NCBI RefSeq assembly: GCF_022387135.1
Contig: NZ_CP092462.1
Span: 3,348,001-3,412,000, forward strand
Length of the DNA stretch: 64,000 bases
Direction: 5' to 3'
Source: Comamonas sp. B21-038
GTDB lineage: Bacteria; Pseudomonadota; Gammaproteobacteria; Burkholderiales; Burkholderiaceae_C
Shown here piece after piece: positions 1-64,000 of this stretch. A program made the position numbers and the translations under genes. The notes beneath the pieces are model-generated. The model worked only from the letters and a program-made list of their open reading frames with translations, ran no database searches and was not told the DNA's origin. How positions within the stretch are numbered: position 1 is the first letter of the stretch; every line of letters starts with the position of its first letter.

Positions 1-1433
1 ATCATGTTGAAATCGGCGAACTGCATCGGGTAGTCGGCATAGCGGCGCGGCATACCGGCCAGGCCCAGGAAGTGCATCGGGAAGAAGGTGATGTTGAAGA
101 AGATCAGCGAGCCCCAGAAGTGGATGCGGCCGCGCGATTCGGAATACATCACGCCCGTCCACTTGGGCGCCCAGTAGTAGTAGCCGGCAAACATCGAGAA
201 CAGCGAGCCCGCCACCAGCACATAGTGGAAGTGCGCCACCACATAGTAGGTGTCCTGCAGCTGGATATCGATCGGCGCCATCGACAGGATCAGGCCGGTG
301 AAGCCGCCCATCGTGAACACGAAGATGAAGCCCACCGAGAACAGCATCGGCGTCTCGAAGGTCATCGAGCCGCGCCACATCGTCGCGACCCAGTTGAAGA
401 TCTTCACCGCCGTCGGCACCGAGATCAGCATCGTCGCGTACATGAAGAACAGCTGGCCAGTCACCGGCATGCCGGTGGTGAACATGTGGTGTGCCCAGAC
501 GATGAAGGACAGGATCGCAATCGCCGCCACCGCATAGACCATCGAGGCATAGCCAAACAGCTTCTTGCGGCTGAAGGCCGGCACGATCTGGCTGATGATG
601 CCAAAGGCCGGCAAGATCATGATGTAGACCTCGGGGTGGCCGAAGAACCAGAAGATATGCTGGTACATCACCGGATCACCACCGCCGGCGGGGTTGAAGA
701 AGCTGGTGCCGAAGTGGCGGTCGGTCAGGGTCATCGTGATGGCGCCGGCGAGCACCGGCATCACGGCGATCAGCAGGTAGGCGGTGATCAGCCAGGTCCA
801 GGCGAACATCGGCATCTTCATCAAGGTCATGCCCGGCGCGCGCATGTTCAGGATCGTGACGATGATGTTGATCGAGCCCATGATCGACGAGGCACCCATG
901 ATGTGCATCGCAAAAATGCTGGTGTCCATCGAAGGACCCATTTGCAGGGTCAGTGGCGCATACAAGGTCCAGCCCGCAGCGGGTGCCCCACCAGGCATGA
1001 AGAACGAGCCCACCAGCATCAGGCCGGCCGGGATCATCAGCCAGAAGCTGAAATTGTTCATGCGGGCAAAGGCCATGTCGCTCGCGCCAATCTGCAGCGG
1101 CAGCATCCAGTTCGCAAAGCCGACAAAGGCCGGCATGATCGCGCCGAACACCATGATCAGCCCGTGCATCGTCGTCAGCTGGTTGAACAGCTCGGGGTTG
1201 ACCAGCTGCAGCCCGGGCTGGAACAGTTCGGCACGGATCAGCAGGGCCAGCACCCCGCCGACCATCAGCATCGTGAACGAAAACAGCAGGTAGAGGGTGC
1301 CGATGTCCTTGTGGTTGGTGGCAAACACCCAGCGGCGCCATCCCGTGGGCGCACCATGGTGGTGGTCGTCATGGGCATGGTCGGCGTGGCCGTGGTCGCT
1401 ATGGCTGGGGTCTGTGGGGAGAACAGCGCTCAT
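1..1433 (-). CDS. ctaD: Cytochrome c oxidase subunit I, 3' end cut by window edge
   Basis: Catalytic subunit of the aa3-type oxidase, which reduces O2 at a heme a3-CuB centre in the inner membrane and pumps protons. Reading from the ATG at 1433 gives a His/Asp-rich N-terminus ([11 protein letters not shown]), then the family hallmarks [25 protein letters not shown] and [12 protein letters not shown] across many hydrophobic segments. About 477 residues are present and the C-terminus lies beyond position 1. It follows ctaC by 39 bases on the same strand, so the two are probably co-transcribed. The His-rich head before the first conserved block is longer than in many homologues. Identification is secure. 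Confidence 0.97.
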
Positions 1434-1472
1434 AAATCTTGACTCCGATGGCTCTTCTGGGGCTTGCACGCT

Positions 1473-3122
1473 TCAGGGTGCAGCAACAATATCGACACGG
1501 CGCGCCTGGCTGTCAGCGCCCTCGCCTGCGGTGATGGTCTGCGGCTTGCGCAGTTCGATGCGTGCTTCGGCCACGCCCTGCGCGACCAGCAGCTTGGCCA
1601 CCGCCTGGGCGCGCTCCTTGGCCAGCAGCGCATTCTGATCGGCATTGCCAGTGCCATCGACAAAACCGGACAACGCTACCTTGCCGCTCTGGCCGGCCAG
1701 GGTCGCGGCCGCCTTCTTCACGGCTTCCTGCGCTGCGCCGTCCAGCTCGCTCTTGCCGCTGGCAAACAGCACTTGGGAGATGGGCGCTTCTGCGGCTGCT
1801 GCAGCATTGGCACCGGCCGACTCAGCGGCTGCTGGTGCTGCTGGTGGTGCTGGTACAGCCGGTGCTGCTGGGGCCGCAGAGGCTGCCCCTTCCGCTGGCG
1901 CTGCGCCCGGTGCAGCAGCAGCGGCTGGCGTGGCCGAACCTCCGCCTTCAGGGAAGGTGCCGCCCCGTGCAGCGACAAACTGGGCGGGTTGCACCATCGT
2001 GCCCGTCTTGTTGCTCCAGTGGTTCTTGGTGAAGGTGACCACCGCCGCGAGGTCGGTATCACTCAGTTGCTTCCAGGACGGCATGGCCCCGTTGGCGCGG
2101 CCTTCCAGCACCGTGTGCATCATGTCGGCCGTCGGGCCCAGTACCACCGGGCTGCCATCGAGCGCCTTGATCGGGCCGGCGCCCTTGCCGTTGGCCTGGT
2201 GGCACGCGGCGCAGTTGGCGGCATAGACCTTTTCGCCGCGGGCCACCAATGCGGCCAGCTCCCAGACCTTGTTGGGATCATCAGCCTGTGCGGCCAGCAG
2301 CTTCTTTTGCTCAGCCACCCAGGCGCTGTAATCACTGGCCGACAGCACCTTCACATGGATGGGCATGTAGGCATGCTCCTTGCCGCAGAGCTCGGCGCAC
2401 TGGCCATAGTAGTCGCCGGTCTTTTCGGCACGGAACCAGGTGTCACGCACAAAGCCCGGAATCGCATCCTGTTTGATGCCGAAGGCCGGCACCATGAAAG
2501 AGTGGATCACGTCGGCAGCGGTGGTGATGATGCGCACCTTCTTGTCGACCGGCACGACCAGAGGCTTGTCGACGCGCAGCAGGTAGTCATTGGGCGCCTT
2601 GGAGACATCGCCGCTGTTCGACATCGCACGCTGGCCGCTGTCCAGGGTGGAGATAAAGCTCAGGCCTTCGCCTTCGCCGGTCAGGTAGTCATAGCCCCAT
2701 TTCCACTGGTAACCGGTGACCTTGACCGTCAGATCGGCATTGGTGGTGTCCTTTTGCGCGACCAGCACCTTGGTGGCTGGCAGGGCCATCAGGATCACGA
2801 TGATGAACGGCAGCACGGTCCAGGTGACCTCGACCGTGACCGATTCATGGAAGGTGGCAGGCACGGCTCCCTTGGATTTGCGGTGCTTCCAGATCGCATA
2901 GAACATCACCGCGAACACACCGACAAAGATGATGGTGCAGATCCAGAGCATCATCCAGTGCAGCGTGTGTTGCTCCTGGGCAATACGGGTAACGGGGGGA
3001 GCCAGGTTCATCTGCCCTACGGCCGGGCCGCCGGGAAGACTTTGCACCGCATGGGCTGCGGAAGTGAGGCCGGATGCCACCAGCAGCAGCCAAGAAGCCA
3101 GCTTATGAGAATCACTTTTCAT
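1473..3122 (-). CDS. ctaC: Cytochrome c oxidase subunit II with cytochrome c and OmpA-like C-terminal domains
   Basis: Electron-entry subunit of the aa3 oxidase; 549 residues from the ATG at 3122 (a GTG at 3131 is an alternative, with GAGAAG only 3 bases before it). Order: signal peptide (about 1-25), two membrane helices (about 56-78 and 100-118), cupredoxin domain with the CuA ligands H207, C242, C246, H250 and M253, then a fused cytochrome c domain (CAACH at 304-308, M347 a possible distal ligand). A long Ala/Pro linker (about 395-450) follows, and then a C-terminal OmpA-like domain (LFASGKSELDGAA...ALLAKERAQAVAKLL) resembling peptidoglycan-binding OmpA/MotB modules. The caa3-type fusion is well known; the extra OmpA-like module makes the protein far longer than a standard subunit II (about 280-380). 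Confidence 0.95.
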   Translation of the reverse strand: MKSDSHKLASWLLLVASGLTSAAHAVQSLPGGPAVGQMNLAPPVTRIAQEQHTLHWMMLWICTIIFVGVFAVMFYAIWKHRKSKGAVPATFHESVTVEVTWTVLPFIIVILMALPATKVLVAQKDTTNADLTVKVTGYQWKWGYDYLTGEGEGLSFISTLDSGQRAMSNSGDVSKAPNDYLLRVDKPLVVPVDKKVRIITTAADVIHSFMVPAFGIKQDAIPGFVRDTWFRAEKTGDYYGQCAELCGKEHAYMPIHVKVLSASDYSAWVAEQKKLLAAQADDPNKVWELAALVARGEKVYAANCAACHQANGKGAGPIKALDGSPVVLGPTADMMHTVLEGRANGAMPSWKQLSDTDLAAVVTFTKNHWSNKTGTMVQPAQFVAARGGTFPEGGGSATPAAAAAPGAAPAEGAASAAPAAPAVPAPPAAPAAAESAGANAAAAAEAPISQVLFASGKSELDGAAQEAVKKAAATLAGQSGKVALSGFVDGTGNADQNALLAKERAQAVAKLLVAQGVAEARIELRKPQTITAGEGADSQARRVDIVAAP

Positions 3123-3326
3123 AGTTGTCACTTACTTCTCATCTTCTCATCGTTATATAGGGCAGGCTGAATGATGTGGGGGACAACATCCAGCCGCGTG
3201 GTGCAGACACCGCCGGGCGCATCTCCGCTTGCACCCGTACCACTTGGTCGTTACAGCGAGCATGGCCGCAACCGCGCAAGATTGCAACCCATGCAATCCC
3301 GGGATCATAGGAGATTGACAACAGCG

Positions 3327-3346
3327 GCTGTCCACCACTGGACAGC
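3327..3346. promoter_or_regulatory. 7-bp inverted repeat upstream of ctaC
   Basis: GCTGTCC and GGACAGC flank a 6-base spacer about 205 bases upstream of the ctaC start, in the 289-base gap before the methyltransferase gene. It could be a protein-binding site or the weak terminator of the upstream gene (no T-run follows it). The rest of this gap shows no convincing gene. Confidence 0.3.
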
Positions 3347-3411
3347 GCAGGAATGTGTTAAGGCGGCGGCACCGCCTGGGCGCTGCGCGCCAGCAGCCGC
3401 AAGCGATGCGG

Positions 3412-4320
3412 TCAGGCCCCGCCTGGTCGCCCTTGGCGCAGCATCTGTTGCATATCCTGCACGCTGATGCTGCTCTCGCCTTGCACCTTCATGCGCGGCG
3501 TGGGCTTGAAGGCATGGCCGTAGATGATCTCGAACGACAGCACCAGACGGCCCTGCTCCTGCGCATCGGCCAACTTGGCCGTCAGCAAGGCGTCGAGCTG
3601 GTCGCGCCACTGGCGGCCGCGCAGGCCGCCAAAGCGGGCCGGGTGCAGGTTGCGGCCCAGCTCACGCAGCTCGGCGCGCAATTGCGCGGCGCCTGAATAC
3701 GACAGGCTGATGCGCTCCATGTCCATCACCGGCTCGGCAAAGCCGGCCTGCACCAGCATATCGCCCCAGTCGTGCATGTCGGTGAACTCATGGCTGGCCG
3801 CAGGCCAGCCCTGGCTCGCATAAGCCGCGCGCAGCTCTTTGAGCGTGTCCGGCCCGAAGCAGGAAAACATCACAAAGCCGTTGACCGCCAGGCTCTGGTG
3901 CCAGGTCTGCAGCAGCTGCTGGGGGTTGGGGTGCTGGTGCAGCGCCATATTGGCCCAGAGCATATGCACACTTCCCGGCGCAGGCAGGCCCCAGTGCAAC
4001 TTGGCCTGGCGCCAGCGGCTCAGTGCCCACCAGGGCTTGTCCAGCTGGCTGCGCAGCAGCGCGGCATGGGCCGGACGGCTTTCGACGATGTGGATGTCAG
4101 CCGCAGGGTAGCGTTCTGCCACCTGCTGGTGCGCCTCCAGCCCGCCGTAAACTGGCTCCCAACTGCACCAGGATTCCGGTTTTTGCACGATCCACTGCAG
4201 GCGCTCCTGCATCCGGCGGCCGACCTCCTCGTGCAGCCAGGGGCTGTGCGCAGGCGCGCGCCGCTGCCAGGCATGGGCGGCTTGGGGGTCGATCGAGGGA
4301 GGTGCGGTAAATTCAGCCAT
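3412..4320 (-). CDS. BioC-like class I SAM methyltransferase
   Basis: 302 residues. The central block HMLWANMALHQHPNP, followed by FSCFGPDTLKELRAAY, is the pattern of betaproteobacterial proteins annotated as malonyl-ACP O-methyltransferase BioC, which primes pimelate synthesis for biotin. The usual glycine-rich SAM loop (GxGxG) is not intact: the matching place reads EPVYGGLEAHQ, after which VESRP may be the acidic motif II. It may therefore be a divergent or changed-specificity relative, and no other bio gene is nearby. It starts 49 bases from the divergent ComF-type gene. Start chosen at the ATG giving MAEFTAPPS; an upstream in-frame extension has atypical composition. Confidence 0.7.
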   Translation of the reverse strand: MAEFTAPPSIDPQAAHAWQRRAPAHSPWLHEEVGRRMQERLQWIVQKPESWCSWEPVYGGLEAHQQVAERYPAADIHIVESRPAHAALLRSQLDKPWWALSRWRQAKLHWGLPAPGSVHMLWANMALHQHPNPQQLLQTWHQSLAVNGFVMFSCFGPDTLKELRAAYASQGWPAASHEFTDMHDWGDMLVQAGFAEPVMDMERISLSYSGAAQLRAELRELGRNLHPARFGGLRGRQWRDQLDALLTAKLADAQEQGRLVLSFEIIYGHAFKPTPRMKVQGESSISVQDMQQMLRQGRPGGA

Positions 4321-4369
4321 GGGGGACACCTGCGCTTTGGCGCGCAGATTATGGATTGGTATAAAAGCA

Positions 4370-5137
4370 ATGACAGCAGCGACACCTGACAAGCACCGGC
4401 CCAGCCTGTGGCAGCGGGCGGCCCAGGTGCTGGGCCACCTGCCCAGCCAATGCCTGGTGTGCCGCAGCTGGCCCAGTGACTGGATCTGTGCGTCCTGCGC
4501 CCAGGTCTGCTGGCAGCCAGGCCTGCGCCGCTGCAGCCGCTGCGCGCTGCCCTTGCCCGCCAGCACCGACGTCTGCGCCGGCTGCCTGCGCGATACACCG
4601 CTGTTGCAGTACTGCCATGCCGCCGTGGACTATAGCCCGCCTTGGGATGGCATGGTGCTGCGGCTCAAATTTCACCAGCAGCTGGCATGGGCAAACCGCA
4701 TGGCCCAATTGCTGCTGCGCACCCCGGGGGTCCTCGCCAGCCTGCAGCAGGCCAGCGTCATTCTGCCGGTGCCCCTGTCTGCCGGCCGCATGCGCGAGCG
4801 CGGCTACAACCAGGCGCTGCTGCTGGCCCAAGCGCTGTGCCGCCAGGCGCCCTCCGGGCTTGTGCGGGCCCAGGTGCAGCCCCACTACCTGCAGCGGCTG
4901 CTGGACACCCCCGCCCAGGCCGGCCTGGACCGCGCGGCCCGGCTGCGCAACCTGCGCCATGTCTTTGCGCTGCGGCCGGGGCTGCAGGCGCAGGATCTGG
5001 GTGCGTGCCCCCTGCTGGTGGATGATGTGATGACCACCGGCGCCACCTTGGGGGCGGTGGCGCAACTGCTACAGACGCGTGGCGCACCGGCCGTGCAAGC
5101 CCTGGTCTTTGCCAGAACGCCGGCGCCGGGCCAATAG
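4370..5137 (+). CDS. ComF family phosphoribosyltransferase-like protein
   Basis: 255 residues. The N-terminus has four Cys pairs (CLVC, CASC, CSRC, CAGC) forming a probable zinc-binding region. The C-terminal half is a type I phosphoribosyltransferase fold with the PRPP-binding motif LLVDDVMTTGATL near the end. Relatives (ComF/GntX) are linked to DNA uptake in naturally competent bacteria, but their reaction is unproven. The ATG at 4370 is preferred because the 17 codons upstream overlap the start of the divergent methyltransferase gene. trmL follows after 64 bases. Confidence 0.9.
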   Translation: MTAATPDKHRPSLWQRAAQVLGHLPSQCLVCRSWPSDWICASCAQVCWQPGLRRCSRCALPLPASTDVCAGCLRDTPLLQYCHAAVDYSPPWDGMVLRLKFHQQLAWANRMAQLLLRTPGVLASLQQASVILPVPLSAGRMRERGYNQALLLAQALCRQAPSGLVRAQVQPHYLQRLLDTPAQAGLDRAARLRNLRHVFALRPGLQAQDLGACPLLVDDVMTTGATLGAVAQLLQTRGAPAVQALVFARTPAPGQ

Positions 5138-5201
5138 CGCAGCAGCCCACCCCTGTTTGGCCGGGCCGCTACACTGGCGCCCTTGTTTTTGCGCATTTGC
5201 C

Positions 5202-5687
5202 ATGTTCAACGTCGTCCTGGTCGAACCCGAAATCCCCCCCAACACCGGTAATGTGATCCGTCTGTGTGCCAACACCGGCAGCCGCCTGCACCTGATCGAG
5301 CCGCTGGGCTTTTCGATGGAAGACCGCCTGATGCGCCGCGCCGGCCTGGACTACCACGAGTACGCCGCCACCCAGCGCCATGCCAGTTGGGAAGCCTTCC
5401 TGGAGCGCATGCAGCCGGCCGCCGACCGCATGTTTGCGATGACCACCCATGGCAGCAGCCCGGCCTTTGATGTGCGCTTTCAGCCCGGCGACTGGCTGGT
5501 GTTTGGCTGCGAAACCCGGGGCTTGCCCATCGCCGTGCGCGAAAGCTTTCCCACCAGCCAGCGGGTGCGCCTGCCGATGGTGGCCGGCCAGCGCAGCCTC
5601 AACCTCTCAAATGCCGTGGCAGTGACCGTGTTCGAGGCCTGGCGCCAGAACGGCTTTGCGATGCCGGACGGCACGCGGGCGCAGTAA
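5202..5687 (+). CDS. trmL: tRNA (cytidine/uridine(34)-2'-O)-methyltransferase
   Basis: 161 residues, the normal size for TrmL, a SPOUT-class enzyme that 2'-O-methylates the wobble base of tRNA-Leu. Signature pieces are visible: EPEIPPNTGNVIRLCANTG (about 9-27), LVFGCETRGLP (about 96-106), and SLNLSNAVAV (about 132-141), which forms the trefoil-knot SAM site. A TACACT -10-like box lies at 5171-5176, 25 bases before the start, and there is no strong Shine-Dalgarno. It converges with the LysE-type gene, with a GC-rich hairpin between them. Confidence 0.95.
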   Translation: MFNVVLVEPEIPPNTGNVIRLCANTGSRLHLIEPLGFSMEDRLMRRAGLDYHEYAATQRHASWEAFLERMQPAADRMFAMTTHGSSPAFDVRFQPGDWLVFGCETRGLPIAVRESFPTSQRVRLPMVAGQRSLNLSNAVAVTVFEAWRQNGFAMPDGTRAQ

Positions 5688-5696
5688 TCACCCACC

Positions 5697-5719
5697 AGCC
5701 CCGCCACCCCAGCGGGGCT
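5697..5719. terminator. Hairpin between convergent trmL and LysE-type genes
   Basis: Perfect 8-bp stem AGCCCCGC / GCGGGGCT with a 7-base loop, directly between the two convergent stop codons. No T-run follows on either side, so it is a likely but atypical bidirectional terminator. Confidence 0.6.
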
Positions 5720-5726
5720 CTCCGGC

Positions 5727-6365
5727 TCAAGCCGCGTTTTGCGTGCGCTTGACGAAGAACAGGCCCATGCCCACCAGCATCAGCAAGCCGCCAAACACCT
5801 TGTTCTGGATACGCATCGCGCGGCTGTCGCGCAGCAGGCGGCGCAGCACGCTGGCGCTACCGGCGTAGCCATGCATCACCACCGTGTCGACCGCCAACGT
5901 GGTGGCAGCCAGAATCAGCAGCTGCAGCCACAGCGGGCGCTCCGTGGTCATGAACTGGGGCAGCACTGCCACCATGAAGATGATGCCTTTGGGATTGGTG
6001 GCATTGGTCAAAAAGCCGCTCAGCGCGCGCTTTTGCCAGCTGCCGCTGGCGGGCTGCTCGGCCTCGGTATCGATGATGCCGCCCTTGGCGCGCCACTGTG
6101 CAAAGCCGATGTAGATCAGGTAGCAGGCGCCGACGATCTTGACGGCATTGAAGGCCGTCTCCGATGCGATCAGCAGCGAGCCAACACCGGCACCGGCAAT
6201 CAGCAGAATCAGCAGCAGGCCCAGTTGCAGGCCCAGGATGGTGGCACTGGTCTTGCGCACCCCGTAGGAGAGCCCGTGGCTCATAGACAACACGGCGCCC
6301 GATCCGGGAGATACGGCAATGATGCAAGCCGCAACGAGATACGCCATCCAAGTATGCAAGTCCAT
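5727..6365 (-). CDS. LysE/RhtB family amino-acid exporter
   Basis: 212 residues with about six hydrophobic helices and no signal peptide. The N-terminal SPGSGAVLSMSHGLSYGVRK matches the SPGP motif and following loop of LysE/RhtB exporters, which efflux amino acids or their derivatives from the cytoplasm. GFLTNATNPKGIIFMVAVLPQF is the conserved mid-protein loop. It carries SPGS rather than SPGP. The substrate cannot be told from sequence. Monocistronic, convergent with trmL. Confidence 0.9.
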   Translation of the reverse strand: MDLHTWMAYLVAACIIAVSPGSGAVLSMSHGLSYGVRKTSATILGLQLGLLLILLIAGAGVGSLLIASETAFNAVKIVGACYLIYIGFAQWRAKGGIIDTEAEQPASGSWQKRALSGFLTNATNPKGIIFMVAVLPQFMTTERPLWLQLLILAATTLAVDTVVMHGYAGSASVLRRLLRDSRAMRIQNKVFGGLLMLVGMGLFFVKRTQNAA

Positions 6366-6610
6366 GGTTCATCCTGGGGCAGCGGAGCCGTCCGCCACCA
6401 ACACAGCCCCTTTGGGGCAAAGCGAGGATTATCACGCGGCCAGGCCAGGCACGCAGGCGCTGCGGCCATTGCCGCACTCTATTTTTTGATAGCTAGCGCG
6501 GCAATACCCACAAGCGCCAACCGCAAAACATTGCAATAAATTACCGTGACCCGGCAAATAAAAGTAATCTGTGCACCGCAACTACAAAACACCGATAACA
6601 AACCGCAAGC

Positions 6611-8485
6611 ATGGAACACGCACCCGCCTGGCTTACCTATACCTTTCTCTACCTGGCTGCCGCCGTCATTGCGGTGCCCATCTCCCGGGCGCTGGGCTTG
6701 GGCACCATCATCGGCTACCTGGTCGCCGGCATGATCATTGGCCCCAGCGGCCTGCAGCTGGTCAGCAACGTCCAGGACATTCTGCATTTTTCCGAGTTCG
6801 GCGTGGTGCTGATGCTGTTCCTGATCGGGCTGGAGCTGCAGCCCAGCCGCTTGTGGAGCATGCGCCGCCCCATCTTCGGTGTCGGCACGGCCCAGGTGCT
6901 GCTGTGCACTGCCGGCCTGTTTGCCGCTGGCCTGGTTTTTGGCTATGACTGGCATCTGGCGCTGATTGCGGCGCTGGGCCTGGCGCTGTCATCCACGGCG
7001 ATCGCGCTGCAAAGCATTGCCGAGCGCAACCTGATGTCCACCACCAGCGGCAAGACCAGTTTTGCGATTTTGCTGTTCCAGGACGTGGCGGCGATCCCGA
7101 TCCTGGCACTGATTCCGCTGCTGGCCGTGGGCCACCAGGCTGCGCAGAACGACGGCAATGTGCTGATGGAAATCGGCAAGACGCTGGCCATCATCGTGGC
7201 CGTCATTCTGGTGGGCCGCTACCTGCTGCGCCCTGTGCTGCGCTGGATTGCCCAAAGCGAGTCGCGCGAGATATCGACCGCCACCGCGCTGCTGCTGGTC
7301 GTGGGCATTGCGTTCTTGATGCTGCAGATCGGCCTGTCGATGGCGCTGGGCGCCTTCCTCGCCGGCGTGCTGCTGGCCGACAGCGAATTCCGCGCCGAGC
7401 TGGAAGCCGATATCGAGCCTTTCAAGGGGCTGCTGCTCGGTCTGTTTTTCATTGCCGTGGGCATGAGCATCGACTTCTCCGTCATCCTGCAGGCGCCGCT
7501 GACGATGCTGGTGCTGGTGCTGCTGTTCCTGCTGATCAAGTCCGTGGTCATCTATGGGCTCGCCAAGCTGCTGCGCATGCCGGTGCAGGAGCGCCCTCTC
7601 TTCACCTTGCTGCTGGCCCAGGGCGGTGAGTTCGCCTTTGTGGTGTTCAGCGCCGCCCAGGCGCAGCGCATCTTGACGCCCCAGCAGTCCTCGCTGCTGA
7701 TCGGCTCGGTGGCCATCTCGATGGTGGCCACACCGCTGATCGTGGCCGCAATGGACCGCTGGCTGATGCCCCGTTTTGCCAACCTGACCAAGGGCGACGA
7801 TGTGCCACCCGAGCTCAGCGAGCAGCAGGAAGCGACGGTGCTGATCGCCGGTTTCGGCCGCTACGGCCAGATCGTCACCCGCGTGCTGCTGAGCCAGGGC
7901 ATCAAGGCCGTCATCCTGGACCACAGTGTCGAGATGCTGGAGGTGGCGCAGAACTTTGGCTACCGGGTGTTCTATGGCGACGCTACGCGCCAGGACCTGC
8001 TGCGCATTGCCGGCGCGGAAAAAGCCGAGGTGATGGTGATCGCGGTCGATGACGAGCTGCAGACCAACCAGATCGTGCGCCTGGTGCAGCAGCATTTTCC
8101 GCACCTCAAGATCGTCGCCCGGGCCAAGGATGTGGCGCATTGGTATGCGCTGCGCGACATGGGCGTGCACCATGTTGACCGCGAGGTGTTCGACTCCAGC
8201 CTGCAAACGGCCGAGAAGGCGCTGGAGTTGATGGGCTACAGCGAAGAAGATGCGCAGTATGTGGTGACCGTGTTCCGCGCGCACAACATCGAGCTGTCGG
8301 ACAAGATGTACGAGCACCACCATGACCGCGAAACCATGCTGGCCGTTGCCAAGCAAGGCCGCGAGCAGCTGGTCGAGCAAATGGCCCGTGAGCGCCAGGA
8401 GCGCCAGGAGCAGGTGCAGGAAGCCAAGGACGCACCGAGCAGCCCCTACCCGCCGCCGCCCGAAGACCCGCACAGCCAGATCTGA
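6611..8485 (+). CDS. CPA2 monovalent cation:proton antiporter, Kef type with RCK domain
   Basis: 624 residues, close to KefC (about 620). Residues 1 to about 385 form the multi-helix Na/H-exchanger domain (ALGLALSSTAIALQ, LLFQDVAAIPILALIP, MALGAFLAGVLLADSEFR). The cytosolic TrkA-N/RCK domain starts near 408 with the nucleotide-binding loop GFGRYG (414-419). A charged Gln/Glu/Arg-rich tail (about 570-610) ends in PYPPPPEDP. Kef systems release K+ (acidifying the cytoplasm) during electrophile stress, gated by glutathione adducts. No KefF/KefG-like partner is nearby, so glutathione gating is uncertain. The 245 bases upstream hold an AT-rich tract with a GATAGCTA element. Confidence 0.93.
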   Translation: MEHAPAWLTYTFLYLAAAVIAVPISRALGLGTIIGYLVAGMIIGPSGLQLVSNVQDILHFSEFGVVLMLFLIGLELQPSRLWSMRRPIFGVGTAQVLLCTAGLFAAGLVFGYDWHLALIAALGLALSSTAIALQSIAERNLMSTTSGKTSFAILLFQDVAAIPILALIPLLAVGHQAAQNDGNVLMEIGKTLAIIVAVILVGRYLLRPVLRWIAQSESREISTATALLLVVGIAFLMLQIGLSMALGAFLAGVLLADSEFRAELEADIEPFKGLLLGLFFIAVGMSIDFSVILQAPLTMLVLVLLFLLIKSVVIYGLAKLLRMPVQERPLFTLLLAQGGEFAFVVFSAAQAQRILTPQQSSLLIGSVAISMVATPLIVAAMDRWLMPRFANLTKGDDVPPELSEQQEATVLIAGFGRYGQIVTRVLLSQGIKAVILDHSVEMLEVAQNFGYRVFYGDATRQDLLRIAGAEKAEVMVIAVDDELQTNQIVRLVQQHFPHLKIVARAKDVAHWYALRDMGVHHVDREVFDSSLQTAEKALELMGYSEEDAQYVVTVFRAHNIELSDKMYEHHHDRETMLAVAKQGREQLVEQMARERQERQEQVQEAKDAPSSPYPPPPEDPHSQI

Positions 8486-8579
8486 GAACCTGTTGACAAG
8501 CGCCAGGCACCGGCCGCCCTTCCACCGGCTTAACCACAGCCCAGCGTGGCCGCCCAGCGCATGCTACGCTGTGCGCCCT

Positions 8580-9014
8580 ATGTTCAACCCCTCCCAAGCC
8601 GATGTCCGGCGCTTTTTTTGCGCCGCCAATGCCAAGCACCAGGCGGGCCAGCCGATGGAAGCCATCGAGACCCTGGCCAGCCTGTGGATCGATGAGCACC
8701 CGGAATACCGTGAAGACCTGAGCGACGTGGATGCGGCCATTGCCCGCAACTACGACCTGACGCCGGAAAAGACCAATCCCTTCCTGCACCTGTCGATGCA
8801 CCTGTCGATCAGCGAGCAGTGCAGCATTGACCAGCCGCGCGGTATTCGCCAGGCCGTGGAGCTGCTGGCCAAGCGCCTGGGCTCGTTGCACGACGCCCAC
8901 CATGTGGCCATGGAATGCCTGGGAACGATGCTGTGGGAGAGCCAGCGCTCGGGCCGCCCGCCCGACGGCAATGCCTATGTGGCTGCCGTGCAGCGCCAGG
9001 CTACCAAGGACTGA
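8580..9014 (+). CDS. DUF1841 family protein
   Basis: 144 residues, soluble, without signal peptide. FLHLSMHLSISEQCSIDQPRGIR in the middle and AHHVAMECLGTMLWE near the end are characteristic of a short family found mainly in beta/gammaproteobacteria and of unknown function. It begins 94 bases after the antiporter stop. A TACGCT hexamer (8565-8570) ends 9 bases before the ATG, so transcription may begin almost at the start codon. No function is proposed. Confidence 0.85.
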   Translation: MFNPSQADVRRFFCAANAKHQAGQPMEAIETLASLWIDEHPEYREDLSDVDAAIARNYDLTPEKTNPFLHLSMHLSISEQCSIDQPRGIRQAVELLAKRLGSLHDAHHVAMECLGTMLWESQRSGRPPDGNAYVAAVQRQATKD

Positions 9015-9035
9015 GCGGCTGACGACTGCAGTGCC

Positions 9036-9716
9036 TTAGTTGGCCGCTTGTTTGCTGCGAAAGCGCGACTCGGGCACGATTTGCAGCGGGCCGTCCAGAC
9101 TGCCGATGTAGTTGGCCAGCGCCTTCATCTCGGCATGGGTGAGTTGCTTGGCCATGCCCACCATGATCGGGTGGTTGCGTCCGATGCGCGCGTTCTTCTC
9201 GACGGTATAGGACTTCAGCGCCGCGTACAGATAGTCCGGGTGCTGGCCACCCAGCTTGGCATACGAAGGATCGAGCGGCTTGGAGAAGTTGTCGCCATGG
9301 CAGCTGACGCAGGTGCCTTTTTTCAGCAGTTCCGCCACCTCGGCGCTGGGCACCTTCGATGGTTTGTCCGCCAGCTTGGTTTCACCCACCGTGTGCTGCG
9401 CATAGTACGCAGCCAGATCGGCAATGTCCTGCTCGCTCAGCGAATCGGCAATCGCGCGCATCGTCGGGTGCTTGCGGTCACCCTTCTTGTAGGCGTGCAG
9501 AGCGGCATCGATGTACTTCTCGCTCTGGCCCGAAATCTTGGGCACCTGGTAGACCTCGGGGAAGCTGGCCTTGTAGCCCACAATGCCGTGGCAGCCAATG
9601 CACATCGCTACCTTGCCCTCAGCCGCCTTGGCGTTGCCCTTGATCTCCTGCGCGCAGACTGCGCCGGTCGCTGACGCGACAAGCAAGGCAAATATCGTGG
9701 TCCATCTTTTATTCAT
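9036..9716 (-). CDS. Periplasmic diheme cytochrome c (c4-type)
   Basis: 226 residues from the ATG at 9716 (GTG at 9725 is an alternative). A cleavable signal peptide ends at about AVCAQ. Two tandem class I cytochrome domains follow, with heme sites CIGCH and CVSCH and candidate Met ligands in HPTMRAI and HPIMVGM. The arrangement matches c4 cytochromes, which shuttle electrons in the periplasm, often to terminal oxidases. Monocistronic; convergent with the DUF1841 gene (21-base gap). A perfect palindrome covers its start codon. Confidence 0.92.
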   Translation of the reverse strand: MNKRWTTIFALLVASATGAVCAQEIKGNAKAAEGKVAMCIGCHGIVGYKASFPEVYQVPKISGQSEKYIDAALHAYKKGDRKHPTMRAIADSLSEQDIADLAAYYAQHTVGETKLADKPSKVPSAEVAELLKKGTCVSCHGDNFSKPLDPSYAKLGGQHPDYLYAALKSYTVEKNARIGRNHPIMVGMAKQLTHAEMKALANYIGSLDGPLQIVPESRFRSKQAAN

Positions 9717-9728
9717 TGTGCGCACAAT
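9715..9728. promoter_or_regulatory. 14-bp perfect palindrome over the cytochrome start codon
   Basis: ATTGTGCGCACAAT is perfectly self-complementary and overlaps two bases of the ATG of the diheme cytochrome gene. No Shine-Dalgarno is visible upstream of that ATG. It may be an operator or an mRNA hairpin hiding the start codon. Confidence 0.4.
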
Positions 9729-9819
9729 CGTGTGGTTCAGGCCACCGCAGTGATGCGGAGATCTGGGTTTATAGTCAACGCTGTACCGGCCCCGTCATCA
9801 CGATTCTGCATCCACTTCC

Positions 9820-10674
9820 ATGAAATTCCAAGGCACACAGAACTACGTCGCGACCAATGACCTCATGCTGGCGGTCAATGCGGCAATTACCCTTCAAAGA
9901 CCGCTTCTCGTCAAGGGGGAACCAGGGACAGGGAAAACCATGCTGGCGGAGGAGGTTGCACAGGCGTTAGGCATGCCGCTGCTGCAGTGGCACATCAAGT
10001 CCACGACCAAGGCGCAGCAGGGTTTGTATGAATACGATGCGGTCAGTCGTCTGCGTGACAGCCAGCTCGCCGACCCCGAGAGCGCAAGCCGCGTCAAGGA
10101 CATCAACAACTACATCATCAAGGGCGTGCTGTGGCAGGCCTTCACCGCCGACCAGCCGGTGGCACTGCTGATCGACGAGATCGACAAGGCGGATATCGAA
10201 TTCCCCAATGATCTCTTGCGTGAAATCGATCGGATGGAGTTCTACTGCTACGAGACACGCCAGATGATCCGCGCCAAGCACCGCCCGCTGGTGGTCATCA
10301 CGTCGAACAACGAAAAAGAGCTGCCCGATGCCTTCCTGCGCCGCTGCTTTTTCCACTACATCCGCTTCCCCGATGCCGAGACCATGCAGCAGATCGTGGC
10401 CGTGCACTTCCCCAAGCTCAAGCAAGAGCTGCTGTCGGCCGCAATGAAGGTGTTCTTCGACATCCGCAACCTGCCGGGCCTGAAGAAAAAACCGTCTACC
10501 AGCGAGCTGATCGACTGGCTCAAACTGCTGGTGGCCGAAGACATTCCGCCCGAGGTTCTGCAAACGGCCGACCAGAAGATCGCCATCCCGCCGCTGGTGG
10601 GTGCGCTGCTGAAAAACGAGCAGGATGTGAGCCTGTTTGAAAAGCTGGTCTTCATGAACCAGCGCAACCGCTGA
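9820..10674 (+). CDS. MoxR-type AAA+ ATPase
   Basis: 284 residues. Walker A GEPGTGKT at 33-40, Walker B ALLIDEIDKAD at about 112-122, sensor region VVITSNNEKELPDAFLRRC. MoxR ATPases act as chaperones with VWA-domain partners to insert cofactors or assemble complexes. The likely partner is the CoxE-like VWA gene at 12197, separated here by three small genes. A -10-like element (TATAGT) lies upstream around 9770. Family secure; client unknown. Confidence 0.92.
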   Translation: MKFQGTQNYVATNDLMLAVNAAITLQRPLLVKGEPGTGKTMLAEEVAQALGMPLLQWHIKSTTKAQQGLYEYDAVSRLRDSQLADPESASRVKDINNYIIKGVLWQAFTADQPVALLIDEIDKADIEFPNDLLREIDRMEFYCYETRQMIRAKHRPLVVITSNNEKELPDAFLRRCFFHYIRFPDAETMQQIVAVHFPKLKQELLSAAMKVFFDIRNLPGLKKKPSTSELIDWLKLLVAEDIPPEVLQTADQKIAIPPLVGALLKNEQDVSLFEKLVFMNQRNR

Positions 10675-10681
10675 CGCTGCC

Positions 10682-10912
10682 ATGGCCACGCCGCAGCAAC
10701 TGCTGATCGAAGGGCTGAGCGACGCGGCCGGTTTTCTGGTGGGCGCGCTGCTGGGCTGGGGCATTGCCACGCTGCTGGGCTGGCAGTTGTTCTCCGAAGG
10801 CTATGGCGCCGGCAGCATTGCCGCGATTGTGCTGGTCGGCCTGGGCGGTGGCGCGGGCTTGCAATTGGCCCGGCGCTGGCGCAGCCGCCGCCCCTCCAAC
10901 CCTGAACGCTGA
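10682..10912 (+). CDS. Small two-helix membrane protein
   Basis: 76 residues, starting 7 bases after the MoxR stop. Two hydrophobic segments (about 14-34 and 44-60) are rich in Gly, followed by a basic tail RRWRSRRPSNPER, suggesting an inner-membrane protein with the positive end in the cytoplasm. Not recognised as a named family. Tight spacing implies co-transcription with moxR and the acetyltransferase that follows. Confidence 0.7.
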   Translation: MATPQQLLIEGLSDAAGFLVGALLGWGIATLLGWQLFSEGYGAGSIAAIVLVGLGGGAGLQLARRWRSRRPSNPER

Positions 10913-10926
10913 ATAGAAAGAGGCAT

Positions 10927-11520
10927 ATGGCCTTCGTTGAACCCGTTGAACTGCGCGCCCGTGGCGTGCTGCTGACCCCGCTGACCCTGGCGCATGAGGC
11001 GGGCCTGCGTGCTGCCGCGCAGGATGGCGAGCTGTGGAACATCCGCGTGACCTCGGTACCCGAGCCGGAAAACACCCGCGCCTATATCGAGCAGGCCCTG
11101 GCGATGCGCGATGCTGGCAGCCGCATGCCCTTTGCGGTGGTGGACGAGGCCAGCGGCCAGTTGCTGGGCACCAGCAGCTACCACGACATCGTGCCCGCAT
11201 TGAAGCGCGTCGAGATTGGCTACACCTGGTATGCGCGCAGCGTGCAGCGCAGCCATGTCAACACCACCTGCAAGCTGCTGCTGCTGACCCACGCTTTCGA
11301 GACACTGGGCGCTGCCGTTGTGGGCTGGCGCACCGACAACTACAACTTCGCCAGCCAGCGAGCGATCGAGCGCCTGGGCGCCAAGAAGGACGGCGTCATC
11401 CGCCACCATGCGCCGCGCCGCGATGGCACCGTACGGGACACCGTGCTCTACAGCATGCTGGCCGGCGAATGGCCCGAGGCCAAGGCCCAGCTGCTGTACC
11501 TGCTGGACCAGCCGCGCTGA
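10927..11520 (+). CDS. GNAT family N-acetyltransferase (RimJ/RimL-like)
   Basis: 197 residues. The fold is suggested by PFAVVDEASGQLLGTSSYHD, then VEIGYTWYARSVQRSHVNTTCKLLLLTHAFE and VGWRTDNYNFASQRAIERLGAKKDG, the typical GNAT layout for acetyl-CoA-dependent N-acetylation of proteins or small molecules. Substrate unknown. AGAAAGAGG precedes the ATG as Shine-Dalgarno. Third gene of the moxR run; converges with the next hypothetical gene. Confidence 0.9.
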   Translation: MAFVEPVELRARGVLLTPLTLAHEAGLRAAAQDGELWNIRVTSVPEPENTRAYIEQALAMRDAGSRMPFAVVDEASGQLLGTSSYHDIVPALKRVEIGYTWYARSVQRSHVNTTCKLLLLTHAFETLGAAVVGWRTDNYNFASQRAIERLGAKKDGVIRHHAPRRDGTVRDTVLYSMLAGEWPEAKAQLLYLLDQPR

Positions 11521-11539
11521 GACTTCAAGAGCTGCCAGC

Positions 11540-12124
11540 TCAGGCAGTCTGCAGGTTCAACACGCCTAGATACTGCTCCGGCAGAATCTGGCGCAGATGG
11601 GTTTTGACGTTGTCGGCATAGCCGGTATTGGTCATCTGCTCCAGAAAGCTGACCATGTCCACCAGGCCCAGCAGCAACTCGGTCTCATCGCTGGCCTGCT
11701 GCACCCGTACGGCCAGCGCCATCGCATCGGCACTGCGCTGCATCTGCAAAATCCCCACCGCATACATCTTGCAGCCGGCCAGCGAGCGTTTGCTGCCATG
11801 GCTGGCCCGCGTCTGCTCCACATATGCAGCCGCCACCGGTGCGGATGCGGGCCGAGCAGGCGATGGGGGTGCGGGCGTGCCTGGCGGGACCGGAGGCGCG
11901 GCAGGTGGTAAGGGCGGAGGCGGTGCTGCGGACTGCTGCGTGGCCAGATAGCCGGACAGGACCAAGGCATCCAGCACACTGCCCGCGCTGTCCCCGACCC
12001 AACGCGCAATCTCTTGACGTGAGCGCTGGCCGTCGCACAAGATCAGAATCTGGCGCTCCTGCACGGACAGGCTGCCGCGATCCCGCAAAGCCTGGCGTGC
12101 CTTGTCCGTTTTGATCATCACCAT
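11540..12124 (-). CDS. Hypothetical protein with winged-helix-like head and proline-rich linker
   Basis: 194 residues, no signal peptide. Residues 1-62 (ERQILILCDGQRSRQEIARW...VLDALVLSGYLA) look like a winged-helix fold. A Pro/Ala-rich linker spans about 63-95, and the C-terminal helical part (about 110-194) includes LLGLVDMVSFLEQMTNTGYAD. GGAAGG lies 9 bases before the ATG, supporting the start at 12124. Divergent from the VWA gene (72-base gap). Not recognised; perhaps a regulatory or adaptor protein. Confidence 0.65.
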   Translation of the reverse strand: MVMIKTDKARQALRDRGSLSVQERQILILCDGQRSRQEIARWVGDSAGSVLDALVLSGYLATQQSAAPPPPLPPAAPPVPPGTPAPPSPARPASAPVAAAYVEQTRASHGSKRSLAGCKMYAVGILQMQRSADAMALAVRVQQASDETELLLGLVDMVSFLEQMTNTGYADNVKTHLRQILPEQYLGVLNLQTA

Positions 12125-12196
12125 GACAGCTAGCCTTCCGAGTACCCGTTAGACTGGAGAGGCTAGCGCCAAACTGTTACGGATTGTTTACAAACC

Positions 12197-13384
12197 ATGT
12201 TGATAGACTTTTTCTACACCTTGCGCGCGGCCAAGTTGCCGGTGTCGGTCAAGGAGCTGCTGACGCTGCTTGAAGCACTGGACAAGGGCCTGGCCGGTCC
12301 CCGCTCCCAGGATGCCTGGAGCCTGGACGACTTCTATTTCCTGGCGCGGCTTTGCCTGGTCAAGGATGAAAAGCTGTTCGACAAGTTCGACCAGGCCTTT
12401 GGCGCCTATTTCAAGGGCATGGAAATGCTCACCGACTGGAAGAAGGAGCTGCCCGAGGACTGGCTCAAGCAGGTGCTGGAAAAAGAGCTGAGTGCCGAAG
12501 AAAAGGCCGCCATCGAGGCGATGGGCTGGGATGCGCTGATGGAGACGCTCAAAAAGCGCCTGGAAGAGCAAAAAGGCCGGCACGAGGGCGGCAGCAAATG
12601 GATCGGCACCAACGGCACCAGCCCCTTTGGCCATGGTGGCTACAACCCGGCCGGCGTGCGCATTGGCGGCCCGGGCAAGAGCCGCAGCGCCGTCAAGGTC
12701 TGGGAGCAGCGGGCCTACCGCGATTACGACGACACCCAGGAGTTGGGCACCCGCAATATCAAGGTGGCACTGCGCCGCCTGCGCCGCTTTGCCCGCGAAG
12801 GCAACGACCTGGAGCTGGACCTGCCCGACACCATCCGCGCCACGGCGGCCAATGCCGGCTACCTCGACATCAAGATGGTGCCCGAGCGCCATAACCATGT
12901 GAAAGTGCTGCTGCTGATGGACGTGGGCGGCACGATGGACGACCACATCCAGCGGGTCGAGGAGTTGTTCAGCGCTGTCAAAAGCGAGTTCAAGCACCTC
13001 GAGTTCTACTACTTCCATAACTGTGTCTACGACTACATGTGGAAGAACAACAAGCGCCGCTACGCCGAGAAATTTCCGACCTGGGACATCATCCGAAAAT
13101 ACAACAAAGATTACAAACTGATCTTTGTCGGCGATGCAACAATGAGTCCATACGAAGTCCTACAAGCAGGAGGCTCTGTTGAGTACAACAATGAGGAACC
13201 TGGAGCCGAGTGGCTTAAACGATTGACCCATGCCTTTCCAAAACACGCCTGGATCAATCCGGAGCCGCAAGGCGTGTGGCAATACCGCCAAAGCATCAGC
13301 CTGATACAACAACTCGTAGGTGACCGCATGTTTCCCCTGTCGCTCAAAGGGCTGGAGGACACGATGCGTTTGCTGTCAAAGTGA
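12197..13384 (+). CDS. CoxE-like VWA domain protein, MoxR partner
   Basis: 395 residues. The N-terminal part is helical and rich in Lys/Glu (about 1-130). The C-terminal von Willebrand A fold begins around 230 with VKVLLLMDVGGTMDDHI, and the MIDAS metal motif reads DVGGT rather than DxSxS. Proteins of this kind work with MoxR ATPases in metal-centre or complex assembly (CoxE in CO dehydrogenase maturation). Its TGA overlaps the last codon region before tamA (2-base gap), so tamA and tamB may be read from the same transcript. Confidence 0.88.
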   Translation: MLIDFFYTLRAAKLPVSVKELLTLLEALDKGLAGPRSQDAWSLDDFYFLARLCLVKDEKLFDKFDQAFGAYFKGMEMLTDWKKELPEDWLKQVLEKELSAEEKAAIEAMGWDALMETLKKRLEEQKGRHEGGSKWIGTNGTSPFGHGGYNPAGVRIGGPGKSRSAVKVWEQRAYRDYDDTQELGTRNIKVALRRLRRFAREGNDLELDLPDTIRATAANAGYLDIKMVPERHNHVKVLLLMDVGGTMDDHIQRVEELFSAVKSEFKHLEFYYFHNCVYDYMWKNNKRRYAEKFPTWDIIRKYNKDYKLIFVGDATMSPYEVLQAGGSVEYNNEEPGAEWLKRLTHAFPKHAWINPEPQGVWQYRQSISLIQQLVGDRMFPLSLKGLEDTMRLLSK

Positions 13385-13386
13385 CC

Positions 13387-15273
13387 ATGCGCCAACGTCT
13401 GACGACGCCGGTCCTGCCGGCGTTTTTTATTCTTACTGCTGCTCTGCTTGCAGGCTGCAGCAGCACCCCCAAGGGCGACGACGCGGAGGATTCCGCGACG
13501 CATGCCAGCAGCGAACCCGCGTTTGATATCACCGTCAAGGCCCCCAAGGAGGTGCGCGAGTACCTGGAGCAGCACCTGGAGCTCAAACGCTATCGCAACT
13601 TTCCCGGGCTGCAGATGAGCGAGATGACACGCCTGCTGGGCAGTGCCGATGAAGACGTGCGCGAGCTGCTGGGCACCTTGGGTTACTTCAGCCCGGAGAT
13701 CAAGATCGATGCCTACGACACCGGCACCGCGCCCGCCGACACCGGCATCTCGACAGACAACAGCCAGGCACGCCCCCAGTTGCTGATCGAGGTCGAACCC
13801 GGCCCGCAGACCAAGGTGACCGAGGTCGAGCTGGACTACAGCGGTGAAGTCACCCAGGAAAAGAACTTTGCCGCGCGCCGCGCGCGCTTTCAACGCAACT
13901 GGGATCTGCAGCCCGGTGAGGGCTTTACCCAAAAAGGCTGGAGCAGCGCCAAGTCCGAAGGCCTGCGCAGCCTGCAGCGCAACCGCTACCCCACCGCCAA
14001 GATCAGCAACAGCCAGGCCAACATCGACGGCGATACCAACGAGGCCAAGCTGTCAGTGGGCTATGACAGCGGCCCGCTCTACAAGTTCGGCCCGCTGCGC
14101 ATCGAGGGGACCGAGCGTTACGACGCTGAAGGCATCGCCCGCATTGCCCGCTTGCCCAGCGGCCAGAACTACAGCGAAACCGACATGCTCGATGCCCAGA
14201 CCCGGCTGGCCGCCAGCGGCTATTACGATTCGGTCTTTCTGACCTTGGACACCGACACCGCCAATCCCAAGGAAGCGCCGGTCATTGCCCAGGTGCGTGA
14301 AGCCAAGCTGCAAAAGGTGGTGTTTGGTATCGGTATGTCGACCGACACCGGGCCGCGTCTGAGCCTGGACCACATCCACAACAAGATGCCCGGGCTGGGA
14401 TGGCGGGCCGTGAGCAAGTTCTCTTTTGAACGCGACAAGAAGCTGCTGTCCACCGAATGGACCGATCTGCCCAAGGAAAGTGGCTGGGCCTATTTTGGCG
14501 CCGGCGAGGTCAAGCGCGAACTCAATGGCGACTTCACCGTCAACTCCATGCAGCTGCGCGGTGGTCACAAGAAAAGCTCGGACCATATCGACCGCAGCGC
14601 TTTCCTGCAGTACGACTTCTCCTCGGTGCAGGGCCAGGAAAGAATCCCCTCCAGTAGCGCCTTGAGCGTCAATTACGGCTGGACGGGCCGCTACTTCAAC
14701 AACAATACCGACCCCACGCGCGGCTACGGCATTGCCGCCGAGCTGGGTGCCGGCTACACCATCACACCAGAGCGCGAGCCCTTTGTGCGCAGCCTGCTGC
14801 GCTGGCAGGGCTTTGTGCCGGCAGGCAAGGTCACAGCGCCCAATGGCAGCTCGCGCAGCGCGCGCATTGCGCTGCGGGCCGAAGGCGGCGCCATCATGGC
14901 CAAGGATTCGGCCGTGATCCCTGCGACCCAGCTGTTCATCACCGGCGGCGACACCACCGTGCGGGGCTATGGCTACAAGAAGATCGGTACCCGCATTGCG
15001 GGCGACCAGGTCTATGGCGGCCGCTACATGTACGTGGGCAGCGTCGAGTACCAGCGCCCCCTCGTACGCAATGGCGAGATCAGCGCCTGGGAATCGGCGG
15101 TGTTTGCCGACGTAGGCTCGGTCGCCGACAAGGCCGGTGATCTGACCCCCTTCTGGGGCATTGGCACCGGATTGCGCTGGCGCAGCCCGGTCGGTGCGCT
15201 GCAGGCCGATGTGGCCTATGGCCTCAAAGATGAACGCTTCCGCTTGCACTTGCGTCTGGGATACAGCTTCTAA
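13387..15273 (+). CDS. tamA: TamA-like outer-membrane assembly factor with lipoprotein signal
   Basis: 628 residues. POTRA-like repeats run from about 45 to 290 (FGPLRIEGTERYDAEGIARI, AASGYYDSVFLTLD), and a C-terminal BamA/Omp85 barrel spans about 320-628, with the VRGYGY motif (LFITGGDTTVRGYGY) and a C-terminal aromatic, GYSF. TamA with TamB moves phospholipids and helps insert outer-membrane proteins. The N-terminus is a lipoprotein signal (LTAALLAGCSS, C24), which is not the usual signal peptide of an Omp85 barrel. tamB starts 2 bases after the stop. Confidence 0.92.
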   Translation: MRQRLTTPVLPAFFILTAALLAGCSSTPKGDDAEDSATHASSEPAFDITVKAPKEVREYLEQHLELKRYRNFPGLQMSEMTRLLGSADEDVRELLGTLGYFSPEIKIDAYDTGTAPADTGISTDNSQARPQLLIEVEPGPQTKVTEVELDYSGEVTQEKNFAARRARFQRNWDLQPGEGFTQKGWSSAKSEGLRSLQRNRYPTAKISNSQANIDGDTNEAKLSVGYDSGPLYKFGPLRIEGTERYDAEGIARIARLPSGQNYSETDMLDAQTRLAASGYYDSVFLTLDTDTANPKEAPVIAQVREAKLQKVVFGIGMSTDTGPRLSLDHIHNKMPGLGWRAVSKFSFERDKKLLSTEWTDLPKESGWAYFGAGEVKRELNGDFTVNSMQLRGGHKKSSDHIDRSAFLQYDFSSVQGQERIPSSSALSVNYGWTGRYFNNNTDPTRGYGIAAELGAGYTITPEREPFVRSLLRWQGFVPAGKVTAPNGSSRSARIALRAEGGAIMAKDSAVIPATQLFITGGDTTVRGYGYKKIGTRIAGDQVYGGRYMYVGSVEYQRPLVRNGEISAWESAVFADVGSVADKAGDLTPFWGIGTGLRWRSPVGALQADVAYGLKDERFRLHLRLGYSF

Positions 15274-15275
15274 AA

Positions 15276-18200
15276 ATGGCAGATACACACGCTATTGCAC
15301 CTCCGGCCAGCGCGGCGCCTGCTGCGGCGTCTCCGCCCAGCGGCCCCCGTTCCCCTCAAAAGCGCAGTGGATGGCGGCGCGCCGCACGCTACTTGCTGTG
15401 GTTGCTGCTTGCCCTCATCGTGCTGCTGGTGGCCTTGCTGGGCGGCGCCTGGTGGTGGACGGGGCAGAACGATTCGCTGGCCCGCACCATCACCCTGGCC
15501 CAGCGCTTTTTGCCGGCCGACATGCAACTGCAGGCGCAGGATGTGCAAGGCAGCCTGCGCGGCGGTGGCAGCATCGGCCAACTGCAATGGAGCAACCCGT
15601 CGCTGAGCGTGCAGGTGGACCAGGCCACCATCGGCTGGAGCCTGGACAAGATTCTGGACCGCGAGCTGCGTCTGGCGCCCATTCATATCGCCAAGGTCAC
15701 CATCACGCCTTCGGGCATCGACAAGCCCAAGGAGCCGACCAAGCCTCTGGAGCAGTTACCGCTGCCGCTGCGTGTGCTGGAGGTGCCTTTTACGGTGGAT
15801 GAAATCGTCTGGGCCGCGCCGCAGCCCGTCACCGTCACGCAGCTGCAGGGCCACTACCTCTACGCCGCTGACAAGCACCAGCTGCAGATCGACCAGGTCG
15901 AAGCCTTCAACAGCCGCCTGCAGCTCAAAGCGGATGTGGATGCACTGGCGCCGATGCAGACCAGCGCCAAGCTGAAAGCACAACTGGACCAGCCTGCCAC
16001 CGATGCCCTGCCCGCCATCCTGGCAGATGCCGTTGTGCAGGTCACGGGGACCTTGTCGGGCCTGGATGCCGCTTTGCGTGTGCAGGCCCAGGTCAATCCC
16101 CAGTTGCCCGCTGCAACGGCCAAGGCGGCGGACACCCCACCCGCGCCAGCCCCCGGCAACAAAAAAACCGCCAACAAGGCACCCTCGGCCCAGGAGAAAG
16201 CCGCCAAGGCCCAGGCCGCCCGCTCGGCCCAGGCACTGGCCAGCGCCGCGCCCATGCAGGCCCATGTGAATGCCACCGTCTACCCCTGGCGCCCCTGGCC
16301 GCTGGGCCCGGCACAGGCGCAGTTGCAAAGCGTCAACCTGGGCGCCTTCTTGCCCAGCCTGCCCACCACCTTGCTCAACGGCCAGTTGGCGGTGAGCGAG
16401 GCAGCGCCCGAGCTGGTCAGCAGCACCCATGCCGCCCATCCCGCACCAGCACTGGTGGATGTGCCGGTGGACCCCACGGCCGGCAAGGCCGATGCCACCA
16501 CTTCTGCCGATGCCCAGGATGCCGCCCCCGCAACGCCCCCTGCGCTGCTGCCCGTGCCGCTGGATATCCAGGTCGATATCAAGAACGCCCTGCCCGGCCC
16601 CATCAACCACCAGCACCTGCCGGTCAGCGCCGTGCAGACCCACGCGTTGTTTGACGGCCAGCGCGTGGATGTCCTTGAAGGCAGCCAGGTGCAACTGGGC
16701 AGCGGCAGCCTGACCGCCCAGGGCCACTACCGCCTGGCAGACCACCATGCCGGCATCCAGGCGGCGCTGCGCGCCATCAACCCGGCGCTGGTCGATACCC
16801 GCATCGACAGCGCGCCGCTGTCCGGCACCCTGTCGGCCCAGTCGCAGAACGAGGCCATTGTTTTTGACGCCAACATCACCTCCGACCGCCGCACGCCGGC
16901 CAAGGCTACGGCGGCCAGCACCAGCTTGCCGATCGACCGCGTGGTCGCCAAGGGCCAGTGGAAAGCACCCGAGCTGCAGCTGCAAAGCGCGCAGATCGAT
17001 GCATTGGGCGCCCACATCAACGCCAAGCAGTTGACCGCCAATATCGACCAGCGCAGCGGCGCGGGTGAGCTGTCGGTGCAGGCACCCGGTGCCAATCTGG
17101 ATGCCAAGGCCCAGGCCACGCCTCAGCAAGGCCAGGGCAATGTCTTGCTGCGGCTGAGCAGCGCCGAGCAACTGCTGCAGTGGCTGCGCAAGGTGCCGGG
17201 CATGGCCCAGGCGCTGCCCGAGGGCATGCTGGCCCAGGGCAGCCTGGATGCCAGGCTGCGCTTTAGCGGTGGCTATGGTGATGCGCTGCGCCAGCTGCAG
17301 CAGGCCGGCCTGCTGGCCCGATTGCCAGAGGGCATTCCCTCTGGTGGCCAGCCCTTTGCACTCGATGCCAGCATCACCACCCCGCAGCTGAGCGTGCGCC
17401 CCAGCGCCGATGCCGCCGACTTGTGGCAGCTGCGCGATACCGAGCTGGCCCTGGTCGGCAACCTCAAAAAGGTGCAACTGGACCTGCGCACGCAAGCCCA
17501 GCATGGCGAGCAGCAAATGGCCGCCCAGGTCAGCCTGGCGGCCAACAGCACGGCCGCCCAGCGGTGGAGTGGCGCATTGAGCAAACTGCAAGCCCGCGCG
17601 ACGCTGCCGCCCAACAAGGAGCCCTGGCAGGTACAGCTGCAGCAGCCATTGGACTTCCAACTGCAGCTGCCCGCCGGCAACCAGCCCCTGCGCGCCAGCA
17701 CCGGCGCCAGCCAGTTACAGCTGACCAGCCCCCAGCCCGGCACGGTCACCTTGCAATGGAACCCCTTGCAGTTCAGCCAGGGGGCGGACAAGGCTGTGCA
17801 GTTGCAGAGCACGGGCACCCTGCAAGGCCTGCCTGTGCGCTGGATTCGCGCCTTCCAAAAGCCCGATCCGAGCCAGGCGCAAAAGCACAGCCCGCTTGAT
17901 TCAGACTTGGTGGTCCAGGGCCGTTGGGAGGTCAACACGCAAAACGGCCTCAATGCCAAGCTCGAGATCGAGCGCGCCAGCGGCGATCTGCAGCTGCACA
18001 CCCAGGGCAGCGCGCCGAAGAACGTGACCTTCCACTCCAGTGGCAAGGAAGGCGCCATCTCCAAGGCCTTCTCGGCAGAGGGTCAGACCGTCATCGCGCG
18101 CATCCGCACTGCCAAGGTGGAAGTGACCGTGCAAGACCGCCAGGTGCGCAGCCGCGTGCAGTGGGATTCGGTCAACGCCGGTCAGCTGACGGCCGATGTG

Positions 18201-19670
18201 CAAACCGCACTGCAGTACGAAGGCAAGAACTACCTGGGCGCCACCGTGGCGCCCGATGCGCCACTGAGCGGCAGCGTGCAGGCGCAAATGCCCGACCTGG
18301 GCATCTGGGCCAGCTTTGCGCCCCCGGGCTGGCGCGTAGCGGGCAGCCTGGCGGCCAATGTGCAGTTGGCGGGCAATCTGCAAGACCCGCGTTGGAGCGG
18401 CACCATCACCGCCGACAAGATGCACGTCCAATCGCAGCTGGATGGCGTGGACCTGCGCAACGGCAGCCTGCGTGCGCAGCTCAACGGCAATACATTGGAG
18501 CTGCAAAGCCTGCACTTTGACGGCGGCGAAGGCAGCCGTGCCCGCATCGCCGGTTACAGCGGCAATCTGACGGCCGCGCCCACCAGCGGCGGTACCCTGG
18601 ATGCCACCGGCACCATCAGCTGGACCATGCCGCAAAACGGCGCTGCACCCGATATCCGCATGGACATCCGCACCCAGGCCAAGGCCCTGCAGGTGCTGGT
18701 GCGTGCCGACCGCCAGGTCAGCGTCTCCGGCCAGGTGCGCAGCCAGCTGCAGCAAGGCCAGATGAGCATCACCGGGGACCTGACCGTGGACCGCGCCAGC
18801 ATCATGCTGGCCGATGAATCCTCGCCCAAGCTGGGCAGTGATGTCGTGGTCAGCACCAAGGCCAGCCGCGCAGCCGCTGCCGAGAAGGCCAAGCAGGAAG
18901 CGGCCAAGGCCGCCCAGGCCAAGCTCGATGCCCCTGCAGGCCAGGTGACACCCGCCAAGCCGCTGATCCTGAACGTCAAGCTCGACATGGGCCACGACTT
19001 CGCGCTGCAAGGCTATGGCATCACCACCCGCCTGACTGGCACGCTCAATGTGCAAAGCAGCGGCGGCGCCGGCATCGGCATGCCGCGTATCACCGGCGTC
19101 ATCAGCACCGAAGAAGGCCGCTACCGCGCCTGGGGCCAGGTGCTGAATGTGGAAACCGGCCTGATCCGTTTCAATGGCCCGTACAACAACCCCTCGCTCG
19201 ATATTCTGGCGCTGCGTCCGAACATCGCTGTGCGGGCGGGTGTGCAGGTCAGCGGCTCGGCACAGGCGCCGCGCGTGCGTCTGTACTCCAACCCCGAAAT
19301 GCCCGATGCGGAGAAGATCTCCTGGGTGGTGATGGGACGCGACCCAGCCGAAGGTGGCGCCAGCAGCGCACTGATGCAGCAAGCAGCGCTGGCCTTGCTC
19401 AGCGGCGGCTCGGGCGAGAGCATCACCGGCAATATTGCCAAGGGCCTGGGCCTGGACGAAATCGGCTTTGGCGGTACCGACCGCGACTCCGCCAGCCTGT
19501 CCCTGGGCAAACGCATCTCGCAGGACCTGTATGTGACCTACGAAGCCGGCCTGGCCGGCACCCTGGGCGCGCTCTACATCTTCTATGACTTCACCCGCAA
19601 TCTGCAGCTGCGCGGCTCCGCCGGTACGACCAGCGCGCTGGATCTGATCTACACCTTGCGCTATGACTGA
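15276..19670 (+). CDS. tamB: TamB, inner-membrane-anchored translocation/assembly module
   Basis: 1464 residues. One N-terminal membrane helix (about 38-60) anchors it; the long periplasmic part is repetitive beta structure. The C-terminal DUF490/TamB domain ends the protein (NPSLDILALRPNIAVRAGVQVSGSA..., LYVTYEAGLAGTLGALYIFYDF). TamB spans the periplasm and works with TamA at the outer membrane. An Ala/Lys-rich insert (about 285-325: KKTANKAPSAQEKAAKAQAA) interrupts the beta repeats, and another lies near 1195-1225. Coupled to tamA and followed by a strong hairpin. Confidence 0.95.
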   Translation: MADTHAIAPPASAAPAAASPPSGPRSPQKRSGWRRAARYLLWLLLALIVLLVALLGGAWWWTGQNDSLARTITLAQRFLPADMQLQAQDVQGSLRGGGSIGQLQWSNPSLSVQVDQATIGWSLDKILDRELRLAPIHIAKVTITPSGIDKPKEPTKPLEQLPLPLRVLEVPFTVDEIVWAAPQPVTVTQLQGHYLYAADKHQLQIDQVEAFNSRLQLKADVDALAPMQTSAKLKAQLDQPATDALPAILADAVVQVTGTLSGLDAALRVQAQVNPQLPAATAKAADTPPAPAPGNKKTANKAPSAQEKAAKAQAARSAQALASAAPMQAHVNATVYPWRPWPLGPAQAQLQSVNLGAFLPSLPTTLLNGQLAVSEAAPELVSSTHAAHPAPALVDVPVDPTAGKADATTSADAQDAAPATPPALLPVPLDIQVDIKNALPGPINHQHLPVSAVQTHALFDGQRVDVLEGSQVQLGSGSLTAQGHYRLADHHAGIQAALRAINPALVDTRIDSAPLSGTLSAQSQNEAIVFDANITSDRRTPAKATAASTSLPIDRVVAKGQWKAPELQLQSAQIDALGAHINAKQLTANIDQRSGAGELSVQAPGANLDAKAQATPQQGQGNVLLRLSSAEQLLQWLRKVPGMAQALPEGMLAQGSLDARLRFSGGYGDALRQLQQAGLLARLPEGIPSGGQPFALDASITTPQLSVRPSADAADLWQLRDTELALVGNLKKVQLDLRTQAQHGEQQMAAQVSLAANSTAAQRWSGALSKLQARATLPPNKEPWQVQLQQPLDFQLQLPAGNQPLRASTGASQLQLTSPQPGTVTLQWNPLQFSQGADKAVQLQSTGTLQGLPVRWIRAFQKPDPSQAQKHSPLDSDLVVQGRWEVNTQNGLNAKLEIERASGDLQLHTQGSAPKNVTFHSSGKEGAISKAFSAEGQTVIARIRTAKVEVTVQDRQVRSRVQWDSVNAGQLTADVQTALQYEGKNYLGATVAPDAPLSGSVQAQMPDLGIWASFAPPGWRVAGSLAANVQLAGNLQDPRWSGTITADKMHVQSQLDGVDLRNGSLRAQLNGNTLELQSLHFDGGEGSRARIAGYSGNLTAAPTSGGTLDATGTISWTMPQNGAAPDIRMDIRTQAKALQVLVRADRQVSVSGQVRSQLQQGQMSITGDLTVDRASIMLADESSPKLGSDVVVSTKASRAAAAEKAKQEAAKAAQAKLDAPAGQVTPAKPLILNVKLDMGHDFALQGYGITTRLTGTLNVQSSGGAGIGMPRITGVISTEEGRYRAWGQVLNVETGLIRFNGPYNNPSLDILALRPNIAVRAGVQVSGSAQAPRVRLYSNPEMPDAEKISWVVMGRDPAEGGASSALMQQAALALLSGGSGESITGNIAKGLGLDEIGFGGTDRDSASLSLGKRISQDLYVTYEAGLAGTLGALYIFYDFTRNLQLRGSAGTTSALDLIYTLRYD

Positions 19671-19709
19671 TTGAGCCCCTGAGCCACAGATCGGGTGCAG
19701 TGCGCAAGG

Positions 19710-19747
19710 ACATGCCTCCGCCCCGTTGCAAAACGGCGGAGGCATGT
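19710..19747. terminator. Long hairpin terminator after tamB
   Basis: Perfect 13-bp stem ACATGCCTCCGCC / GGCGGAGGCATGT with a 12-base loop, between the convergent tamB and MOSC genes. A short T-rich stretch follows on the plus strand. Probably terminates both. Confidence 0.75.
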
Positions 19748-19799
19748 TTGTCAGCGGGAAGCCGGGGTTGCAGTTGCCGTTTCTCAGGCAATGCAGGCG

Positions 19800-20534
19800 T
19801 CAATCCTGGGCCATGCCAAAGAATCCAGCACCGGACCAGGGCGCCTCAGCCACCGCACTGCGCTGGCTCCGCACCCTTGCGGCCACGCTCGCTGGCAACT
19901 GCGCCAGCACCCTGGGGAAAGCTCTGCAATAGGCCGTTTGCACGCCGGCCATCTCGGCCAGCTGCCGATAGCTGATCCAGGCGCCCCCGGGCACCGCGCA
20001 GGCCACCTGCTGGACCCTCTGCTGCCACTGGTCGCTGAACGCAGGCGCTATCGCGCGGCATACCGCTATCGCTGCGCCACGGCGGATGGTTCCGCCTCGC
20101 AGCACGCGGGCAAGCATGCCTCGGTCTCGGCCGATATTCGCAACGATCCCCGGCGCCCTGCGCTCCAGCAGCCTGCAGGGTTCACAGACAAACGTGATCC
20201 AAAGCACCACGTCGCTCCCAATCCGCAGCAGATCACCGGAAGCAAGTCCCCGGACCGGGAAGTCCACCCGCAGATTCTCCCTAAGAGTGCCGTCCGCTAA
20301 ATCCCAGCGCCGGTAGGCACCGTTGTCCGCGATCAGCAGTTGCCGGGGAGACAGAAGGGACGCATGGCGATCCTCTGCCAGGCCATAGCCGCCGATCGCC
20401 TGGGCCTCCGCCACCGATCGCGGCTCAGGCGCCTTGCCGGCTCTGACGTAAAGCGCTTGCAGGGAACCGATGGGTTGCCAGCGGTCATGGAGCGCCGCCA
20501 ATGGGGGGAGTGGGGTGGAAGGAAAAGGAAACAT
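19800..20534 (-). CDS. MOSC domain protein fused to alkyltransferase-like DNA-binding domain
   Basis: 244 residues from the ATG at 20534 (ATG at 20618 is a longer alternative). Residues about 20-145 look like a MOSC domain (GGYGLAEDRHASLLSPRQLLIAD, FVCEPCRLLERR, GMLARVLRGGTIRRG), a fold that handles sulfur/Moco-type cargo. The C-terminal part (about 150-225: VPGGAWISYRQLAEMAGVQ, then FPRVLAQLP) matches the helix-turn-helix domain of O6-alkylguanine transferases. The reactive PCHR motif is absent (ASVAAR in its place), as in alkyltransferase-like proteins. Faces the tRNA-Arg gene head-on. Confidence 0.7.
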   Translation of the reverse strand: MFPFPSTPLPPLAALHDRWQPIGSLQALYVRAGKAPEPRSVAEAQAIGGYGLAEDRHASLLSPRQLLIADNGAYRRWDLADGTLRENLRVDFPVRGLASGDLLRIGSDVVLWITFVCEPCRLLERRAPGIVANIGRDRGMLARVLRGGTIRRGAAIAVCRAIAPAFSDQWQQRVQQVACAVPGGAWISYRQLAEMAGVQTAYCRAFPRVLAQLPASVAARVRSQRSAVAEAPWSGAGFFGMAQD

Positions 20535-20704
20535 GCTGTGAAATTTTGCGCTTCCGCGGGAGTTTGCCTGGAGTCGCGACTTTTTACAGCCCAGGCAGCA
20601 AGCTGCGCTGAAGGGCATCCTGTGTGCGGATCAACGCATCGGATGCCGTCCCCCGCCAGATTGGCTGCGAGGCTCGGCAAGTCCTCTACAATAGGCCGCT
20701 GTCC

Positions 20705-20779
20705 CTCTCCGTAGTTCAATGGATAGAACGAGTGCCTCCTAAGCGCTAGATACAGGTTCGATTCCTGTCGGGGGGACCA
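20705..20779 (+). tRNA. tRNA-Arg (anticodon CCT)
   Basis: Cloverleaf by eye: acceptor CTCTCCG/CGGGGGG, D stem GTTC/GAAC, anticodon stem AGTGC/GCGCT with loop CTCCTAA (CCT at 20738-20740), T arm ACAGG-TTCGATT-CCTGT, genomically encoded CCA at 20777-20779. A TACAAT -10 box (20687-20692) lies 12 bases upstream and a T-run follows the CCA. tRNA-Arg(CCT) genes are frequent integration sites. I found no second copy of its 3' end in this window. Confidence 0.95.
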
Positions 20780-20869
20780 CTTTTTCTTAATGAAATCAAG
20801 TGGCTCTCTTTTAAAGTCGCCCCCGGGGACATTGCGGGACATCGACAGCCGATTTCACTCTGATTCTTG

Positions 20870-20894
20870 AGGCTCCTTTTGGGGGCCTTTTTTT
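20870..20894 (+). terminator. Rho-independent terminator downstream of tRNA-Arg
   Basis: AGGCTCC pairs with GGGGCCT (one G-T) around a TTTTG loop, followed by seven T. It probably ends the tRNA-Arg transcript. Confidence 0.8.
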
Positions 20895-20955
20895 GCGTTC
20901 CGGAGACCAGTCTTCTGTCGCTTCTTCCAGGCCGCAGCGCGAGGCACCTACAGCC

Positions 20956-21639
20956 TTAACCCGGCGAACCCCCTACCCTTAACCGGGATGATGCCGCCAG
21001 CGGCGCGATGCGAGCTCGCCGGGCCTTCTGCAAGTTGGCGGTCAAGGGATGCGGCGTTATCTGCAAGGTGGCTGCGGGCAGCCGAGTGGACTTGGGCTTG
21101 CGCAGCAGGATCGAGGTGTGCAACGCGCCCTCACCTTTGTAGTGGATGAAGCCGATGAATACAGCCTGCTGCAACGGCATAGAGGTGGTCCAAAGGCGAA
21201 ACATAGCCATGGCGATGCGCTTGGTCGCCAGGTAGCGGCTGCCTTCGAGACCGCAGCAGTCGGTCGGCGACTGGCCCTTCGTAGGCTTGTCCACCTAAGG
21301 CGCGCCAGTGGCGCGGTAGCGGCTCTCGTAATAGCTGCCCATCAACATGACGGCTTTGAACGCTTGGAATGTGCCGGTCTCGGCGGCCACAGCCTGGACA
21401 TACTCGCTGTGCTTTGCAAGCGTATGGGCTGCTGCCTCGCCGCGCTCGGCTACCATGTATCCGTCACGACCACGAGGGGCATCGGGTTTGCGCGTAGTAC
21501 GCCTGGAATCTTGCGCACGTTAGGTCACCCCTTCGTTTCTCTCATCTCGCGGTACTCGTCAAACATGATGATGCGCGACCTCGTCGTGGTTTGCTCTAGC
21601 CCCAGCGGTTAAAAGCCAACCGTAATTGCTTTTCCAAAA
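20956..21639 (-). pseudogene. Decayed, phage- or plasmid-like coding fragments
   Basis: No full-length gene fits this stretch. On the minus strand, short coding-like pieces lie in different frames between stops. One is near 21530-21600 and reads RIIMFDEYREMRETKG. A second, about 21297-21520, contains GRDGYMVAERGEAAAHTLAK and QAVAAETGTFQAFKAV, ending at a TAG. A third, 20956-21294, contains CCGLEGSRYLATKRIAMAMF and FIGFIHYKGEGALHTSIL. The composition and broken frames suggest remnants of a small mobile element integrated next to tRNA-Arg. I could not assign the family; filamentous phage is a guess only. Confidence 0.4.
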
Positions 21640-21771
21640 CTAGCCATAGGCAATGAGTTCCGTATAGACAACGCTACGGTAGAAGCGTTGGGTTCCGGCT
21701 TGCGCGGCCATGGCTACTGTCACCGCACTCACTGCCTTTGCAATCGGCTTGCTGATATCTGTGCTCTGCAT
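21640..21771 (-). CDS. Small 43-residue ORF of unknown function
   Basis: Starts with MQSTDISKPIAKAVSAVTVA and ends in VVYTELIAYG. A clear Shine-Dalgarno GAAGGAG lies 7 bases before the ATG and a terminator hairpin sits just upstream. The Ala/Val-rich stretch at 10-25 could be a membrane segment. It heads the decayed fragments downstream, so it may be the surviving first gene of a mobile element. No homology recognised. Confidence 0.4.
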   Translation of the reverse strand: MQSTDISKPIAKAVSAVTVAMAAQAGTQRFYRSVVYTELIAYG

Positions 21772-21792
21772 TGAGAGACTCCTTCAGAAATG

Positions 21793-21814
21793 AGAAAACC
21801 CGCCGAAGCGGGTT
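21793..21814 (-). terminator. Terminator of the secreted-protein gene
   Basis: On the minus strand AACCCGC-TTCG-GCGGGTT is followed by TTCTCA, giving a UUCG tetraloop and a short T tail, 37 bases after the stop of the gene at 21851. Confidence 0.75.
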
Positions 21815-21850
21815 GGTATCGAGGCCGGAATCTAAGCCGAATAAAATTTA

Positions 21851-22270
21851 TCAGTTCGTTGGGCAAAGTCCACTAGGGCTGATGACAGCCTGACAGAATC
21901 CCAGCAACCTCCGAGAACTGGTGAGTTCCATTTCTTGGCCGCCGATATACCAGAATTCAACATAATGGTTTTTATTGTCTATCAGCGATGGATCCACTTG
22001 CCAACTGGCATCAAATCCATGAATGGTTCCGCCACCGCATGCATTGCTAACTGCGGCTTCACGCGCCACATTGATTTGCGCGGTACCCACCCACTGACCA
22101 TCGTCACGGTACATCATCACTTGCCCTTGGTAGAGCGGAGAGTTTGGGTCGCACGCCCAACCGCGCATATGGTTCATAGAAGCACTTTCGACATTACCGG
22201 CCGCCTGAGCACCTTGGGTAACACCAGCCAGTCCGCATGCGATAGCTACGGCCGCAAAAAACTTTTTCAT
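21851..22270 (-). CDS. Secreted hypothetical protein with conserved Trp/Cys domain
   Basis: 139 residues. The signal peptide MKKFFAAVAIACGLAGVTQG is cleaved near AQAAG. The mature part (MRGWACDPNSPLYQGQVMMY, then NACGGGTIHGFDASWQVDPS) resembles a beta-sandwich module found repeatedly in bacterial exoproteins (GWACDP...GFDASW pattern). Cysteines in WAC, NACGG, GFCQ and GLCP could form two disulfides. GGGAG precedes the ATG. AT-richer than its surroundings, so perhaps acquired. The function is unknown. Confidence 0.7.
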   Translation of the reverse strand: MKKFFAAVAIACGLAGVTQGAQAAGNVESASMNHMRGWACDPNSPLYQGQVMMYRDDGQWVGTAQINVAREAAVSNACGGGTIHGFDASWQVDPSLIDNKNHYVEFWYIGGQEMELTSSRRLLGFCQAVISPSGLCPTN

Positions 22271-22892
22271 TAAATCTCCCTGTCTATATGCAGCGATTTG
22301 CTGCAAAATCATTTTTACCGCTCCGTAAGACATGCGAATCATCGGAAACCCTTGATATAAAAAGTGTGCACACTTACTTATATATTACTAGTTGTTAATA
22401 ATGCTACACGGAAACCATTGTCGATCCCCCGATGACAGCAGACGAGGAACTGGCGTATGCTGAGTCCTAGGTTTGTTATTGGCGCGCGGATTGGATCCAG
22501 AGCAGCACTGCGGAGCGTTCCTTCCGCCACGACATAGTGAGAACCGTACAAAGCCTGCCCAATAATCCCGCCCGCGCTTGGCAAGCGTCCAACCAGTTGC
22601 CCGCATGCCCCACTTTCTGCAAAGCTGCATTGACTGGCTATTTTTGCTGCGCCACTTTATATGAATTGACTGGCTCGCCCGTCCATTTTCAGCAACTGCT
22701 GGCCACGCAGCAATTGCAGCAATACTGGGAAAAGGGCCTGGGAAAAACACCGAGAAATTTTGACATCCAAGGCCCGCCCGAATCGCTTCAACAAGTGTCT
22801 CTGTTTGCCTGTTCTTGCTGCGCCGCGCTACTACACCGACTAGTTCAGCTGAGCCCGCTTGTGTGCCAAGAGAGCACATCTGGGCAGCAAAA
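22271..22892. other. 622-base AT-rich gap with no convincing gene
   Basis: Holds the promoter region of the secreted-protein gene and a 14-bp palindrome. The stretch at 22350-22410 is strikingly AT-rich for this window. A 190-codon minus-strand open frame (22388-22960) overlaps the VOC gene, has odd Cys/Trp/Ser composition and no ribosome site, so I do not call it. Confidence 0.5.
22362..22375. promoter_or_regulatory. 14-bp palindrome upstream of the secreted-protein gene
   Basis: AAGTGTGCACACTT is a perfect palindrome about 92 bases upstream of the ATG at 22270, in AT-rich promoter-like DNA. Candidate operator for an unknown repressor. Confidence 0.4.
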
Positions 22893-23330
22893 CTATGAAG
22901 GCGCCGGCAGGCGCTTGGAGCGGGTACCCAGCGGCTGCATGCAGCGCACCAGATAACCATCCGGATCCGCGACGATCATTTGCCGCTGCCCCACCTCATG
23001 ATTCCCCTGCCGGTACCAGCGCTCCTCCATCGGCCAGAAGAGCGCAATGCCCTGCCGGGCGCAGCGGTTGGCGATCTCGTCCACCGATGGCACCGCCAAC
23101 TGGAAATTGATGCCACGGCCAAAGGGTTGCGCCAGCGCACCATTGACAAAGCTGCGGTCGCCCGGGCAATGCTGCTCCAACATGATCTGCGCCTCCCCCA
23201 AGCTAAGGTAGGCAAAGTGTTCTTCCGGGCGGTCATACCACACAGAAAACCCCACAACACCACACCAAAACTGAAGACTGGCGTTGATGTCCGTCACCAC
23301 CAACTCTGGCACCAATGCAGAAAACCCCAT
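22893..23330 (-). CDS. VOC family (glyoxalase/bleomycin-resistance-like) protein
   Basis: 145 residues. Two beta-alpha-beta-beta-beta units of the vicinal-oxygen-chelate fold: VPELVVTDINASLQFWCGVV with FAYLSLGEAQIMLE, then FQLAVPSVDEIANRC with QMIVADPDGYLVRCMQP. This pattern resembles bleomycin-binding or glyoxalase-like proteins; a specific substrate cannot be inferred. Start at the ATG preceded by GGGAGGT. It is followed in the opposite sense of travel by the TSUP permease gene 96 bases upstream; both lie on the minus strand. Confidence 0.88.
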   Translation of the reverse strand: MGFSALVPELVVTDINASLQFWCGVVGFSVWYDRPEEHFAYLSLGEAQIMLEQHCPGDRSFVNGALAQPFGRGINFQLAVPSVDEIANRCARQGIALFWPMEERWYRQGNHEVGQRQMIVADPDGYLVRCMQPLGTRSKRLPAPS

Positions 23331-23426
23331 CTGACCTCCCAGGTATGCTGCCACCCAGCGTGCAACGAGGCATCCCGCACCGTCCAAGCCGCAGCGATTG
23401 TTCCTCGAGGCGCCCGTCGCTCACTG

Positions 23427-24233
23427 CTAGCTCAGCAGCATGGCCAGCAAGACCCCGCACAGCAATGCAATATAGACCTTGGCATGGAGGCCATCGGGGA
23501 TCTTCCCGATCCACCGGGAGGCCAGGTGGATACCGAGCCAGGAGCCGAGCACCAGCACCGCGCAGGCGCGAAGATCGATAAAGCCCAGATGCCAGGCGCC
23601 CAGAGACGCGGTGTTCCAGGCCATCAGCGCATAGGTGGCGGTGCCTGCGATCGCCATCGGCAATGACAGCGGGTTGGCTGCCGCTGTCGCCGCTGTCATG
23701 CTCGCGCCGCGCCGCCGCATCAGCGGCACCGTCATTACACTGCCGCCCACGCCCAGAAAGGCGGCAATAGCGCCTATCGACAGGCCTGCCGCAGCCGCAG
23801 CGGGTTGGGCCATGGCGCGCATCTCGCTGCGATGGCTTTGGGTAAAGCCAGAGCGCAGCAGGCTGTCCAGAATCGTCAAGCCCAGATAGACGATAAAGGC
23901 CCAGCGGATCCAGCTGCCGCTCAGCATCAGCGCAGCGATTGCGCCGGGTATCGCGCCTACCGCGACATAGCCCAGCAGCGGCCGCACCTGGCGCCAGGGC
24001 AGGGTTCCGGCCTGGTGGTGGCGCCAGCTGGCCATGCCCGCGCCAAAGATCATCACGCAGGTAGAGGTGGCGACCGCGATATGCATCGCAGCGCGCCCCA
24101 TCTCGCTATCGGCACCGTAGACCCCTAGCAGCACCGCGTACAGCAGCGGCACGACCACAAAGCCTCCGCCAAAACCAAACAGCACGGTGGTCACACCGGC
24201 AAGAACACCAAAACACAGCAGCAGCAAATACAT
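23427..24233 (-). CDS. TauE/SafE (TSUP) family membrane permease
   Basis: 268 residues from the ATG at 24233 (GTG at 24266 possible), with seven or eight hydrophobic segments. The two family repeats are visible: GVLAGVTTVLFGFGGGFVVVP at the N-terminus and SIGAIAAFLGVGGSVMTVPL in the middle. TSUP proteins export sulfite, sulfoacetate or related organosulfur anions, or take up other anions. The divergent AraC regulator 105 bases away probably controls it. Confidence 0.9.
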   Translation of the reverse strand: MYLLLLCFGVLAGVTTVLFGFGGGFVVVPLLYAVLLGVYGADSEMGRAAMHIAVATSTCVMIFGAGMASWRHHQAGTLPWRQVRPLLGYVAVGAIPGAIAALMLSGSWIRWAFIVYLGLTILDSLLRSGFTQSHRSEMRAMAQPAAAAAGLSIGAIAAFLGVGGSVMTVPLMRRRGASMTAATAAANPLSLPMAIAGTATYALMAWNTASLGAWHLGFIDLRACAVLVLGSWLGIHLASRWIGKIPDGLHAKVYIALLCGVLLAMLLS

Positions 24234-24338
24234 GAGAAGCGCAGTTCCAAGGTTGCAAAGCGCCACGATAGAAAAATATGCAGCGGCTGACCTTCAACAA
24301 ATAGCCAAACATCCTCGCATTTAGGCCAAGATGCCGGG

Positions 24339-25121
24339 ATGCACAACATTGCCCTCGATGCGGTGGACACCGTGCCCCGCCCTCTGCTGGCCATCAGCAC
24401 CGATTACCGCCCCGGCACCCTGCTGGACACCCACACCCACCGCCGTGCGCAGGTGCTGTACGGCATGAGCGGTTTGATGGAGGTGGAGACCGACGATGGC
24501 GCCTGGGTCATTCCGCCGTTCAGCGGGGTGTGGATTCCGGCAGGTAAACGGCACAGGGTGCGCATGCAAGGCGTCAGCACGCGCAGTTTGTATATAGAGC
24601 CCGCAGCCGCGCTGCGCGAAGGCGAGCACTGCGAAGCGCTCGTGGTCAGCCCGCTGCTGCACCAGTTGCTGCTGGCATCCATCGCGCTGCCCGCGCTCTA
24701 CGACGAACAAGGCCGCGACGGCGCGCTGGCGCAATTGCTGCTGCATGAAGTGCGCCTGGCCGAGACCATGCCCTTGTTTGCGCCCATCCCGCAAGACGCG
24801 ACGCTGGCAGCGTTGTGCAAGGCGTTCCTGAAGGCGCCACAGCTGCAGGACGCGCCGGAGGACTGGGCCGAACAACTGCACAAAAGCCTGCGCAGCTTCA
24901 ACCGCTTCTTTCGCCAGCAAACCGGCATGAGCTTTGGCGCCTGGCGGCAGCAGGCCTGTTTGCTCGCGGCCCTCCCCAGGCTGTCGGGCGGGCAGTCGGT
25001 CACGCAGGTGGCGCTGGACCTGGGTTATGACAGCCCCAGTGCCTTTTCAACCATGTTCCGCAAGCGCTTGGGCAAGGCCCCCAGTGCATTCAGGCAACGG
25101 CACGGCGCAAAGAAAATATGA
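24339..25121 (+). CDS. AraC family transcriptional regulator
   Basis: 260 residues. An N-terminal cupin-like sensor (about 10-95: THTHRRAQVLYGMSGLMEVE, WIPAGKRHRV) precedes a C-terminal double helix-turn-helix (about 160-255: FNRFFRQQTGMSFGAWRQQA, VTQVALDLGYDSPSAFSTMF). It is typical of regulators paired with divergent transporter genes; here the TSUP permease is divergent, and I infer that it is the target. Ligand unknown. Confidence 0.93.
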   Translation: MHNIALDAVDTVPRPLLAISTDYRPGTLLDTHTHRRAQVLYGMSGLMEVETDDGAWVIPPFSGVWIPAGKRHRVRMQGVSTRSLYIEPAAALREGEHCEALVVSPLLHQLLLASIALPALYDEQGRDGALAQLLLHEVRLAETMPLFAPIPQDATLAALCKAFLKAPQLQDAPEDWAEQLHKSLRSFNRFFRQQTGMSFGAWRQQACLLAALPRLSGGQSVTQVALDLGYDSPSAFSTMFRKRLGKAPSAFRQRHGAKKI

Positions 25122-25197
25122 GACCTGACCGGCAATGCCAGAGAAAAGGCTGCAGCCTGCGACAAAATAATGCCGGCCCAAAATACCATAACACCCG

Positions 25198-25574
25198 ATG
25201 AAAAAATCCGTCTTCGTCTCGCTCAGTCTTCTACTGCTGGCACACACCCCTTGGTCACAGGCAGAGAACAGCAATGGCAAAAATATCTTTGTGCAGCGCT
25301 GCGCCATGTGCCATGGCGCCGATATCAAAGGCACAGGGCCTTTGGCGAACAAAAGCAACCCGCCCACCCCGACCTCACGACCGCCGCGTTCAAGAGGCGC
25401 TTGAATGACTACCCGGGCGTCATCGTCTCATCGGTCGTGCTGAGGCCCAATGGCGATTTGATTCCCAGAACCCTGCGCGAGAACGGCGTCAAGCTGCCAG
25501 CGTTTAGATGGCGGGTGAAGGATTTGCGCGACCTCAACGAGTACATGACCGCCGAGATCTCGAAAAAGCGCTGA
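25198..25574 (+). pseudogene. Monoheme cytochrome c with a -1 frameshift
   Basis: The first part (25198 to about 25365) encodes a signal peptide MKKSVFVSLSLLLLAHTPWS and a heme site CAMCH. The second part continues in the -1 frame from about 25365 to 25574 (DLTTAAFKRRLNDYPGVIVS, then RVKDLRDLNEYMTAEISKKR), a normal cytochrome c C-terminus. Joined, they give a protein of about 125 residues. One base appears to be missing in or near the C-rich run CCCGCCCACCCCG. The gene is either inactivated or affected by a sequencing error. It follows araC by 76 bases. Confidence 0.75.
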
Positions 25575-25848
25575 CACGCATAGAGCGAGATGGCCAGGTA
25601 GTGCCCTGCCTTGTGCCTGGATTGCCCCACCTCCAGAACCAGCGCACGGCGCCTGCTCGCGCGTCGTGGGGCCTTCATTCCTGCCGCAATGTCCGGTCGG
25701 CTCACCACAGCCTGTGTAGCGCGGCAGATTCCGTTCTCAACATGGGCCTCCGCTACAAAAGCCTGAGCTTTATGGTCGCGCGCAACGATGGCAATGGCCC
25801 ATCCCCTCCAAACTGACTAGACTGAATGCCTCACTCCACGAGGGCGCA

Positions 25849-27213
25849 ATGCAGCAAGAACCCGATTTCGTACAGAACCTGAGACAAGAATTCGGGGAGG
25901 GATGGCGCTGGGTGGAGCGCGGCATTGTGCTGGCCTATGCCGCCGCTGCGGGTTTGTGCGTCGTGGGTTTCACGATGGTGGCTGAGAAGGCGTTTGACTG
26001 GTTCATGCACATCTACCACTGGCAAGGTGGCTGGGCCGTGCTGCTCTGGACCCCCTGCCTGACGGCAGCGATCGTCTGGGCCACACGGCGCTGGGCCCCG
26101 GGGGCTGCGGGCTCGGGGATTCCTCAGGTCATGGCTGCACAAGAGACGGCGCTCCATGACCAAGAGCGCAGTCGCTTCGTGTCGCTGTGGTTGTCCGCGT
26201 CAAAGATAACGCTGGCAGGCTTCGGGTTTCTGGCCGGGCTGTCCATCGGCCGCGAAGGGCCATCGGTTCAGGTGGCCGCTGGTGTCATGCACCACGCCAA
26301 GCGCTGGTTCGGTCCGCGCTCGGGCATCACCGGCCATGCGCTGCTGGTGGCGGGCGGCGCAGCGGGTATTGCGGCGGCCTTCAACGCGCCACTGGCGGGG
26401 ATCGTGTTTGCAATTGAAGAGCTGTCCCGCAAGCTGGAGGCGCGCGCCAGCGGGTTGATCATTGCGGCGATCGTGCTCGCCGGTCTCATGGGGGTGTCAG
26501 CGTTTGGCAACCTGAATTACTTCGGGCGCATCCAGGTGCCGAGCCTGGATTGGCACGCGCTGCTACCTGGCATCTGTGTGGCCTTGAGTTGCGGCGCGCT
26601 GGGGGGTCTGTTTGCCAAACTGATGGCCGCATCACTGACAGGAGCACCAGAGCGCCTGAACCGCATCCGCGCGCAATACCCTATCCGCTTTGCAGCAGTG
26701 GGGGGTCTGCTGATTGCGGTCATCGGCCTGGTCACCAGCGGCGCCACTTTCGGTGCCGGTTCTGAGGAAGTGAAGCACATGCTCGCTGGCGAAGCGGAAA
26801 TGCCAACGCTCTACGTGACGCTCAAATTCATCGCGACCTGGCTGTCTGCCTGGGTGGGTGTGCCGGGCGGAATTTTTGCGCCGTCCTTGTCCATTGGCGC
26901 GGGTGTCGGTCACAACGTGTCGCTGATGATGGGCAGCGATATCGCACCCGCATTGATCGCGATGGGCATGGCTGCCTTCCTCGCTGCCGTCACGCAAGCG
27001 CCTCTCACCGCCTTCATCATCGTGATGGAAATGGTAGATGGGCACTCGATGGTGCTGAGCCTGATGGCGGCCGCGATGCTGGCCAGTCTGGTCTCGCGGA
27101 TGATCGCCCGACCGCTGTATGAAACCTTGGCGAACTACATGCTGGCACAGGTACGGCCAGCGGAGCCTGCCAGCACGCAAGCGGCAGTGCAGCCACCTGC
27201 GTCTTCGCCGTAG
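25849..27213 (+). CDS. CLC family chloride channel/transporter
   Basis: 454 residues, multi-pass. The ion-pathway motifs are intact: GSGIP (88-92), GREGP (134-138) with the gating Glu136, and GIFAP (about 338-342). The IEE at about 189-191 corresponds to the internal proton glutamate, so Cl-/H+ exchange is likely rather than passive channel flow. Soluble CBS domains are absent. Prokaryotic CLCs help extreme acid resistance or Cl- balance. It stands alone, flanked by weakly coding DNA. Confidence 0.93.
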   Translation: MQQEPDFVQNLRQEFGEGWRWVERGIVLAYAAAAGLCVVGFTMVAEKAFDWFMHIYHWQGGWAVLLWTPCLTAAIVWATRRWAPGAAGSGIPQVMAAQETALHDQERSRFVSLWLSASKITLAGFGFLAGLSIGREGPSVQVAAGVMHHAKRWFGPRSGITGHALLVAGGAAGIAAAFNAPLAGIVFAIEELSRKLEARASGLIIAAIVLAGLMGVSAFGNLNYFGRIQVPSLDWHALLPGICVALSCGALGGLFAKLMAASLTGAPERLNRIRAQYPIRFAAVGGLLIAVIGLVTSGATFGAGSEEVKHMLAGEAEMPTLYVTLKFIATWLSAWVGVPGGIFAPSLSIGAGVGHNVSLMMGSDIAPALIAMGMAAFLAAVTQAPLTAFIIVMEMVDGHSMVLSLMAAAMLASLVSRMIARPLYETLANYMLAQVRPAEPASTQAAVQPPASSP

Positions 27214-28042
27214 ATCTGCCCCAATTCGAGGCTGCGGCTACCCCCATGGCTCTGCACCAGTCCGCAGCATGCCCACCGCTCTCCGTGTACGGCTGCACTG
27301 CGTGACCTGGGGGCCGAGGCCGCCATCCTGCAAAACTACAATTCAAAATAGCTTTATTTTCTTTTTAAAGCCTGCAATCACTGTTTCAGCCCTCGCCGCA
27401 ACCTCGCCCAACGCATCACATCATCGTTTCAGAGGTTCAATAATGGTCCCCACGAAGCCTCAACAGCGCCGCGTGAATACCGGAAGACACCATAAAGATA
27501 TTACCCCGGTCTCCATCCATGGCACTCCAAACATCGATAGCCAGCAATGCATCGATGACACCGCCTTCGGATGGAACCACTGGACAGCCGAGAAAATCAG
27601 CCAGCCGCCATCGCCAAAAAGCTTGCGCACCACACTATTTACCAGCGCGCTGCCAAGCGCTGAAATAATCATCAAAAACTAAGGCCATGCGTTGGTAGTT
27701 GCTACTGACTATCCATCCGCTACTTTGGTTTTTGCGGCAAATGTCAACAATATAAACACCCGCCTCGATTCTGGAAAATCACCCAGCACATTTGCATAAA
27801 AGCAAATATCTTTGCAAAAAACCAAAGTATCGAACATTTAGACACGCTGTATATTTTCTGCATACCTCTCCACCTGCCTGGGTATCACCCGGCTCGCGGC
27901 CGTTATCCAGCCCGTCCACCTGTGCCTGTGTTAGCGAGCTTGTCTCGGGACGGCGGTGATCCGCAGATCCACGGCAATGGGAGACGGTTCAGCACTCCAA
28001 CGGAGGCGGAGCGGTGCCTCAGTACAGCAAATGGAAAATACG
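27214..28042. other. AT-rich 829-base gap, no confident gene
   Basis: Contains two overlapping open frames of doubtful status: plus 27443-27682 (79 codons) and minus 27460-27675 (71 codons). Neither has a good ribosome site or recognisable domain. The base composition from about 27330 to 27880 is much lower in GC than flanking genes, suggesting foreign or regulatory DNA. The last 100 bases carry the promoter of the CTERM gene at 28043. Confidence 0.5.
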
Positions 28043-29152
28043 ATGCGAACACAGATTCTGACCCTTGCCGCCATGCTTGCGATGGCCGTGCCCGGCTTGT
28101 CCAGCGCCGCGGCCATATCCGGCCCGGTGACTTACGCCGGAAGCGGAATCTATTCAGGCACCTCTACATCGCTGGCTTATGATCCCGATGGACCACTTTA
28201 TAGCGATGACGAAGTGCTGCTGATTTGTATTGATCACCGCACGAACCCGCCTTTTACCTACAGCACACCCAAAGCGCAGTTTGAGACGGAAGCAGGGGCG
28301 ACGGCGATCCGGGGCCCTTCGGGTGCTGCAGGGGAAGCGGCCATCTATTGGCTGCTCGACCAGTATTATCTGACTTTCTACAAAACAGGCACCATTGAGC
28401 AGCGGCGCGCACTGCAATATGCCTTGTGGGAAATCGGTAATGATTATGACGGCAGCGCCGCCAGTATCAATACCAGCACAGGTTCCTCGCGCCCCGCGTT
28501 GGAAAACGTCATTGACTATGGTGGCACGGACCAGGCGGCATTCGTCACCGCCTACACCACCTTGTACGACGCGATGAAGGCCAACCTGCCCACACTGCGC
28601 ACGTCCTACCGCTCCACCACCTACACGATGGACCTGTTCCGCAACCTGGATCCTGCCTACCAGCACATGGTGGCCCTCATCGAGCGCGCCCCTCCCAATA
28701 CCGTGCCGGTGGCCGAGCCCGCCATCACCGGCACGCCCCAGGTCGGCTCCACCGTCACTGGCAGCTATACCTATACCGACAACAATGGCGATATCGAAGA
28801 CCCCAGCGGCACCGGCACCAGCTATCAGTTTGTCACCAGTCCCAACCCCAGCATCGCAAGCGCCAGCGAAGGCACCGTCGTCGCCAGTGGCACAACCGGT
28901 GGTGCGGGCCAGACGGTCAGCTACACCTTGCAAGCCACGGATCTGAACCAGTACGTGTTCTTCTGCGTCAAGCCGGCCGCCCAAACCGGCGCCAGTCCTG
29001 GTGCAGAGGTCTGCACCAGCCCGGTGGGACCTGTCACCGCCCGTGTGGTGCAGCAGGCCCCTACGCCGGTGCCAGGTCTGGGGCTGTGGGCGCTGCTCGG
29101 ACTGACACCGCTGATCGCATGGCTCGGAATCGGGCGCCAGCGCCGCGCCTGA
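28043..29152 (+). CDS. Secreted CTERM-tailed protein with thioester-like and Ig-like domains
   Basis: 369 residues. The signal peptide ends near SSAAA (about 24). The N-terminal domain (about 25-210) has a Cys in LLICIDHRT (C62) and Q125 in ALQYALWEIG, the Cys...QxxxW arrangement of thioester domains in surface adhesins. A second domain (about 225-335: AITGTPQVGSTVTGSYTYTD to CTSPVGPV) is Ig-like and recurs in the gene at 32388. The tail VPGLGLWALLGLTPLIAWLG followed by RQRRA has the form of an IPTL/VPxL-CTERM sorting signal: motif, helix, basic end. Likely cell-surface displayed. Start at the ATG preceded by GGAAAA; a further ATG at 28031 is possible. Confidence 0.8.
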   Translation: MRTQILTLAAMLAMAVPGLSSAAAISGPVTYAGSGIYSGTSTSLAYDPDGPLYSDDEVLLICIDHRTNPPFTYSTPKAQFETEAGATAIRGPSGAAGEAAIYWLLDQYYLTFYKTGTIEQRRALQYALWEIGNDYDGSAASINTSTGSSRPALENVIDYGGTDQAAFVTAYTTLYDAMKANLPTLRTSYRSTTYTMDLFRNLDPAYQHMVALIERAPPNTVPVAEPAITGTPQVGSTVTGSYTYTDNNGDIEDPSGTGTSYQFVTSPNPSIASASEGTVVASGTTGGAGQTVSYTLQATDLNQYVFFCVKPAAQTGASPGAEVCTSPVGPVTARVVQQAPTPVPGLGLWALLGLTPLIAWLGIGRQRRA

Positions 29153-29175
29153 CACCCGAGCGCCGTCAACGGGCA

Positions 29176-29199
29176 AGCCACCGCAGGGTGGCTTTTTTT
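29176..29199 (+). terminator. Terminator after the first CTERM gene
   Basis: AGCCACC / GGTGGCT stem with a short loop followed by seven T residues, 23 bases after the stop. Nearly the same hairpin ends the gene at 32388. Confidence 0.9.
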
Positions 29200-29378
29200 A
29201 TGTCTCGGTGCCAGGGCCTCACGGATGCCGATCGCAGGCTGCAGGCCTGCCGGGCATGGACGGAAGCGCAACCACTGCCGCACTGGGTCCGGGCCAGTTC
29301 GGCAAAAGCGCCGCAGCTGCGATGGACAGCAACGGCGCTCAGCGTGGAACAGCGGGTGGGGGGCGCGGGCGCCAGGGC

Positions 29379-29726
29379 TTAGACGGTGGCCTTCGGATAG
29401 ACAAACTGGGGCAGGCCCTGCAGGGTCTCCTTGCTGGCATCGGGGAGCAGCAGTCCGTATTTGCCGAGCTTGAAGCGGGAAAACTCAATCGCAACATCAT
29501 AGGTCCCCAGCCCCATGAAGCCGCCGATGCCAACGATGGCAAAGATCAGGTTGTCTTCTCTGCCAACGATCACATCGTCGACCGTGCCAATTTCCTGGCC
29601 GTTGGCATCGTGCACCGGCTCGCCGATGAACTCTTTTCTGACACTCCAGCCGGTGGCCAGCACTTCGGCGCCACGCGGAGAGATGGCAAAAGGGGTGTGA
29701 ATCGTGACTTTGTCTTGGTTATCCAT
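29379..29726 (-). CDS. PRC-barrel domain protein
   Basis: 115 residues, soluble, no signal peptide. The C-terminal 85 residues (VRKEFIGEPVHDANGQEIGT, then VGIGGFMGLGTYDVAIEFSR) form a PRC-barrel, a small beta fold used in RNA processing and photosynthetic reaction-centre assembly proteins, and common in small stress-linked bacterial proteins. Start at the ATG after GGTGAG. It lies on the opposite strand between two CTERM genes. Function unknown. Confidence 0.85.
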   Translation of the reverse strand: MDNQDKVTIHTPFAISPRGAEVLATGWSVRKEFIGEPVHDANGQEIGTVDDVIVGREDNLIFAIVGIGGFMGLGTYDVAIEFSRFKLGKYGLLLPDASKETLQGLPQFVYPKATV

Positions 29727-29936
29727 ACACTCACCACAAAAAAAATTTGGAGCAAAAGCAAATGTATCAAGATATTTGCCCATTGCAGCGGCTCCGCAAT
29801 GGCAAGCATCCAAAGAGCGCCGCGTCTGACAGACTACCACCAGAGCAGGAGTGCACCGCAAGCGGCAGCGATTGCGCCAGCGCACCTGGAGATTGGGATA
29901 CATTTGTTTGCATTCAAACCCCTTTGGAAAATGACG

Positions 29937-30554
29937 ATGAGCAAACTTCTATGTGCAGGCGCCCTTGCCCTGGCCTTTGCTGGCTTTACCTCAGCCTCCC
30001 ATGCAGCACTGGTGCAATGGACATTGACCGATGTCAGGTTTGAGGATGGCGGCACCGCCAGCGGCTCTTATGTGTTTGACGCGTCCACCGGCAGCTACAG
30101 CCGCATCGGCATTGCCACCACGGCGCCGGATGGCTCTGCGGCAGCCAGCTTCAGCAGTACCTGTGATGGCGCCAACTGTGCCGAAGCGTCGCCCGACCCT
30201 GCGCAGTTCATTATTTTTGCACCGCCGGACACCAGCGATATGACCGGCAAGCAGGTGCTGCTGATCGACCTGCAAAGCCCGATGACCGATGCGGGCGGCA
30301 CCATCCCGATCAACCCGATGGCGCAGCCCGTCCTGGCACTGCGCAGCAAGGCATTCTCCACGGTTTGCCCCGATGCACGTTGCACCATCCCGGGCGACCT
30401 GCGTCTGATCGAATCGGGAGAGGTCGTGGGCCAAGCCTATGTGCCTCCCGCCGCAACGCCGGTGGCGGTACCCGCGATGGCCCCCGGGGGCCTGGCCCTG
30501 CTGTCGTTGCTGCTGGCCCCACTCGCCTGGTTGCCCAAGCGCCGCCAGCGCTGA
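29937..30554 (+). CDS. Short secreted protein with CTERM-like tail
   Basis: 205 residues. Signal peptide ends near SHAAL (about 24). The body begins VQWTLTDVRFEDGGTASGSY and continues with FDASTGSYSRIGIATT, the beta-rich opening common in PEP-CTERM exported proteins. Cys pairs at STCDGANCAE and CPDARC suggest disulfides. The tail is PVAVPAMAPGGLALLSLLLA followed by PLAWLPKRRQR: motif, hydrophobic helix, basic end. An alternative in-frame ATG lies at 29931; GGAAAA is the likely Shine-Dalgarno. The tail is less canonical than in its two neighbours. Confidence 0.75.
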   Translation: MSKLLCAGALALAFAGFTSASHAALVQWTLTDVRFEDGGTASGSYVFDASTGSYSRIGIATTAPDGSAAASFSSTCDGANCAEASPDPAQFIIFAPPDTSDMTGKQVLLIDLQSPMTDAGGTIPINPMAQPVLALRSKAFSTVCPDARCTIPGDLRLIESGEVVGQAYVPPAATPVAVPAMAPGGLALLSLLLAPLAWLPKRRQR

Positions 30555-30683
30555 AAGGCAGCGCCGGCTCGCCGGCCACAGGCGCGCCGGCAACTTCTGT
30601 GGCCCACCGCCGCGCGCAGCGGGGTGGGGCTTTGCAAGCGAGCACAGGCGCCGCGGTGCGCACTGCGCCGGGCGCTCCAGCCC

Positions 30684-31220
30684 TCACCCTGCGTTGCGGC
30701 TCGATTCGAACAGGAACCAGGTGCGGCGCTCGGTTTCGTCGATCCAGTTTTCCAGAAGGCTCGACGACGCAATGTCTCGGTGCTCGTCGGTGACGTTGTG
30801 GGCCTCGCGCAGCCGGGCGGCCATCTGCTGGTTGTCCTCGCGCAGTTCCGCCAGCATGTCCAGCGGTTCGACATAGTCGGCGTCGTTGTCGCTGATGCGC
30901 TGCAGGCGGGCGATATGGCCAATGGAACGCAAGGTCGTGCCACCGACCTTGCGGATACGCTCTGCAATGGCGTCCGTCATCGCATAGAGCTGGTCAGCCT
31001 GTTCGTCGAGCAGCAGGTGGTAATCACGGAAGTGCGGTCCGCTCATATGCCAGTGGAAATTCTTAGTCTTGAGGTAGAGCGCAAAGACATCCGCCAGCAC
31101 GCCGTTGAGGGCCGCGCTGATGTCCTTGGTAGCCGCCGAATCGAGGTCACTGGGGGTGACCAGCGGCGCCTTGCGGCGCGCCTTGATATCCGTTTTGGTG
31201 CTGCGGTCAGATTTGGCCAT
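30684..31220 (-). CDS. dps: Dps, DNA-binding ferritin-like stress protein
   Basis: 178 residues. The ferritin-like fold carries the Dps ferroxidase set in NFHWHMSGPHFRDYHLLLDE: H56, H68, D72 and D76 (approximate alignment). The Lys/Arg-rich N-terminal tail (KSDRSTKTDIKARRKAP) would bind DNA. Dps makes a dodecamer that stores iron, consumes peroxide and compacts DNA in starvation. AAAGG precedes the ATG. Monocistronic, with a 257-base upstream gap containing no other gene. Confidence 0.95.
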   Translation of the reverse strand: MAKSDRSTKTDIKARRKAPLVTPSDLDSAATKDISAALNGVLADVFALYLKTKNFHWHMSGPHFRDYHLLLDEQADQLYAMTDAIAERIRKVGGTTLRSIGHIARLQRISDNDADYVEPLDMLAELREDNQQMAARLREAHNVTDEHRDIASSSLLENWIDETERRTWFLFESSRNAG

Positions 31221-31477
31221 GGAATACCTTTCAAACAAAGCGTCGAAGACAAACGAAGCGAAAGCGGCTGAACCTGCAAGTATCGGGCGCCAGCATGGCA
31301 GCCAGATGGCAGCGGTCCATCCGCTCTAACAGACTCTGCTATTCAGAGGCTGTCTAGCTTCATACCAAAGCAGAAATATTGCAAACAAATCCCTGTCAGC
31401 CAGTGTTGATGATGTGCGGGAAAGCACCGGATGTTGACGCACCTCAATGATCGCCGGAAGCAACCGCCCACGGACAT

Positions 31478-31687
31478 TCAGGACCCGTCGCGGCGGTAGG
31501 GGTTGGCAAAGATCGCCTCCACCGGCAAGCCAAACACCACACTGATGCGGTAGGCCAGATCGAGTGAAGGATCGTGCTTGCCCGTCTCGAGCGCATTGAC
31601 CGCCTGGCGCGATACGCCCAGGCGCAGGGCCAGATCGGCCTGCGTCCACTGGGCCTTGGCACGCAGGGCGCGCAGATGGTTATCCAT
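31478..31687 (-). CDS. Small XRE-type helix-turn-helix regulator
   Basis: 69 residues, essentially a single Cro/C1-type HTH: LRALRAKAQWTQADLALRLG VSRQAVNALETGKHDPSL (recognition helix VSRQAVNALE), ending in VFGLPVEAIF. Its ATG overlaps the stop of the upstream membrane-protein gene, so the pair is translationally coupled. Such regulator/small membrane protein pairs are usually autoregulated. A 13-bp inverted repeat upstream of the pair is the obvious operator candidate. Confidence 0.9.
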   Translation of the reverse strand: MDNHLRALRAKAQWTQADLALRLGVSRQAVNALETGKHDPSLDLAYRISVVFGLPVEAIFANPYRRDGS

Positions 31688-32097
31688 CAGCCCCGCACCC
31701 GCATCACTGCGCTCACCAGCGCCCACACCAGCCAGAACAGCGGCACCACCAGCCAGGCGGGCAAATGCGGTGCGGCGGCATAGCTCTCGCCAAAGCCCCA
31801 GACCGTGCATAGCATCAGCAACAGCCCACAGGCCATCACCACACTGCGGATGGCCTGCGCACGCTGGTATTCGTCGGCCGCCTGGATCCACAGCAGCGAT
31901 GCGCGCAACTGCGCTGCAATCGGCACCGCGACGGCCAGTGCCAGCAACCAGGCGCTGGGCGTGCCGAGGATGGCGTCGAACCAACCCAGGATGACCCCCA
32001 GATGAAGGGCGCAATAAATGCCCATCCATACCGCTGTGCGGATCAGGAAGCGGCGCAGCGAAGCGGACGGCGGATGCGAAGAGAGCGCGTGGTGCAC
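31687..32097 (-). CDS. Four-helix membrane protein paired with HTH regulator
   Basis: 136 residues from the GTG at 32097, chosen because GGAAAC lies about 6 bases upstream and no ATG is available before 32026. There are four hydrophobic segments (about 23-42, 47-63, 84-100, 108-130). The layout resembles small integral proteins encoded beside XRE-type regulators, though the family is not identified. Translationally coupled with the HTH gene. Confidence 0.75.
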   Translation of the reverse strand: MHHALSSHPPSASLRRFLIRTAVWMGIYCALHLGVILGWFDAILGTPSAWLLALAVAVPIAAQLRASLLWIQAADEYQRAQAIRSVVMACGLLLMLCTVWGFGESYAAAPHLPAWLVVPLFWLVWALVSAVMRVRG

Positions 32098-32118
32098 GGT
32101 GAAGTTTCCAAAAATGTA

Positions 32119-32153
32119 AAGTAAACCTGACTTTATCAATGTCAGGTTTACTT
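32119..32153. promoter_or_regulatory. 13-bp inverted repeat, probable operator of the HTH/membrane-protein pair
   Basis: AAGTAAACCTGAC and GTCAGGTTTACTT are perfect inverted copies separated by 9 bases, ending 21 bases upstream of the GTG at 32097. A symmetric site this long at the head of an XRE-type regulator operon fits an autorepressor site; as RNA it would also form a stable hairpin in the leader. Confidence 0.7.
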
Positions 32154-32387
32154 GTCAATCGCGGCAGGATTCCTGCTTCCGGAATGCCGGCAGCAAGCAT
32201 CTTTCCAGCCTGGCCCTCATCGATATCTCTGCCCGTAAAACGATCTCGCCTGCGACGAAGGCGCATGGAAATGTCACAGCTTTGTGGACAATTTTCAACG
32301 GCTATAAGTGTTTCGCTGTACTCAACAGATTTTTTCTATTGAATTTGAAATAATGAAAATTCAATTGATTTATTGAATACATCGACC

Positions 32388-33578
32388 ATGTCCCATCGAC
32401 AAAAACACCCGGTACGCCACTGGGCGGCCAGCGCCCTTCTTGCCGCCAGCTGGGGCGTATGGAGCCTGGCCCAGGCCCAAACCCCCGTCACGATCGATTG
32501 CAGCCCCAACTCGCTGGCCCAACTCAATACCGGCCAGCCCAGTACCAGCAACGCACAGGTCGACAGCCGTTGGCGCTTTCAGTACCTGTCTGCCTATGCG
32601 GGCAGCGATCCGGCCAACTGGCGCAGCTTTGGGGATGCCACGATCGTCACCAGCCGCGTGTCGAGCTGGACCAGCACACCAGCGGCCAGCAGCACGGCGC
32701 AATGGATCGCTGCCAATGCCTGGGGCGGCCAGCCCTATGTCGACGGCGCGAACTTCGGCAATATCGATGCCCTGTTCCAGGTGCAATTCAACATTGACCC
32801 GGCAGTCTCGCTGGGCAGCTTTGCGCCTTCAATGACCTACAGCGCCGACAACTCGGTGGTCGATATCTTCATCAACGGCAAATCGCAGCTGGCACGGGGC
32901 CTGGGCACCTGGGGCCTGCCGCAGGCAGGCAGCACCAACCAGTTCAACTACAACGGTTTTGGCACCAACCGCTGGCTCACCATCGCCAGCATGGCCTCGC
33001 CCGACTGGCAGGCCGGTGCAAACACCATGACCGTCTATGTCAAAAGCGGAAATCCGTACATGGGTTTCGCAGCGGCTATCTCAGGCAGCAATGCCTGCCT
33101 GCCCAATGATGCACCGGCCGCCATCCCTGCCGTCAGCGGCCAGCCTGACGTCGGCCAGACCCTGACGGGGACCTATGGCTACGCCGATACCGAATCCGAC
33201 CCCGAAGACAGCAGCGCCACCGGTACCCGCTACCAATGGGTGCGCAGTGACAATGCCAGCCTGACCCAGGCTGCCCAGGGCACCGTGCTGCAGTCGGGCA
33301 ACACACTGGGCGCCGCAGGCACGGTGACCTACACCCCCCAAACTGCCGATGACAAAGCCTATCTGTACTACTGTGTCACTCCCGTGGCCGTCCGGGGCAC
33401 CCTGGTGGGTCCCGAGGTGTGCAGCGCGGCCTTCGGCCCGGTCAAGACGACCACCACACCGCCACAACCTGCGACGCCCCAAGCGGTTCCCGCGCTCGGC
33501 GTCTGGGCGTTGCTGGGCCTGTCGGGCCTGGTGGCAGGTTGGGGCCTGGCGCGTTCACGCAAACGGGTCCGGGCCTGA
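32388..33578 (+). CDS. Secreted CTERM-tailed protein with Ig-like domain
   Basis: 396 residues. Signal peptide ends at AQAQT (about 32). The N-terminal domain (about 35-235) is an uncharacterised, Trp-rich beta module (SRWRFQYLSAY, FNIDPAVSLGSFAP, NTMTVYVKSGNPYMGFAA). The next region, about 243-350 (AVSGQPDVGQTLTGTYGYAD to CSAAFGPV), is the same Ig-like domain as in the gene at 28043. The tail VPALGVWALLGLSGLVAGWG followed by SRKRVRA is a clear IPTL/VPxL-CTERM-type sorting signal. Ends in a strong terminator. Confidence 0.82.
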   Translation: MSHRQKHPVRHWAASALLAASWGVWSLAQAQTPVTIDCSPNSLAQLNTGQPSTSNAQVDSRWRFQYLSAYAGSDPANWRSFGDATIVTSRVSSWTSTPAASSTAQWIAANAWGGQPYVDGANFGNIDALFQVQFNIDPAVSLGSFAPSMTYSADNSVVDIFINGKSQLARGLGTWGLPQAGSTNQFNYNGFGTNRWLTIASMASPDWQAGANTMTVYVKSGNPYMGFAAAISGSNACLPNDAPAAIPAVSGQPDVGQTLTGTYGYADTESDPEDSSATGTRYQWVRSDNASLTQAAQGTVLQSGNTLGAAGTVTYTPQTADDKAYLYYCVTPVAVRGTLVGPEVCSAAFGPVKTTTTPPQPATPQAVPALGVWALLGLSGLVAGWGLARSRKRVRA

Positions 33579-33599
33579 TGGCTTCCTGGTCTGGTACAA

Positions 33600-33622
33600 G
33601 CCACCTGCAGGTGGCTTTTTTT
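33600..33622 (+). terminator. Terminator after the second Ig-like CTERM gene
   Basis: GCCACC-TGCA-GGTGGC followed by seven T residues, 21 bases after the stop codon. Confidence 0.92.
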
Positions 33623-33645
33623 GGGGTCTGCTGCGGATCGGCGCT

Positions 33646-35049
33646 TCACAGTTGGAAGGCGACGCCGCGCACCAGCCCCTCTCCGACATCCCGCCACCAC
33701 CCCGGTGCACGGTAGGCATAGGTCGTGCTTTCTGCCATCTGCTGCCCGCACCAATGCTGGAGCCAGGCGATCTCCCGGGCGCTGTAGAACGCGGTCATCG
33801 CCTCGTAGTTCAAGAACAGGCTGCGCCCGTCGAGGTTCGCCGAACCGCACAGTGCCATGCGGTCATCGACCACCACCACCTTCGCATGCACCATGTGGGG
33901 GGAGCAATACACCTGGGCACCGGCAAGCACCAGCGCCCGCAATGCGCGCTCACGGGCCCAGTCGGCCAGGCGGTGGTTGGAGCACTGGGGCACCACCACG
34001 CGCAGCTGCACGCCGCGCCGGCAGGCCAGGCACCAGGCCTCCAGCAGCGCGTCATCGGGCACAAAATACGGGCTCACCAAGGTGATCGATGTCTGCGCAT
34101 GGAAGGCGCTGGCTAGGTAGAGCGCATGCAAGGTGTCATCGGCATGGTCGGGGCCGCTGGGCAGCCACTGGGCCCAGCCCTGGTCGCCCCCCCCCAGCGC
34201 CATCGCTGGCGACAGCCACATAGGGCGGCGCCGGCCTCTGGCCGCGCGCCAATCGGCCTCGAACTGCGCGGCCACCACGCCGGCCAGGGCCCCTTGCACG
34301 TTGAAGCTCAGGTCGACCCAGGCCGGGTGCCCGGCACTGCTGGGCAGAAAGTACTCATCGGCCAGATTGCGCCCGCCGCTCCAGACATGCACGCCGTCAG
34401 CCACCGCGAGCTTGCGGTGGTTGCGCAGATTGCTGCCACCGCGAATCGGCTGGAGCATCGGCACCATGAAGCGGCGCACCAGGACGCCCGAGCGCCGCAA
34501 CTGGCGCAGCCGCATGGGCAGCAGGCGCCAGCAGCCCACGCCATCGAGCAGCAGCCGCACCTTGACTCCGCGCTGCGCAGCCTGCTGCAGCGCCGTGCCG
34601 ATCTGACGACCGACGACATCGTCGGCAAACACATAGGTGCAGACATCCAGGCTGCGCTGCGCCTGCTCGATCAACTGCAGCAGCTGCTGCAAGGCCTGCA
34701 GGCCATCTTCATGGAACACCACCTCCGCATTGGGCTGGGCCGGATCGAGCTCCATGCTGGCCAGCAACTGGCCTGCCCAGCCGGGCACCTGAGGAGGCAC
34801 CGTGCTGCGGCGCTGGCCGGTGGGGGGGAGAACGGCATGCGCCGGCGGCCGCACCGCCTTGCGCGGCCCGAACACCAGAAAAAGAGGCAGGAAGAGATAG
34901 GGAAAGGTGACCATGCCCAGCACCCAGCCGATGGCGGACGCGGGATGGCGCCGCTGGTGCCCGGCACGCGTGACCAAGGTGTAGACCAGCAGCGCCACCA
35001 CCACCGCAATCGTGTGGCCCAGGCCCGAGAGGACGGTCACGCGCAGCAT
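33646..35049 (-). CDS. Phospholipase D superfamily, cardiolipin synthase-like
   Basis: 467 residues. Two N-terminal membrane helices (about 8-26 and 40-60, as in bacterial cardiolipin synthases) precede two HKD catalytic motifs: H211-K213-D218 (NHRKLAVAD) and H388-K390-D395 (VHAKVVVVDD). Such enzymes condense two phosphatidylglycerols into cardiolipin and glycerol in the inner membrane. A ClsA role is the simplest call; other PLD-type activity cannot be excluded. It follows arsC by 59 bases on the same strand. Confidence 0.9.
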   Translation of the reverse strand: MLRVTVLSGLGHTIAVVVALLVYTLVTRAGHQRRHPASAIGWVLGMVTFPYLFLPLFLVFGPRKAVRPPAHAVLPPTGQRRSTVPPQVPGWAGQLLASMELDPAQPNAEVVFHEDGLQALQQLLQLIEQAQRSLDVCTYVFADDVVGRQIGTALQQAAQRGVKVRLLLDGVGCWRLLPMRLRQLRRSGVLVRRFMVPMLQPIRGGSNLRNHRKLAVADGVHVWSGGRNLADEYFLPSSAGHPAWVDLSFNVQGALAGVVAAQFEADWRAARGRRRPMWLSPAMALGGGDQGWAQWLPSGPDHADDTLHALYLASAFHAQTSITLVSPYFVPDDALLEAWCLACRRGVQLRVVVPQCSNHRLADWARERALRALVLAGAQVYCSPHMVHAKVVVVDDRMALCGSANLDGRSLFLNYEAMTAFYSAREIAWLQHWCGQQMAESTTYAYRAPGWWRDVGEGLVRGVAFQL

Positions 35050-35108
35050 GGCCTACTGCCCGTCAGCGTGCGCGGGACGGCGGCTGGGCGCGCAAGCGGC
35101 CGGGCCCA

Positions 35109-35465
35109 TCAGAGCAGGTCAAGCACCCGCTCAGGCGGGCGGCACAGGCGTGCGCCCTTGGCGCTCACGACGATGGGCCGGTTGAGCAGCTCGGGATGGG
35201 CGGCGATCTGCGCAATCAGTTCGGCATCGCTCAAGCCCGCACGGCCCAGATCCAGCGCCTCATAAATGGCCTCCTTGCTGCGCATCACCTCGCGCACCGG
35301 CAGCCCCAGCTGCGCGATCAGCGCCGCGAGCTGCGCGCTGTCCAGCGGCGCACGCAGGTAGTCCACAATCCGGGGCTCGATGCCGCGGGCCTCCATCAGC
35401 GCCAGCGCGCCGCGTGAGTTGCTGCAGCGAGCGTTGTGGTAGATGGTGATCGTGTCTTGGGCCAT
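35109..35465 (-). CDS. arsC: Arsenate reductase (ArsC family, glutaredoxin-dependent type)
   Basis: 118 residues. The redox-active Cys is C14 in YHNARCSNSR, and the distal part NRPIVVSAKGARLCRPPERV carries the expected Arg-containing region. ArsC reduces arsenate to arsenite using glutathione and glutaredoxin; some relatives (YffB, Spx-like) lack this activity, so arsenate specificity is inferred. No arsB, arsR or acr3 is nearby, which weakens a dedicated resistance role. Sits 13 bases after the Roadblock-like gene, likely in the same transcript. Confidence 0.85.
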   Translation of the reverse strand: MAQDTITIYHNARCSNSRGALALMEARGIEPRIVDYLRAPLDSAQLAALIAQLGLPVREVMRSKEAIYEALDLGRAGLSDAELIAQIAAHPELLNRPIVVSAKGARLCRPPERVLDLL

Positions 35466-35478
35466 GCCCCCGATCTTA

Positions 35479-35883
35479 TTACAGAGAGGCTTCGAGCTCG
35501 GGCATGATGATGCGCGCCTTGGTCAGCGCCATACCCAGGTTGGCGGTGCGCCGGCAGACCAGCACGGCCACATACTCGGGGTTGGCCTTGCCGCGCATGA
35601 AGATATGGATCAGGTTGTCGCTGTTGACGATGATTTCCTGGAAGTAGTGGTGGCCATCGTCCTGCAGACCGCGCGACTTCTTGAACATGCGCTCGATCAT
35701 CGACACATTGGGACCGTTGAAGAGGTCGGCGGTGGCCGCGGCCACCAGGTCGATCACCTCGCGCGGGTGCGAATCGACCGTGCGAATGGCCAGCAGCATG
35801 CCGGTAGCCACATCGACATAGCCGGCAGCCAGGCATTCGGGCACAAATGTAGCGACCTTCTGCAAAACGGTATCCATGGACAT
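35479..35883 (-). CDS. Roadblock/LC7-like protein
   Basis: 134 residues, no signal or membrane segment. The alternating beta/alpha pattern (VATGMLLAIRTVD, FQEIIVNSDNLIHIFMRGKA, YVAVLVCRRTANLGMALTKA) fits the Roadblock/LC7 fold, which in bacteria often partners small GTPases or regulates motility and polarity, but no GTPase is nearby. It starts 51 bases downstream of the ABC-ATPase/phosphatase fusion, with AAGGAA as Shine-Dalgarno. A functional link to the fusion is likely but unproven. Confidence 0.7.
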   Translation of the reverse strand: MSMDTVLQKVATFVPECLAAGYVDVATGMLLAIRTVDSHPREVIDLVAAATADLFNGPNVSMIERMFKKSRGLQDDGHHYFQEIIVNSDNLIHIFMRGKANPEYVAVLVCRRTANLGMALTKARIIMPELEASL

Positions 35884-35934
35884 TGATGTATTCCTTCAAA
35901 GTGGGTTGGTAAGGGGCTGGCACCTCGGATGCGA

Positions 35935-37344
35935 TTAGCCCATCTTCTCGAGCAGCATTTCTTCATACGCCAACAGCGAGCGTTCTTGCTGCTCGGACTG
36001 CACGTACTGCGGCTCGATCTCGCGCACACGGCGCAGCGCTTCTTCAGCGGTGACGCCTTCAAAAACCAGCCAGGCCGCCAGCACGGTGCCGGTGCGGCCC
36101 AGGCCCGCCAGGCAGTGCACCGCCAGCACTTCGCCGGCCAGCAGCAGGCGCTTCATCTTCAGCATCAGCATCTGCAGCTGCGACACCGATGGCGGTTCCC
36201 GGTCATGCACCGGCAGATGCACATTGCGCAGGCCATTGCGCGCCAGCGCCGCCTGGTCGATATCGGTCTCGGTCAACGACACCAGCACGGTGATGCCGCA
36301 ACGCCTCAGCGCCTGCATGTCCACATCGGTGTCATTGACCACACCCGGCAGCGGCGTGCCGGCCAGCTTGCCCGGCACCAGCCAGGCAAAACCGCGCGGC
36401 CCGCGCGCGCCGGGCACATAGTGTTCGGCCGCCAGCACCGGGTTGGCCAGCGCCAGATCGGGCAATACCGCACGCTGGCCTTGGCGGGCCGCCTGCGCAG
36501 CGGTGCGGGCGGGGGCCTGCAGCGCTGCAGGTGCAGGTTCGGCCTGCATGGCCTCTTGCACCGTCTGCTGCGGCACTACCACGGCACAGCTGCCGCTGCG
36601 TACAAACTGCTGGCCTGCCGGGGAATACGGCGCGGAGAAAAAGTGGTCAGCGCGGCTCGTCTCCTGCACCGCACCACCGGCCAGCAGCAGCACATGGTCG
36701 GCCACGCGCTGGGCATGGCGCTGGTTGTGGGTCACCAGCAGCACAGCGCGCTCGCGGGCAATGCGTTTGAGCAGTTCCAGCAGCAGATAGGCGTCGTAGT
36801 CCTGCAAGTCGGCAGTGGGCTCATCGCACATCAGCAGCAAGGGTTGGGCAGCGGCTTCGCGCAGAATGGCTACCGCACGCTGGTGCATCGCAGACAGCTC
36901 CACCGTTGTTTGCGCCAGCAGCGGTTTGATATCGGCAAAGCCCATGCGGTCCAGATAGGCCTCGCACCAGGCACGGCGGTCCAAACCGGAGAGCAGATGG
37001 GCCTGCGGCAGCAACTCGCTGAGCGAATCCTGCACGCTTGACTGCATCAGGCGCACATGCTGGCGCACCAGGTGGGGCCGGTGGACGCCCGCCAGCGGCT
37101 GGCCGGCATAGCGCAACTGCCCCCATTGCGCAAAGCGCGGGTTTTCGTCATTGAGGCCCGCCAGACTGCGCAACACCGTGGACTTGCCCCCGCCGACCGG
37201 CCCCATCAGGACCGTGATGGCGCAAGGGGCGATCTGCAGTTGCAGGCTGGAGAGGATGACCTTGTCGCCATAGGCCACGCCCCAGTTGTCTGTTTCCAGA
37301 ACGGGAGTTGGTGTTTGCACGCGATGGGAGCCGCTGCGCGGCAT
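35935..37344 (-). CDS. ABC ATPase fused to a dual-specificity/tyrosine phosphatase domain
   Basis: 469 residues from the ATG at 37344 (alternatives at 37395 ATG, 37443 GTG, 37446 TTG). Residues about 15-235 are an ABC nucleotide-binding domain: Walker A GPVGGGKST (48-56), degenerate signature LSAMHQ (150-155) in place of LSGGQ, Walker B LLLMCDEPT (169-177), switch His206 in LVTHN. After an Ala/Gln/Pro linker (about 260-300), residues about 318-469 form a phosphatase: PGKLAGTPLPG, general-acid loop HDREPPS (D381), and P-loop HCLAGLGRTG with C411 and R417. No membrane segment and no permease are coupled to it. A perfect FNR box lies upstream. The function is unknown; phosphate- or phosphoprotein-linked signalling is a guess. 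Confidence 0.85.
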   Translation of the reverse strand: MPRSGSHRVQTPTPVLETDNWGVAYGDKVILSSLQLQIAPCAITVLMGPVGGGKSTVLRSLAGLNDENPRFAQWGQLRYAGQPLAGVHRPHLVRQHVRLMQSSVQDSLSELLPQAHLLSGLDRRAWCEAYLDRMGFADIKPLLAQTTVELSAMHQRAVAILREAAAQPLLLMCDEPTADLQDYDAYLLLELLKRIARERAVLLVTHNQRHAQRVADHVLLLAGGAVQETSRADHFFSAPYSPAGQQFVRSGSCAVVVPQQTVQEAMQAEPAPAALQAPARTAAQAARQGQRAVLPDLALANPVLAAEHYVPGARGPRGFAWLVPGKLAGTPLPGVVNDTDVDMQALRRCGITVLVSLTETDIDQAALARNGLRNVHLPVHDREPPSVSQLQMLMLKMKRLLLAGEVLAVHCLAGLGRTGTVLAAWLVFEGVTAEEALRRVREIEPQYVQSEQQERSLLAYEEMLLEKMG

Positions 37345-37499
37345 TGGGAGGTGGACGGGAAGCCAAGCCTGGCACCACCTCGGCGCGCCAGCCATCCAAT
37401 CACGCGGACGGCAAGCATCTCGGTGATTCAAAAAATGAAACACCAATAGTCAATTAATGTTTCAAAAATTCAGTTTAAGGGAAAACCCGAGATGGATGT

Positions 37500-37513
37500 T
37501 TGATCCAGATCAA
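37500..37513. promoter_or_regulatory. Perfect FNR/ANR box
   Basis: TTGATCCAGATCAA matches the FNR consensus TTGAT-N4-ATCAA with no mismatch. Its centre (37506.5) lies 32 bases from the centre of the minus-strand TAAACT hexamer, the class-II (about -41.5) geometry. That would start transcription near 37465 toward the ABC-ATPase/phosphatase fusion, implying activation at low oxygen. Confidence 0.75.
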
Positions 37514-37520
37514 AGGCGAT

Positions 37521-37540
37521 ATAGGTCACCTATCGATAGG
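37521..37540. promoter_or_regulatory. Overlapping palindromes beside the FNR box
   Basis: ATAGGT-C-ACCTAT (37521-37533) and CCTATCGATAGG (37529-37540, 12-bp perfect) overlap, 8 bases beyond the FNR box on the side away from the start. They may bind a second regulator. Confidence 0.35.
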
Positions 37541-37673
37541 GCAATAACACCACGGAGATCCAAATTAGGGGGAGCGTGCAGCCGCTGTGGTGATGCAGCT
37601 CGCCCGAATGCGCCGATGGAATGTGCGCGGCCAGCCTGCTGAACCGCCAGCCAGGCAAAGAGGATGAGAGGTA

Positions 37674-39308
37674 TCAGCGCGATGCCGAGCTGCGCATCGT
37701 GCGGATCAGCAAGATGACCGGCACCAGCCCCACCAGCACCAGCGCCAGCGACGGCAGCGCCGCCTCGCCCAGGCGCTCGTCGCGTGCCAGCTGGTAGGCC
37801 ACCACGGCCAGGGTGTCACTGTTGAAGGGCCGCAGCACCATCGTGGCGGGCAGCTCCTTCATCACATCCACAAAGACCAGCAACGCGGCGGTCAGGGCCG
37901 AGCGCCGCAGCAGCGGGCCATGCACGCGGACCAGAAGGCCGGCGCTGCCCACACCCAGCATGCGTGCCGATTCATCCAGACTCCTGGGAATGCGGGTGTA
38001 GCCGCTCTGCAGGGACTGCAGCGCAATGGCAGTGAAGCGCACCAGATAGGCCCAGATGATGCCGGCTGAGGTCGCGGTGATCAGCGCCGGAAAGGCCCAT
38101 TGCGGAAACGCCTGCTGCACCCAGCCCACTGGCAGCAGCAGGCCCACGACGATCACCGCGCCGGGCACCGCATAGCCCAGGCTGATGAGGCCCACCGTGC
38201 TGCGCGTGACCCAGTCCTGGCTGCGGCGGGCCGCATAGGCCGCCAGCAAGGCAATGGCCACGGCCAGCACGGCAGTGATCGCACCAAAGCGGATGCTGTT
38301 GCCGGCCCACTGCACAAAGCGGTCCAACGGAATCACCGACCAATCGGCCGCCAAGGGCCGCAGCATGAACATGACGGGCAGCACAAAGCCCAGCAGCACT
38401 GGCAGCGCACAGAGCAACCACGCTGCCAGGCAGCGCGCACCCTGCAGGCGATACGGCTGGGCCTCGGCCGATGAGGCGCGCCCCACCCCGCTGGTGACAA
38501 AGCGCATGCGCCGCTGCGCGCGCAGCTCCAGCTGCAGCACCACCAGCACCAAAACCAGCAGCATCGTGGCCAGCTGGGCTGCGGCACTGCGGTTCTCCAT
38601 CGACAGCCAGGCCTTGTAGATACCGGTGGTGAAGGTCTGAATGCCAAAGTAGCTCACTACCCCGAAATCGGCCAGGGTCTCCATCATCACCAGTGCCACA
38701 CCGGCCACCACCGCTGGCCGGGCCATCGGCAAGGCCACCGCCCAGATCCGGCGCGGCATCGAGGCGCCCAGCAGGCGCGCCGCTTCCATCAGGTGGGCGG
38801 CGCGCTCGCTCAGCGCCGTGCGCGCCAGCAGGTAGACATAAGGGTAGAGCGAGACCACAAACACCAGCACGGCGCCGCCGAGCGACCGCACCTCCGGCAG
38901 CAGCCGCCCTTGCAGCCCGAAGCTGGCACGCATCCACACCTGCAGCGGCCCGCTGAACTGCAGAAAATCGGTATAGGCATAGGCCGTCACATAGGCGGGC
39001 ATCGCCAGCGGCAGCAGCAGCAACCATTCCAAGGTTTTGCGGCCGCGAAAGTCGAACAGGGTCACCACCGCCGCGCACAGGGTGCCCACGACCGCCGAGC
39101 CCAACGCCACCAACAGCCCCAGCGCCACAGTGGTACGGATGTAGCCCGGCAGCACCGTCGCAAACATTTCGCGCACCACGGCAAACGCACCGAGGTCATT
39201 GCCCGCCCCGGGCAACCAGGCGCTAAAGACGGTGAGCACCGGCAACACCAGCACCAGGGCAATGGCTACGAGCAGCAGCTGACGACGGAAGCGGGCGAGA
39301 TTTTGCAA
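37674..39308 (-). CDS. Iron-type ABC transporter permease, fused double permease (FbpB-like)
   Basis: 544 residues with about twelve membrane helices in two homologous halves, each with a permease loop (EAARLLGASMPRRIWAVALP in the first half, ESARMLGVGSAGLLVRVHGP in the second). This double arrangement typifies the ferric-iron ABC importers (FbpB/SfuB/AfuB) and related thiamine transporters. Starts at TTG 39308; no ATG fits before the first helix. The ATPase lies divergently 88 bases away. No periplasmic binding protein is encoded in the window, so the substrate is uncertain. Confidence 0.88.
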   Translation of the reverse strand: MQNLARFRRQLLLVAIALVLVLPVLTVFSAWLPGAGNDLGAFAVVREMFATVLPGYIRTTVALGLLVALGSAVVGTLCAAVVTLFDFRGRKTLEWLLLLPLAMPAYVTAYAYTDFLQFSGPLQVWMRASFGLQGRLLPEVRSLGGAVLVFVVSLYPYVYLLARTALSERAAHLMEAARLLGASMPRRIWAVALPMARPAVVAGVALVMMETLADFGVVSYFGIQTFTTGIYKAWLSMENRSAAAQLATMLLVLVLVVLQLELRAQRRMRFVTSGVGRASSAEAQPYRLQGARCLAAWLLCALPVLLGFVLPVMFMLRPLAADWSVIPLDRFVQWAGNSIRFGAITAVLAVAIALLAAYAARRSQDWVTRSTVGLISLGYAVPGAVIVVGLLLPVGWVQQAFPQWAFPALITATSAGIIWAYLVRFTAIALQSLQSGYTRIPRSLDESARMLGVGSAGLLVRVHGPLLRRSALTAALLVFVDVMKELPATMVLRPFNSDTLAVVAYQLARDERLGEAALPSLALVLVGLVPVILLIRTMRSSASR

Positions 39309-39396
39309 ATGCGAATCACTGACGGGCCAAAAGCTGGCGATTCTACCTGCCAGGCACCTAAGCCCTTTGCCCGGGAGAGCCCTCTACAATGCGGCC

Positions 39397-40440
39397 ATGT
39401 TTCTAGAGGTCTCCCAACTGAATGTGCGCTATGCCGGGCGCCCCCGGCCTGCAGTGGCGCAGGTGTCTTTGCAGCTGCAGGCAGGCGATATCGGCGTGCT
39501 GATTGGCCCCTCGGGCTGCGGCAAGACCACCTTGCTGCGTGCAGTGGCCGGGCTCGAGCCGATCGCCAGCGGCGAGATCCGCCTGCAAGGCCAGGTCGTC
39601 AGCAGCAGCAGCGCTAATCTGCCGCCCGAGAAACGCCGCATCGGCATGGTGTTCCAGGATTACGCCCTTTTTCCGCATTTGACGGTGGGCAAGAATGTGG
39701 CCTTCGGCATCCACCAGTTGCCCCGGCCGGAGCAGCAGCAGCGCGTGCAGGAGGTGCTGCGCCTCGTGGGGCTGGAGAACAGCGCTGGGCGCTACCCGCA
39801 TGAGCTGTCAGGCGGCCAGCAGCAGCGGGTGGCGCTGGCCCGGGCGCTGGCGCCCCGGCCGCAGCTGATGCTGCTGGATGAGCCCTTCTCCAACCTCGAT
39901 GTGGATCTGCGTGAACGCCTGGCCCATGAGCTGCGCGACATCCTCAAGGCCGCGCAGGCGACCGCGCTGTTCGTCACGCACGACCAGCTGGAGGCCTTTG
40001 CGATTGGCGACCAGATTGGCGTGATGGAAAGCGGCCACCTGCACCAATGGGCCGATGCCAGCACCCTGTTCCAGCAACCCGCCAGCCGCTTTGTGGCCAA
40101 CTTCATCGGCCACGGCAGTCTGCTGCCGGCCACCCCGGTGTCGTCTGCGCAAGGCTGGCAGCTCGACACCCCGCTCGGTGCCATCGCCGCGCCGGAAGCA
40201 TCACAGGCCTGCGATGTGCTGCTGCGCGCCAGCGAGGTGGTGTTTGACCCTGCCTCGCCGTACCGCGCCACCTTGCTGCGCAAATCCTTCCGGGGATCGC
40301 AGTATCTCTACACCTTGCAGCTGCCCAGCCAGCAGCTGGTCTATGCGCAGGTCTCCAGCCAGCTGCAGCACGCCGTGGGCGACAGCATCGGCCTGCGTGC
40401 CCAACCCGAGCACCTGGTCTGCTTCGCGCCCGGGCAATGA
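39397..40440 (+). CDS. ABC transporter ATP-binding protein (FbpC-like)
   Basis: 347 residues. Walker A GPSGCGKT (37-44), Q-loop in MVFQDYALFPHLTV, signature LSGGQ (137-141), Walker B LMLLDEPFSNLD, switch His in FVTHDQLEAFAIGD; a C-terminal beta regulatory domain (about 245-347) has the OB-like repeats of the MalK/FbpC type. It energises import, probably with the divergent FbpB-like permease. A TACAAT box (39385-39390) ends 6 bases before the ATG, and no Shine-Dalgarno is seen, so the mRNA may be leaderless. Confidence 0.9.
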   Translation: MFLEVSQLNVRYAGRPRPAVAQVSLQLQAGDIGVLIGPSGCGKTTLLRAVAGLEPIASGEIRLQGQVVSSSSANLPPEKRRIGMVFQDYALFPHLTVGKNVAFGIHQLPRPEQQQRVQEVLRLVGLENSAGRYPHELSGGQQQRVALARALAPRPQLMLLDEPFSNLDVDLRERLAHELRDILKAAQATALFVTHDQLEAFAIGDQIGVMESGHLHQWADASTLFQQPASRFVANFIGHGSLLPATPVSSAQGWQLDTPLGAIAAPEASQACDVLLRASEVVFDPASPYRATLLRKSFRGSQYLYTLQLPSQQLVYAQVSSQLQHAVGDSIGLRAQPEHLVCFAPGQ

Positions 40441-40468
40441 ACCTCAGGCCAGCAGCCCTCGGTCCTCG

Positions 40469-41224
40469 TCAGCGCTGCACCTGGCGCAGTTGGTCCACCG
40501 CCGCCTGCAGATCGGCCGACCAGTCGCGCCGGTTGCGGCCTGCGCTGGCCTGCGGCTGGCCATAGTTCAGCTGCGCCACCAACGGCGGTGCCGTCACGGT
40601 GCGCCAGATGGATCCCAACAGGCTCTCGTCGCCTATATAGCTCGGGGCACTGCTCATGCGGCCACTTAGCTTGTCGTAAAAGCACAGCCCCAAGGGCAGC
40701 ACCGGCGCCTCGGCCGCAATCGCCGATTGCAGCAGGTTGGCATGGAAAGGCAGCAGCTGCCGGCCATCGCCCGTCGTCCCCTCGGGGAAGACCGCAACGA
40801 TATCCCCGTGGCGCATGGCTTCCTCCATGCGGCTGACGGTGCGCATCGCATCGCGCCGGGAGTTGCGCTCAATGAACAAGGTGCCTGCGGCGCTGGCCAG
40901 GCCGCCGATGACGGGCCAGGCCTTGACGTCGGATTTGGAAACAAAGCGGCAGTGCCCCGCCGCATGGATGGCCGGAATGTCAAGCCAGGACAGATGGTTG
41001 GCAACGATCAGCAAGGGGCCGTGCGCAGGCACCGCCCCCAGCACCCGCAGCTCGATGCCGCTCAGCCGGAGCAGTTGAGCGGCCCAGCGCTCCACCGCCC
41101 GGTTGCGCTCGGCATGGCCCAGGCGGCCAAACGTCAGCCAGATTGTGATGACACCCACCACGATATGCAGACCCATGCGCGCCAGGCGCCACAGGCCAAT
41201 CAGGGAACGGGTCAGCGCATGCAT
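40469..41224 (-). CDS. 1-acyl-glycerol-3-phosphate acyltransferase-like protein
   Basis: 251 residues, one N-terminal membrane segment (about 13-34). It has the PlsC catalytic motif H77xxxxD82 (NHLSWLD), the acceptor motif VFPEGTT (about 148-154) and the later PLGLCFYDK. PlsC-type enzymes acylate lysophosphatidate in phospholipid synthesis; a related protein may remodel other lipids. It starts 17 bases downstream of ruvX on the same strand. In related genomes pyrimidine genes often separate these two (see findings). Confidence 0.9.
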   Translation of the reverse strand: MHALTRSLIGLWRLARMGLHIVVGVITIWLTFGRLGHAERNRAVERWAAQLLRLSGIELRVLGAVPAHGPLLIVANHLSWLDIPAIHAAGHCRFVSKSDVKAWPVIGGLASAAGTLFIERNSRRDAMRTVSRMEEAMRHGDIVAVFPEGTTGDGRQLLPFHANLLQSAIAAEAPVLPLGLCFYDKLSGRMSSAPSYIGDESLLGSIWRTVTAPPLVAQLNYGQPQASAGRNRRDWSADLQAAVDQLRQVQR

Positions 41225-41241
41225 GGCGGGCCAGCGGGGTT

Positions 41242-41691
41242 TCAGGCCGTGCTGCCCAGTTCGGGCACATCCAGGCTGCGCATGAACTGCTCGAGAATGA
41301 TGCAGGCCGAGGCCGCATCGGCATCGCGCGCGCCATTGGCCAGCGCCTCGGTGGTGCTGTAGCGCTCATCCACCTCGAACACCAGCAGTCCAAAGCGCCC
41401 CCGCAGCTGGCGCGCAAAGCGCAGCGCCAGCGCGGTATTTTCATGGGCCGCGCCGTCGGGGTGGTAGGGAATGCCGACGACCAGTGCGTCGGGCTGCCAC
41501 TGGCTGATTAGGCTCTCCATCGGCGTGAAACGGGCCTTGCCTTCGGCATGGATCGTCGGCAGCGGCCGGGCCGTGCCCAGCATCCGGGTGCCAAAGGCAG
41601 CGCCGGTACGCTTCATGCCAAAGTCAAAGGCGATGAAGCTCTGCATGCGCGCCGCTTCTGCCAGTAAAGGCTTGGTGGCAGCGTCCGTCAT
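41242..41691 (-). CDS. ruvX: Holliday junction resolvase-like/pre-16S rRNA nuclease RuvX (YqgF)
   Basis: 149 residues with an RNase H-like fold: the first catalytic Asp in FIAFDFGMKRTGAA, then LVVGIPYHPDG and the final acidic site DERYSTTEA / DADAASACIILEQF. YqgF acts in 5'-maturation of 16S rRNA and was first proposed as a Holliday junction resolvase. Its ATG overlaps the yqgE stop by four bases, giving translational coupling, the conserved yqgE-ruvX order. Confidence 0.95.
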   Translation of the reverse strand: MTDAATKPLLAEAARMQSFIAFDFGMKRTGAAFGTRMLGTARPLPTIHAEGKARFTPMESLISQWQPDALVVGIPYHPDGAAHENTALALRFARQLRGRFGLLVFEVDERYSTTEALANGARDADAASACIILEQFMRSLDVPELGSTA

Positions 41692-42296
41692 GCGCGGCCA
41701 GCAGCGGCAGACAGCGCCCAGGGCTGCACGCCCAGCAGCGCCAGCGCCGTGTTGTAGCGCTCGGCCACCGGTGTATCAAAAATCACGCCCGCATCGGCAT
41801 GCACGGTCAGCCAGGCGTTTTCGGTGATCTCCGACTCGAGCTGGCCCTCGCCCCAGGTCGAATAGCCCAGCGACACCAGCACCCGGTGCGGGCCGGCGCC
41901 AGTGGACAGCGCTTCGAGTACATCGCGCGAAGTGGTCATCTCCAGGCCGCCCGGAATGGTCAAGGTGGCCGAGTACGCGGACTCGTCGGCGGCGCCCGAT
42001 TCGATGACGATCCGGTCGTGCAGCACAAAGCCGCGCTCGGTATGCACCGGGCCGCCCTGGAACACGGGTTCGAGCTCCAGGTCCTCGCGGCGCAGTGGCA
42101 GATCGACCTTGTCAAACAGCTTGCCCATCGTGATGTCCGAGGGCTTGTTGATGATGATGCCCAGCGCGCCTTTTTCGCTGTGCTCGCACACATAGACCAC
42201 GCTGCGGCCGAACATCTCGTCTTGCATGCCCGGCATCGCAATCAGAAAATGGTGTGTCAGGTTCATGGTCCCGGAAGTGTCGATCTCAGCGCTCAT
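41688..42296 (-). CDS. YqgE/AlgH family protein
   Basis: 202 residues. MNLTHHFLIAMPGMQDEMFG and GALGIIINKPSDITMGKLFD are the family hallmarks, followed by VFQGGPVHTERGFVLHD. The biochemical role of the family is unknown; AlgH was named for an alginate effect. An in-frame ATG at 42266 (start of the conserved block, preceded by GGGACC) is an alternative to 42296. First gene of the yqgE-ruvX-acyltransferase run. Confidence 0.95.
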   Translation of the reverse strand: MSAEIDTSGTMNLTHHFLIAMPGMQDEMFGRSVVYVCEHSEKGALGIIINKPSDITMGKLFDKVDLPLRREDLELEPVFQGGPVHTERGFVLHDRIVIESGAADESAYSATLTIPGGLEMTTSRDVLEALSTGAGPHRVLVSLGYSTWGEGQLESEITENAWLTVHADAGVIFDTPVAERYNTALALLGVQPWALSAAAGRA

Positions 42297-42368
42297 GGGG
42301 AACTATTGTACGGGCAGCCCGGCGCCCTTTTGGGTGCACCGCACGCTGCAAGGGCTGCCGGGCGCGCA

Positions 42369-42397
42369 TAAAAAAGGGCTGCCCGCAGGCAGCCCTT
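42369..42397 (-). terminator. Terminator of the Pil-Chp operon
   Basis: On the minus strand GGGCTGCC / GGCAGCCC with a CGCA-type loop is followed by six T residues, just after the chpA stop codon. Confidence 0.92.
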
Positions 42398-42419
42398 GGG
42401 ACTGGAGCCATCGGCCCGA

Positions 42420-45400
42420 TCAGTGCAGCGGGGCGGCGTCGGCCGCCTTGATCTCATTGTCCAGCACACACTGGCGGACCAGCGACAGCAGCACTTCGTC
42501 GGCATAGGGCTTGCCCAGGTAATGGTCCACGCCCAGGCTGGCCGCGTGCTCGCGGTGCTTGTCGGCAATGCGCGAGGTGATCATCACCACCGGCAGGTCC
42601 TTCATCGCCGCATCGGCACGGATTTCGCGCACCAGCTCGAAGCCGTCCATGCGCGGCATCTCGATGTCCGACAGCACCATGACCGGGCGCTCCTCGCGCA
42701 GACGGTCCAGCGCCTGCAGGCCATCGGCGGCCAGCGCTACGCGGTAGCCTTCGCGCTGCAGCAAACGCTGGGTCACGCGGCGCACGGTGATGGAGTCGTC
42801 AACCACCAGCACCAACGGCGTCTGCACCACCTGCTCGGCCAACTCACGCACCGGTGCCTTGGCCACTTCAGGGCGCACCGCCGCTTCGGCAATGCGGTCG
42901 GCAATCTGCTGGCCATACACGGTGTACAAGGCCACCGGGTTGTAGATCAGCACAATCGCACCGGATGCCAGCACCGACATGCCGGCCAGACCTGGCAGGC
43001 GCGCCAGTTGCGGGCCCAGGTTCTTGACCACGACTTCCTGGTTGCCCAGCACTTCATCGACGTGCACGGCCAGGCGCTTGGTGGCCGAGCGCAGGATCAC
43101 GACCGCGCTGGTCTTCTCCGGCTCTTCCTGGCTGCGCAGGTGGCCCTGCAGCAGCGCACCGGCAAAGTAATACGGCAGCTCCTGCTCGTTGTCGGTGTAG
43201 ACACCGTTGGCATGGGCCTGCTCGATCAGCGCCTTGGGCACGCGCCGCACGTATTCCACCAGGTTGGCGGGAACGCCGAACTTGAGATCGCCGGCGCGCA
43301 TCATCACCACCTGGGTCACCGCCGTGGTCAGCGGCATCACCATCTGGAAGCGGGTGCCCTTGCCGGTCTCCGACGTGGTCACGATGTGGCCACCCAGCGA
43401 CTGGATCTCGGTACGCACCACGTCCATGCCGATACCGCGCCCCGACAGCTCGGAGACCTCCGTGGCTGTGGAGAAGCCGGGGGCAAAGATCAGCTGCGCC
43501 GCCTTGTCCACATCGAGCGGCTCGTCGGCTGTGATCAGACCCGACTGCATGGCCTTGCGGCGAATGGCCTCAAGCTGCAGGCCCGCACCGTCGTCGTGGA
43601 TGGACACGGCGATATCGTTGCCTTCCTGGCGCACATCGATGGCGATCGTGCCCACCGGCTGCTTGCCTTGCGCCTTGCGCTCCTCCGGCGTTTCGATACC
43701 GTGCGCAACGCTGTTGCGCAGCAAGTGCTCGAAGGCCGGGGTGACCCGGTCCAGCACACCCCGGTCGATCTCGATCGAGGCACCGGTGATGTCCAGCTTG
43801 ACCTGTTTGCCCAGCTCCTTGGAGATCTGGCGCACGATGGCGTAAAGACGCTCGGAGATGGAGTCGAACTCCACCATGCGCGTGCGCAGCAGGTCCCGCT
43901 GCAGCTCGCGCGCCTGGCGGCCCTGGGCAATCAGATCGTCTTCGGCGCCTTCGGCGGTGCGCTGCAGATTGCGCTGCACCGTGCCCACGTCGTTGACCGA
44001 CTCGGCCATCATGCGGGTGAGTTCCTGCACGCGGGTGAAGCGGTCGAACTCCAGCGGATCGAAGCCCGAATCCGAATCCTTGGCCAGCGCCATGCGCGAC
44101 TGCATCTGCGACTCGGCCTGCATCTCCACATCGCGCAGCAAGGTGCGCAAGCGCTCCAGGTTGCTCGACATGTCCTTGATCGACGAGCGGATGTTGCTCA
44201 GGCGCATGTCCAGACGCGAGCGGGCAATCAGCACCTCTCCTGCCTCATTGACCAGGCGGTCGAGCAACTGCGAGCGCACACGCACCGATTGACCAGCAGC
44301 GGCACGCACCGGCGCCATGCGCAGCATCAGCGGCTTGTGCTGTACGCCAGCGCTGGCGTCAGCGGCATCGGCTGCTTGCAGCGCCTGCTCTGCACTGGCG
44401 CTTTCCTGTGCAGCGGGCGTGCTGGCCGCCACTTCGGCCACCACTTCGCCCATCTCGGTGGCCGCAGGGGCCTGCTGGGGCAAGGCACCCTCTGCCAGCA
44501 CCTGGTTGCCCCGCTCCTGCAGACCGACAAATTCCTGCTGCAGGCCGTCGTAACGCGCCAGCAGAATCTCGATGTCCTGGCCGGTCAGGTTTTCGGTGCC
44601 GATGTCCTCGACCTCGGACTCCATGCGGTGGGACATTTCGCCCAGGCGCATCGCGCCTGCCAGCCGCGCACTGCCCTTGAGCGTGTGCAGATGGCGCAGC
44701 ACTTCGCCGCGCGGCGGCAGGTACTGCGGGTCGGAAGACCACTCGCGCAGCGCCCCACCCAGCTTGGGCAGCAGCTCCTGCGCTTCTTCTTCGAAAATCA
44801 GGAACAGGTCAGGGTCAATGACGTCGACGACTTCGATCGCATCGTCATTGCGCAACTCCAGCAGATCGGGCAACGCAGCGGCCGGCACGGCGGCTGCAGC
44901 TGCAAAGGCGCGGGCCGGCTCGGCTGCGCGGGCCGGATGCTCGCGCAACTCGCCCAGGCCAGAGGGCTCGAGGTCGAACTCGGCCATGCCATAAGGCGGA
45001 TGCAATTGCGAGTTGATTTCCTGGTTCGCAATGTCTTCGAGGTCCTGCACCACGATCTCGCTGGCCGGTTTGACAAAACCGGCTGCCAGCTGGTGCAGCA
45101 GCTTGCGGATCTCCGAGCCCGCTGCCTGGCAGGTATTGAGCCAGGACACCTCCGGGTTGGAGAAGTTGTGGATGTGCGAGAGCGCATGCTCCAGCGACCG
45201 GGCCAGCTCGGACAACGAGCTGAAACCGACCGTGGACGAGCTGCCTGCCAATGAATGGGCGTAGGCGATCGCATCTTCGGGGAAATTGCGGTTGGGCGCC
45301 TGGGCCCAGGCGTACAGCACCTTCTCCAGGTTGTGCGACCAGTTCTCGGCTTCAGCGAGGTAGACATTGAACAGCGCCGGGCTTACGCCCAGCACATTGG

Positions 45401-48400
45401 CCACCTCGGCCGGCTCCTGAGCATCGGCCGGCGGCTCGGTGTCAGACGGCGCTGGCACGGGAGCCAGCGCCTCTGCTTGCACGTCGGCGGGTGCTTCCGG
45501 ATGGGCCTGCGTTTCCGCGTGGACGGGTAGCTCGGCCGCTGCCTCAGCCTCTGCGGGAGCGGCGGGCCGCAGCGCGGGTTCGGGCGCCTGCGGCTCGGCA
45601 GCCGACACGAACGCCTCGTTCAGGTCCGCTGCCGGGATGTCTGGATGCGGCTGCAGTAGTTCAGTCGGCTCCGTCACTTCCAACGCCTGCGGAACCGCCT
45701 CGGGGAACGCCAGATCATCGGGCACCACGAGCAGGGTCTGGGGCTCGGCCACCGGCTCCTCGGGCAGCGCTTCGAGCGCGGGCAGCATGGTGTCCGCGAA
45801 CTCGATGGCATCGAATCCAGTCGGGGTGGCCGGCTCCAGCGAGGCGGGCACGTCGGTCAGATCCAGCGACGGCAGCTCCAGCGGCAAGCGGGTTGGCGCC
45901 GGTTCCAGCTTGGCAGCCTCGAGGTCGGCCACAAATTCCAAACCCGCGTCCATCGATACAAAGTCCAGCGCGCTGTCGTGCGGCTGCAGCGTCTCGGGAT
46001 CCTGCACAGTGGGTGCCTTGGCCTCGGCACTGGCCATCGCCTGGGCAAACTCCGAGAAATCGACCTCCTCGGCGCTTTCCGGCGCCATCGCCAGCGGCAC
46101 CAGGCCCGAAGGCGTGGTCAAGGCTGGCTCGGGCTCCAGCGCAGCGGGCGGATCCAGCTCCAGGTCGAGGCCGTCGAGCGGCCAGGCCAGCGCTGGCGCC
46201 GGCTCGGCCGGCGCATCCGGTGCGGCAGCAGGCGCTGGCGGAGGCAGCTCCAACGCGGCCCCTTCTTCTGCAGCGTCGGCTGCGGCAGAGGCATCGGCCT
46301 CCAGCGCCGAAGACTCGGTACCGTGCGGCCACTGCTCCGTCTGCGGCACCTGGCCAGGCGCGGCAGGCACCACCAAGGGCAGGTGCACGCCATCCAGACG
46401 CATGGCATCGGCGGAGATGCGGAAGATCTCCGGGTTCCAGGTGGACTGGCGCTGCGCGCCAATGTCCTCGGCCCAGCGGCCAAAACCGGTCAGTGCCTCG
46501 GCGCTCAGCGCCAGCAGCGGCGCATCGGCCGGTTTGTGTTCGGCCAGCCAGCTGTTGAGTACCTGTTCCATCGACCAGGCCGCATCGCCATACTGCACCA
46601 GCCCAACCATGCGGGAGCTGCCCTTGAGCGTGTGGAAGGCGCGGCGCAAGGTCGTCAGCGCCTCGGCATCGGCCGCATCGCGGCGCAGGGATTGCAGTGC
46701 CTGGCCGCCGGTCTGCACGACCGACTGGGCCTCTTCCAAGAAGATGTCCAGCAGTTCCTGGTCCAGTGCCTCCTCGGAAACCTGCGGCTGTGCCGGGGTT
46801 GCCGCCACAGGGGATGGTTCTGGTGCTGGTGCTGGTGCCGATACCGGTGCCGGGGCAGGCGCAAAAAACTGCAGATCCGGGGCGAGCACCGCAGGCGCCT
46901 TGGGCGCCGGGGCCGGGCTGGCCTCGAACAGGGGCGCCGGAATGGTCGGCGCGAAGTAGACGGAATCGTCTTCCGGTTCCTCGGGCGCATCGGGCGCTGC
47001 GGCCGGCGCGGGTGCCACCGGGGCAGGCGCGACATCGCCGGCCCTTTGGGTGCCCATCACAATGCGCAGCTCGCCACTGGTCGCATCAAACACAAACAGC
47101 TTGCGCGCCAGGGTGCGCTGGTAGCCCAGCATGTCGAGCAGAAAGCCCAGCGCGCCGAGGCTGTTGCCCAGCTTCTCAAAAACCACGGGCTTGTCGTCGT
47201 CGGCCACCTGGCCGGCGGCCAGCTGATCCACCACCAAACGCAGGTGCTGCGTGGCAGCGACAGCCTGGTCCAGGCCCAGCACCGACAGCACGCCGCGCAT
47301 CTGCGACAGCGATCCGGTGACGGTGCCCAGCATCGAGACATCCTCGGGGTTGCGGAAATACTGGTCGAGGTGCTTTTCTGCCTCTGCCAGCGTGGAGTGG
47401 AGCTCATCGACCACGCTGCCCATGGTCTGGTGGTCGCTGACGCGGCGGTACAGCTCTTCGACCCAGGTCTCCAGAGGCTCGGGCGGCTGGTCGGCCAGCA
47501 CATGGTCGAGGCGCTGCGCCAGGCGGTCAGCACGCTCGCGCATCAGCGCAGGCTTGACATCCAGCGACTCCAGGTTGGCCTGTAGGTACAGCACGGCAGT
47601 GGCGACTTCCATCGCCATCGGGGTCGAAGGCGGCGTGCCGGTGCTCACCAGGCGTTCGGTCACCCGGCCCAGCGCTGCGCCCAGCTCGTCGGCACCAATA
47701 TGCAGCTTGTGCAGCGATTCGCGGATCAGGTGGAACTGGTCGGCGACCGGCTTGATCTTGTAGCGGTCACCATCGGCCAGCGACGACCACAGCTCGGCAG
47801 CTGACTCCAGGCGCTTGCGCGCCTGCGCGAGCACAGCCGGGTCATACAGGCCAAAGCGCTCCTGGCCGTAGTTCACGCCTTGCAGCGCCTCGGTCTGCAG
47901 GCTGACGCGCACCGCTTGCAGCACCGCCGCCTTGGCCTCATCCGGGCCCTGGGCAACAGCACAGAAAAAATTCAGCTCATGCTGCAGGCTCTGGTCCACA
48001 TCGCTGCCACCCTTGGCATGCGCTGCGAACTGCATGATCACCCGCGACGCCGAGCGCTTCACATAGAGGTCGGGGTCGAGCAACTTGTACGCCAGCGCGT
48101 CGAAGAAGCCTGCGGCCACCTTCCAGAACAGTTTCAAAGGGGCTTGCGTCTGGCCCTGGGCCAGGCCCAGGCAGACGGCGGTCAAATCCTGCGCTGCACG
48201 CGCGTCGGCAGATTTGATGATCTGCAGCATGTCCGCATCGAGGCGCTCACGGGCGCCGCGGTCCAGTGGCAGTGCGGCCACTGGCGGCGTCTTCGGTTCC
48301 TGTTGCGCCTGGTCGCCCTGCCAGAGATCGGCCGGGTGGACACGCTCCACACCGGTGAAGGCCTGCATTTCCTTGTACTGCGGAAACAGCGCTACGAAGG

Positions 48401-48806
48401 AGACGTTGCGCCCCTTGAGCACATGGCTCAGGTACTCCAGCAGCGCAAACGACGTGCGCTCCATCAGCGCGACCGATTTCTCGGTGCACAGGTGGGGCTT
48501 GGCCGCAAAGCGCTGCGCCGCCACTTCCATCAGGCCCACCAGCTCGGCCGCCTGGCCCACACCCACCATCTGCAACGCACCCTTGACCTGGTGCAGGTAC
48601 TGCTTGGCCACGCGGATACCGGTGGTGTCGATCGCCTCCAGGTCCGATACCTTGGCCGCTTCCACATCCCGGCTGTAACGAAGCAATGCCTTGACCGTGG
48701 ATTCCAGTGACCGGCGAACCTCGTCATTGATCCACGCCAATGGCCCGAGATCCCTCTCTTCTGTTGGCTGTGCGTTTTCCGCTTTATTTTCGATAGCTAT
48801 AGACAT
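42420..48806 (-). CDS. chpA: ChpA/PilL-type hybrid CheA histidine kinase of the Pil-Chp system
   Basis: 2128 residues. Hpt-type domains with their His: H72 (YLHQVKGAL, degenerate), H725 (FHTLKGSS), H1184 (AHSLAGSSS, degenerate) and H1374 (LHTLKGSA). These are joined by long Pro/Ala/Glu-rich acidic linkers (especially about 590-680 and 830-1120). Then come dimerisation (about 1500-1600), ATPase (about 1680-1830: HLLRNSVAHGIE, DDGAGL, GRGIGMDVV), CheW-like (about 1850-1980) and receiver (D2047 in VLSDIEMPRMDG) domains. It phosphorylates PilG and PilH to control type IV pilus extension, twitching and surface sensing. Last of five co-directional genes. No cheR (pilK) or cheB (chpB) homologue accompanies it. 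Confidence 0.95.
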   Translation of the reverse strand: MSIAIENKAENAQPTEERDLGPLAWINDEVRRSLESTVKALLRYSRDVEAAKVSDLEAIDTTGIRVAKQYLHQVKGALQMVGVGQAAELVGLMEVAAQRFAAKPHLCTEKSVALMERTSFALLEYLSHVLKGRNVSFVALFPQYKEMQAFTGVERVHPADLWQGDQAQQEPKTPPVAALPLDRGARERLDADMLQIIKSADARAAQDLTAVCLGLAQGQTQAPLKLFWKVAAGFFDALAYKLLDPDLYVKRSASRVIMQFAAHAKGGSDVDQSLQHELNFFCAVAQGPDEAKAAVLQAVRVSLQTEALQGVNYGQERFGLYDPAVLAQARKRLESAAELWSSLADGDRYKIKPVADQFHLIRESLHKLHIGADELGAALGRVTERLVSTGTPPSTPMAMEVATAVLYLQANLESLDVKPALMRERADRLAQRLDHVLADQPPEPLETWVEELYRRVSDHQTMGSVVDELHSTLAEAEKHLDQYFRNPEDVSMLGTVTGSLSQMRGVLSVLGLDQAVAATQHLRLVVDQLAAGQVADDDKPVVFEKLGNSLGALGFLLDMLGYQRTLARKLFVFDATSGELRIVMGTQRAGDVAPAPVAPAPAAAPDAPEEPEDDSVYFAPTIPAPLFEASPAPAPKAPAVLAPDLQFFAPAPAPVSAPAPAPEPSPVAATPAQPQVSEEALDQELLDIFLEEAQSVVQTGGQALQSLRRDAADAEALTTLRRAFHTLKGSSRMVGLVQYGDAAWSMEQVLNSWLAEHKPADAPLLALSAEALTGFGRWAEDIGAQRQSTWNPEIFRISADAMRLDGVHLPLVVPAAPGQVPQTEQWPHGTESSALEADASAAADAAEEGAALELPPPAPAAAPDAPAEPAPALAWPLDGLDLELDPPAALEPEPALTTPSGLVPLAMAPESAEEVDFSEFAQAMASAEAKAPTVQDPETLQPHDSALDFVSMDAGLEFVADLEAAKLEPAPTRLPLELPSLDLTDVPASLEPATPTGFDAIEFADTMLPALEALPEEPVAEPQTLLVVPDDLAFPEAVPQALEVTEPTELLQPHPDIPAADLNEAFVSAAEPQAPEPALRPAAPAEAEAAAELPVHAETQAHPEAPADVQAEALAPVPAPSDTEPPADAQEPAEVANVLGVSPALFNVYLAEAENWSHNLEKVLYAWAQAPNRNFPEDAIAYAHSLAGSSSTVGFSSLSELARSLEHALSHIHNFSNPEVSWLNTCQAAGSEIRKLLHQLAAGFVKPASEIVVQDLEDIANQEINSQLHPPYGMAEFDLEPSGLGELREHPARAAEPARAFAAAAAVPAAALPDLLELRNDDAIEVVDVIDPDLFLIFEEEAQELLPKLGGALREWSSDPQYLPPRGEVLRHLHTLKGSARLAGAMRLGEMSHRMESEVEDIGTENLTGQDIEILLARYDGLQQEFVGLQERGNQVLAEGALPQQAPAATEMGEVVAEVAASTPAAQESASAEQALQAADAADASAGVQHKPLMLRMAPVRAAAGQSVRVRSQLLDRLVNEAGEVLIARSRLDMRLSNIRSSIKDMSSNLERLRTLLRDVEMQAESQMQSRMALAKDSDSGFDPLEFDRFTRVQELTRMMAESVNDVGTVQRNLQRTAEGAEDDLIAQGRQARELQRDLLRTRMVEFDSISERLYAIVRQISKELGKQVKLDITGASIEIDRGVLDRVTPAFEHLLRNSVAHGIETPEERKAQGKQPVGTIAIDVRQEGNDIAVSIHDDGAGLQLEAIRRKAMQSGLITADEPLDVDKAAQLIFAPGFSTATEVSELSGRGIGMDVVRTEIQSLGGHIVTTSETGKGTRFQMVMPLTTAVTQVVMMRAGDLKFGVPANLVEYVRRVPKALIEQAHANGVYTDNEQELPYYFAGALLQGHLRSQEEPEKTSAVVILRSATKRLAVHVDEVLGNQEVVVKNLGPQLARLPGLAGMSVLASGAIVLIYNPVALYTVYGQQIADRIAEAAVRPEVAKAPVRELAEQVVQTPLVLVVDDSITVRRVTQRLLQREGYRVALAADGLQALDRLREERPVMVLSDIEMPRMDGFELVREIRADAAMKDLPVVMITSRIADKHREHAASLGVDHYLGKPYADEVLLSLVRQCVLDNEIKAADAAPLH

Positions 48807-48851
48807 GCAACAGTCCCCGATTGCGGGTCAAAATGAAACAGCAGACATGGG

Positions 48852-51119
48852 TCAGGCAATCTTGAACCGAGACACCGACTGGCGCAGTTCCTCGGCCATT
48901 TGCGACAGCTCACGCACCTGCTGCGCTGTGGTACGGGTGCCATCACTGGTCTGCTCCGTCACCGCAAAGATATGCTGGATATTCTCTGCCACATCGTTGG
49001 CCTGAACTGCTTCGTCGGACGCAGAACGGGAAATTTGCTGAATCAGATCTGCCAGCTCACGCGAAACGCGGTCAATTTCCGCCAGTGCCGTACCGGCGCT
49101 GTCCGACAGACGGGCCCCTTCCACCACACCCTGGGTCGAGCGCTCCATAGCGGCCACCGCGTCCTGGGTGTCGGTCTGAATCGCCTTCACCAGCACCGAG
49201 ATCTGGCGCGTTGCATCGGCCGAGCGCTCAGCCAGACGCTGCACTTCCTCGGCCACCACCGAGAAGCCGCGGCCGGCTTCACCGGCGGAGGCCGCCTGAA
49301 TGGCCGCATTCAATGCCAGCACGTTGGTCTGTTCGGTAATGTCCGAGATCAGGTCGGTAATTTCACCAATCTCCTGCGAGGACTCACCCAGGCGCTTGAT
49401 GCGCTTGGAGGTGTCCTGGATCTGGTCCCGGATCGAGTTCATACCACCGATCGCGTTTTCCACCGCCTGCAGGCCCGACTCGGCCGCCATCAGCGACTTG
49501 CGCGCCACCGAAGCCGATTCCTGCGCCTGTGACGACACGAGGTTAATACGGGTCGCCATGTCGAGAATCGACTTGCCGGTTTCGCGAATCTCACGCAGTT
49601 GCTCGGTCGACGCAGCCAGCAGCTCGGTCGACGTGGAGTCCACGGTCGACGTGGTCTGTGCCACGCGGGTCGCCGTGTTCTGCACGCTGCCCACCAGCAT
49701 GCGCAGCTCTTCCACCGTGTAGTTCACCGAGTCGGCAATCGCGCCGGTGATGTCTTCCGTCACGGTCGCTTCCTGGGTCAGATCCCCTTCAGCGACGGAC
49801 TGCAACTCGTTCATCAGCCGCAAAATGGCAGCCTGGTTGGCGTCATTGAGACGCTTGGCCTCCTGCTCCTGGCGGGTCGCTTCCTGTTGCAGCGATTCTG
49901 CAGCGCGGCGGCGGTTCAAGCTGTCTGCCAGCTGCAGGCGCACCAGGCCCCACACACCCAGGCCCACCAGCAACGCTGCCAGCACGATGCCCACCAGGTA
50001 CAGCCAGATGCGGTCGGACCAGCTGTTCAGGTCCGCCTGCAGTGCTTCCAGGCCCTTGCGCAGCGGATCGCTGGCCGACTGGATCGAGACTTCGGCCTCA
50101 CGGGCTTCCGAGATGCCCTTGAGGTTGCTCAGCACCGCCGAGCCATCCTTCAACGTGATGTCGTATTGGGACGAGAGTTCCTGCAGCTTGTCGCGCACGG
50201 CGCCATCGCGGGCGGGGCTCAGGCGCAGCTCGGCGCTGCCGTTGAGCAGACCGGCGACGATTTCCTTGAAGGTGTTCAAGTCCTTGCCCAGCAGAAATAC
50301 CGCCTCGGCATTGGCACCCGAGGCGCTCTGGAAGTCGTTGGCCGACTTGCCGATACGCTGGGTCAGCATCGCCAGCTGGCTGGCTGCGGCGATTTCAGCG
50401 GGCGGAGCCGCTTGCTGGAGCTTCAGGCTGACCACCGCCTCGCTCAGCTCGAGCAGGGTCTGCGTGTTCTTGTGAATCGCCTGCAAGTCCTTGTTCATCG
50501 CGACCAGCGAGGCTTTCTGCTTGACCACGGCATCGCTCTTGCTCGCGGTGCGGTCCGAGGCTTCCACCAGCGGCGCCAGCACCTCGGCGTAGGAACTGCC
50601 CAGCGCCTTGATCGCCGGGTCTTCCGAGCCGGAGTTCAGGCCATCGATGTTCTTCTTCAGAATCGACGAGGCTTCTGCCACTTCGGCAAATGCCTGCTCA
50701 TTGCCGTTGACCGCCTGACCCACCGATTTGGCCAGACGCTGCGACTGGGTCAAGGCCTGGCCGGTGGCTGCCAGCTGGCCGCCTGTCGTGCGCGACTGCA
50801 AGATCGCCCACACCGCCAGCGCAAAGAACACCACCAGACCCACGATGACGATGGTCAGCAGGGTCTTTTGGTGTTTGGCAGCCGGTGCCGCACCCAGCAC
50901 CGGCAGCGTCACCAGATCGTCGGAGGCGGTCTCGCCCTCGACCAGCTGGGCCATGTAATCGTCCTGCACCGCAGCGCCGGATACATTGGCCGCCGTCTTG
51001 GCGGGGGACACGCCGTCACCGGTCGAGCCTTCGGAGAGCATCACCTGGTCACCATCTGGGAAGATGCTGACGCCTGGGTCTGCCACGTCTTCTTTGCGTT
51101 TGAATAGTTTGTTGAACAT
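48852..51119 (-). CDS. pilJ: PilJ-like methyl-accepting chemotaxis protein
   Basis: 755 residues from the ATG at 51119. An unusually long cytoplasmic-side N-terminus (about 85 residues, acidic) precedes TM1 (86-107). A periplasmic PilJ sensor region of about 300 residues with a type IV pili methyl-accepting pattern follows, then TM2 (about 405-428), HAMP-like, and the signalling domain with its hairpin tip ([20 protein letters not shown]). PilJ senses surface contact or pilins and feeds ChpA. Between pilI and chpA. Confidence 0.93.
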
Positions 51120-51157
51120 ACAAATACCGAAAGGGATGAAGCCGCGGAAGCCCCGCA

Positions 51158-51685
51158 CTAAACCGTGATATCGAGAAAATCGGGCGCATTGGCCAGCAGC
51201 TGCAGGTTGAGTTCCTGCCACTGCTCGCCACTGGCGGATGTATAGAGCGCACCAAAAAATTCCGGCGCATCGGCCGGCTTGTCTTTGGAATGCGCGAAGT
51301 CATTGCTGCCGCGCAAGCCTTCCAGCTGCTCGACAAACAGGGCGGCATTGACGCCCATCATGGGGTTGAGCGCGACGACCGAAGCCCCGGCAAACACCTG
51401 TTCGCTGCGTGCGACAGGCAGGCCCAGCATGCGGGCCAGATCCACCACCGTCAACAAAATACCCCGGATGCTGGTCACACCGAGCATCCAGGGTTTGGTG
51501 TAGGGCACAGGCTCCACCCCGCTCCAGCCCAGCACTTCGCCGGACTGGCTCAAAGGCAGCAGAAAGTTCCGGCCACTGATCTTGACTGCCAGCCACGAGG
51601 CACCGACCGCCGTCTGGTTGCGTGCCTGGCTCAGACGATCGGCCAGCCGGGTTTGCAGCTCTCGCAAGTCTTCGCGCTGTGCCAT
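51158..51685 (-). CDS. pilI: PilI, CheW-like adaptor
   Basis: 175 residues. A single CheW domain (about 28-160): [40 protein letters not shown]. It couples PilJ to ChpA in the chemosensory array at the cell pole. Three bases separate it from pilH, 38 from pilJ. Confidence 0.93.
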
Positions 51686-51688
51686 GCC

Positions 51689-52054
51689 TTATCCCAGTGC
51701 CTCGATCTTGGCCTTGAGTTCGGCCGGATCCACCGGCTTGGTCACATAGCCACGTGCGCCCTGGCGCATGCCCCAGACCCGGTCGGTTTCCTGGTTCTTG
51801 CTGGTGCACATGATGATCGGGATATCCGCATACTCCGGGCTGCGGGTGATCAGGCGGGTCAGCTGAAAGCCGTTCTGCCCTGGCATCACGACGTCCATCA
51901 GGATCAGGTCGGGCCGGTCTTCCGCCAGGCGCAGCATCGCCTCGTCCGAATTTTGCGCAGTGCGCACCACCATACCCTGGCGTACAAGCAGATCGCTCAA
52001 AAACATCAATTCGGTTTTTGAGTCATCAACGATAAGAACTTTTTGAATAGGCAC
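51689..52054 (-). CDS. pilH: PilH single-domain response regulator
   Basis: 121 residues, receiver fold only. Acidic pair in VLIVDDSKTE, phospho-acceptor Asp in LILMDVVMPGQNG, the Thr/Lys switch in IMCTSKNQ and YVTKPVDP. In the Pil-Chp pathway PilH sets phosphate flow and retraction, and PilG sets extension. PilH is assigned by its position immediately after pilG. Confidence 0.93.
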   Translation of the reverse strand: MPIQKVLIVDDSKTELMFLSDLLVRQGMVVRTAQNSDEAMLRLAEDRPDLILMDVVMPGQNGFQLTRLITRSPEYADIPIIMCTSKNQETDRVWGMRQGARGYVTKPVDPAELKAKIEALG

Positions 52055-52063
52055 GACCCCTCC

Positions 52064-52450
52064 TTAACGTTCGGCAACGAAACGTCCGACGGTTTCCAGT
52101 AATTGATCTTTGGTAAATGGCTTGGTGAGGTAGTCTTCACATCCCACCATGCGTCCCCGGGCCTTGTCGAAAACGCCGTCCTTGGACGACAACATGACCA
52201 CGGGTGTAGATGCGAAAGCATCATTGCGCTTGACGATGGCGCAGGTTTGGTAGCCGTCCAGTTTGGGCATCAGGATGTCGCAAAACACCATGTCCGGCTT
52301 GAAATCGTTGATTTTGGAGAGGGCATCGAAGCCGTCTTCAGCGAGCAGCACCTCGTAGCCGCCTTGCTTCAGAAAAATCTCAGCACTTCTGCGAATGGTA
52401 TTGCTATCGTCAACCACCAATACCTTGAAGTTGTCTGCGGAAACTGTCAC
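52064..52450 (-). CDS. pilG: PilG single-domain response regulator
   Basis: 128 residues, receiver fold only: VLVVDDSNTIRRSAEIFLKQ, phosphorylated Asp in VFCDILMPKLDGYQT, switch residues in VVMLSSKDG and YLTKPFTKDQ. First gene of the pilGHIJ-chpA run; its promoter must lie in the 292-base gap shared with the divergent thiD-like gene. Nine bases separate it from pilH. Confidence 0.95.
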   Translation of the reverse strand: MTVSADNFKVLVVDDSNTIRRSAEIFLKQGGYEVLLAEDGFDALSKINDFKPDMVFCDILMPKLDGYQTCAIVKRNDAFASTPVVMLSSKDGVFDKARGRMVGCEDYLTKPFTKDQLLETVGRFVAER

Positions 52451-52640
52451 CGGCCACCCTCCTCATTGCATGTCATGAAATGCGAATGCACGCGGCAGCC
52501 AAGGCTGACATAGCCCCTCCCACCCGTTTGCATTGAACACATACGCCCTATGGCAATTTTTCTTCGACGAATCCGCATGTGCTGGAGGTGCATTTTGCAC
52601 CACAGCGCGTACACTGCATCCGTCGTCCCTGCTCCTAATT

Positions 52641-52692
52641 TTGAAAAGCTTACAGAGGCTTTACATAGAATGCAACGATTGTAGCTTTTCAA
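52641..52692. promoter_or_regulatory. Inverted repeat between divergent pilG and thiD-like genes
   Basis: TTGAAAAGCT (52641-52650) and AGCTTTTCAA (52683-52692) are perfect inverted copies, 32 bases apart. Each arm begins with a TTGAAA, which resembles a -35 hexamer pointing toward the gene on its own side. The gap otherwise contains no supported gene. Confidence 0.45.
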
Positions 52693-52742
52693 CACAGATT
52701 TAACGGTGATTCCTGCATCAATGTGCTTTATCTCGTTGACCT

Positions 52743-53675
52743 ATGACATCCTCCTTGACAAACCAGCCAGAATCCAGCCCGAGTGAAAGCACGTTGGCCG
52801 CGACGATTGATACCGCCAGCATCCTCTGCATCAACGCCAATGACCCCAGCGGCGCAGGCGGCACCAATGCCGATGCGCTGGCCGTGGCGTCGATGGGAGG
52901 ACACCCCTGCACCGTCGTCACGGGTGCGTTGATCCGCGATACGCTCGACACCATCGACTTTTATGCGCTGTCCGATGATGCAGTTCAGCAACAGGCGCAG
53001 ACCGTATTGCAGGACATTCCCATCCGCGCGATCAAACTGGGCTTTCTGGGATCGATTGAAAATGTACGCGTGTGTGCGGAAGTAACCAATGACTACCCCG
53101 ATGTACCGGTCGTCGCCTATGTCGCCGGCATGGCCTGGTGGGACAGCGAACTGATCGACGACTACCTCGATGCGTACCAGGAGTTGCTGCTGCCCCAGGT
53201 GACGGTGCTGGTCGGTGCCTATGGCTTGCTATGGCGCTGGCTGCTGCCCTACCGCACCTCCGAGCACCGCCCCAGCCCCCGTGACCTGGCCAAGGCCGCC
53301 GCCGACCATGGTGTGCCCTTTGTACTGGTGACCGGCATCCCCGCCCATGACCAGCATGTGGAAAACGTGCTCGCCTCGGCCGACACCGTGTACGGCAGCG
53401 GCGAGTTCGAGCTTTTCGAGACCGAGTACATCGGCGCAGGCGACACCTTGAGCGCGGCGCTCACGGCCTTGCTGGCCACCGAGGTGCCGCTGAGCGACGC
53501 GACCGCCGAGGCGATGACCTACCTCGACAAATGTCTGGAGGGAGGCCTGCGCCCCGGCATGGGTAAGACCGTGCCTGACCGTCTCTTCTGGGTGCATGCC
53601 GATGACGAGGACGTAGTAGATGACGGCAGCGCGGATGGGGATGAGAGCGACGCGCTCCACACCCGCCCGCTCTGA
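52743..53675 (+). CDS. thiD: Divergent ThiD-like (HMP/HMP-P kinase family) protein
   Basis: 310 residues, ribokinase-like fold. It retains NDPSGAGGTNADALAVAS near the N-terminus and the anion-hole/catalytic Asp motif GAGDTLSAALTAL. Classical ThiD motifs are changed or absent: the TPNxxEA region reads VLVGAYGLLW and the MKGGH motif is missing (VTGIP). The acidic 45-residue tail (DDEDVVDDGSADGDESDA) is unusual. Its position beside hemL is common in relatives. It may be an HMP kinase of altered specificity rather than a canonical ThiD. Confidence 0.7.
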   Translation: MTSSLTNQPESSPSESTLAATIDTASILCINANDPSGAGGTNADALAVASMGGHPCTVVTGALIRDTLDTIDFYALSDDAVQQQAQTVLQDIPIRAIKLGFLGSIENVRVCAEVTNDYPDVPVVAYVAGMAWWDSELIDDYLDAYQELLLPQVTVLVGAYGLLWRWLLPYRTSEHRPSPRDLAKAAADHGVPFVLVTGIPAHDQHVENVLASADTVYGSGEFELFETEYIGAGDTLSAALTALLATEVPLSDATAEAMTYLDKCLEGGLRPGMGKTVPDRLFWVHADDEDVVDDGSADGDESDALHTRPL

Positions 53676-53773
53676 GTTCAAAGCCTGCCTGTTCCAGTGC
53701 AGTGAATACCGGATTGACAGCCCCAGGCACCCGCTTGGCCGACAATCCAAGGCCAGAGTAGATGTGAGCCCTT

Positions 53774-55072
53774 ATGACGATGGATAAAAACGCCCAATTG
53801 TTTGAACGTGCCCGCCAGGTGATCCCCGGCGGCGTGAATTCGCCCGTGCGGGCTTTCAATGCCGTAGGCGGCACGCCGGCCTTCATCGCCCGCGCGCAAG
53901 GCGCGCACCTGTTTGATGCCAATGACAAACGCTATGTGGACTACATCGGCTCCTGGGGCCCGATGATCCTGGGCCATGGCCACCCGCAGGTGCTGAGCGC
54001 CGTGCAGGCTGCGCTGCTCGAAGGCTTTTCCTTCGGTGCTCCCACCGAGCGCGAGATCGCACTGTCTGAAGCCATCCTGAAGCTCATGCCGTCGATGGAC
54101 ATGGTGCGGCTGGTCAGCTCCGGCACCGAGGCGGGCATGAGCGCGATTCGCCTGGCGCGCGGCTATACCGGCCGCAACAAGATCATCAAGTTCAACGGCT
54201 GCTACCACGGCCATGCCGATGCGCTGCTGGTCAAGGCCGGCTCGGGCCTGGCGACCTTTGGCGCCTCGTCTTCGGCAGGGGTGCCCGCCCAGGTGGTGCA
54301 GGACACCATCGTTCTGGAATACAACGACATCGGCCAGCTCGAAGAAGCCTTTGCCAAGTACGACGGCCAGATCGCCTGCGTGATCATGGAGCCGATTGCC
54401 GGCAACATGAACTTTGTGCGCGCCAGCACCGCCTTTACCCGCCGCATCAGCGAGCTGACCCAGGAACATGGCGCCTTGCTGATCTACGACGAGGTGATGA
54501 CCGGTTTCCGTGTCGCACTGGGCAGCGCGCAAAGCCTGTATGCGCAGCAGATCCCCGGCTTCAAGCCCGACATCACCGTGCTGGGCAAGGTGATTGGCGG
54601 CGGCATGCCGATGGCCGCCTTTGGCGCGCGCCGCGAGATCATGGAAAAGCTGTCGCCGCTGGGCCCGGTCTACCAGGCCGGCACCTTGTCGGGCAACCCG
54701 ATTGCCACGGCCTGTGGTCTGCAGACCCTGTCGCTGATCAGCCAGCCAGGCTTCCATGAAGCGCTGCATGCGAAGACCGGCCAGCTGATGGCCGGCCTCA
54801 AGGCCGAGGCCGATGCCGCAGGCGTTCCCTTCAGCGTGGACCACCAGGGCGGTCTGTTCGGCTTCTTCCTGCTGCCCGAGCTGCCCAGCCACTACGAAGC
54901 GGTGATGAAGAGCGACAAGCCGCTGTTCAACAAGTTCTTCCACGGCATGCTCGCGCGCGGCCACTACTTTGCGCCGGCGCTGTACGAAGCGGGCTTTGTC
55001 AGCAGCGCCCATACCGATGCCGACATCCAGGCGACGATCGAAGCAGCCCGCGACGTCTTCAAGACCTTGTAA
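53774..55072 (+). CDS. hemL: Glutamate-1-semialdehyde 2,1-aminomutase
   Basis: 432 residues, normal HemL length. PLP-dependent class III aminotransferase fold that converts glutamate-1-semialdehyde to 5-aminolevulinate, the first tetrapyrrole precursor (C5 pathway). It opens with [19 protein letters not shown], has [19 protein letters not shown] and the PLP-binding lysine K272 in [16 protein letters not shown]. Start at the first of two in-frame ATGs; a terminator closes the gene. Confidence 0.97.
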
Positions 55073-55111
55073 GCGCCCTCCGCTGCCTGGCCACCCGTCC
55101 CTGGCGGGCAT

Positions 55112-55140
55112 AAAAAAACCTCGGCGTGCCGAGGTTTTTT
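55112..55140. terminator. Bidirectional terminator between hemL and the BI-1 gene
   Basis: CCTCGGC / GCCGAGG flanked by seven A on the left and six T on the right, placed between two convergent genes, so it works for both strands. Confidence 0.95.
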
Positions 55141-55158
55141 GTTGTCTGTCGCAGGCGA

Positions 55159-55869
55159 TCAGTCGTCGCTGCCACCCAGTTGCATGATCAGGCGCAGCAC
55201 ATACCAGAACAGCAGGGCCACCGATGCGAACAGGTGCAGGGCCGCGCCAGCGGGACGGTCTGCCGGGTAGTGGCGCATGATCTGCGAGGTGTCATACAGC
55301 ACGCAAGCGCCGGCAAACAGCACCATCGCGCCGGAGAACCAGATGCCCAGCTTGAAGCCGAACACGACACCGGCCAGGATGATACCGATGGCCACCAGGC
55401 CACCGATCTTCAGGAAGCCGCCCAGGAAGGAGAAGTCCCTCTTGCTGGTGAAGGCCGTGAAGGTCAGGCCCGCCACCAACGCCAGGGTGGCAATCGAGGC
55501 CGCCTGGATCGAGCCGGGAGCAATGATGCTGGCCATGGCCAGCATCGGGGCGAAGATCAGCGATTCGGCAAACACAAAGCCGCCCAGCGCCAGGTACTGC
55601 ACGCCGGTGCTTTCCGAGTTGTCGGCGGCATTGGTCGCCAGCCAGCCGACCACCATGAAAGCGCCCATGACGGCCAGCCAGCCCCACTTGCTTACGCCCA
55701 GCATCTTGAGCATCGCAAACGATGCACCGCTGGCGTACAGGCCAAACGACAGCACGGCAAAAGCCAAAATGGCGACGGCCAAATGGCTGTAGGCCGCCTT
55801 GATGAATTGGCCTCGGCTGTTCGCCTCGGTCAGGCCACCGCCGTGTCCGGCGTATTCGGGAAAGTTCAT
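55159..55869 (-). CDS. Bax inhibitor-1/YccA family membrane protein
   Basis: 236 residues, seven hydrophobic helices. The C-terminal pattern ACVLYDTSQIMRHYPADRPA then LHLFASVALLFWYVLRLIM with acidic ending GGSDD matches the BI-1 family (YccA/YbhL), integral proteins linked to FtsH regulation and ion leakage. GGAGG lies 4-5 bases before the ATG. Probably monocistronic. Confidence 0.93.
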   Translation of the reverse strand: MNFPEYAGHGGGLTEANSRGQFIKAAYSHLAVAILAFAVLSFGLYASGASFAMLKMLGVSKWGWLAVMGAFMVVGWLATNAADNSESTGVQYLALGGFVFAESLIFAPMLAMASIIAPGSIQAASIATLALVAGLTFTAFTSKRDFSFLGGFLKIGGLVAIGIILAGVVFGFKLGIWFSGAMVLFAGACVLYDTSQIMRHYPADRPAGAALHLFASVALLFWYVLRLIMQLGGSDD

Positions 55870-55966
55870 GCATCCTCCTTCAGGTCTATGTCGCTGCAGT
55901 ATCGCAGATTTGCTTTACAAAGCATGGCCTTTCCAGACCCTGTCTACGGACATTGCCGCCGGACGC

Positions 55967-55992
55967 AAAAAAGCCCGCTGCAGCAGCGGGCT
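55967..55992 (-). terminator. Terminator after the monoheme cytochrome gene
   Basis: On the minus strand GCCCGCTG-CTG-CAGCGGGC is followed by six T, 25 bases after the stop. Confidence 0.9.
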
Positions 55993-56015
55993 CGTGCGGC
56001 TGGTCCGACAGGCGC

Positions 56016-56504
56016 TCAAGGCGGACTGGCGGCAGGCGCGTTGGCGGGGCGCAGGGCCATCAGCCAGCCGGCCATCAGTTCGGCCTGCTCCTGCGTGACC
56101 TGCGGATGGCGTGGCATCACGATACGGCCCCACTCGCCGACGCTTCCCTCGCGGATCTTGCGCGCCAGATAGGGGACGGCGTCGTCACGGTCGGCATAGC
56201 GCTTGGCGATGTTGCGAAAACCCGGGCCCACCACATCCAGCTCCATCGTGTGGCAGCGCATGCAGTCGCTGCTGCGGGTGACCAGCTCGCGGCCCTGCTG
56301 CAACCGGGGGCTGGCCTCGATCAGGCGGTCAGCGGCCGTCACCTCGGGCTTGGGCCGGATGATGAGCCGCCCGATATTGAACATGCCCAGGCCCACCACC
56401 AGCGCAAATGCAACGATCAGCACACCCAGCCAGCGCGAGCGGCGCGGCGGGTCACTGTCCGGATCGGAGGCGGGAGGCGGGTCTTGGTGCTGTGGTTCGC
56501 TCAT
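56016..56504 (-). CDS. Membrane-anchored monoheme cytochrome c
   Basis: 162 residues. A short Pro/Asp-rich cytoplasmic head precedes one membrane helix (about 27-46), then a class I cytochrome c domain (about 65-150) with heme site CMRCH and sixth-ligand Met in WGRIVMPRHP. A c5/c551-like electron carrier held to the inner membrane by an uncleaved anchor. Follows purH at 130 bases, same strand. Confidence 0.88.
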   Translation of the reverse strand: MSEPQHQDPPPASDPDSDPPRRSRWLGVLIVAFALVVGLGMFNIGRLIIRPKPEVTAADRLIEASPRLQQGRELVTRSSDCMRCHTMELDVVGPGFRNIAKRYADRDDAVPYLARKIREGSVGEWGRIVMPRHPQVTQEQAELMAGWLMALRPANAPAASPP

Positions 56505-56634
56505 GGTGGAAGGGGCCCGGGGCCCGGCGCAGAAAACAAGCCGGCGAACCCGAAGATGGCCGGCGTATCGGGGCTGCAGACTGGATCGGCCTGCAGCCAG
56601 CGGTGGCAGCACCCTGGCGGGTACCGCCTTGCCA

Positions 56635-58233
56635 TCAGTGGCGGAAGTGGCGCACGCCAGTAAATACCATCGCCACGCCGCGCTCGTCGGCGGCAGCGAT
56701 CACTTCCTGGTCGCGCATCGAGCCACCAGGCTGGGCCACGCAGGTGGCGCCGGCATCGACCACCACATCCAGGCCGTCGCGGAAGGGGAAGAAGGCATCC
56801 GACGCCACCACGGTGTTCTGCAGCGACAGCTTGGCCGCTTCCGCCTTGATCGATGCGATACGGGCCGAATCCAGGCGCGACATCTGGCCCGCGCCCACGC
56901 CCATGGTCATGCCGTTCTTGCAGAACACGATGGCATTGGACTTGACGAACTTGGCCACCTTCCACGCGAACAGCAGGTCCTGCAGTTCCTGCGGGGTGGG
57001 CTGCTTGACGGTCACGACCTTCAGATCCGCCAGTTGCAACTCATGGTTGTCGGCCGATTGCAGCAGGATGCCTGAGCCCACGCGCTTGGACTCAATGGCG
57101 TTGCGGCCCTGCTCCCAGTCGCTGTTGCCGCCAGCTGGCAGTGCAATCTTCATCAGGCGCACATTGACCTTGGACTTGAAGATCTCCAGCGCCTCGGCGC
57201 TGAAGTCGGGGGCCATCAGCACTTCGACGAACTGCTTGGACACGGCCTCCGCCGCTGCCTTGTCCACGGCGCGGTTGAAGGCGATGATGCCGCCAAAGGC
57301 GCTGGTCGGGTCGGTCTGGAAGGCCTTGGAATAGGCTTCCAATGCATCGGCACCCACGGCAACACCGCAGGGGTTGGCGTGCTTGACGATGACGCAGGCC
57401 GGCACCTCGAAGCTCTTGACGCATTCCCAGGCGGCATCGGCATCGGCGATGTTGTTGTAGCTCAGCTCCTTGCCTTGCAGCTGCACGCCCGTGGCCAGCG
57501 AGCCGGGTGCGGGGTACAGATCGCGGTACCAGGCAGCTTGCTGGTGGCTGTTTTCACCATAGCGCAGGTCCTGGATCTTGATGAACTGGCTGTTGCTCTG
57601 GCCGGGGAAGGCGGCACGCTCGGGCACGTATTCCTCGGACAGCTTTTCGTCTTCGAACGTGACCGACGACAGGTAGTTGCTGATCGCGCCATCATACTGG
57701 CTGATGCGGTTGAATGCCGCCACCGACAGGGCAAAGCGCAGTTGGTTGGACAGCTTGCCGCCGGCCTTGAGCTCGGCGAGCACGGCGTCGTACTGGTCGG
57801 CGGCGGTGATCACACCGACATCCTTCCAGTTCTTGGCGGCGGAGCGCACCATCGCCGGGCCGCCAATGTCGATGTTCTCGATCGCATCGGCCAGCGTGCA
57901 GCCGGCCTTGGCCACGGTCGCTTCAAACGGGTAGAGGTTGACCACCAGCAGGTCGATGGTCTCGATGCCGTGTTCCTTCAGTGCAGCCATGTGCTCGGGC
58001 AGGTCGCGGCGGGCCAGCAGGCCGCCATGCACCATCGGGTGCAGGGTCTTGACGCGGCCATCCAGCATTTCGGGGAAGCGGGTGACCTCGGCCACCTCGG
58101 TCACAGGCAGGCCCTTATCGGCCAGCAGCTTGGCGGTGCCGCCGGTCGACAGCAGCTGCACGCCCAGCGCATGCAGGGCCTGGGCAAATTCGACAATACC
58201 GGTTTTGTCGGAAACGGAAATCAGGGCTTTCAT
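56635..58233 (-). CDS. purH: Bifunctional AICAR transformylase/IMP cyclohydrolase
   Basis: 532 residues, the usual PurH length. The N-terminal methylglyoxal-synthase-like cyclohydrolase part starts [20 protein letters not shown] and has [20 protein letters not shown]. The C-terminal transformylase part contains [26 protein letters not shown] and FFPFRDGLD. It performs the last two steps of IMP synthesis. The ATG at 58233 is preferred over upstream codons because it begins the conserved head. Follows fis by 78 bases. Confidence 0.97.
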
Positions 58234-58311
58234 GTCAATCACTTCAAGAATGGAAACAGGCTTGTGCCGCTTGCGCAGCGGGCGCAAGCAGCACTGAAAT
58301 CAGGGCGCGGG

Positions 58312-58545
58312 TCAGAGCATCTTGTGCTCGACCAGCTTCTTGCGCAGCGTGTTGCGGTTCAGGCCCAGCCACTCGGCGGCCCGTGACTGGTTGTTGTCGG
58401 CGTGGTTCATCACCACTTCCAGCATCGGGCGCTCCACCATGCGCACTACCATCTCGTACACGCGGTCCGGCACCTCGCCTTCCAGGTCCTGAAAATAGGT
58501 CTGCAGGCTGTCCCGCACGGACTGCTCAATCGTCGTCTTACTCAT
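58312..58545 (-). CDS. fis: Fis family nucleoid-associated protein
   Basis: 77 residues, somewhat shorter than E. coli Fis (98). The C-terminal helix-turn-helix NNQSRAAEWLGLNRNTLRKK is highly typical. Fis bends DNA and activates rRNA and growth genes. Its ATG overlaps the dusB stop (ATGA), so both come from one transcript, the ancestral dusB-fis arrangement. purH follows. Confidence 0.95.
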   Translation of the reverse strand: MSKTTIEQSVRDSLQTYFQDLEGEVPDRVYEMVVRMVERPMLEVVMNHADNNQSRAAEWLGLNRNTLRKKLVEHKML

Positions 58546-59615
58546 ACAAGGTCATCACTCATTGTTGTTGCTGGGGCCATCGCACTCCCGCTGGCCTCTG
58601 GTGCTGCCGCGATGCCAGGCAGCCGGTCCATCTGTTGCCCCAAGGCCCCCAGATAATCGGCTACGGCCTGCCATTGCGCCGCACTGTTTTCAATCACATT
58701 CATCTCGCGCCTGAACGCATCGCCCCCCGGCAGATCGCGCACATACCAGGCAATGTGCTTGCGCGCCGAGCGCACGCCGGTGCTCTCGCCGTACAGCGCA
58801 TAGTGGTCCTGCAGGTGCTCGAGCAGATGGCGGCGCAGCTCGGCCACCAGCGGAGGCGCGAGCAATTCGCCGGTCTGCAGAAAATGCACGATCTCGCGAA
58901 AAATCCAGGGGCGGCCCTGGGCCGCCCGCCCCACCATCACCGCATCCGCACAGGTGAAGGCCAGCACATCGCGGGCCTTGGCCGGGCTCGTGATATCGCC
59001 ATTGGCAACCACTGGAACCGACACCGCCTGCTTGACGGCACGGATCGTGTCGTACTCGGCCAGGCCCCGGTAGCCCTGCTCGCGCGTGCGGCCATGCACG
59101 GTGAGCATCTGGATGCCCGCCTGTTCGAACTGGCGCGCCAGCTGCACGGCATTCTTGTGGTCATCGCTCCAGCCGGTGCGCATCTTCAGCGTCACCGGCA
59201 CGCCATGGGGCGCCGCAGCCTCCACCACCGCAGCGGCAATCTCGACCGCCAGCGGCTCGTTCTGCATCAGCGCCGAGCCTGCCCATTTGTTGCAGACCTT
59301 CTTGGCCGGGCAACCCATGTTGATGTCGATGATCTGCGCGCCGCGCTCAATGTTGTAGACCGCCGCCTCGGCCATCATCGGCGCGTCGGTGCCGGCGATC
59401 TGCACAGAGATCGGGCCGGGCTCGCCGGCATGGTTGGCGCGGCGGCTGGTCTTGAGGCTGTCCCACAGGTCCTTGCGGCTGGTCACCATCTCGCTGACCG
59501 CATACCCCGCCCCCAGCGCCTTGCACAGCTGGCGAAAAGGCCGGTCCGTCACGCCCGCCATGGGCGCCACAAACACATTGTTGGCCAGAGTATAGGGACC
59601 GATGCGGACGGACAT
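58542..59615 (-). CDS. dusB: tRNA-dihydrouridine synthase DusB
   Basis: 357 residues. FMN-binding TIM barrel with VAPMAGVTDRPFRQLCKALG, conserved catalytic Cys in NMGCPAKKVCNKWAGSALM and later HGRTREQGY. DusB reduces uridine to dihydrouridine in tRNA D-loops. Start at ATG 59615 (MSVRIG); upstream in-frame codons lack typical composition. The leader carries a hairpin and T-run 15 bases before the ATG. Translationally coupled to fis. Confidence 0.95.
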   Translation of the reverse strand: MSVRIGPYTLANNVFVAPMAGVTDRPFRQLCKALGAGYAVSEMVTSRKDLWDSLKTSRRANHAGEPGPISVQIAGTDAPMMAEAAVYNIERGAQIIDINMGCPAKKVCNKWAGSALMQNEPLAVEIAAAVVEAAAPHGVPVTLKMRTGWSDDHKNAVQLARQFEQAGIQMLTVHGRTREQGYRGLAEYDTIRAVKQAVSVPVVANGDITSPAKARDVLAFTCADAVMVGRAAQGRPWIFREIVHFLQTGELLAPPLVAELRRHLLEHLQDHYALYGESTGVRSARKHIAWYVRDLPGGDAFRREMNVIENSAAQWQAVADYLGALGQQMDRLPGIAAAPEASGSAMAPATTMSDDLV

Positions 59616-59922
59616 GGAATGCAAAAAGCGAGCACTTCGCCACCGAAGTGCTGTCTGTTGTGGTGAGGGGAAGGGGCAGATTGTACTGCTTAAAAAAGTA
59701 GCAAACATCCAATCTACCCGCTTGACATTTGGGAATGCCCATAAATCGGGCCTGCGGGCGGGCGTTGGCGACGCGCATGGGCACCCCCTGAATGGCCCGG
59801 CGGGCCGTCCGACCTTGCCGGCGCCAGGGCTTGTGCAGCAGGTATTTTTCGGCCTCTTGGCTGACACGGCAGCGGCCCGCTGCGCCGCTGGCAGGCCGGC
59901 ACCAGCCGCTACACTGGCAGCC
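59616..59922. other. Divergent dusB/YqaA intergenic region
   Basis: 307 bases. The dusB-proximal end has the 9-bp hairpin described separately. The other end has the YqaA-gene promoter, with a TACACT box at 59910-59915. I see no further gene. Confidence 0.5.
59631..59652 (-). promoter_or_regulatory. Terminator-like hairpin in the dusB-fis leader
   Basis: On the minus strand AGCACTTCG-GTGG-CGAAGTGCT forms a perfect 9-bp stem, then CGCTTTTTGC and, 5 bases on, the dusB ATG. It has the form of an intrinsic terminator placed in the 5' leader, which would suit attenuation of dusB-fis. Confidence 0.5.
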
Positions 59923-60462
59923 ATGGAAGCGTGGATTCAACAGTTGCTGACATGGCTGGCCCTGCCGCAGTTCGGGCTCAGCACGGTCTTTGTCGTGGCC
60001 CTGATCTCGGCCACATTGCTGCCGCTCGGGTCCGAGCCCGCTGTGGCCGGCCTGCTACATCTGAATCCGGACCTGTTCTGGCAGGCCATTCTGGTGGCGA
60101 CCGCCGGCAACACACTGGGCGGCGCGATCAGCTGGTGGACCGGCGCGCTCGCCCGTACCGCCTGGTACAAGGCCCGCAGACTGCGCCATGCCGGCGATGC
60201 GGCCGCGCCGACCAACTCCCTCATCCCCACGGCACCACTCAACAAGCAGAGCCGCCACCAGCGCATGGCCCGCATCTGGCTGCGCAAGTTCGGCGCCAAG
60301 GCCTGTTTGCTCAGCTGGTTGCCCATCGTCGGCGATCCGCTGTGCGCCGTGGCCGGCTGGCTGCGCCTGCCGTTCTGGCCCTGCGTGTTCTACATGGCGA
60401 TCGGCAAGTTTTTGCGCTACCTGGTGATGACGGCCACGATTTTGCATTTCTGGCCCTCCTGA
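59923..60462 (+). CDS. YqaA family (SNARE-associated/VTT-type) membrane protein
   Basis: 179 residues with about five hydrophobic segments. The N-terminal stretch LISATLLPLGSEPAVAGLLH (the LPxxSE-type motif) and GNTLGGAISWWTGALA identify the YqaA branch of the DedA/VTT superfamily, proposed to move lipids or ions across the membrane. A polar insert (about 95-125) carries basic residues. A TACACT box ends 7 bases before the ATG, with no clear ribosome site. Function unproven. Confidence 0.88.
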   Translation: MEAWIQQLLTWLALPQFGLSTVFVVALISATLLPLGSEPAVAGLLHLNPDLFWQAILVATAGNTLGGAISWWTGALARTAWYKARRLRHAGDAAAPTNSLIPTAPLNKQSRHQRMARIWLRKFGAKACLLSWLPIVGDPLCAVAGWLRLPFWPCVFYMAIGKFLRYLVMTATILHFWPS

Positions 60463-60487
60463 AGGCACGCGCGGTTTTCAGCGCTGC

Positions 60488-61480
60488 CTAATCCACCCGC
60501 AAGCCCAGCTGCTGCGCCACGGCGGCATAGCGGTCGATATCGCTGGCGATCACCTGCCCAAACTCGGCCGCACTTTGCTGCAGCGGCGTATAGCCTTGAT
60601 CGCGCAGCCACTGCTGCATCGCCGGCTCGGCCAGGATCTGCGCCAGCAGCGCATGCATGCGCTGCACCACCGCATCGCTGGTGGCAGCGGGCGCCAGCAG
60701 GCCATGCCACTGCTCGACGCTGAAACCGGCTGCACCTTGCTCGGCCACGGTGGCGACCTGCGGCCACTGCGCCAGGCGCTGAGGGGCCGTGATGGCAATG
60801 GCGCGCACGCGGCCGGCCTCGATCAGCGGCGCAGCGCTGCTGGCGGTGACCATGCCCATGGCGACCTGGCCGGCCGCCACGGCGGTGATGGCCGGCCCGC
60901 AGCCCTTGTAGGGCACATGCTGCCAATGCAGCTGCGCGGCCTGGGCCAGCATCTCCCCGGCCAGGTGCTGCGGCGTGCCATTGCCGCACGAGGCAAAGGG
61001 CAGCGGTTGCAATGGCGCCGAGGCGCGCACATCGGCCAGGCTGTGCAATTCGCTGGCCTGCGGCACCACCAGCACCGAGGCAATCGTGCCCACATTGAAC
61101 ACGGCCTTGAAATCGCGCCGCGGGTCAAAATCCAGCTGGCGGTAAACGGCGGGGTTGATCGCGAACGAGCTGTTCACCATCAGCCAGGTGCTGCCATCGC
61201 CTGCCGCCTCCGCCACATGGCGCGCGCCGATATTGCCGCTGGCGCCGGGGCGGTTTTCCACGACCACGGTCTGGCCCGTGTGCTGCTGCAAGGCGGCGCC
61301 CAGTTTGCGCGCCAGCAAGTCGGTGCCGCCGCCCGGTGGAAAGGTCACCACGATGGTCATGGGTTTGTCAAAGCGGGCTGCCGCCATGCTGCTGCCGCCC
61401 AGCCACAGGCCGGCAGCCATGCAGGCCGCAGCGGCGGCGGCAAGCCACCACCAGGAGAAGCGTTGGAGAACGCGGGGCAT
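60488..61480 (-). CDS. Tripartite tricarboxylate (TTT/Bug) periplasmic binding protein
   Basis: 330 residues from ATG 61480 (GTG at 61483 in frame). A signal peptide or anchor (about 8-30) precedes the Bug fold: PMTIVVTFPPGGGTDLLARK, VVENRPGASGNIGARHVAEA, and later PYKGCGPAITAVAAGQVAM. Bug proteins bind carboxylates for tctAB-type transporters and are greatly expanded in Burkholderiales. No TctA/TctB lies nearby. GGAGG precedes the start. Downstream of nadC by 51 bases, same strand. Confidence 0.93.
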   Translation of the reverse strand: MPRVLQRFSWWWLAAAAAACMAAGLWLGGSSMAAARFDKPMTIVVTFPPGGGTDLLARKLGAALQQHTGQTVVVENRPGASGNIGARHVAEAAGDGSTWLMVNSSFAINPAVYRQLDFDPRRDFKAVFNVGTIASVLVVPQASELHSLADVRASAPLQPLPFASCGNGTPQHLAGEMLAQAAQLHWQHVPYKGCGPAITAVAAGQVAMGMVTASSAAPLIEAGRVRAIAITAPQRLAQWPQVATVAEQGAAGFSVEQWHGLLAPAATSDAVVQRMHALLAQILAEPAMQQWLRDQGYTPLQQSAAEFGQVIASDIDRYAAVAQQLGLRVD

Positions 61481-61531
61481 CACAGGCCTCCTTCCAGGAT
61501 ATGCAGGGTGCGCGGGTGGTAGAGGGCCGGA

Positions 61532-62401
61532 TCAGGCATCCAGGCCGATGTCCAGCACCTTGGCGCTGTGGGTGAGCCAGCCGACGGCGATCTGGTCCAC
61601 CCCGGTGGCGGCCACTTGCGGCGCGGTCTCGGGTGTGATGCGGCCCGATGCCTCGGTCACCGCCTTGCCCCGGCACATGGCCACCGCCGTACGCAGGGTC
61701 TCGAGGTCCATGTTGTCCAGCAGCACCACATCCACCCCCAGCTGCAATGCGGCATCGAGCTGGGCGAGCGTGTCCACTTCAAGCTCGATCTTGACCATAT
61801 GGCCGACGCCTGCGCGTGCACGGCCCACGGCGGTGGCCACATCGCCGGCCAGTGCAATGTGGTTGTCCTTGATCAGCACGGCATCGTCCAGCCCAAAGCG
61901 GTGGTTGCTGCCACCGCCCACGCGCACCGCATACTTTTGCAGCGCGCGCAGGCCCGGCATGGTCTTGCGTGTGCAGGTCACCCGCGTGCCATAGGGCTGG
62001 ATGGCCTGCGCGATCGCGTACGTGGCGCTAGCCACGCCGCTCAAATGGCAAAGGTAGTTCAGCGCCGTGCGCTCCGCCGTCAAGATCGCCCGGCTCTTGC
62101 CGTGGATGCGGGCGATCTCCATGCCCGGCGCCAGCACCGTGCCATCGCCGCACAGCGGCTCAAACTCCAGACCGCTGTCCAGCAGATGAAAGGCCAGCCG
62201 CGCCAGATCCAGCCCCGCCAGCACGCCCGCTTGCCGTGCCACCAGACGCAGGCTGTCTCTGGCATCTGCGGGCACGATGGTGTCGGTCGTCAGGTCCCCG
62301 GCGCGGCCCAGGTCTTCCAGCAGGGCCATGCGCACCAGCGGCTCCAGCATCACATCAGGCAGAGGAGGAACCGGCAGCGCCGCAGTTTGATTAATGCTCA
62401 T
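61532..62401 (-). CDS. nadC: Nicotinate-nucleotide pyrophosphorylase (carboxylating)
   Basis: 289 residues, the expected size. Quinolinate plus PRPP gives NaMN, CO2 and PPi, committing to NAD synthesis. Family motifs: RTALNYLCHLSGVAS, RVTCTRKTMPGLRALQKYAV with catalytic Lys/Arg, GGGSNHRFGLDDAVLIKDNH and EASGRITPE. nadA and nadB are not in the window. Its promoter and start codon carry two matching inverted repeats, and a Nudix-type regulator gene lies directly upstream. Confidence 0.97.
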   Translation of the reverse strand: MSINQTAALPVPPLPDVMLEPLVRMALLEDLGRAGDLTTDTIVPADARDSLRLVARQAGVLAGLDLARLAFHLLDSGLEFEPLCGDGTVLAPGMEIARIHGKSRAILTAERTALNYLCHLSGVASATYAIAQAIQPYGTRVTCTRKTMPGLRALQKYAVRVGGGSNHRFGLDDAVLIKDNHIALAGDVATAVGRARAGVGHMVKIELEVDTLAQLDAALQLGVDVVLLDNMDLETLRTAVAMCRGKAVTEASGRITPETAPQVAATGVDQIAVGWLTHSAKVLDIGLDA

Positions 62402-62410
62402 TTTGAGTAT
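62394..62410. promoter_or_regulatory. Operator 1, overlapping the nadC start codon
   Basis: ATGCTCA-TTT-TGAGTAT: 7-3-7 inverted repeat with one mismatch. It includes all three bases of the nadC ATG (minus strand). Nearly the same as operator 2. Confidence 0.7.
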
Positions 62411-62464
62411 TTAAAGGGTAAAAAAAAGAGGCGCACCAGCGCTTAACCGGTCACGCGCACATTT

Positions 62465-62481
62465 ATGCTAATTATGAGTAT
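62465..62481. promoter_or_regulatory. Operator 2, overlapping the nadC -10 region
   Basis: ATGCTAA-TTA-TGAGTAT has the same 7-3-7 layout and right arm as operator 1. It covers the -10 hexamer and the spacer of the nadC promoter, the typical position of a repressor site. Confidence 0.72.
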
Positions 62482-62493
62482 AAATATTGTCAA
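62465..62493 (-). promoter_or_regulatory. nadC promoter
   Basis: Minus-strand TTGACA (62493-62488), 17-base spacer, TAGCAT (62470-62465). A consensus -35 at ideal spacing; transcription should begin near 62458, about 57 bases upstream of the ATG. Confidence 0.72.
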
Positions 62494-62551
62494 GTCCTGA
62501 CGCTGCCATGATGCCGCCTCCGTTGCGGCCTGCAAGAACGGATCAGGACGA

Positions 62552-63547
62552 TCAGCCGCGCGCCAGCGGCAGCTTGTTGCCCGCGAGCGCGCGTTCCACC
62601 AGTACATTGCGGCGAAAGCGGAACAGCTTGGCCGGGCGGCCTGCGCCCTGGCTGCTGATCTCGCCGGTCTCTTCCACCAGCGCCTGCTGCTCGATCAGGC
62701 GGCGAAAGTTCTGCTTGTGCAGGCTGCGCCCGGCCAGCGCCTCGACAGTCTGCTGCAGCTGCAGCAGCGAGAAGCTGTCGGGCATCAGCTCGAACACCAC
62801 AGGCCGGTACTTGATCTTGGCGCGCAGCCGCGCCATGCCGGTCGCCAGAATGCGGCGGTGGTCATTGCGCATTGCCGTGCCCAGCAAGGTCTGGCCTGTC
62901 GGGGCCGCCCTGCCATCGCGCCAGGCTTCTGCGACCAGGCCCGCTTCAAACAGCAGCTCGTAGCGCTGCAGCACCAGCTCTTCGTTCCAATCGCTGCCCT
63001 CGAGGCCAAAGCTCACTCGGGCCCGCTCCCAGCGCGCGCTGGCCGCTGCCTTGCCCGTTGCCTGCGCACTCCAGGCCTGCAACGCTGGCGCAATGCGCTG
63101 GTCCAGGATCTCGGGCGCGCCGCTGCGCCAGTCCTCCCAGGGGAAGTAGTGGTACCAGTCCTGCCAGCCCGGCTGGGCCAGGCCGGCATCGTCGAGCTCG
63201 CGCGTCAGTGCCAGGTAGCTGATAGAGATCGCGCGCATGCCCAGCTCCTGCGAGCGGTCGCCATCGGCAAAGGTGTAGAGCTGCTCGACAAAGCCCAGCG
63301 GGTGGTGGGTCTGCGTCTCGACCCAGGCGCGCAGGCTGGCCTGCAGCGAGCGGTGGTTGGCGGTAAAGGGCCCCGCTGGCAGGGTCTCACCGGCCTGCGT
63401 GGTCAGTATGCGCGGCTGCCCGCCCGTCACCGCCACCAGCACCGCGACCAGATCGGCCTGCACCGAATGCTGCTCGCGCTCGGCGGCGCTCGGCGCACGG
63501 GGGGCATCCGCAGCAGTGGCTTGTGTGATCGGGGCAGGTGGGGTCAC
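62552..63547 (-). CDS. Nudix-type NAD-biosynthesis regulator (NadQ/NrtR-like)
   Basis: 331 residues from GTG 63547; TTG 63595 and GTG 63586 are possible upstream starts. The N-terminal region (about 25-180) is Nudix-like but lacks a full GX5EX7REUXEEXGU box, consistent with binding rather than hydrolysis. The C-terminal part (about 230-315) is a winged helix: LQLQQTVEALAGRSLHKQNF, then RLIEQQALVEETGEISSQGA. The architecture matches NadQ/NrtR-type repressors of NAD synthesis, and nadC lies next with two matching operator candidates. Assignment to NadQ specifically is from memory of the family. Confidence 0.82.
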   Translation of the reverse strand: MTPPAPITQATAADAPRAPSAAEREQHSVQADLVAVLVAVTGGQPRILTTQAGETLPAGPFTANHRSLQASLRAWVETQTHHPLGFVEQLYTFADGDRSQELGMRAISISYLALTRELDDAGLAQPGWQDWYHYFPWEDWRSGAPEILDQRIAPALQAWSAQATGKAAASARWERARVSFGLEGSDWNEELVLQRYELLFEAGLVAEAWRDGRAAPTGQTLLGTAMRNDHRRILATGMARLRAKIKYRPVVFELMPDSFSLLQLQQTVEALAGRSLHKQNFRRLIEQQALVEETGEISSQGAGRPAKLFRFRRNVLVERALAGNKLPLARG

Positions 63548-63710
63548 CAAAAGGGGGCTTTCAAGAATCGGTGGACGGGGCTGCACTTGCAGCAACCGCC
63601 AACGGAGCCGCTGTCTGGCAAGCAGCGGCTATCTTATAACGGCTGGCCGCCCTGCTCTGCCATCCCGCTGCCATCCCGCTGCCACAGGCGCATGACCGCA
63701 ACGCCCCACG

Positions 63711-63737
63711 AAAAAGCCCGCTGACGCGCAGCGGGCT
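63711..63737 (-). terminator. Terminator of ychF
   Basis: On the minus strand GCCCGCTG-CGCGT-CAGCGGGC is followed by five T residues, about 60 bases after the ychF stop. Confidence 0.9.
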
Positions 63738-63797
63738 TGGAGGTTCTGACTGCCAGCACGCAGCGAATGCCTGCGGGCAGCGTCGCCGCCGAAATGG

Positions 63798-64000
63798 TCA
63801 GACGTTGAACAGGAAGTTCAGCACATCGCCATCCTTGACGATGTATTCCTTGCCTTCGGCGCGCATCTTGCCCGCTTCCTTGGCGCCTTGCTCACCCTTG
63901 TACTGGATGAAGTCGTCAAAGGCGATGGTCTGGGCGCGGATAAAGCCACGCTCGAAGTCGCCGTGGATGACGCCTGCCGCCTGGGGCGCGGTGGCACCCA
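63798..64000 (-). CDS. ychF: Redox-regulated ATPase YchF (OLA1 type), C-terminal fragment
   Basis: 67 codons and the stop are inside the window; the rest lies beyond 64000. [20 protein letters not shown] and [20 protein letters not shown], ending in FLFNV, are the TGS-domain end of YchF, an ATP-preferring Obg-family protein bound to ribosomes. Confidence 0.95.

What the first reader, a model, noticed from the sequence alone, without database searches (positions are those of the whole stretch)
35935..37344. ABC ATPase fused to a tyrosine/dual-specificity phosphatase
One 469-residue protein carries an ABC nucleotide-binding domain (Walker A 48-56, Walker B 169-177, His206) and a phosphatase with all key residues (D381, C411, R417). 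The ABC signature is degenerate (LSAMHQ), the Walker A has GPVGGGKST, and no permease is coupled to it. This is not an architecture I know as a named family. ATP-dependent conformational control of a phosphatase is an attractive hypothesis.
Basis: partly seen in the sequence, partly recalled or inferred. Interest (0 to 1): 0.85.

Follow-up and report, generated by a model that had tools for sequence, protein, structure and literature searches.

The report
ABC ATPase–phosphatase fusion with roadblock partner
A conserved bacterial protein that joins an ATP-binding domain to a phosphatase is nearly always encoded beside a small "roadblock" protein and, in some relatives, inside a Ras-like GTPase operon, so it looks like a new part of a bacterial small-GTPase signalling circuit.

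Summary
In detail: one stop-free minus-strand ORF (35935-37344) carries an ABC nucleotide-binding domain and a dual-specificity phosphatase (DSP). In 89 distinct fused relatives the catalytic motifs of both domains are nearly invariant, while the ABC signature LSGGQ is absent from all 89.

The next gene, 35479-35883(-), encodes 134 residues that match no Pfam model but are predicted to have the roadblock/LC7 fold (as in MglB and MglC). All 16 loci picked by the fusion have it. Of 97 partner genes, 91 have the fusion adjacent; five of the other six are cut off by sequence ends.

In 27 of the 97 an MglA-type small GTPase gene lies nearby, often with a second roadblock gene, a winged-helix-like gene and a ferredoxin-reductase-type gene. 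Of 26 more distant relatives of the partner, 13 lie near such a GTPase and none near an ABC or DSP of this kind.

Best explanation: an ATP-binding phosphatase module added to "Group 3"-like MglA/MglB signalling. Gating by ATP, the substrate, and a hinted link to type IV pili are inferred. New variant of a known kind.

The parts
35935..37344 (-). ABC-DSP fusion protein, 469 aa (start ATG 37344 or GTG 37320)
   Evidence: single frame; Pfam ABC_tran + DSP-type PTP families; relatives in 15 of 200 family genomes
36595..37299 (-). ABC nucleotide-binding domain, residues about 16-250; nearest solved relatives PstB-like
   Evidence: AlphaFold model and Foldseek top hit E. coli PstB 9k3s_C, 1.2e-20
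37177..37203 (-). Walker A GPVGGGKST, residues 48-56
   Evidence: GKS in 88 of 88 with letters there, of 89 rows; position
36880..36897 (-). eroded ABC signature LSAMHQ, residues 150-155
   Evidence: of 89 rows: LSGGQ in 0, GG in 0, Leu kept in 74, Ser in 28
36814..36840 (-). Walker B plus catalytic Glu LLLMCDEPT, residues 169-177
   Evidence: Asp 89 of 89, Glu 88 of 89
36400..36594 (-). variable linker, residues about 251-315
   Evidence: pLDDT below 50 at model residues 260-305; length varies widely in the alignment
35950..36399 (-). dual-specificity/tyrosine phosphatase domain, residues about 316-465
   Evidence: Pfam Tc-R-P, PTP-SAK, DSPc; best PDB sequence hit 25xa_A, 3.5e-25
36088..36120 (-). 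phosphatase loop VHCLAGLGRTG with C411 and R417
   Evidence: Cys and Arg 87 of 87 with letters there; general acid Asp 87 of 88
35479..35883 (-). partner gene p134: 134-aa roadblock/LC7-fold protein, 51 nt downstream of the fusion
   Evidence: no Pfam/NCBIfam hit; AlphaFold pLDDT 83.7, Foldseek to roadblock 3kye 1.8e-7, MglC 7ct3, MglB 3t1r; adjacent in 16 of 16 fusion loci

Best explanation
The gene encodes an accessory subunit of a small-GTPase/roadblock signalling module. SHOWN by sequence: an ABC-type ATPase domain with intact ATP-binding and catalytic motifs but a family-wide loss of the signature motif, fused to an intact cysteine phosphatase, and genetically tied to a protein predicted to have the roadblock fold (p134). 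In part of the relatives the pair lies in an operon with an MglA-type GTPase and a second roadblock protein. INFERRED: p134 forms a roadblock dimer that scaffolds or regulates the ABC-DSP and, where present, the GTPase. ATP binding (not transport) by the ABC domain changes how it docks on the roadblock dimer and so exposes or activates the DSP, which removes a phosphate from a partner and resets or relays the GTPase state. In this Comamonas genome the operon GTPase is missing, and MglA-type GTPases encoded elsewhere may take its place. The physiological output may be type IV pilus control.
For: Partnership: 16 of 16 loci selected by the fusion carry p134 next to it. Of 97 p134 genes over 180 bits in 94 loci (ten duplicate loci dropped), 91 have the fused gene within 1 kb on the same strand, 87 of them within 162 nt between matched stretches. 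Fold: the p134 model matches MglB, MglC, Ragulator and Asgard roadblock structures, TM 0.5-0.7. Context: of 97, 27 have an MglA-type GTPase and 24 another roadblock gene within 3.5 kb, 27 the winged-helix-like gene and 29 a ferredoxin-reductase-type gene within 5 kb (Pfam checks on single members). In the tree all 28 GTPase-linked rows among 98 lie outside one 65-row group, itself weakly supported, that holds the window. Distant p134-like genes: 13 of 26 (in 12 of 20 loci) have the GTPase, 16 of 26 another roadblock, 0 of 26 an ABC or DSP of this kind within 3.5 kb. In 200 family genomes a GTPase like the window genome's is found in 9 of 15 with the fusion and 17 of 185 without, Fisher p = 8e-6. 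Own genome: two such GTPases, one in a winged-helix-like/GTPase/roadblock operon. Type IV pili: pilT/pilU-family genes lie 0.9-3.0 kb from the pair in nine loci (four of these 18 genes checked); the window's pair is about 5 kb from a Hpt-CheA-CheW-REC protein.
Against: 70 of 97 partner genes have no such GTPase nearby (some on short contigs), and 6 of 15 fusion-bearing family genomes show none at E 1e-10 with a query from the window's own genome, so the GTPase is not obligatory or can be divergent. The co-occurrence test ignores shared ancestry and that query favours close kin. 13 of 26 distant p134-like genes (8 of 20 loci without any) show no such GTPase. p134 has no match to Robl_LC7 in Pfam (0 of 16 members), and a profile search of PDB sequences found no roadblock; the assignment rests on a predicted model, a fold search and weak HMM matches of two relatives (3e-5, 6e-5). 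The fusion model's pTM of 0.57 leaves the placement of its two domains unsure. No complex model could be made. ATP gating, the substrate and the pilus link are untested; the pilus link could be housekeeping synteny.
Confidence: 0.55

Rival explanations
1. ATPase subunit of an ABC transporter (for example of the iron-type permease gene just upstream) that gained a phosphatase tail.
For: A binding-protein-dependent permease gene lies 278-329 nt upstream on the same strand, depending on the start codon; the ABC domain is PstB-like.
Against: That permease has its own canonical ATPase divergently encoded at 39367-40440(+); the permease cluster occurs in only 9 loci of the comparison; LSGGQ is absent from 89 of 89 fused sequences.
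Confidence: 0.05
2. A two-gene ATP-sensing phosphatase with a roadblock adaptor that has nothing to do with small GTPases; the GTPase operons are secondary.
For: 70 of 97 partner genes lack the GTPase nearby; the pair alone is what is kept. A distant p134-like gene in Ruegeria sits among dynamin-family genes instead.
Against: 13 of 26 distant p134-like genes, all without the fusion, lie near a GTPase of this kind; GTPase presence is enriched in fusion-bearing genomes.
Confidence: 0.3
3. An anti-phage or toxin-linked element: the DSP matches families named for polymorphic toxin and 'Swiss Army Knife' systems.
For: Pfam Tc-R-P and PTP-SAK names; PADLOC mad3 match 4e-13 confined to residues 146-222, i.e. 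around the Walker B.
Against: No other PADLOC model at E 1e-3 in the four proteins searched; very slow p134 evolution; the mad3 match is what any ABC ATPase might give (inference).
Confidence: 0.05

Closest known systems
Group 3 MglA/MglB systems of beta/gammaproteobacteria (PMC4316618; passages and section 18 read)
   Same: MglA-type GTPase with one or two roadblock (MglB) genes and a protein of unknown function, in beta/gammaproteobacteria. The paper reports a G5 'DAR' and loss of the usual G4 lysine; DAR is in 18 of 27 GTPases from partner loci here.
   Different: The word phosphatase does not occur in the paper, and the ABC passage shown concerns sequences excluded as noise. Here an ABC-DSP fusion is added, and in the window's locus the GTPase is missing.
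Actinobacterial conservons (CvnA-D; PMC4316618 section 18; abstract start of PMC13343842 in a search listing)
   Same: Operon of a roadblock protein, an MglA-type GTPase, a DUF protein and an ATP-using enzyme.
   Different: Conservons use a sensor histidine kinase, not an ABC-DSP fusion; different phylum.
Soluble DSP/PTP phosphatases such as DUSP23 and Sulfolobus SsoPTP
   Same: Phosphatase domain with the C(X)5R loop and general acid.
   Different: As solved, single-domain proteins; no ABC domain or roadblock partner.
PstB and other ABC ATPases (PstB, PhnK)
   Same: Fold, Walker A/B, Q-loop, H-loop.
   Different: LSGGQ lost; C-terminal phosphatase; no dedicated permease.

Membership tests
ABC ATPase domain | Walker A, Q-loop, Walker B with catalytic Glu, H-loop | tested here: met
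   88/88, 88/88, Asp 89/89 and Glu 88/89, His 88/89 in 89 aligned fused sequences
ABC ATPase domain | LSGGQ signature | tested here: not met
   LSAMHQ here; LSGGQ in 0 of 89, Ser kept in 28 of 89
ABC transporter ATPase | dedicated permease partner | tested here: not met
   permease cluster in only 9 loci; a separate ABC gene is divergent to it in the window, L034, L053, L054 and L055
DSP/PTP cysteine phosphatase | HC(X)5R loop and general acid Asp | tested here: met
   Cys and Arg 87/87, Asp 87/88; Pfam above cut-off
DSP/PTP cysteine phosphatase | phosphatase activity | not testable with these tools
   needs assay
Roadblock/LC7 (p134) | roadblock fold | tested here: met
   predicted model only: pLDDT 83.7, Foldseek 1.8e-7 to 3kye, further MglB/MglC hits
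Roadblock/LC7 (p134) | Pfam Robl_LC7 match | tested here: not met
   0 of 16 members with the limit at E 10, though HMMER's filters drop most weak matches
Group 3 MglA system | MglA-type GTPase in the operon | tested here: inconclusive
   near 27 of 97 partner genes; not in the window's locus, but two such GTPases elsewhere in the genome
Group 3 MglA system | G5 DAR motif, G4 without the usual Lys | tested here: inconclusive
   DAR in 18 of 27, an [NT]KxD string in 6 of 27; the own genome's two GTPases have neither string (crude string search)
Group 3 MglA system | placement in the Group 3 clade of a GTPase tree | not tested
   reference sequences of that paper were not fetched

The most novel reading that the evidence does not exclude
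A previously undescribed class of nucleotide-gated signalling enzyme: an ABC domain that has given up transport and its trans signature motif, and uses ATP binding on a roadblock dimer to switch a fused cysteine phosphatase, linking cellular ATP (and, through the neighbouring ferredoxin-reductase-globin, redox or oxygen state) to Ras-like GTPase polarity or type IV pilus control.
Probability: 0.25. Interest if true: 0.85.

Novelty: new variant of a known kind. Interest (0 to 1): 0.62.

Why it matters
Group 3 MglA systems were described in 2014 from genomes (PMC4316618, parts read), and my search listings showed no experimental paper on them. This finding adds an enzyme pair, the ABC-DSP plus a roadblock-fold protein invisible to Pfam, to that kind of circuit. 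It gives two activities (ATPase, phosphatase) that can be assayed directly, and a test of whether an ABC domain can act as an ATP-controlled switch for another enzyme.

Tried and rejected
Frameshift or misassembly joining two genes: rejected (89 distinct fused ORFs in 89 loci after removing duplicates). Transporter ATPase: rejected as main reading. Defence system: only a partial mad3 match. The sequence route to the roadblock fold failed: Pfam and a profile search of PDB sequences gave nothing meaningful; the fold search did. A test for the full-length ferredoxin-reductase-globin protein in 200 family genomes rang in none at E 1e-60 and had no positive control, so it says nothing. No sigma-70-like promoter was found in 34900-37900. 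Literature: searches returned nothing; (lists partly capped) showed no paper whose title or abstract start describes the fusion; only PMC4316618 was opened, in parts. 'Undescribed' means no more than that.

Near-identical species were kept. An earlier motif count (100 rows, 90 distinct) still held duplicate loci and could hold one ORF twice; one search replaces it. Distant p134-like loci: 20 regions were fetched of the larger number listed. The six of 97 without an adjacent fusion are L061, L079, L080, L095 (contig ends), the first copy in L124 (end of the fetched stretch) and L104 (DSP present, ABC absent, unexplained).

Full report
WHAT IS THERE. The finding lies on the minus strand. Window 35935-37344 reads without a stop for 469 residues. 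Residues 32-178 match ABC_tran, and the C-terminal part matches Tc-R-P, PTP-SAK and DSPc, all above Pfam's cut-offs. AlphaFold gives two confident domains (mean pLDDT 84.5) joined by a stretch of pLDDT below 50 at model residues 260-305; pTM is 0.57, so their mutual placement is unsure. The top fold match is E. coli PstB, in line with the best NCBIfam match, PstB at 104 bits, far under its 343-bit cut-off. The nearest relatives of the partner gene are Comamonas koreensis and Comamonas sp. JUb58, both 100% identical, so the window is from Comamonas.

THE FUSION IS A FAMILY. In 200 genomes of the same family, 15 (the own genome included) carry a relative at E 1e-40 or better; weaker relatives were not looked at. 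All 16 loci from those genomes, the window included, encode both halves in one frame. Against four Comamonas relatives, dN is well below dS in both domains. After removal of duplicate loci there are 89 distinct fused ORFs in 89 loci. Aligned, they show Walker A GKS in 88 of 88, Q-loop Gln in 88 of 88, Walker B Asp in 89 of 89, catalytic Glu in 88 of 89 and H-loop His in 88 of 89. The phosphatase Cys and Arg are kept in 87 of 87 and the general acid in 87 of 88 (denominators leave out rows with a gap). The signature is the exception: LSGGQ is found in 0 of 89, its Leu in 74 and its Ser in 28. Since in canonical ABC dimers the signature of one subunit closes the ATP site of the other (general knowledge), these domains probably do not work as a standard ATP-sandwich motor.

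THE PARTNER. The next gene, 35479-35883(-), 51 nt downstream, encodes 134 residues that match no Pfam or NCBIfam family. Its model (pLDDT 83.7) has the order helix, two strands, two helices, three strands, helix, and Foldseek matches it to roadblock/LC7 proteins: 3kye (1.8e-7), MglC 7ct3, MglB, Ragulator and Asgard roadblocks. All 16 fusion loci have this gene adjacent, at 65-84% identity, more conserved than the fusion (30-57%). Searching the other way, a scan of GTDB genome contigs for the partner gave 79 distinct loci (180 relatives were confirmed and only the best 80 kept). Pooling these with the loci from genome searches and dropping ten duplicate loci leaves 97 partner genes over 180 bits in 94 loci, of which 91 have the fused gene within 1 kb on the same strand. 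Five of the six exceptions are cut by sequence ends; L104 has only the DSP. In L071 the ABC domain is split over two frames, a frame break in that one record. Gene order is mostly fusion-then-partner; 18 of 92 rows in the tree have the reverse.

THE WIDER OPERON. In part of the relatives (Derxia, Gallionella, Marinobacter, Rhodocyclaceae, Lysobacterales, Vandammella and gammaproteobacterial MAGs) the pair lies with an MglA-type small GTPase gene and mostly a second roadblock gene (PF03259), and a gene with no Pfam match that I call winged-helix-like, an assignment by eye. Some also have a [2Fe-2S] ferredoxin-FAD-NAD reductase with a bacterial globin domain. Counts over 97: GTPase 27, other roadblock 24, winged-helix-like 27, ferredoxin-reductase type 29; these are HMM matches to profiles built from these same loci, and only single members were checked in Pfam. 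Of 26 distant p134-like genes (52-77 bits, 20 loci) 13 lie near the GTPase and 16 near another roadblock, and none near an ABC or DSP of this kind. The simplest history is that a winged-helix/GTPase/roadblock operon came first and the fusion joined it; the direction is inferred, because the tree is rooted at the midpoint only for drawing. In that tree none of the 65 rows of one weakly supported group, which holds the window, has the GTPase nearby; all 28 linked rows among 98 lie outside it.

CLOSEST DESCRIPTION. The published match is the 'Group 3' MglA system, described from genomes as a protein of unknown function with receiver-like and winged-helix-like ends, an MglA and one or two MglB, almost exclusively in beta/gammaproteobacteria, with a G5 'DAR' and a G4 often lacking Lys (PMC4316618; passages and section 18 read). 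DAR is present in 18 of 27 GTPases here and in neither GTPase of the own genome, so the match is partial. The word phosphatase does not occur in that paper.

THE WINDOW'S OWN GENOME. The operon GTPase is missing here. Two MglA-type GTPases lie elsewhere in the 5.18-Mb chromosome, at C1:404386-404901 and C1:5083002-5083565. The second is in an operon with a winged-helix-like gene (weak DprA_WH match), a Robl_LC7 protein and a 119-residue protein. Across 200 family genomes a GTPase like it is found in 9 of 15 with the fusion and 17 of 185 without (Fisher p = 8e-6). Shared ancestry is not corrected, the query favours close kin, and the two calls are taken to use the same draw because the handles shown agree.

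TYPE IV PILI. In nine loci (Stenotrophomonas, Frateuria, Hydrogenophaga, Rhodoferax and MAGs) two genes of the pilT/pilU cluster lie 0.9-3.0 kb from the pair; the four of these 18 genes that were checked pass TIGR01420. In the window the pair is about 5 kb from a 2128-residue Hpt-CheA-CheW-REC protein, preceded by MCP-like, CheW-like and two receiver ORFs (by eye), which looks like the Pil-Chp cluster (name recalled). MglA stimulates type IV pili in Myxococcus (abstract start of PMC7519303, listing). Ordinary synteny could explain both placements.

MECHANISM. Most likely the roadblock dimer is a docking platform; the ABC domain binds ATP on it; and this state controls the phosphatase, whose target is unknown. 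What is shown is anatomy, conservation and linkage. What is inferred is dimerisation, gating, substrate and output. The main rival is the same phosphatase-adaptor pair with no tie to GTPases.

VERDICT. The fusion is real, conserved and, as far as the searches named under Tried and rejected go, undescribed. It is best filed as a new variant of the MglA/roadblock kind of signalling module. I do not file it as a member of an ABC transporter family, because the signature and permease tests failed.

Noticed in passing
window 42420-52450 (-): A 2128-aa protein with Hpt (three stretches), CheA-type kinase, CheW and REC domains (Pfam), preceded by MCP-like, CheW-like and two single-receiver ORFs (by eye): looks like a type IV pilus chemosensory (Pil-Chp) cluster about 5 kb from the fusion.
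   Followed up: partly
L209, L210 (Ruegeria plasmids): Five Ruegeria plasmids hold a distant relative of the partner (34-39% identity); in the two looked at it lies among four dynamin-family genes on one strand, followed by a serine/threonine kinase gene.
   Followed up: partly
L126:7883-9481, L102:2563-3735, L125:8895-10109: Ferredoxin-reductase-type proteins with a bacterial globin domain (Pfam for L126; by eye for the others) near the pair: a possible redox or oxygen input.
   Followed up: partly
L142:6802-8929 (own genome C1 about 5082300-5084430): Separate winged-helix-like / MglA-type GTPase / Robl_LC7 / 119-aa operon; the 119-aa protein has no Pfam match, and relatives of it (62% and 55% identity) lie elsewhere in the stretches L050 and L113.
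   Followed up: partly
L104:6235-6702: Only locus with the DSP and partner but no ABC domain; could be a real loss or a MAG assembly fault.
   Followed up: no
L071:5471-6147: In this Comamonas testosteroni record the ABC domain matches in two frames, a frame break inside the domain.
   Followed up: no
window 37674-40440: An iron-type permease gene and its ATPase gene are divergently oriented, with the fusion downstream of the permease; the ATPase is canonical, so the pair is complete without the fusion.
   Followed up: yes
L063:4825-7402; L120:6508-7393: Delftia sp. PS-11 has partner genes on both sides of one fusion; a Nitrosomonadales MAG has two partner genes in tandem.
   Followed up: no
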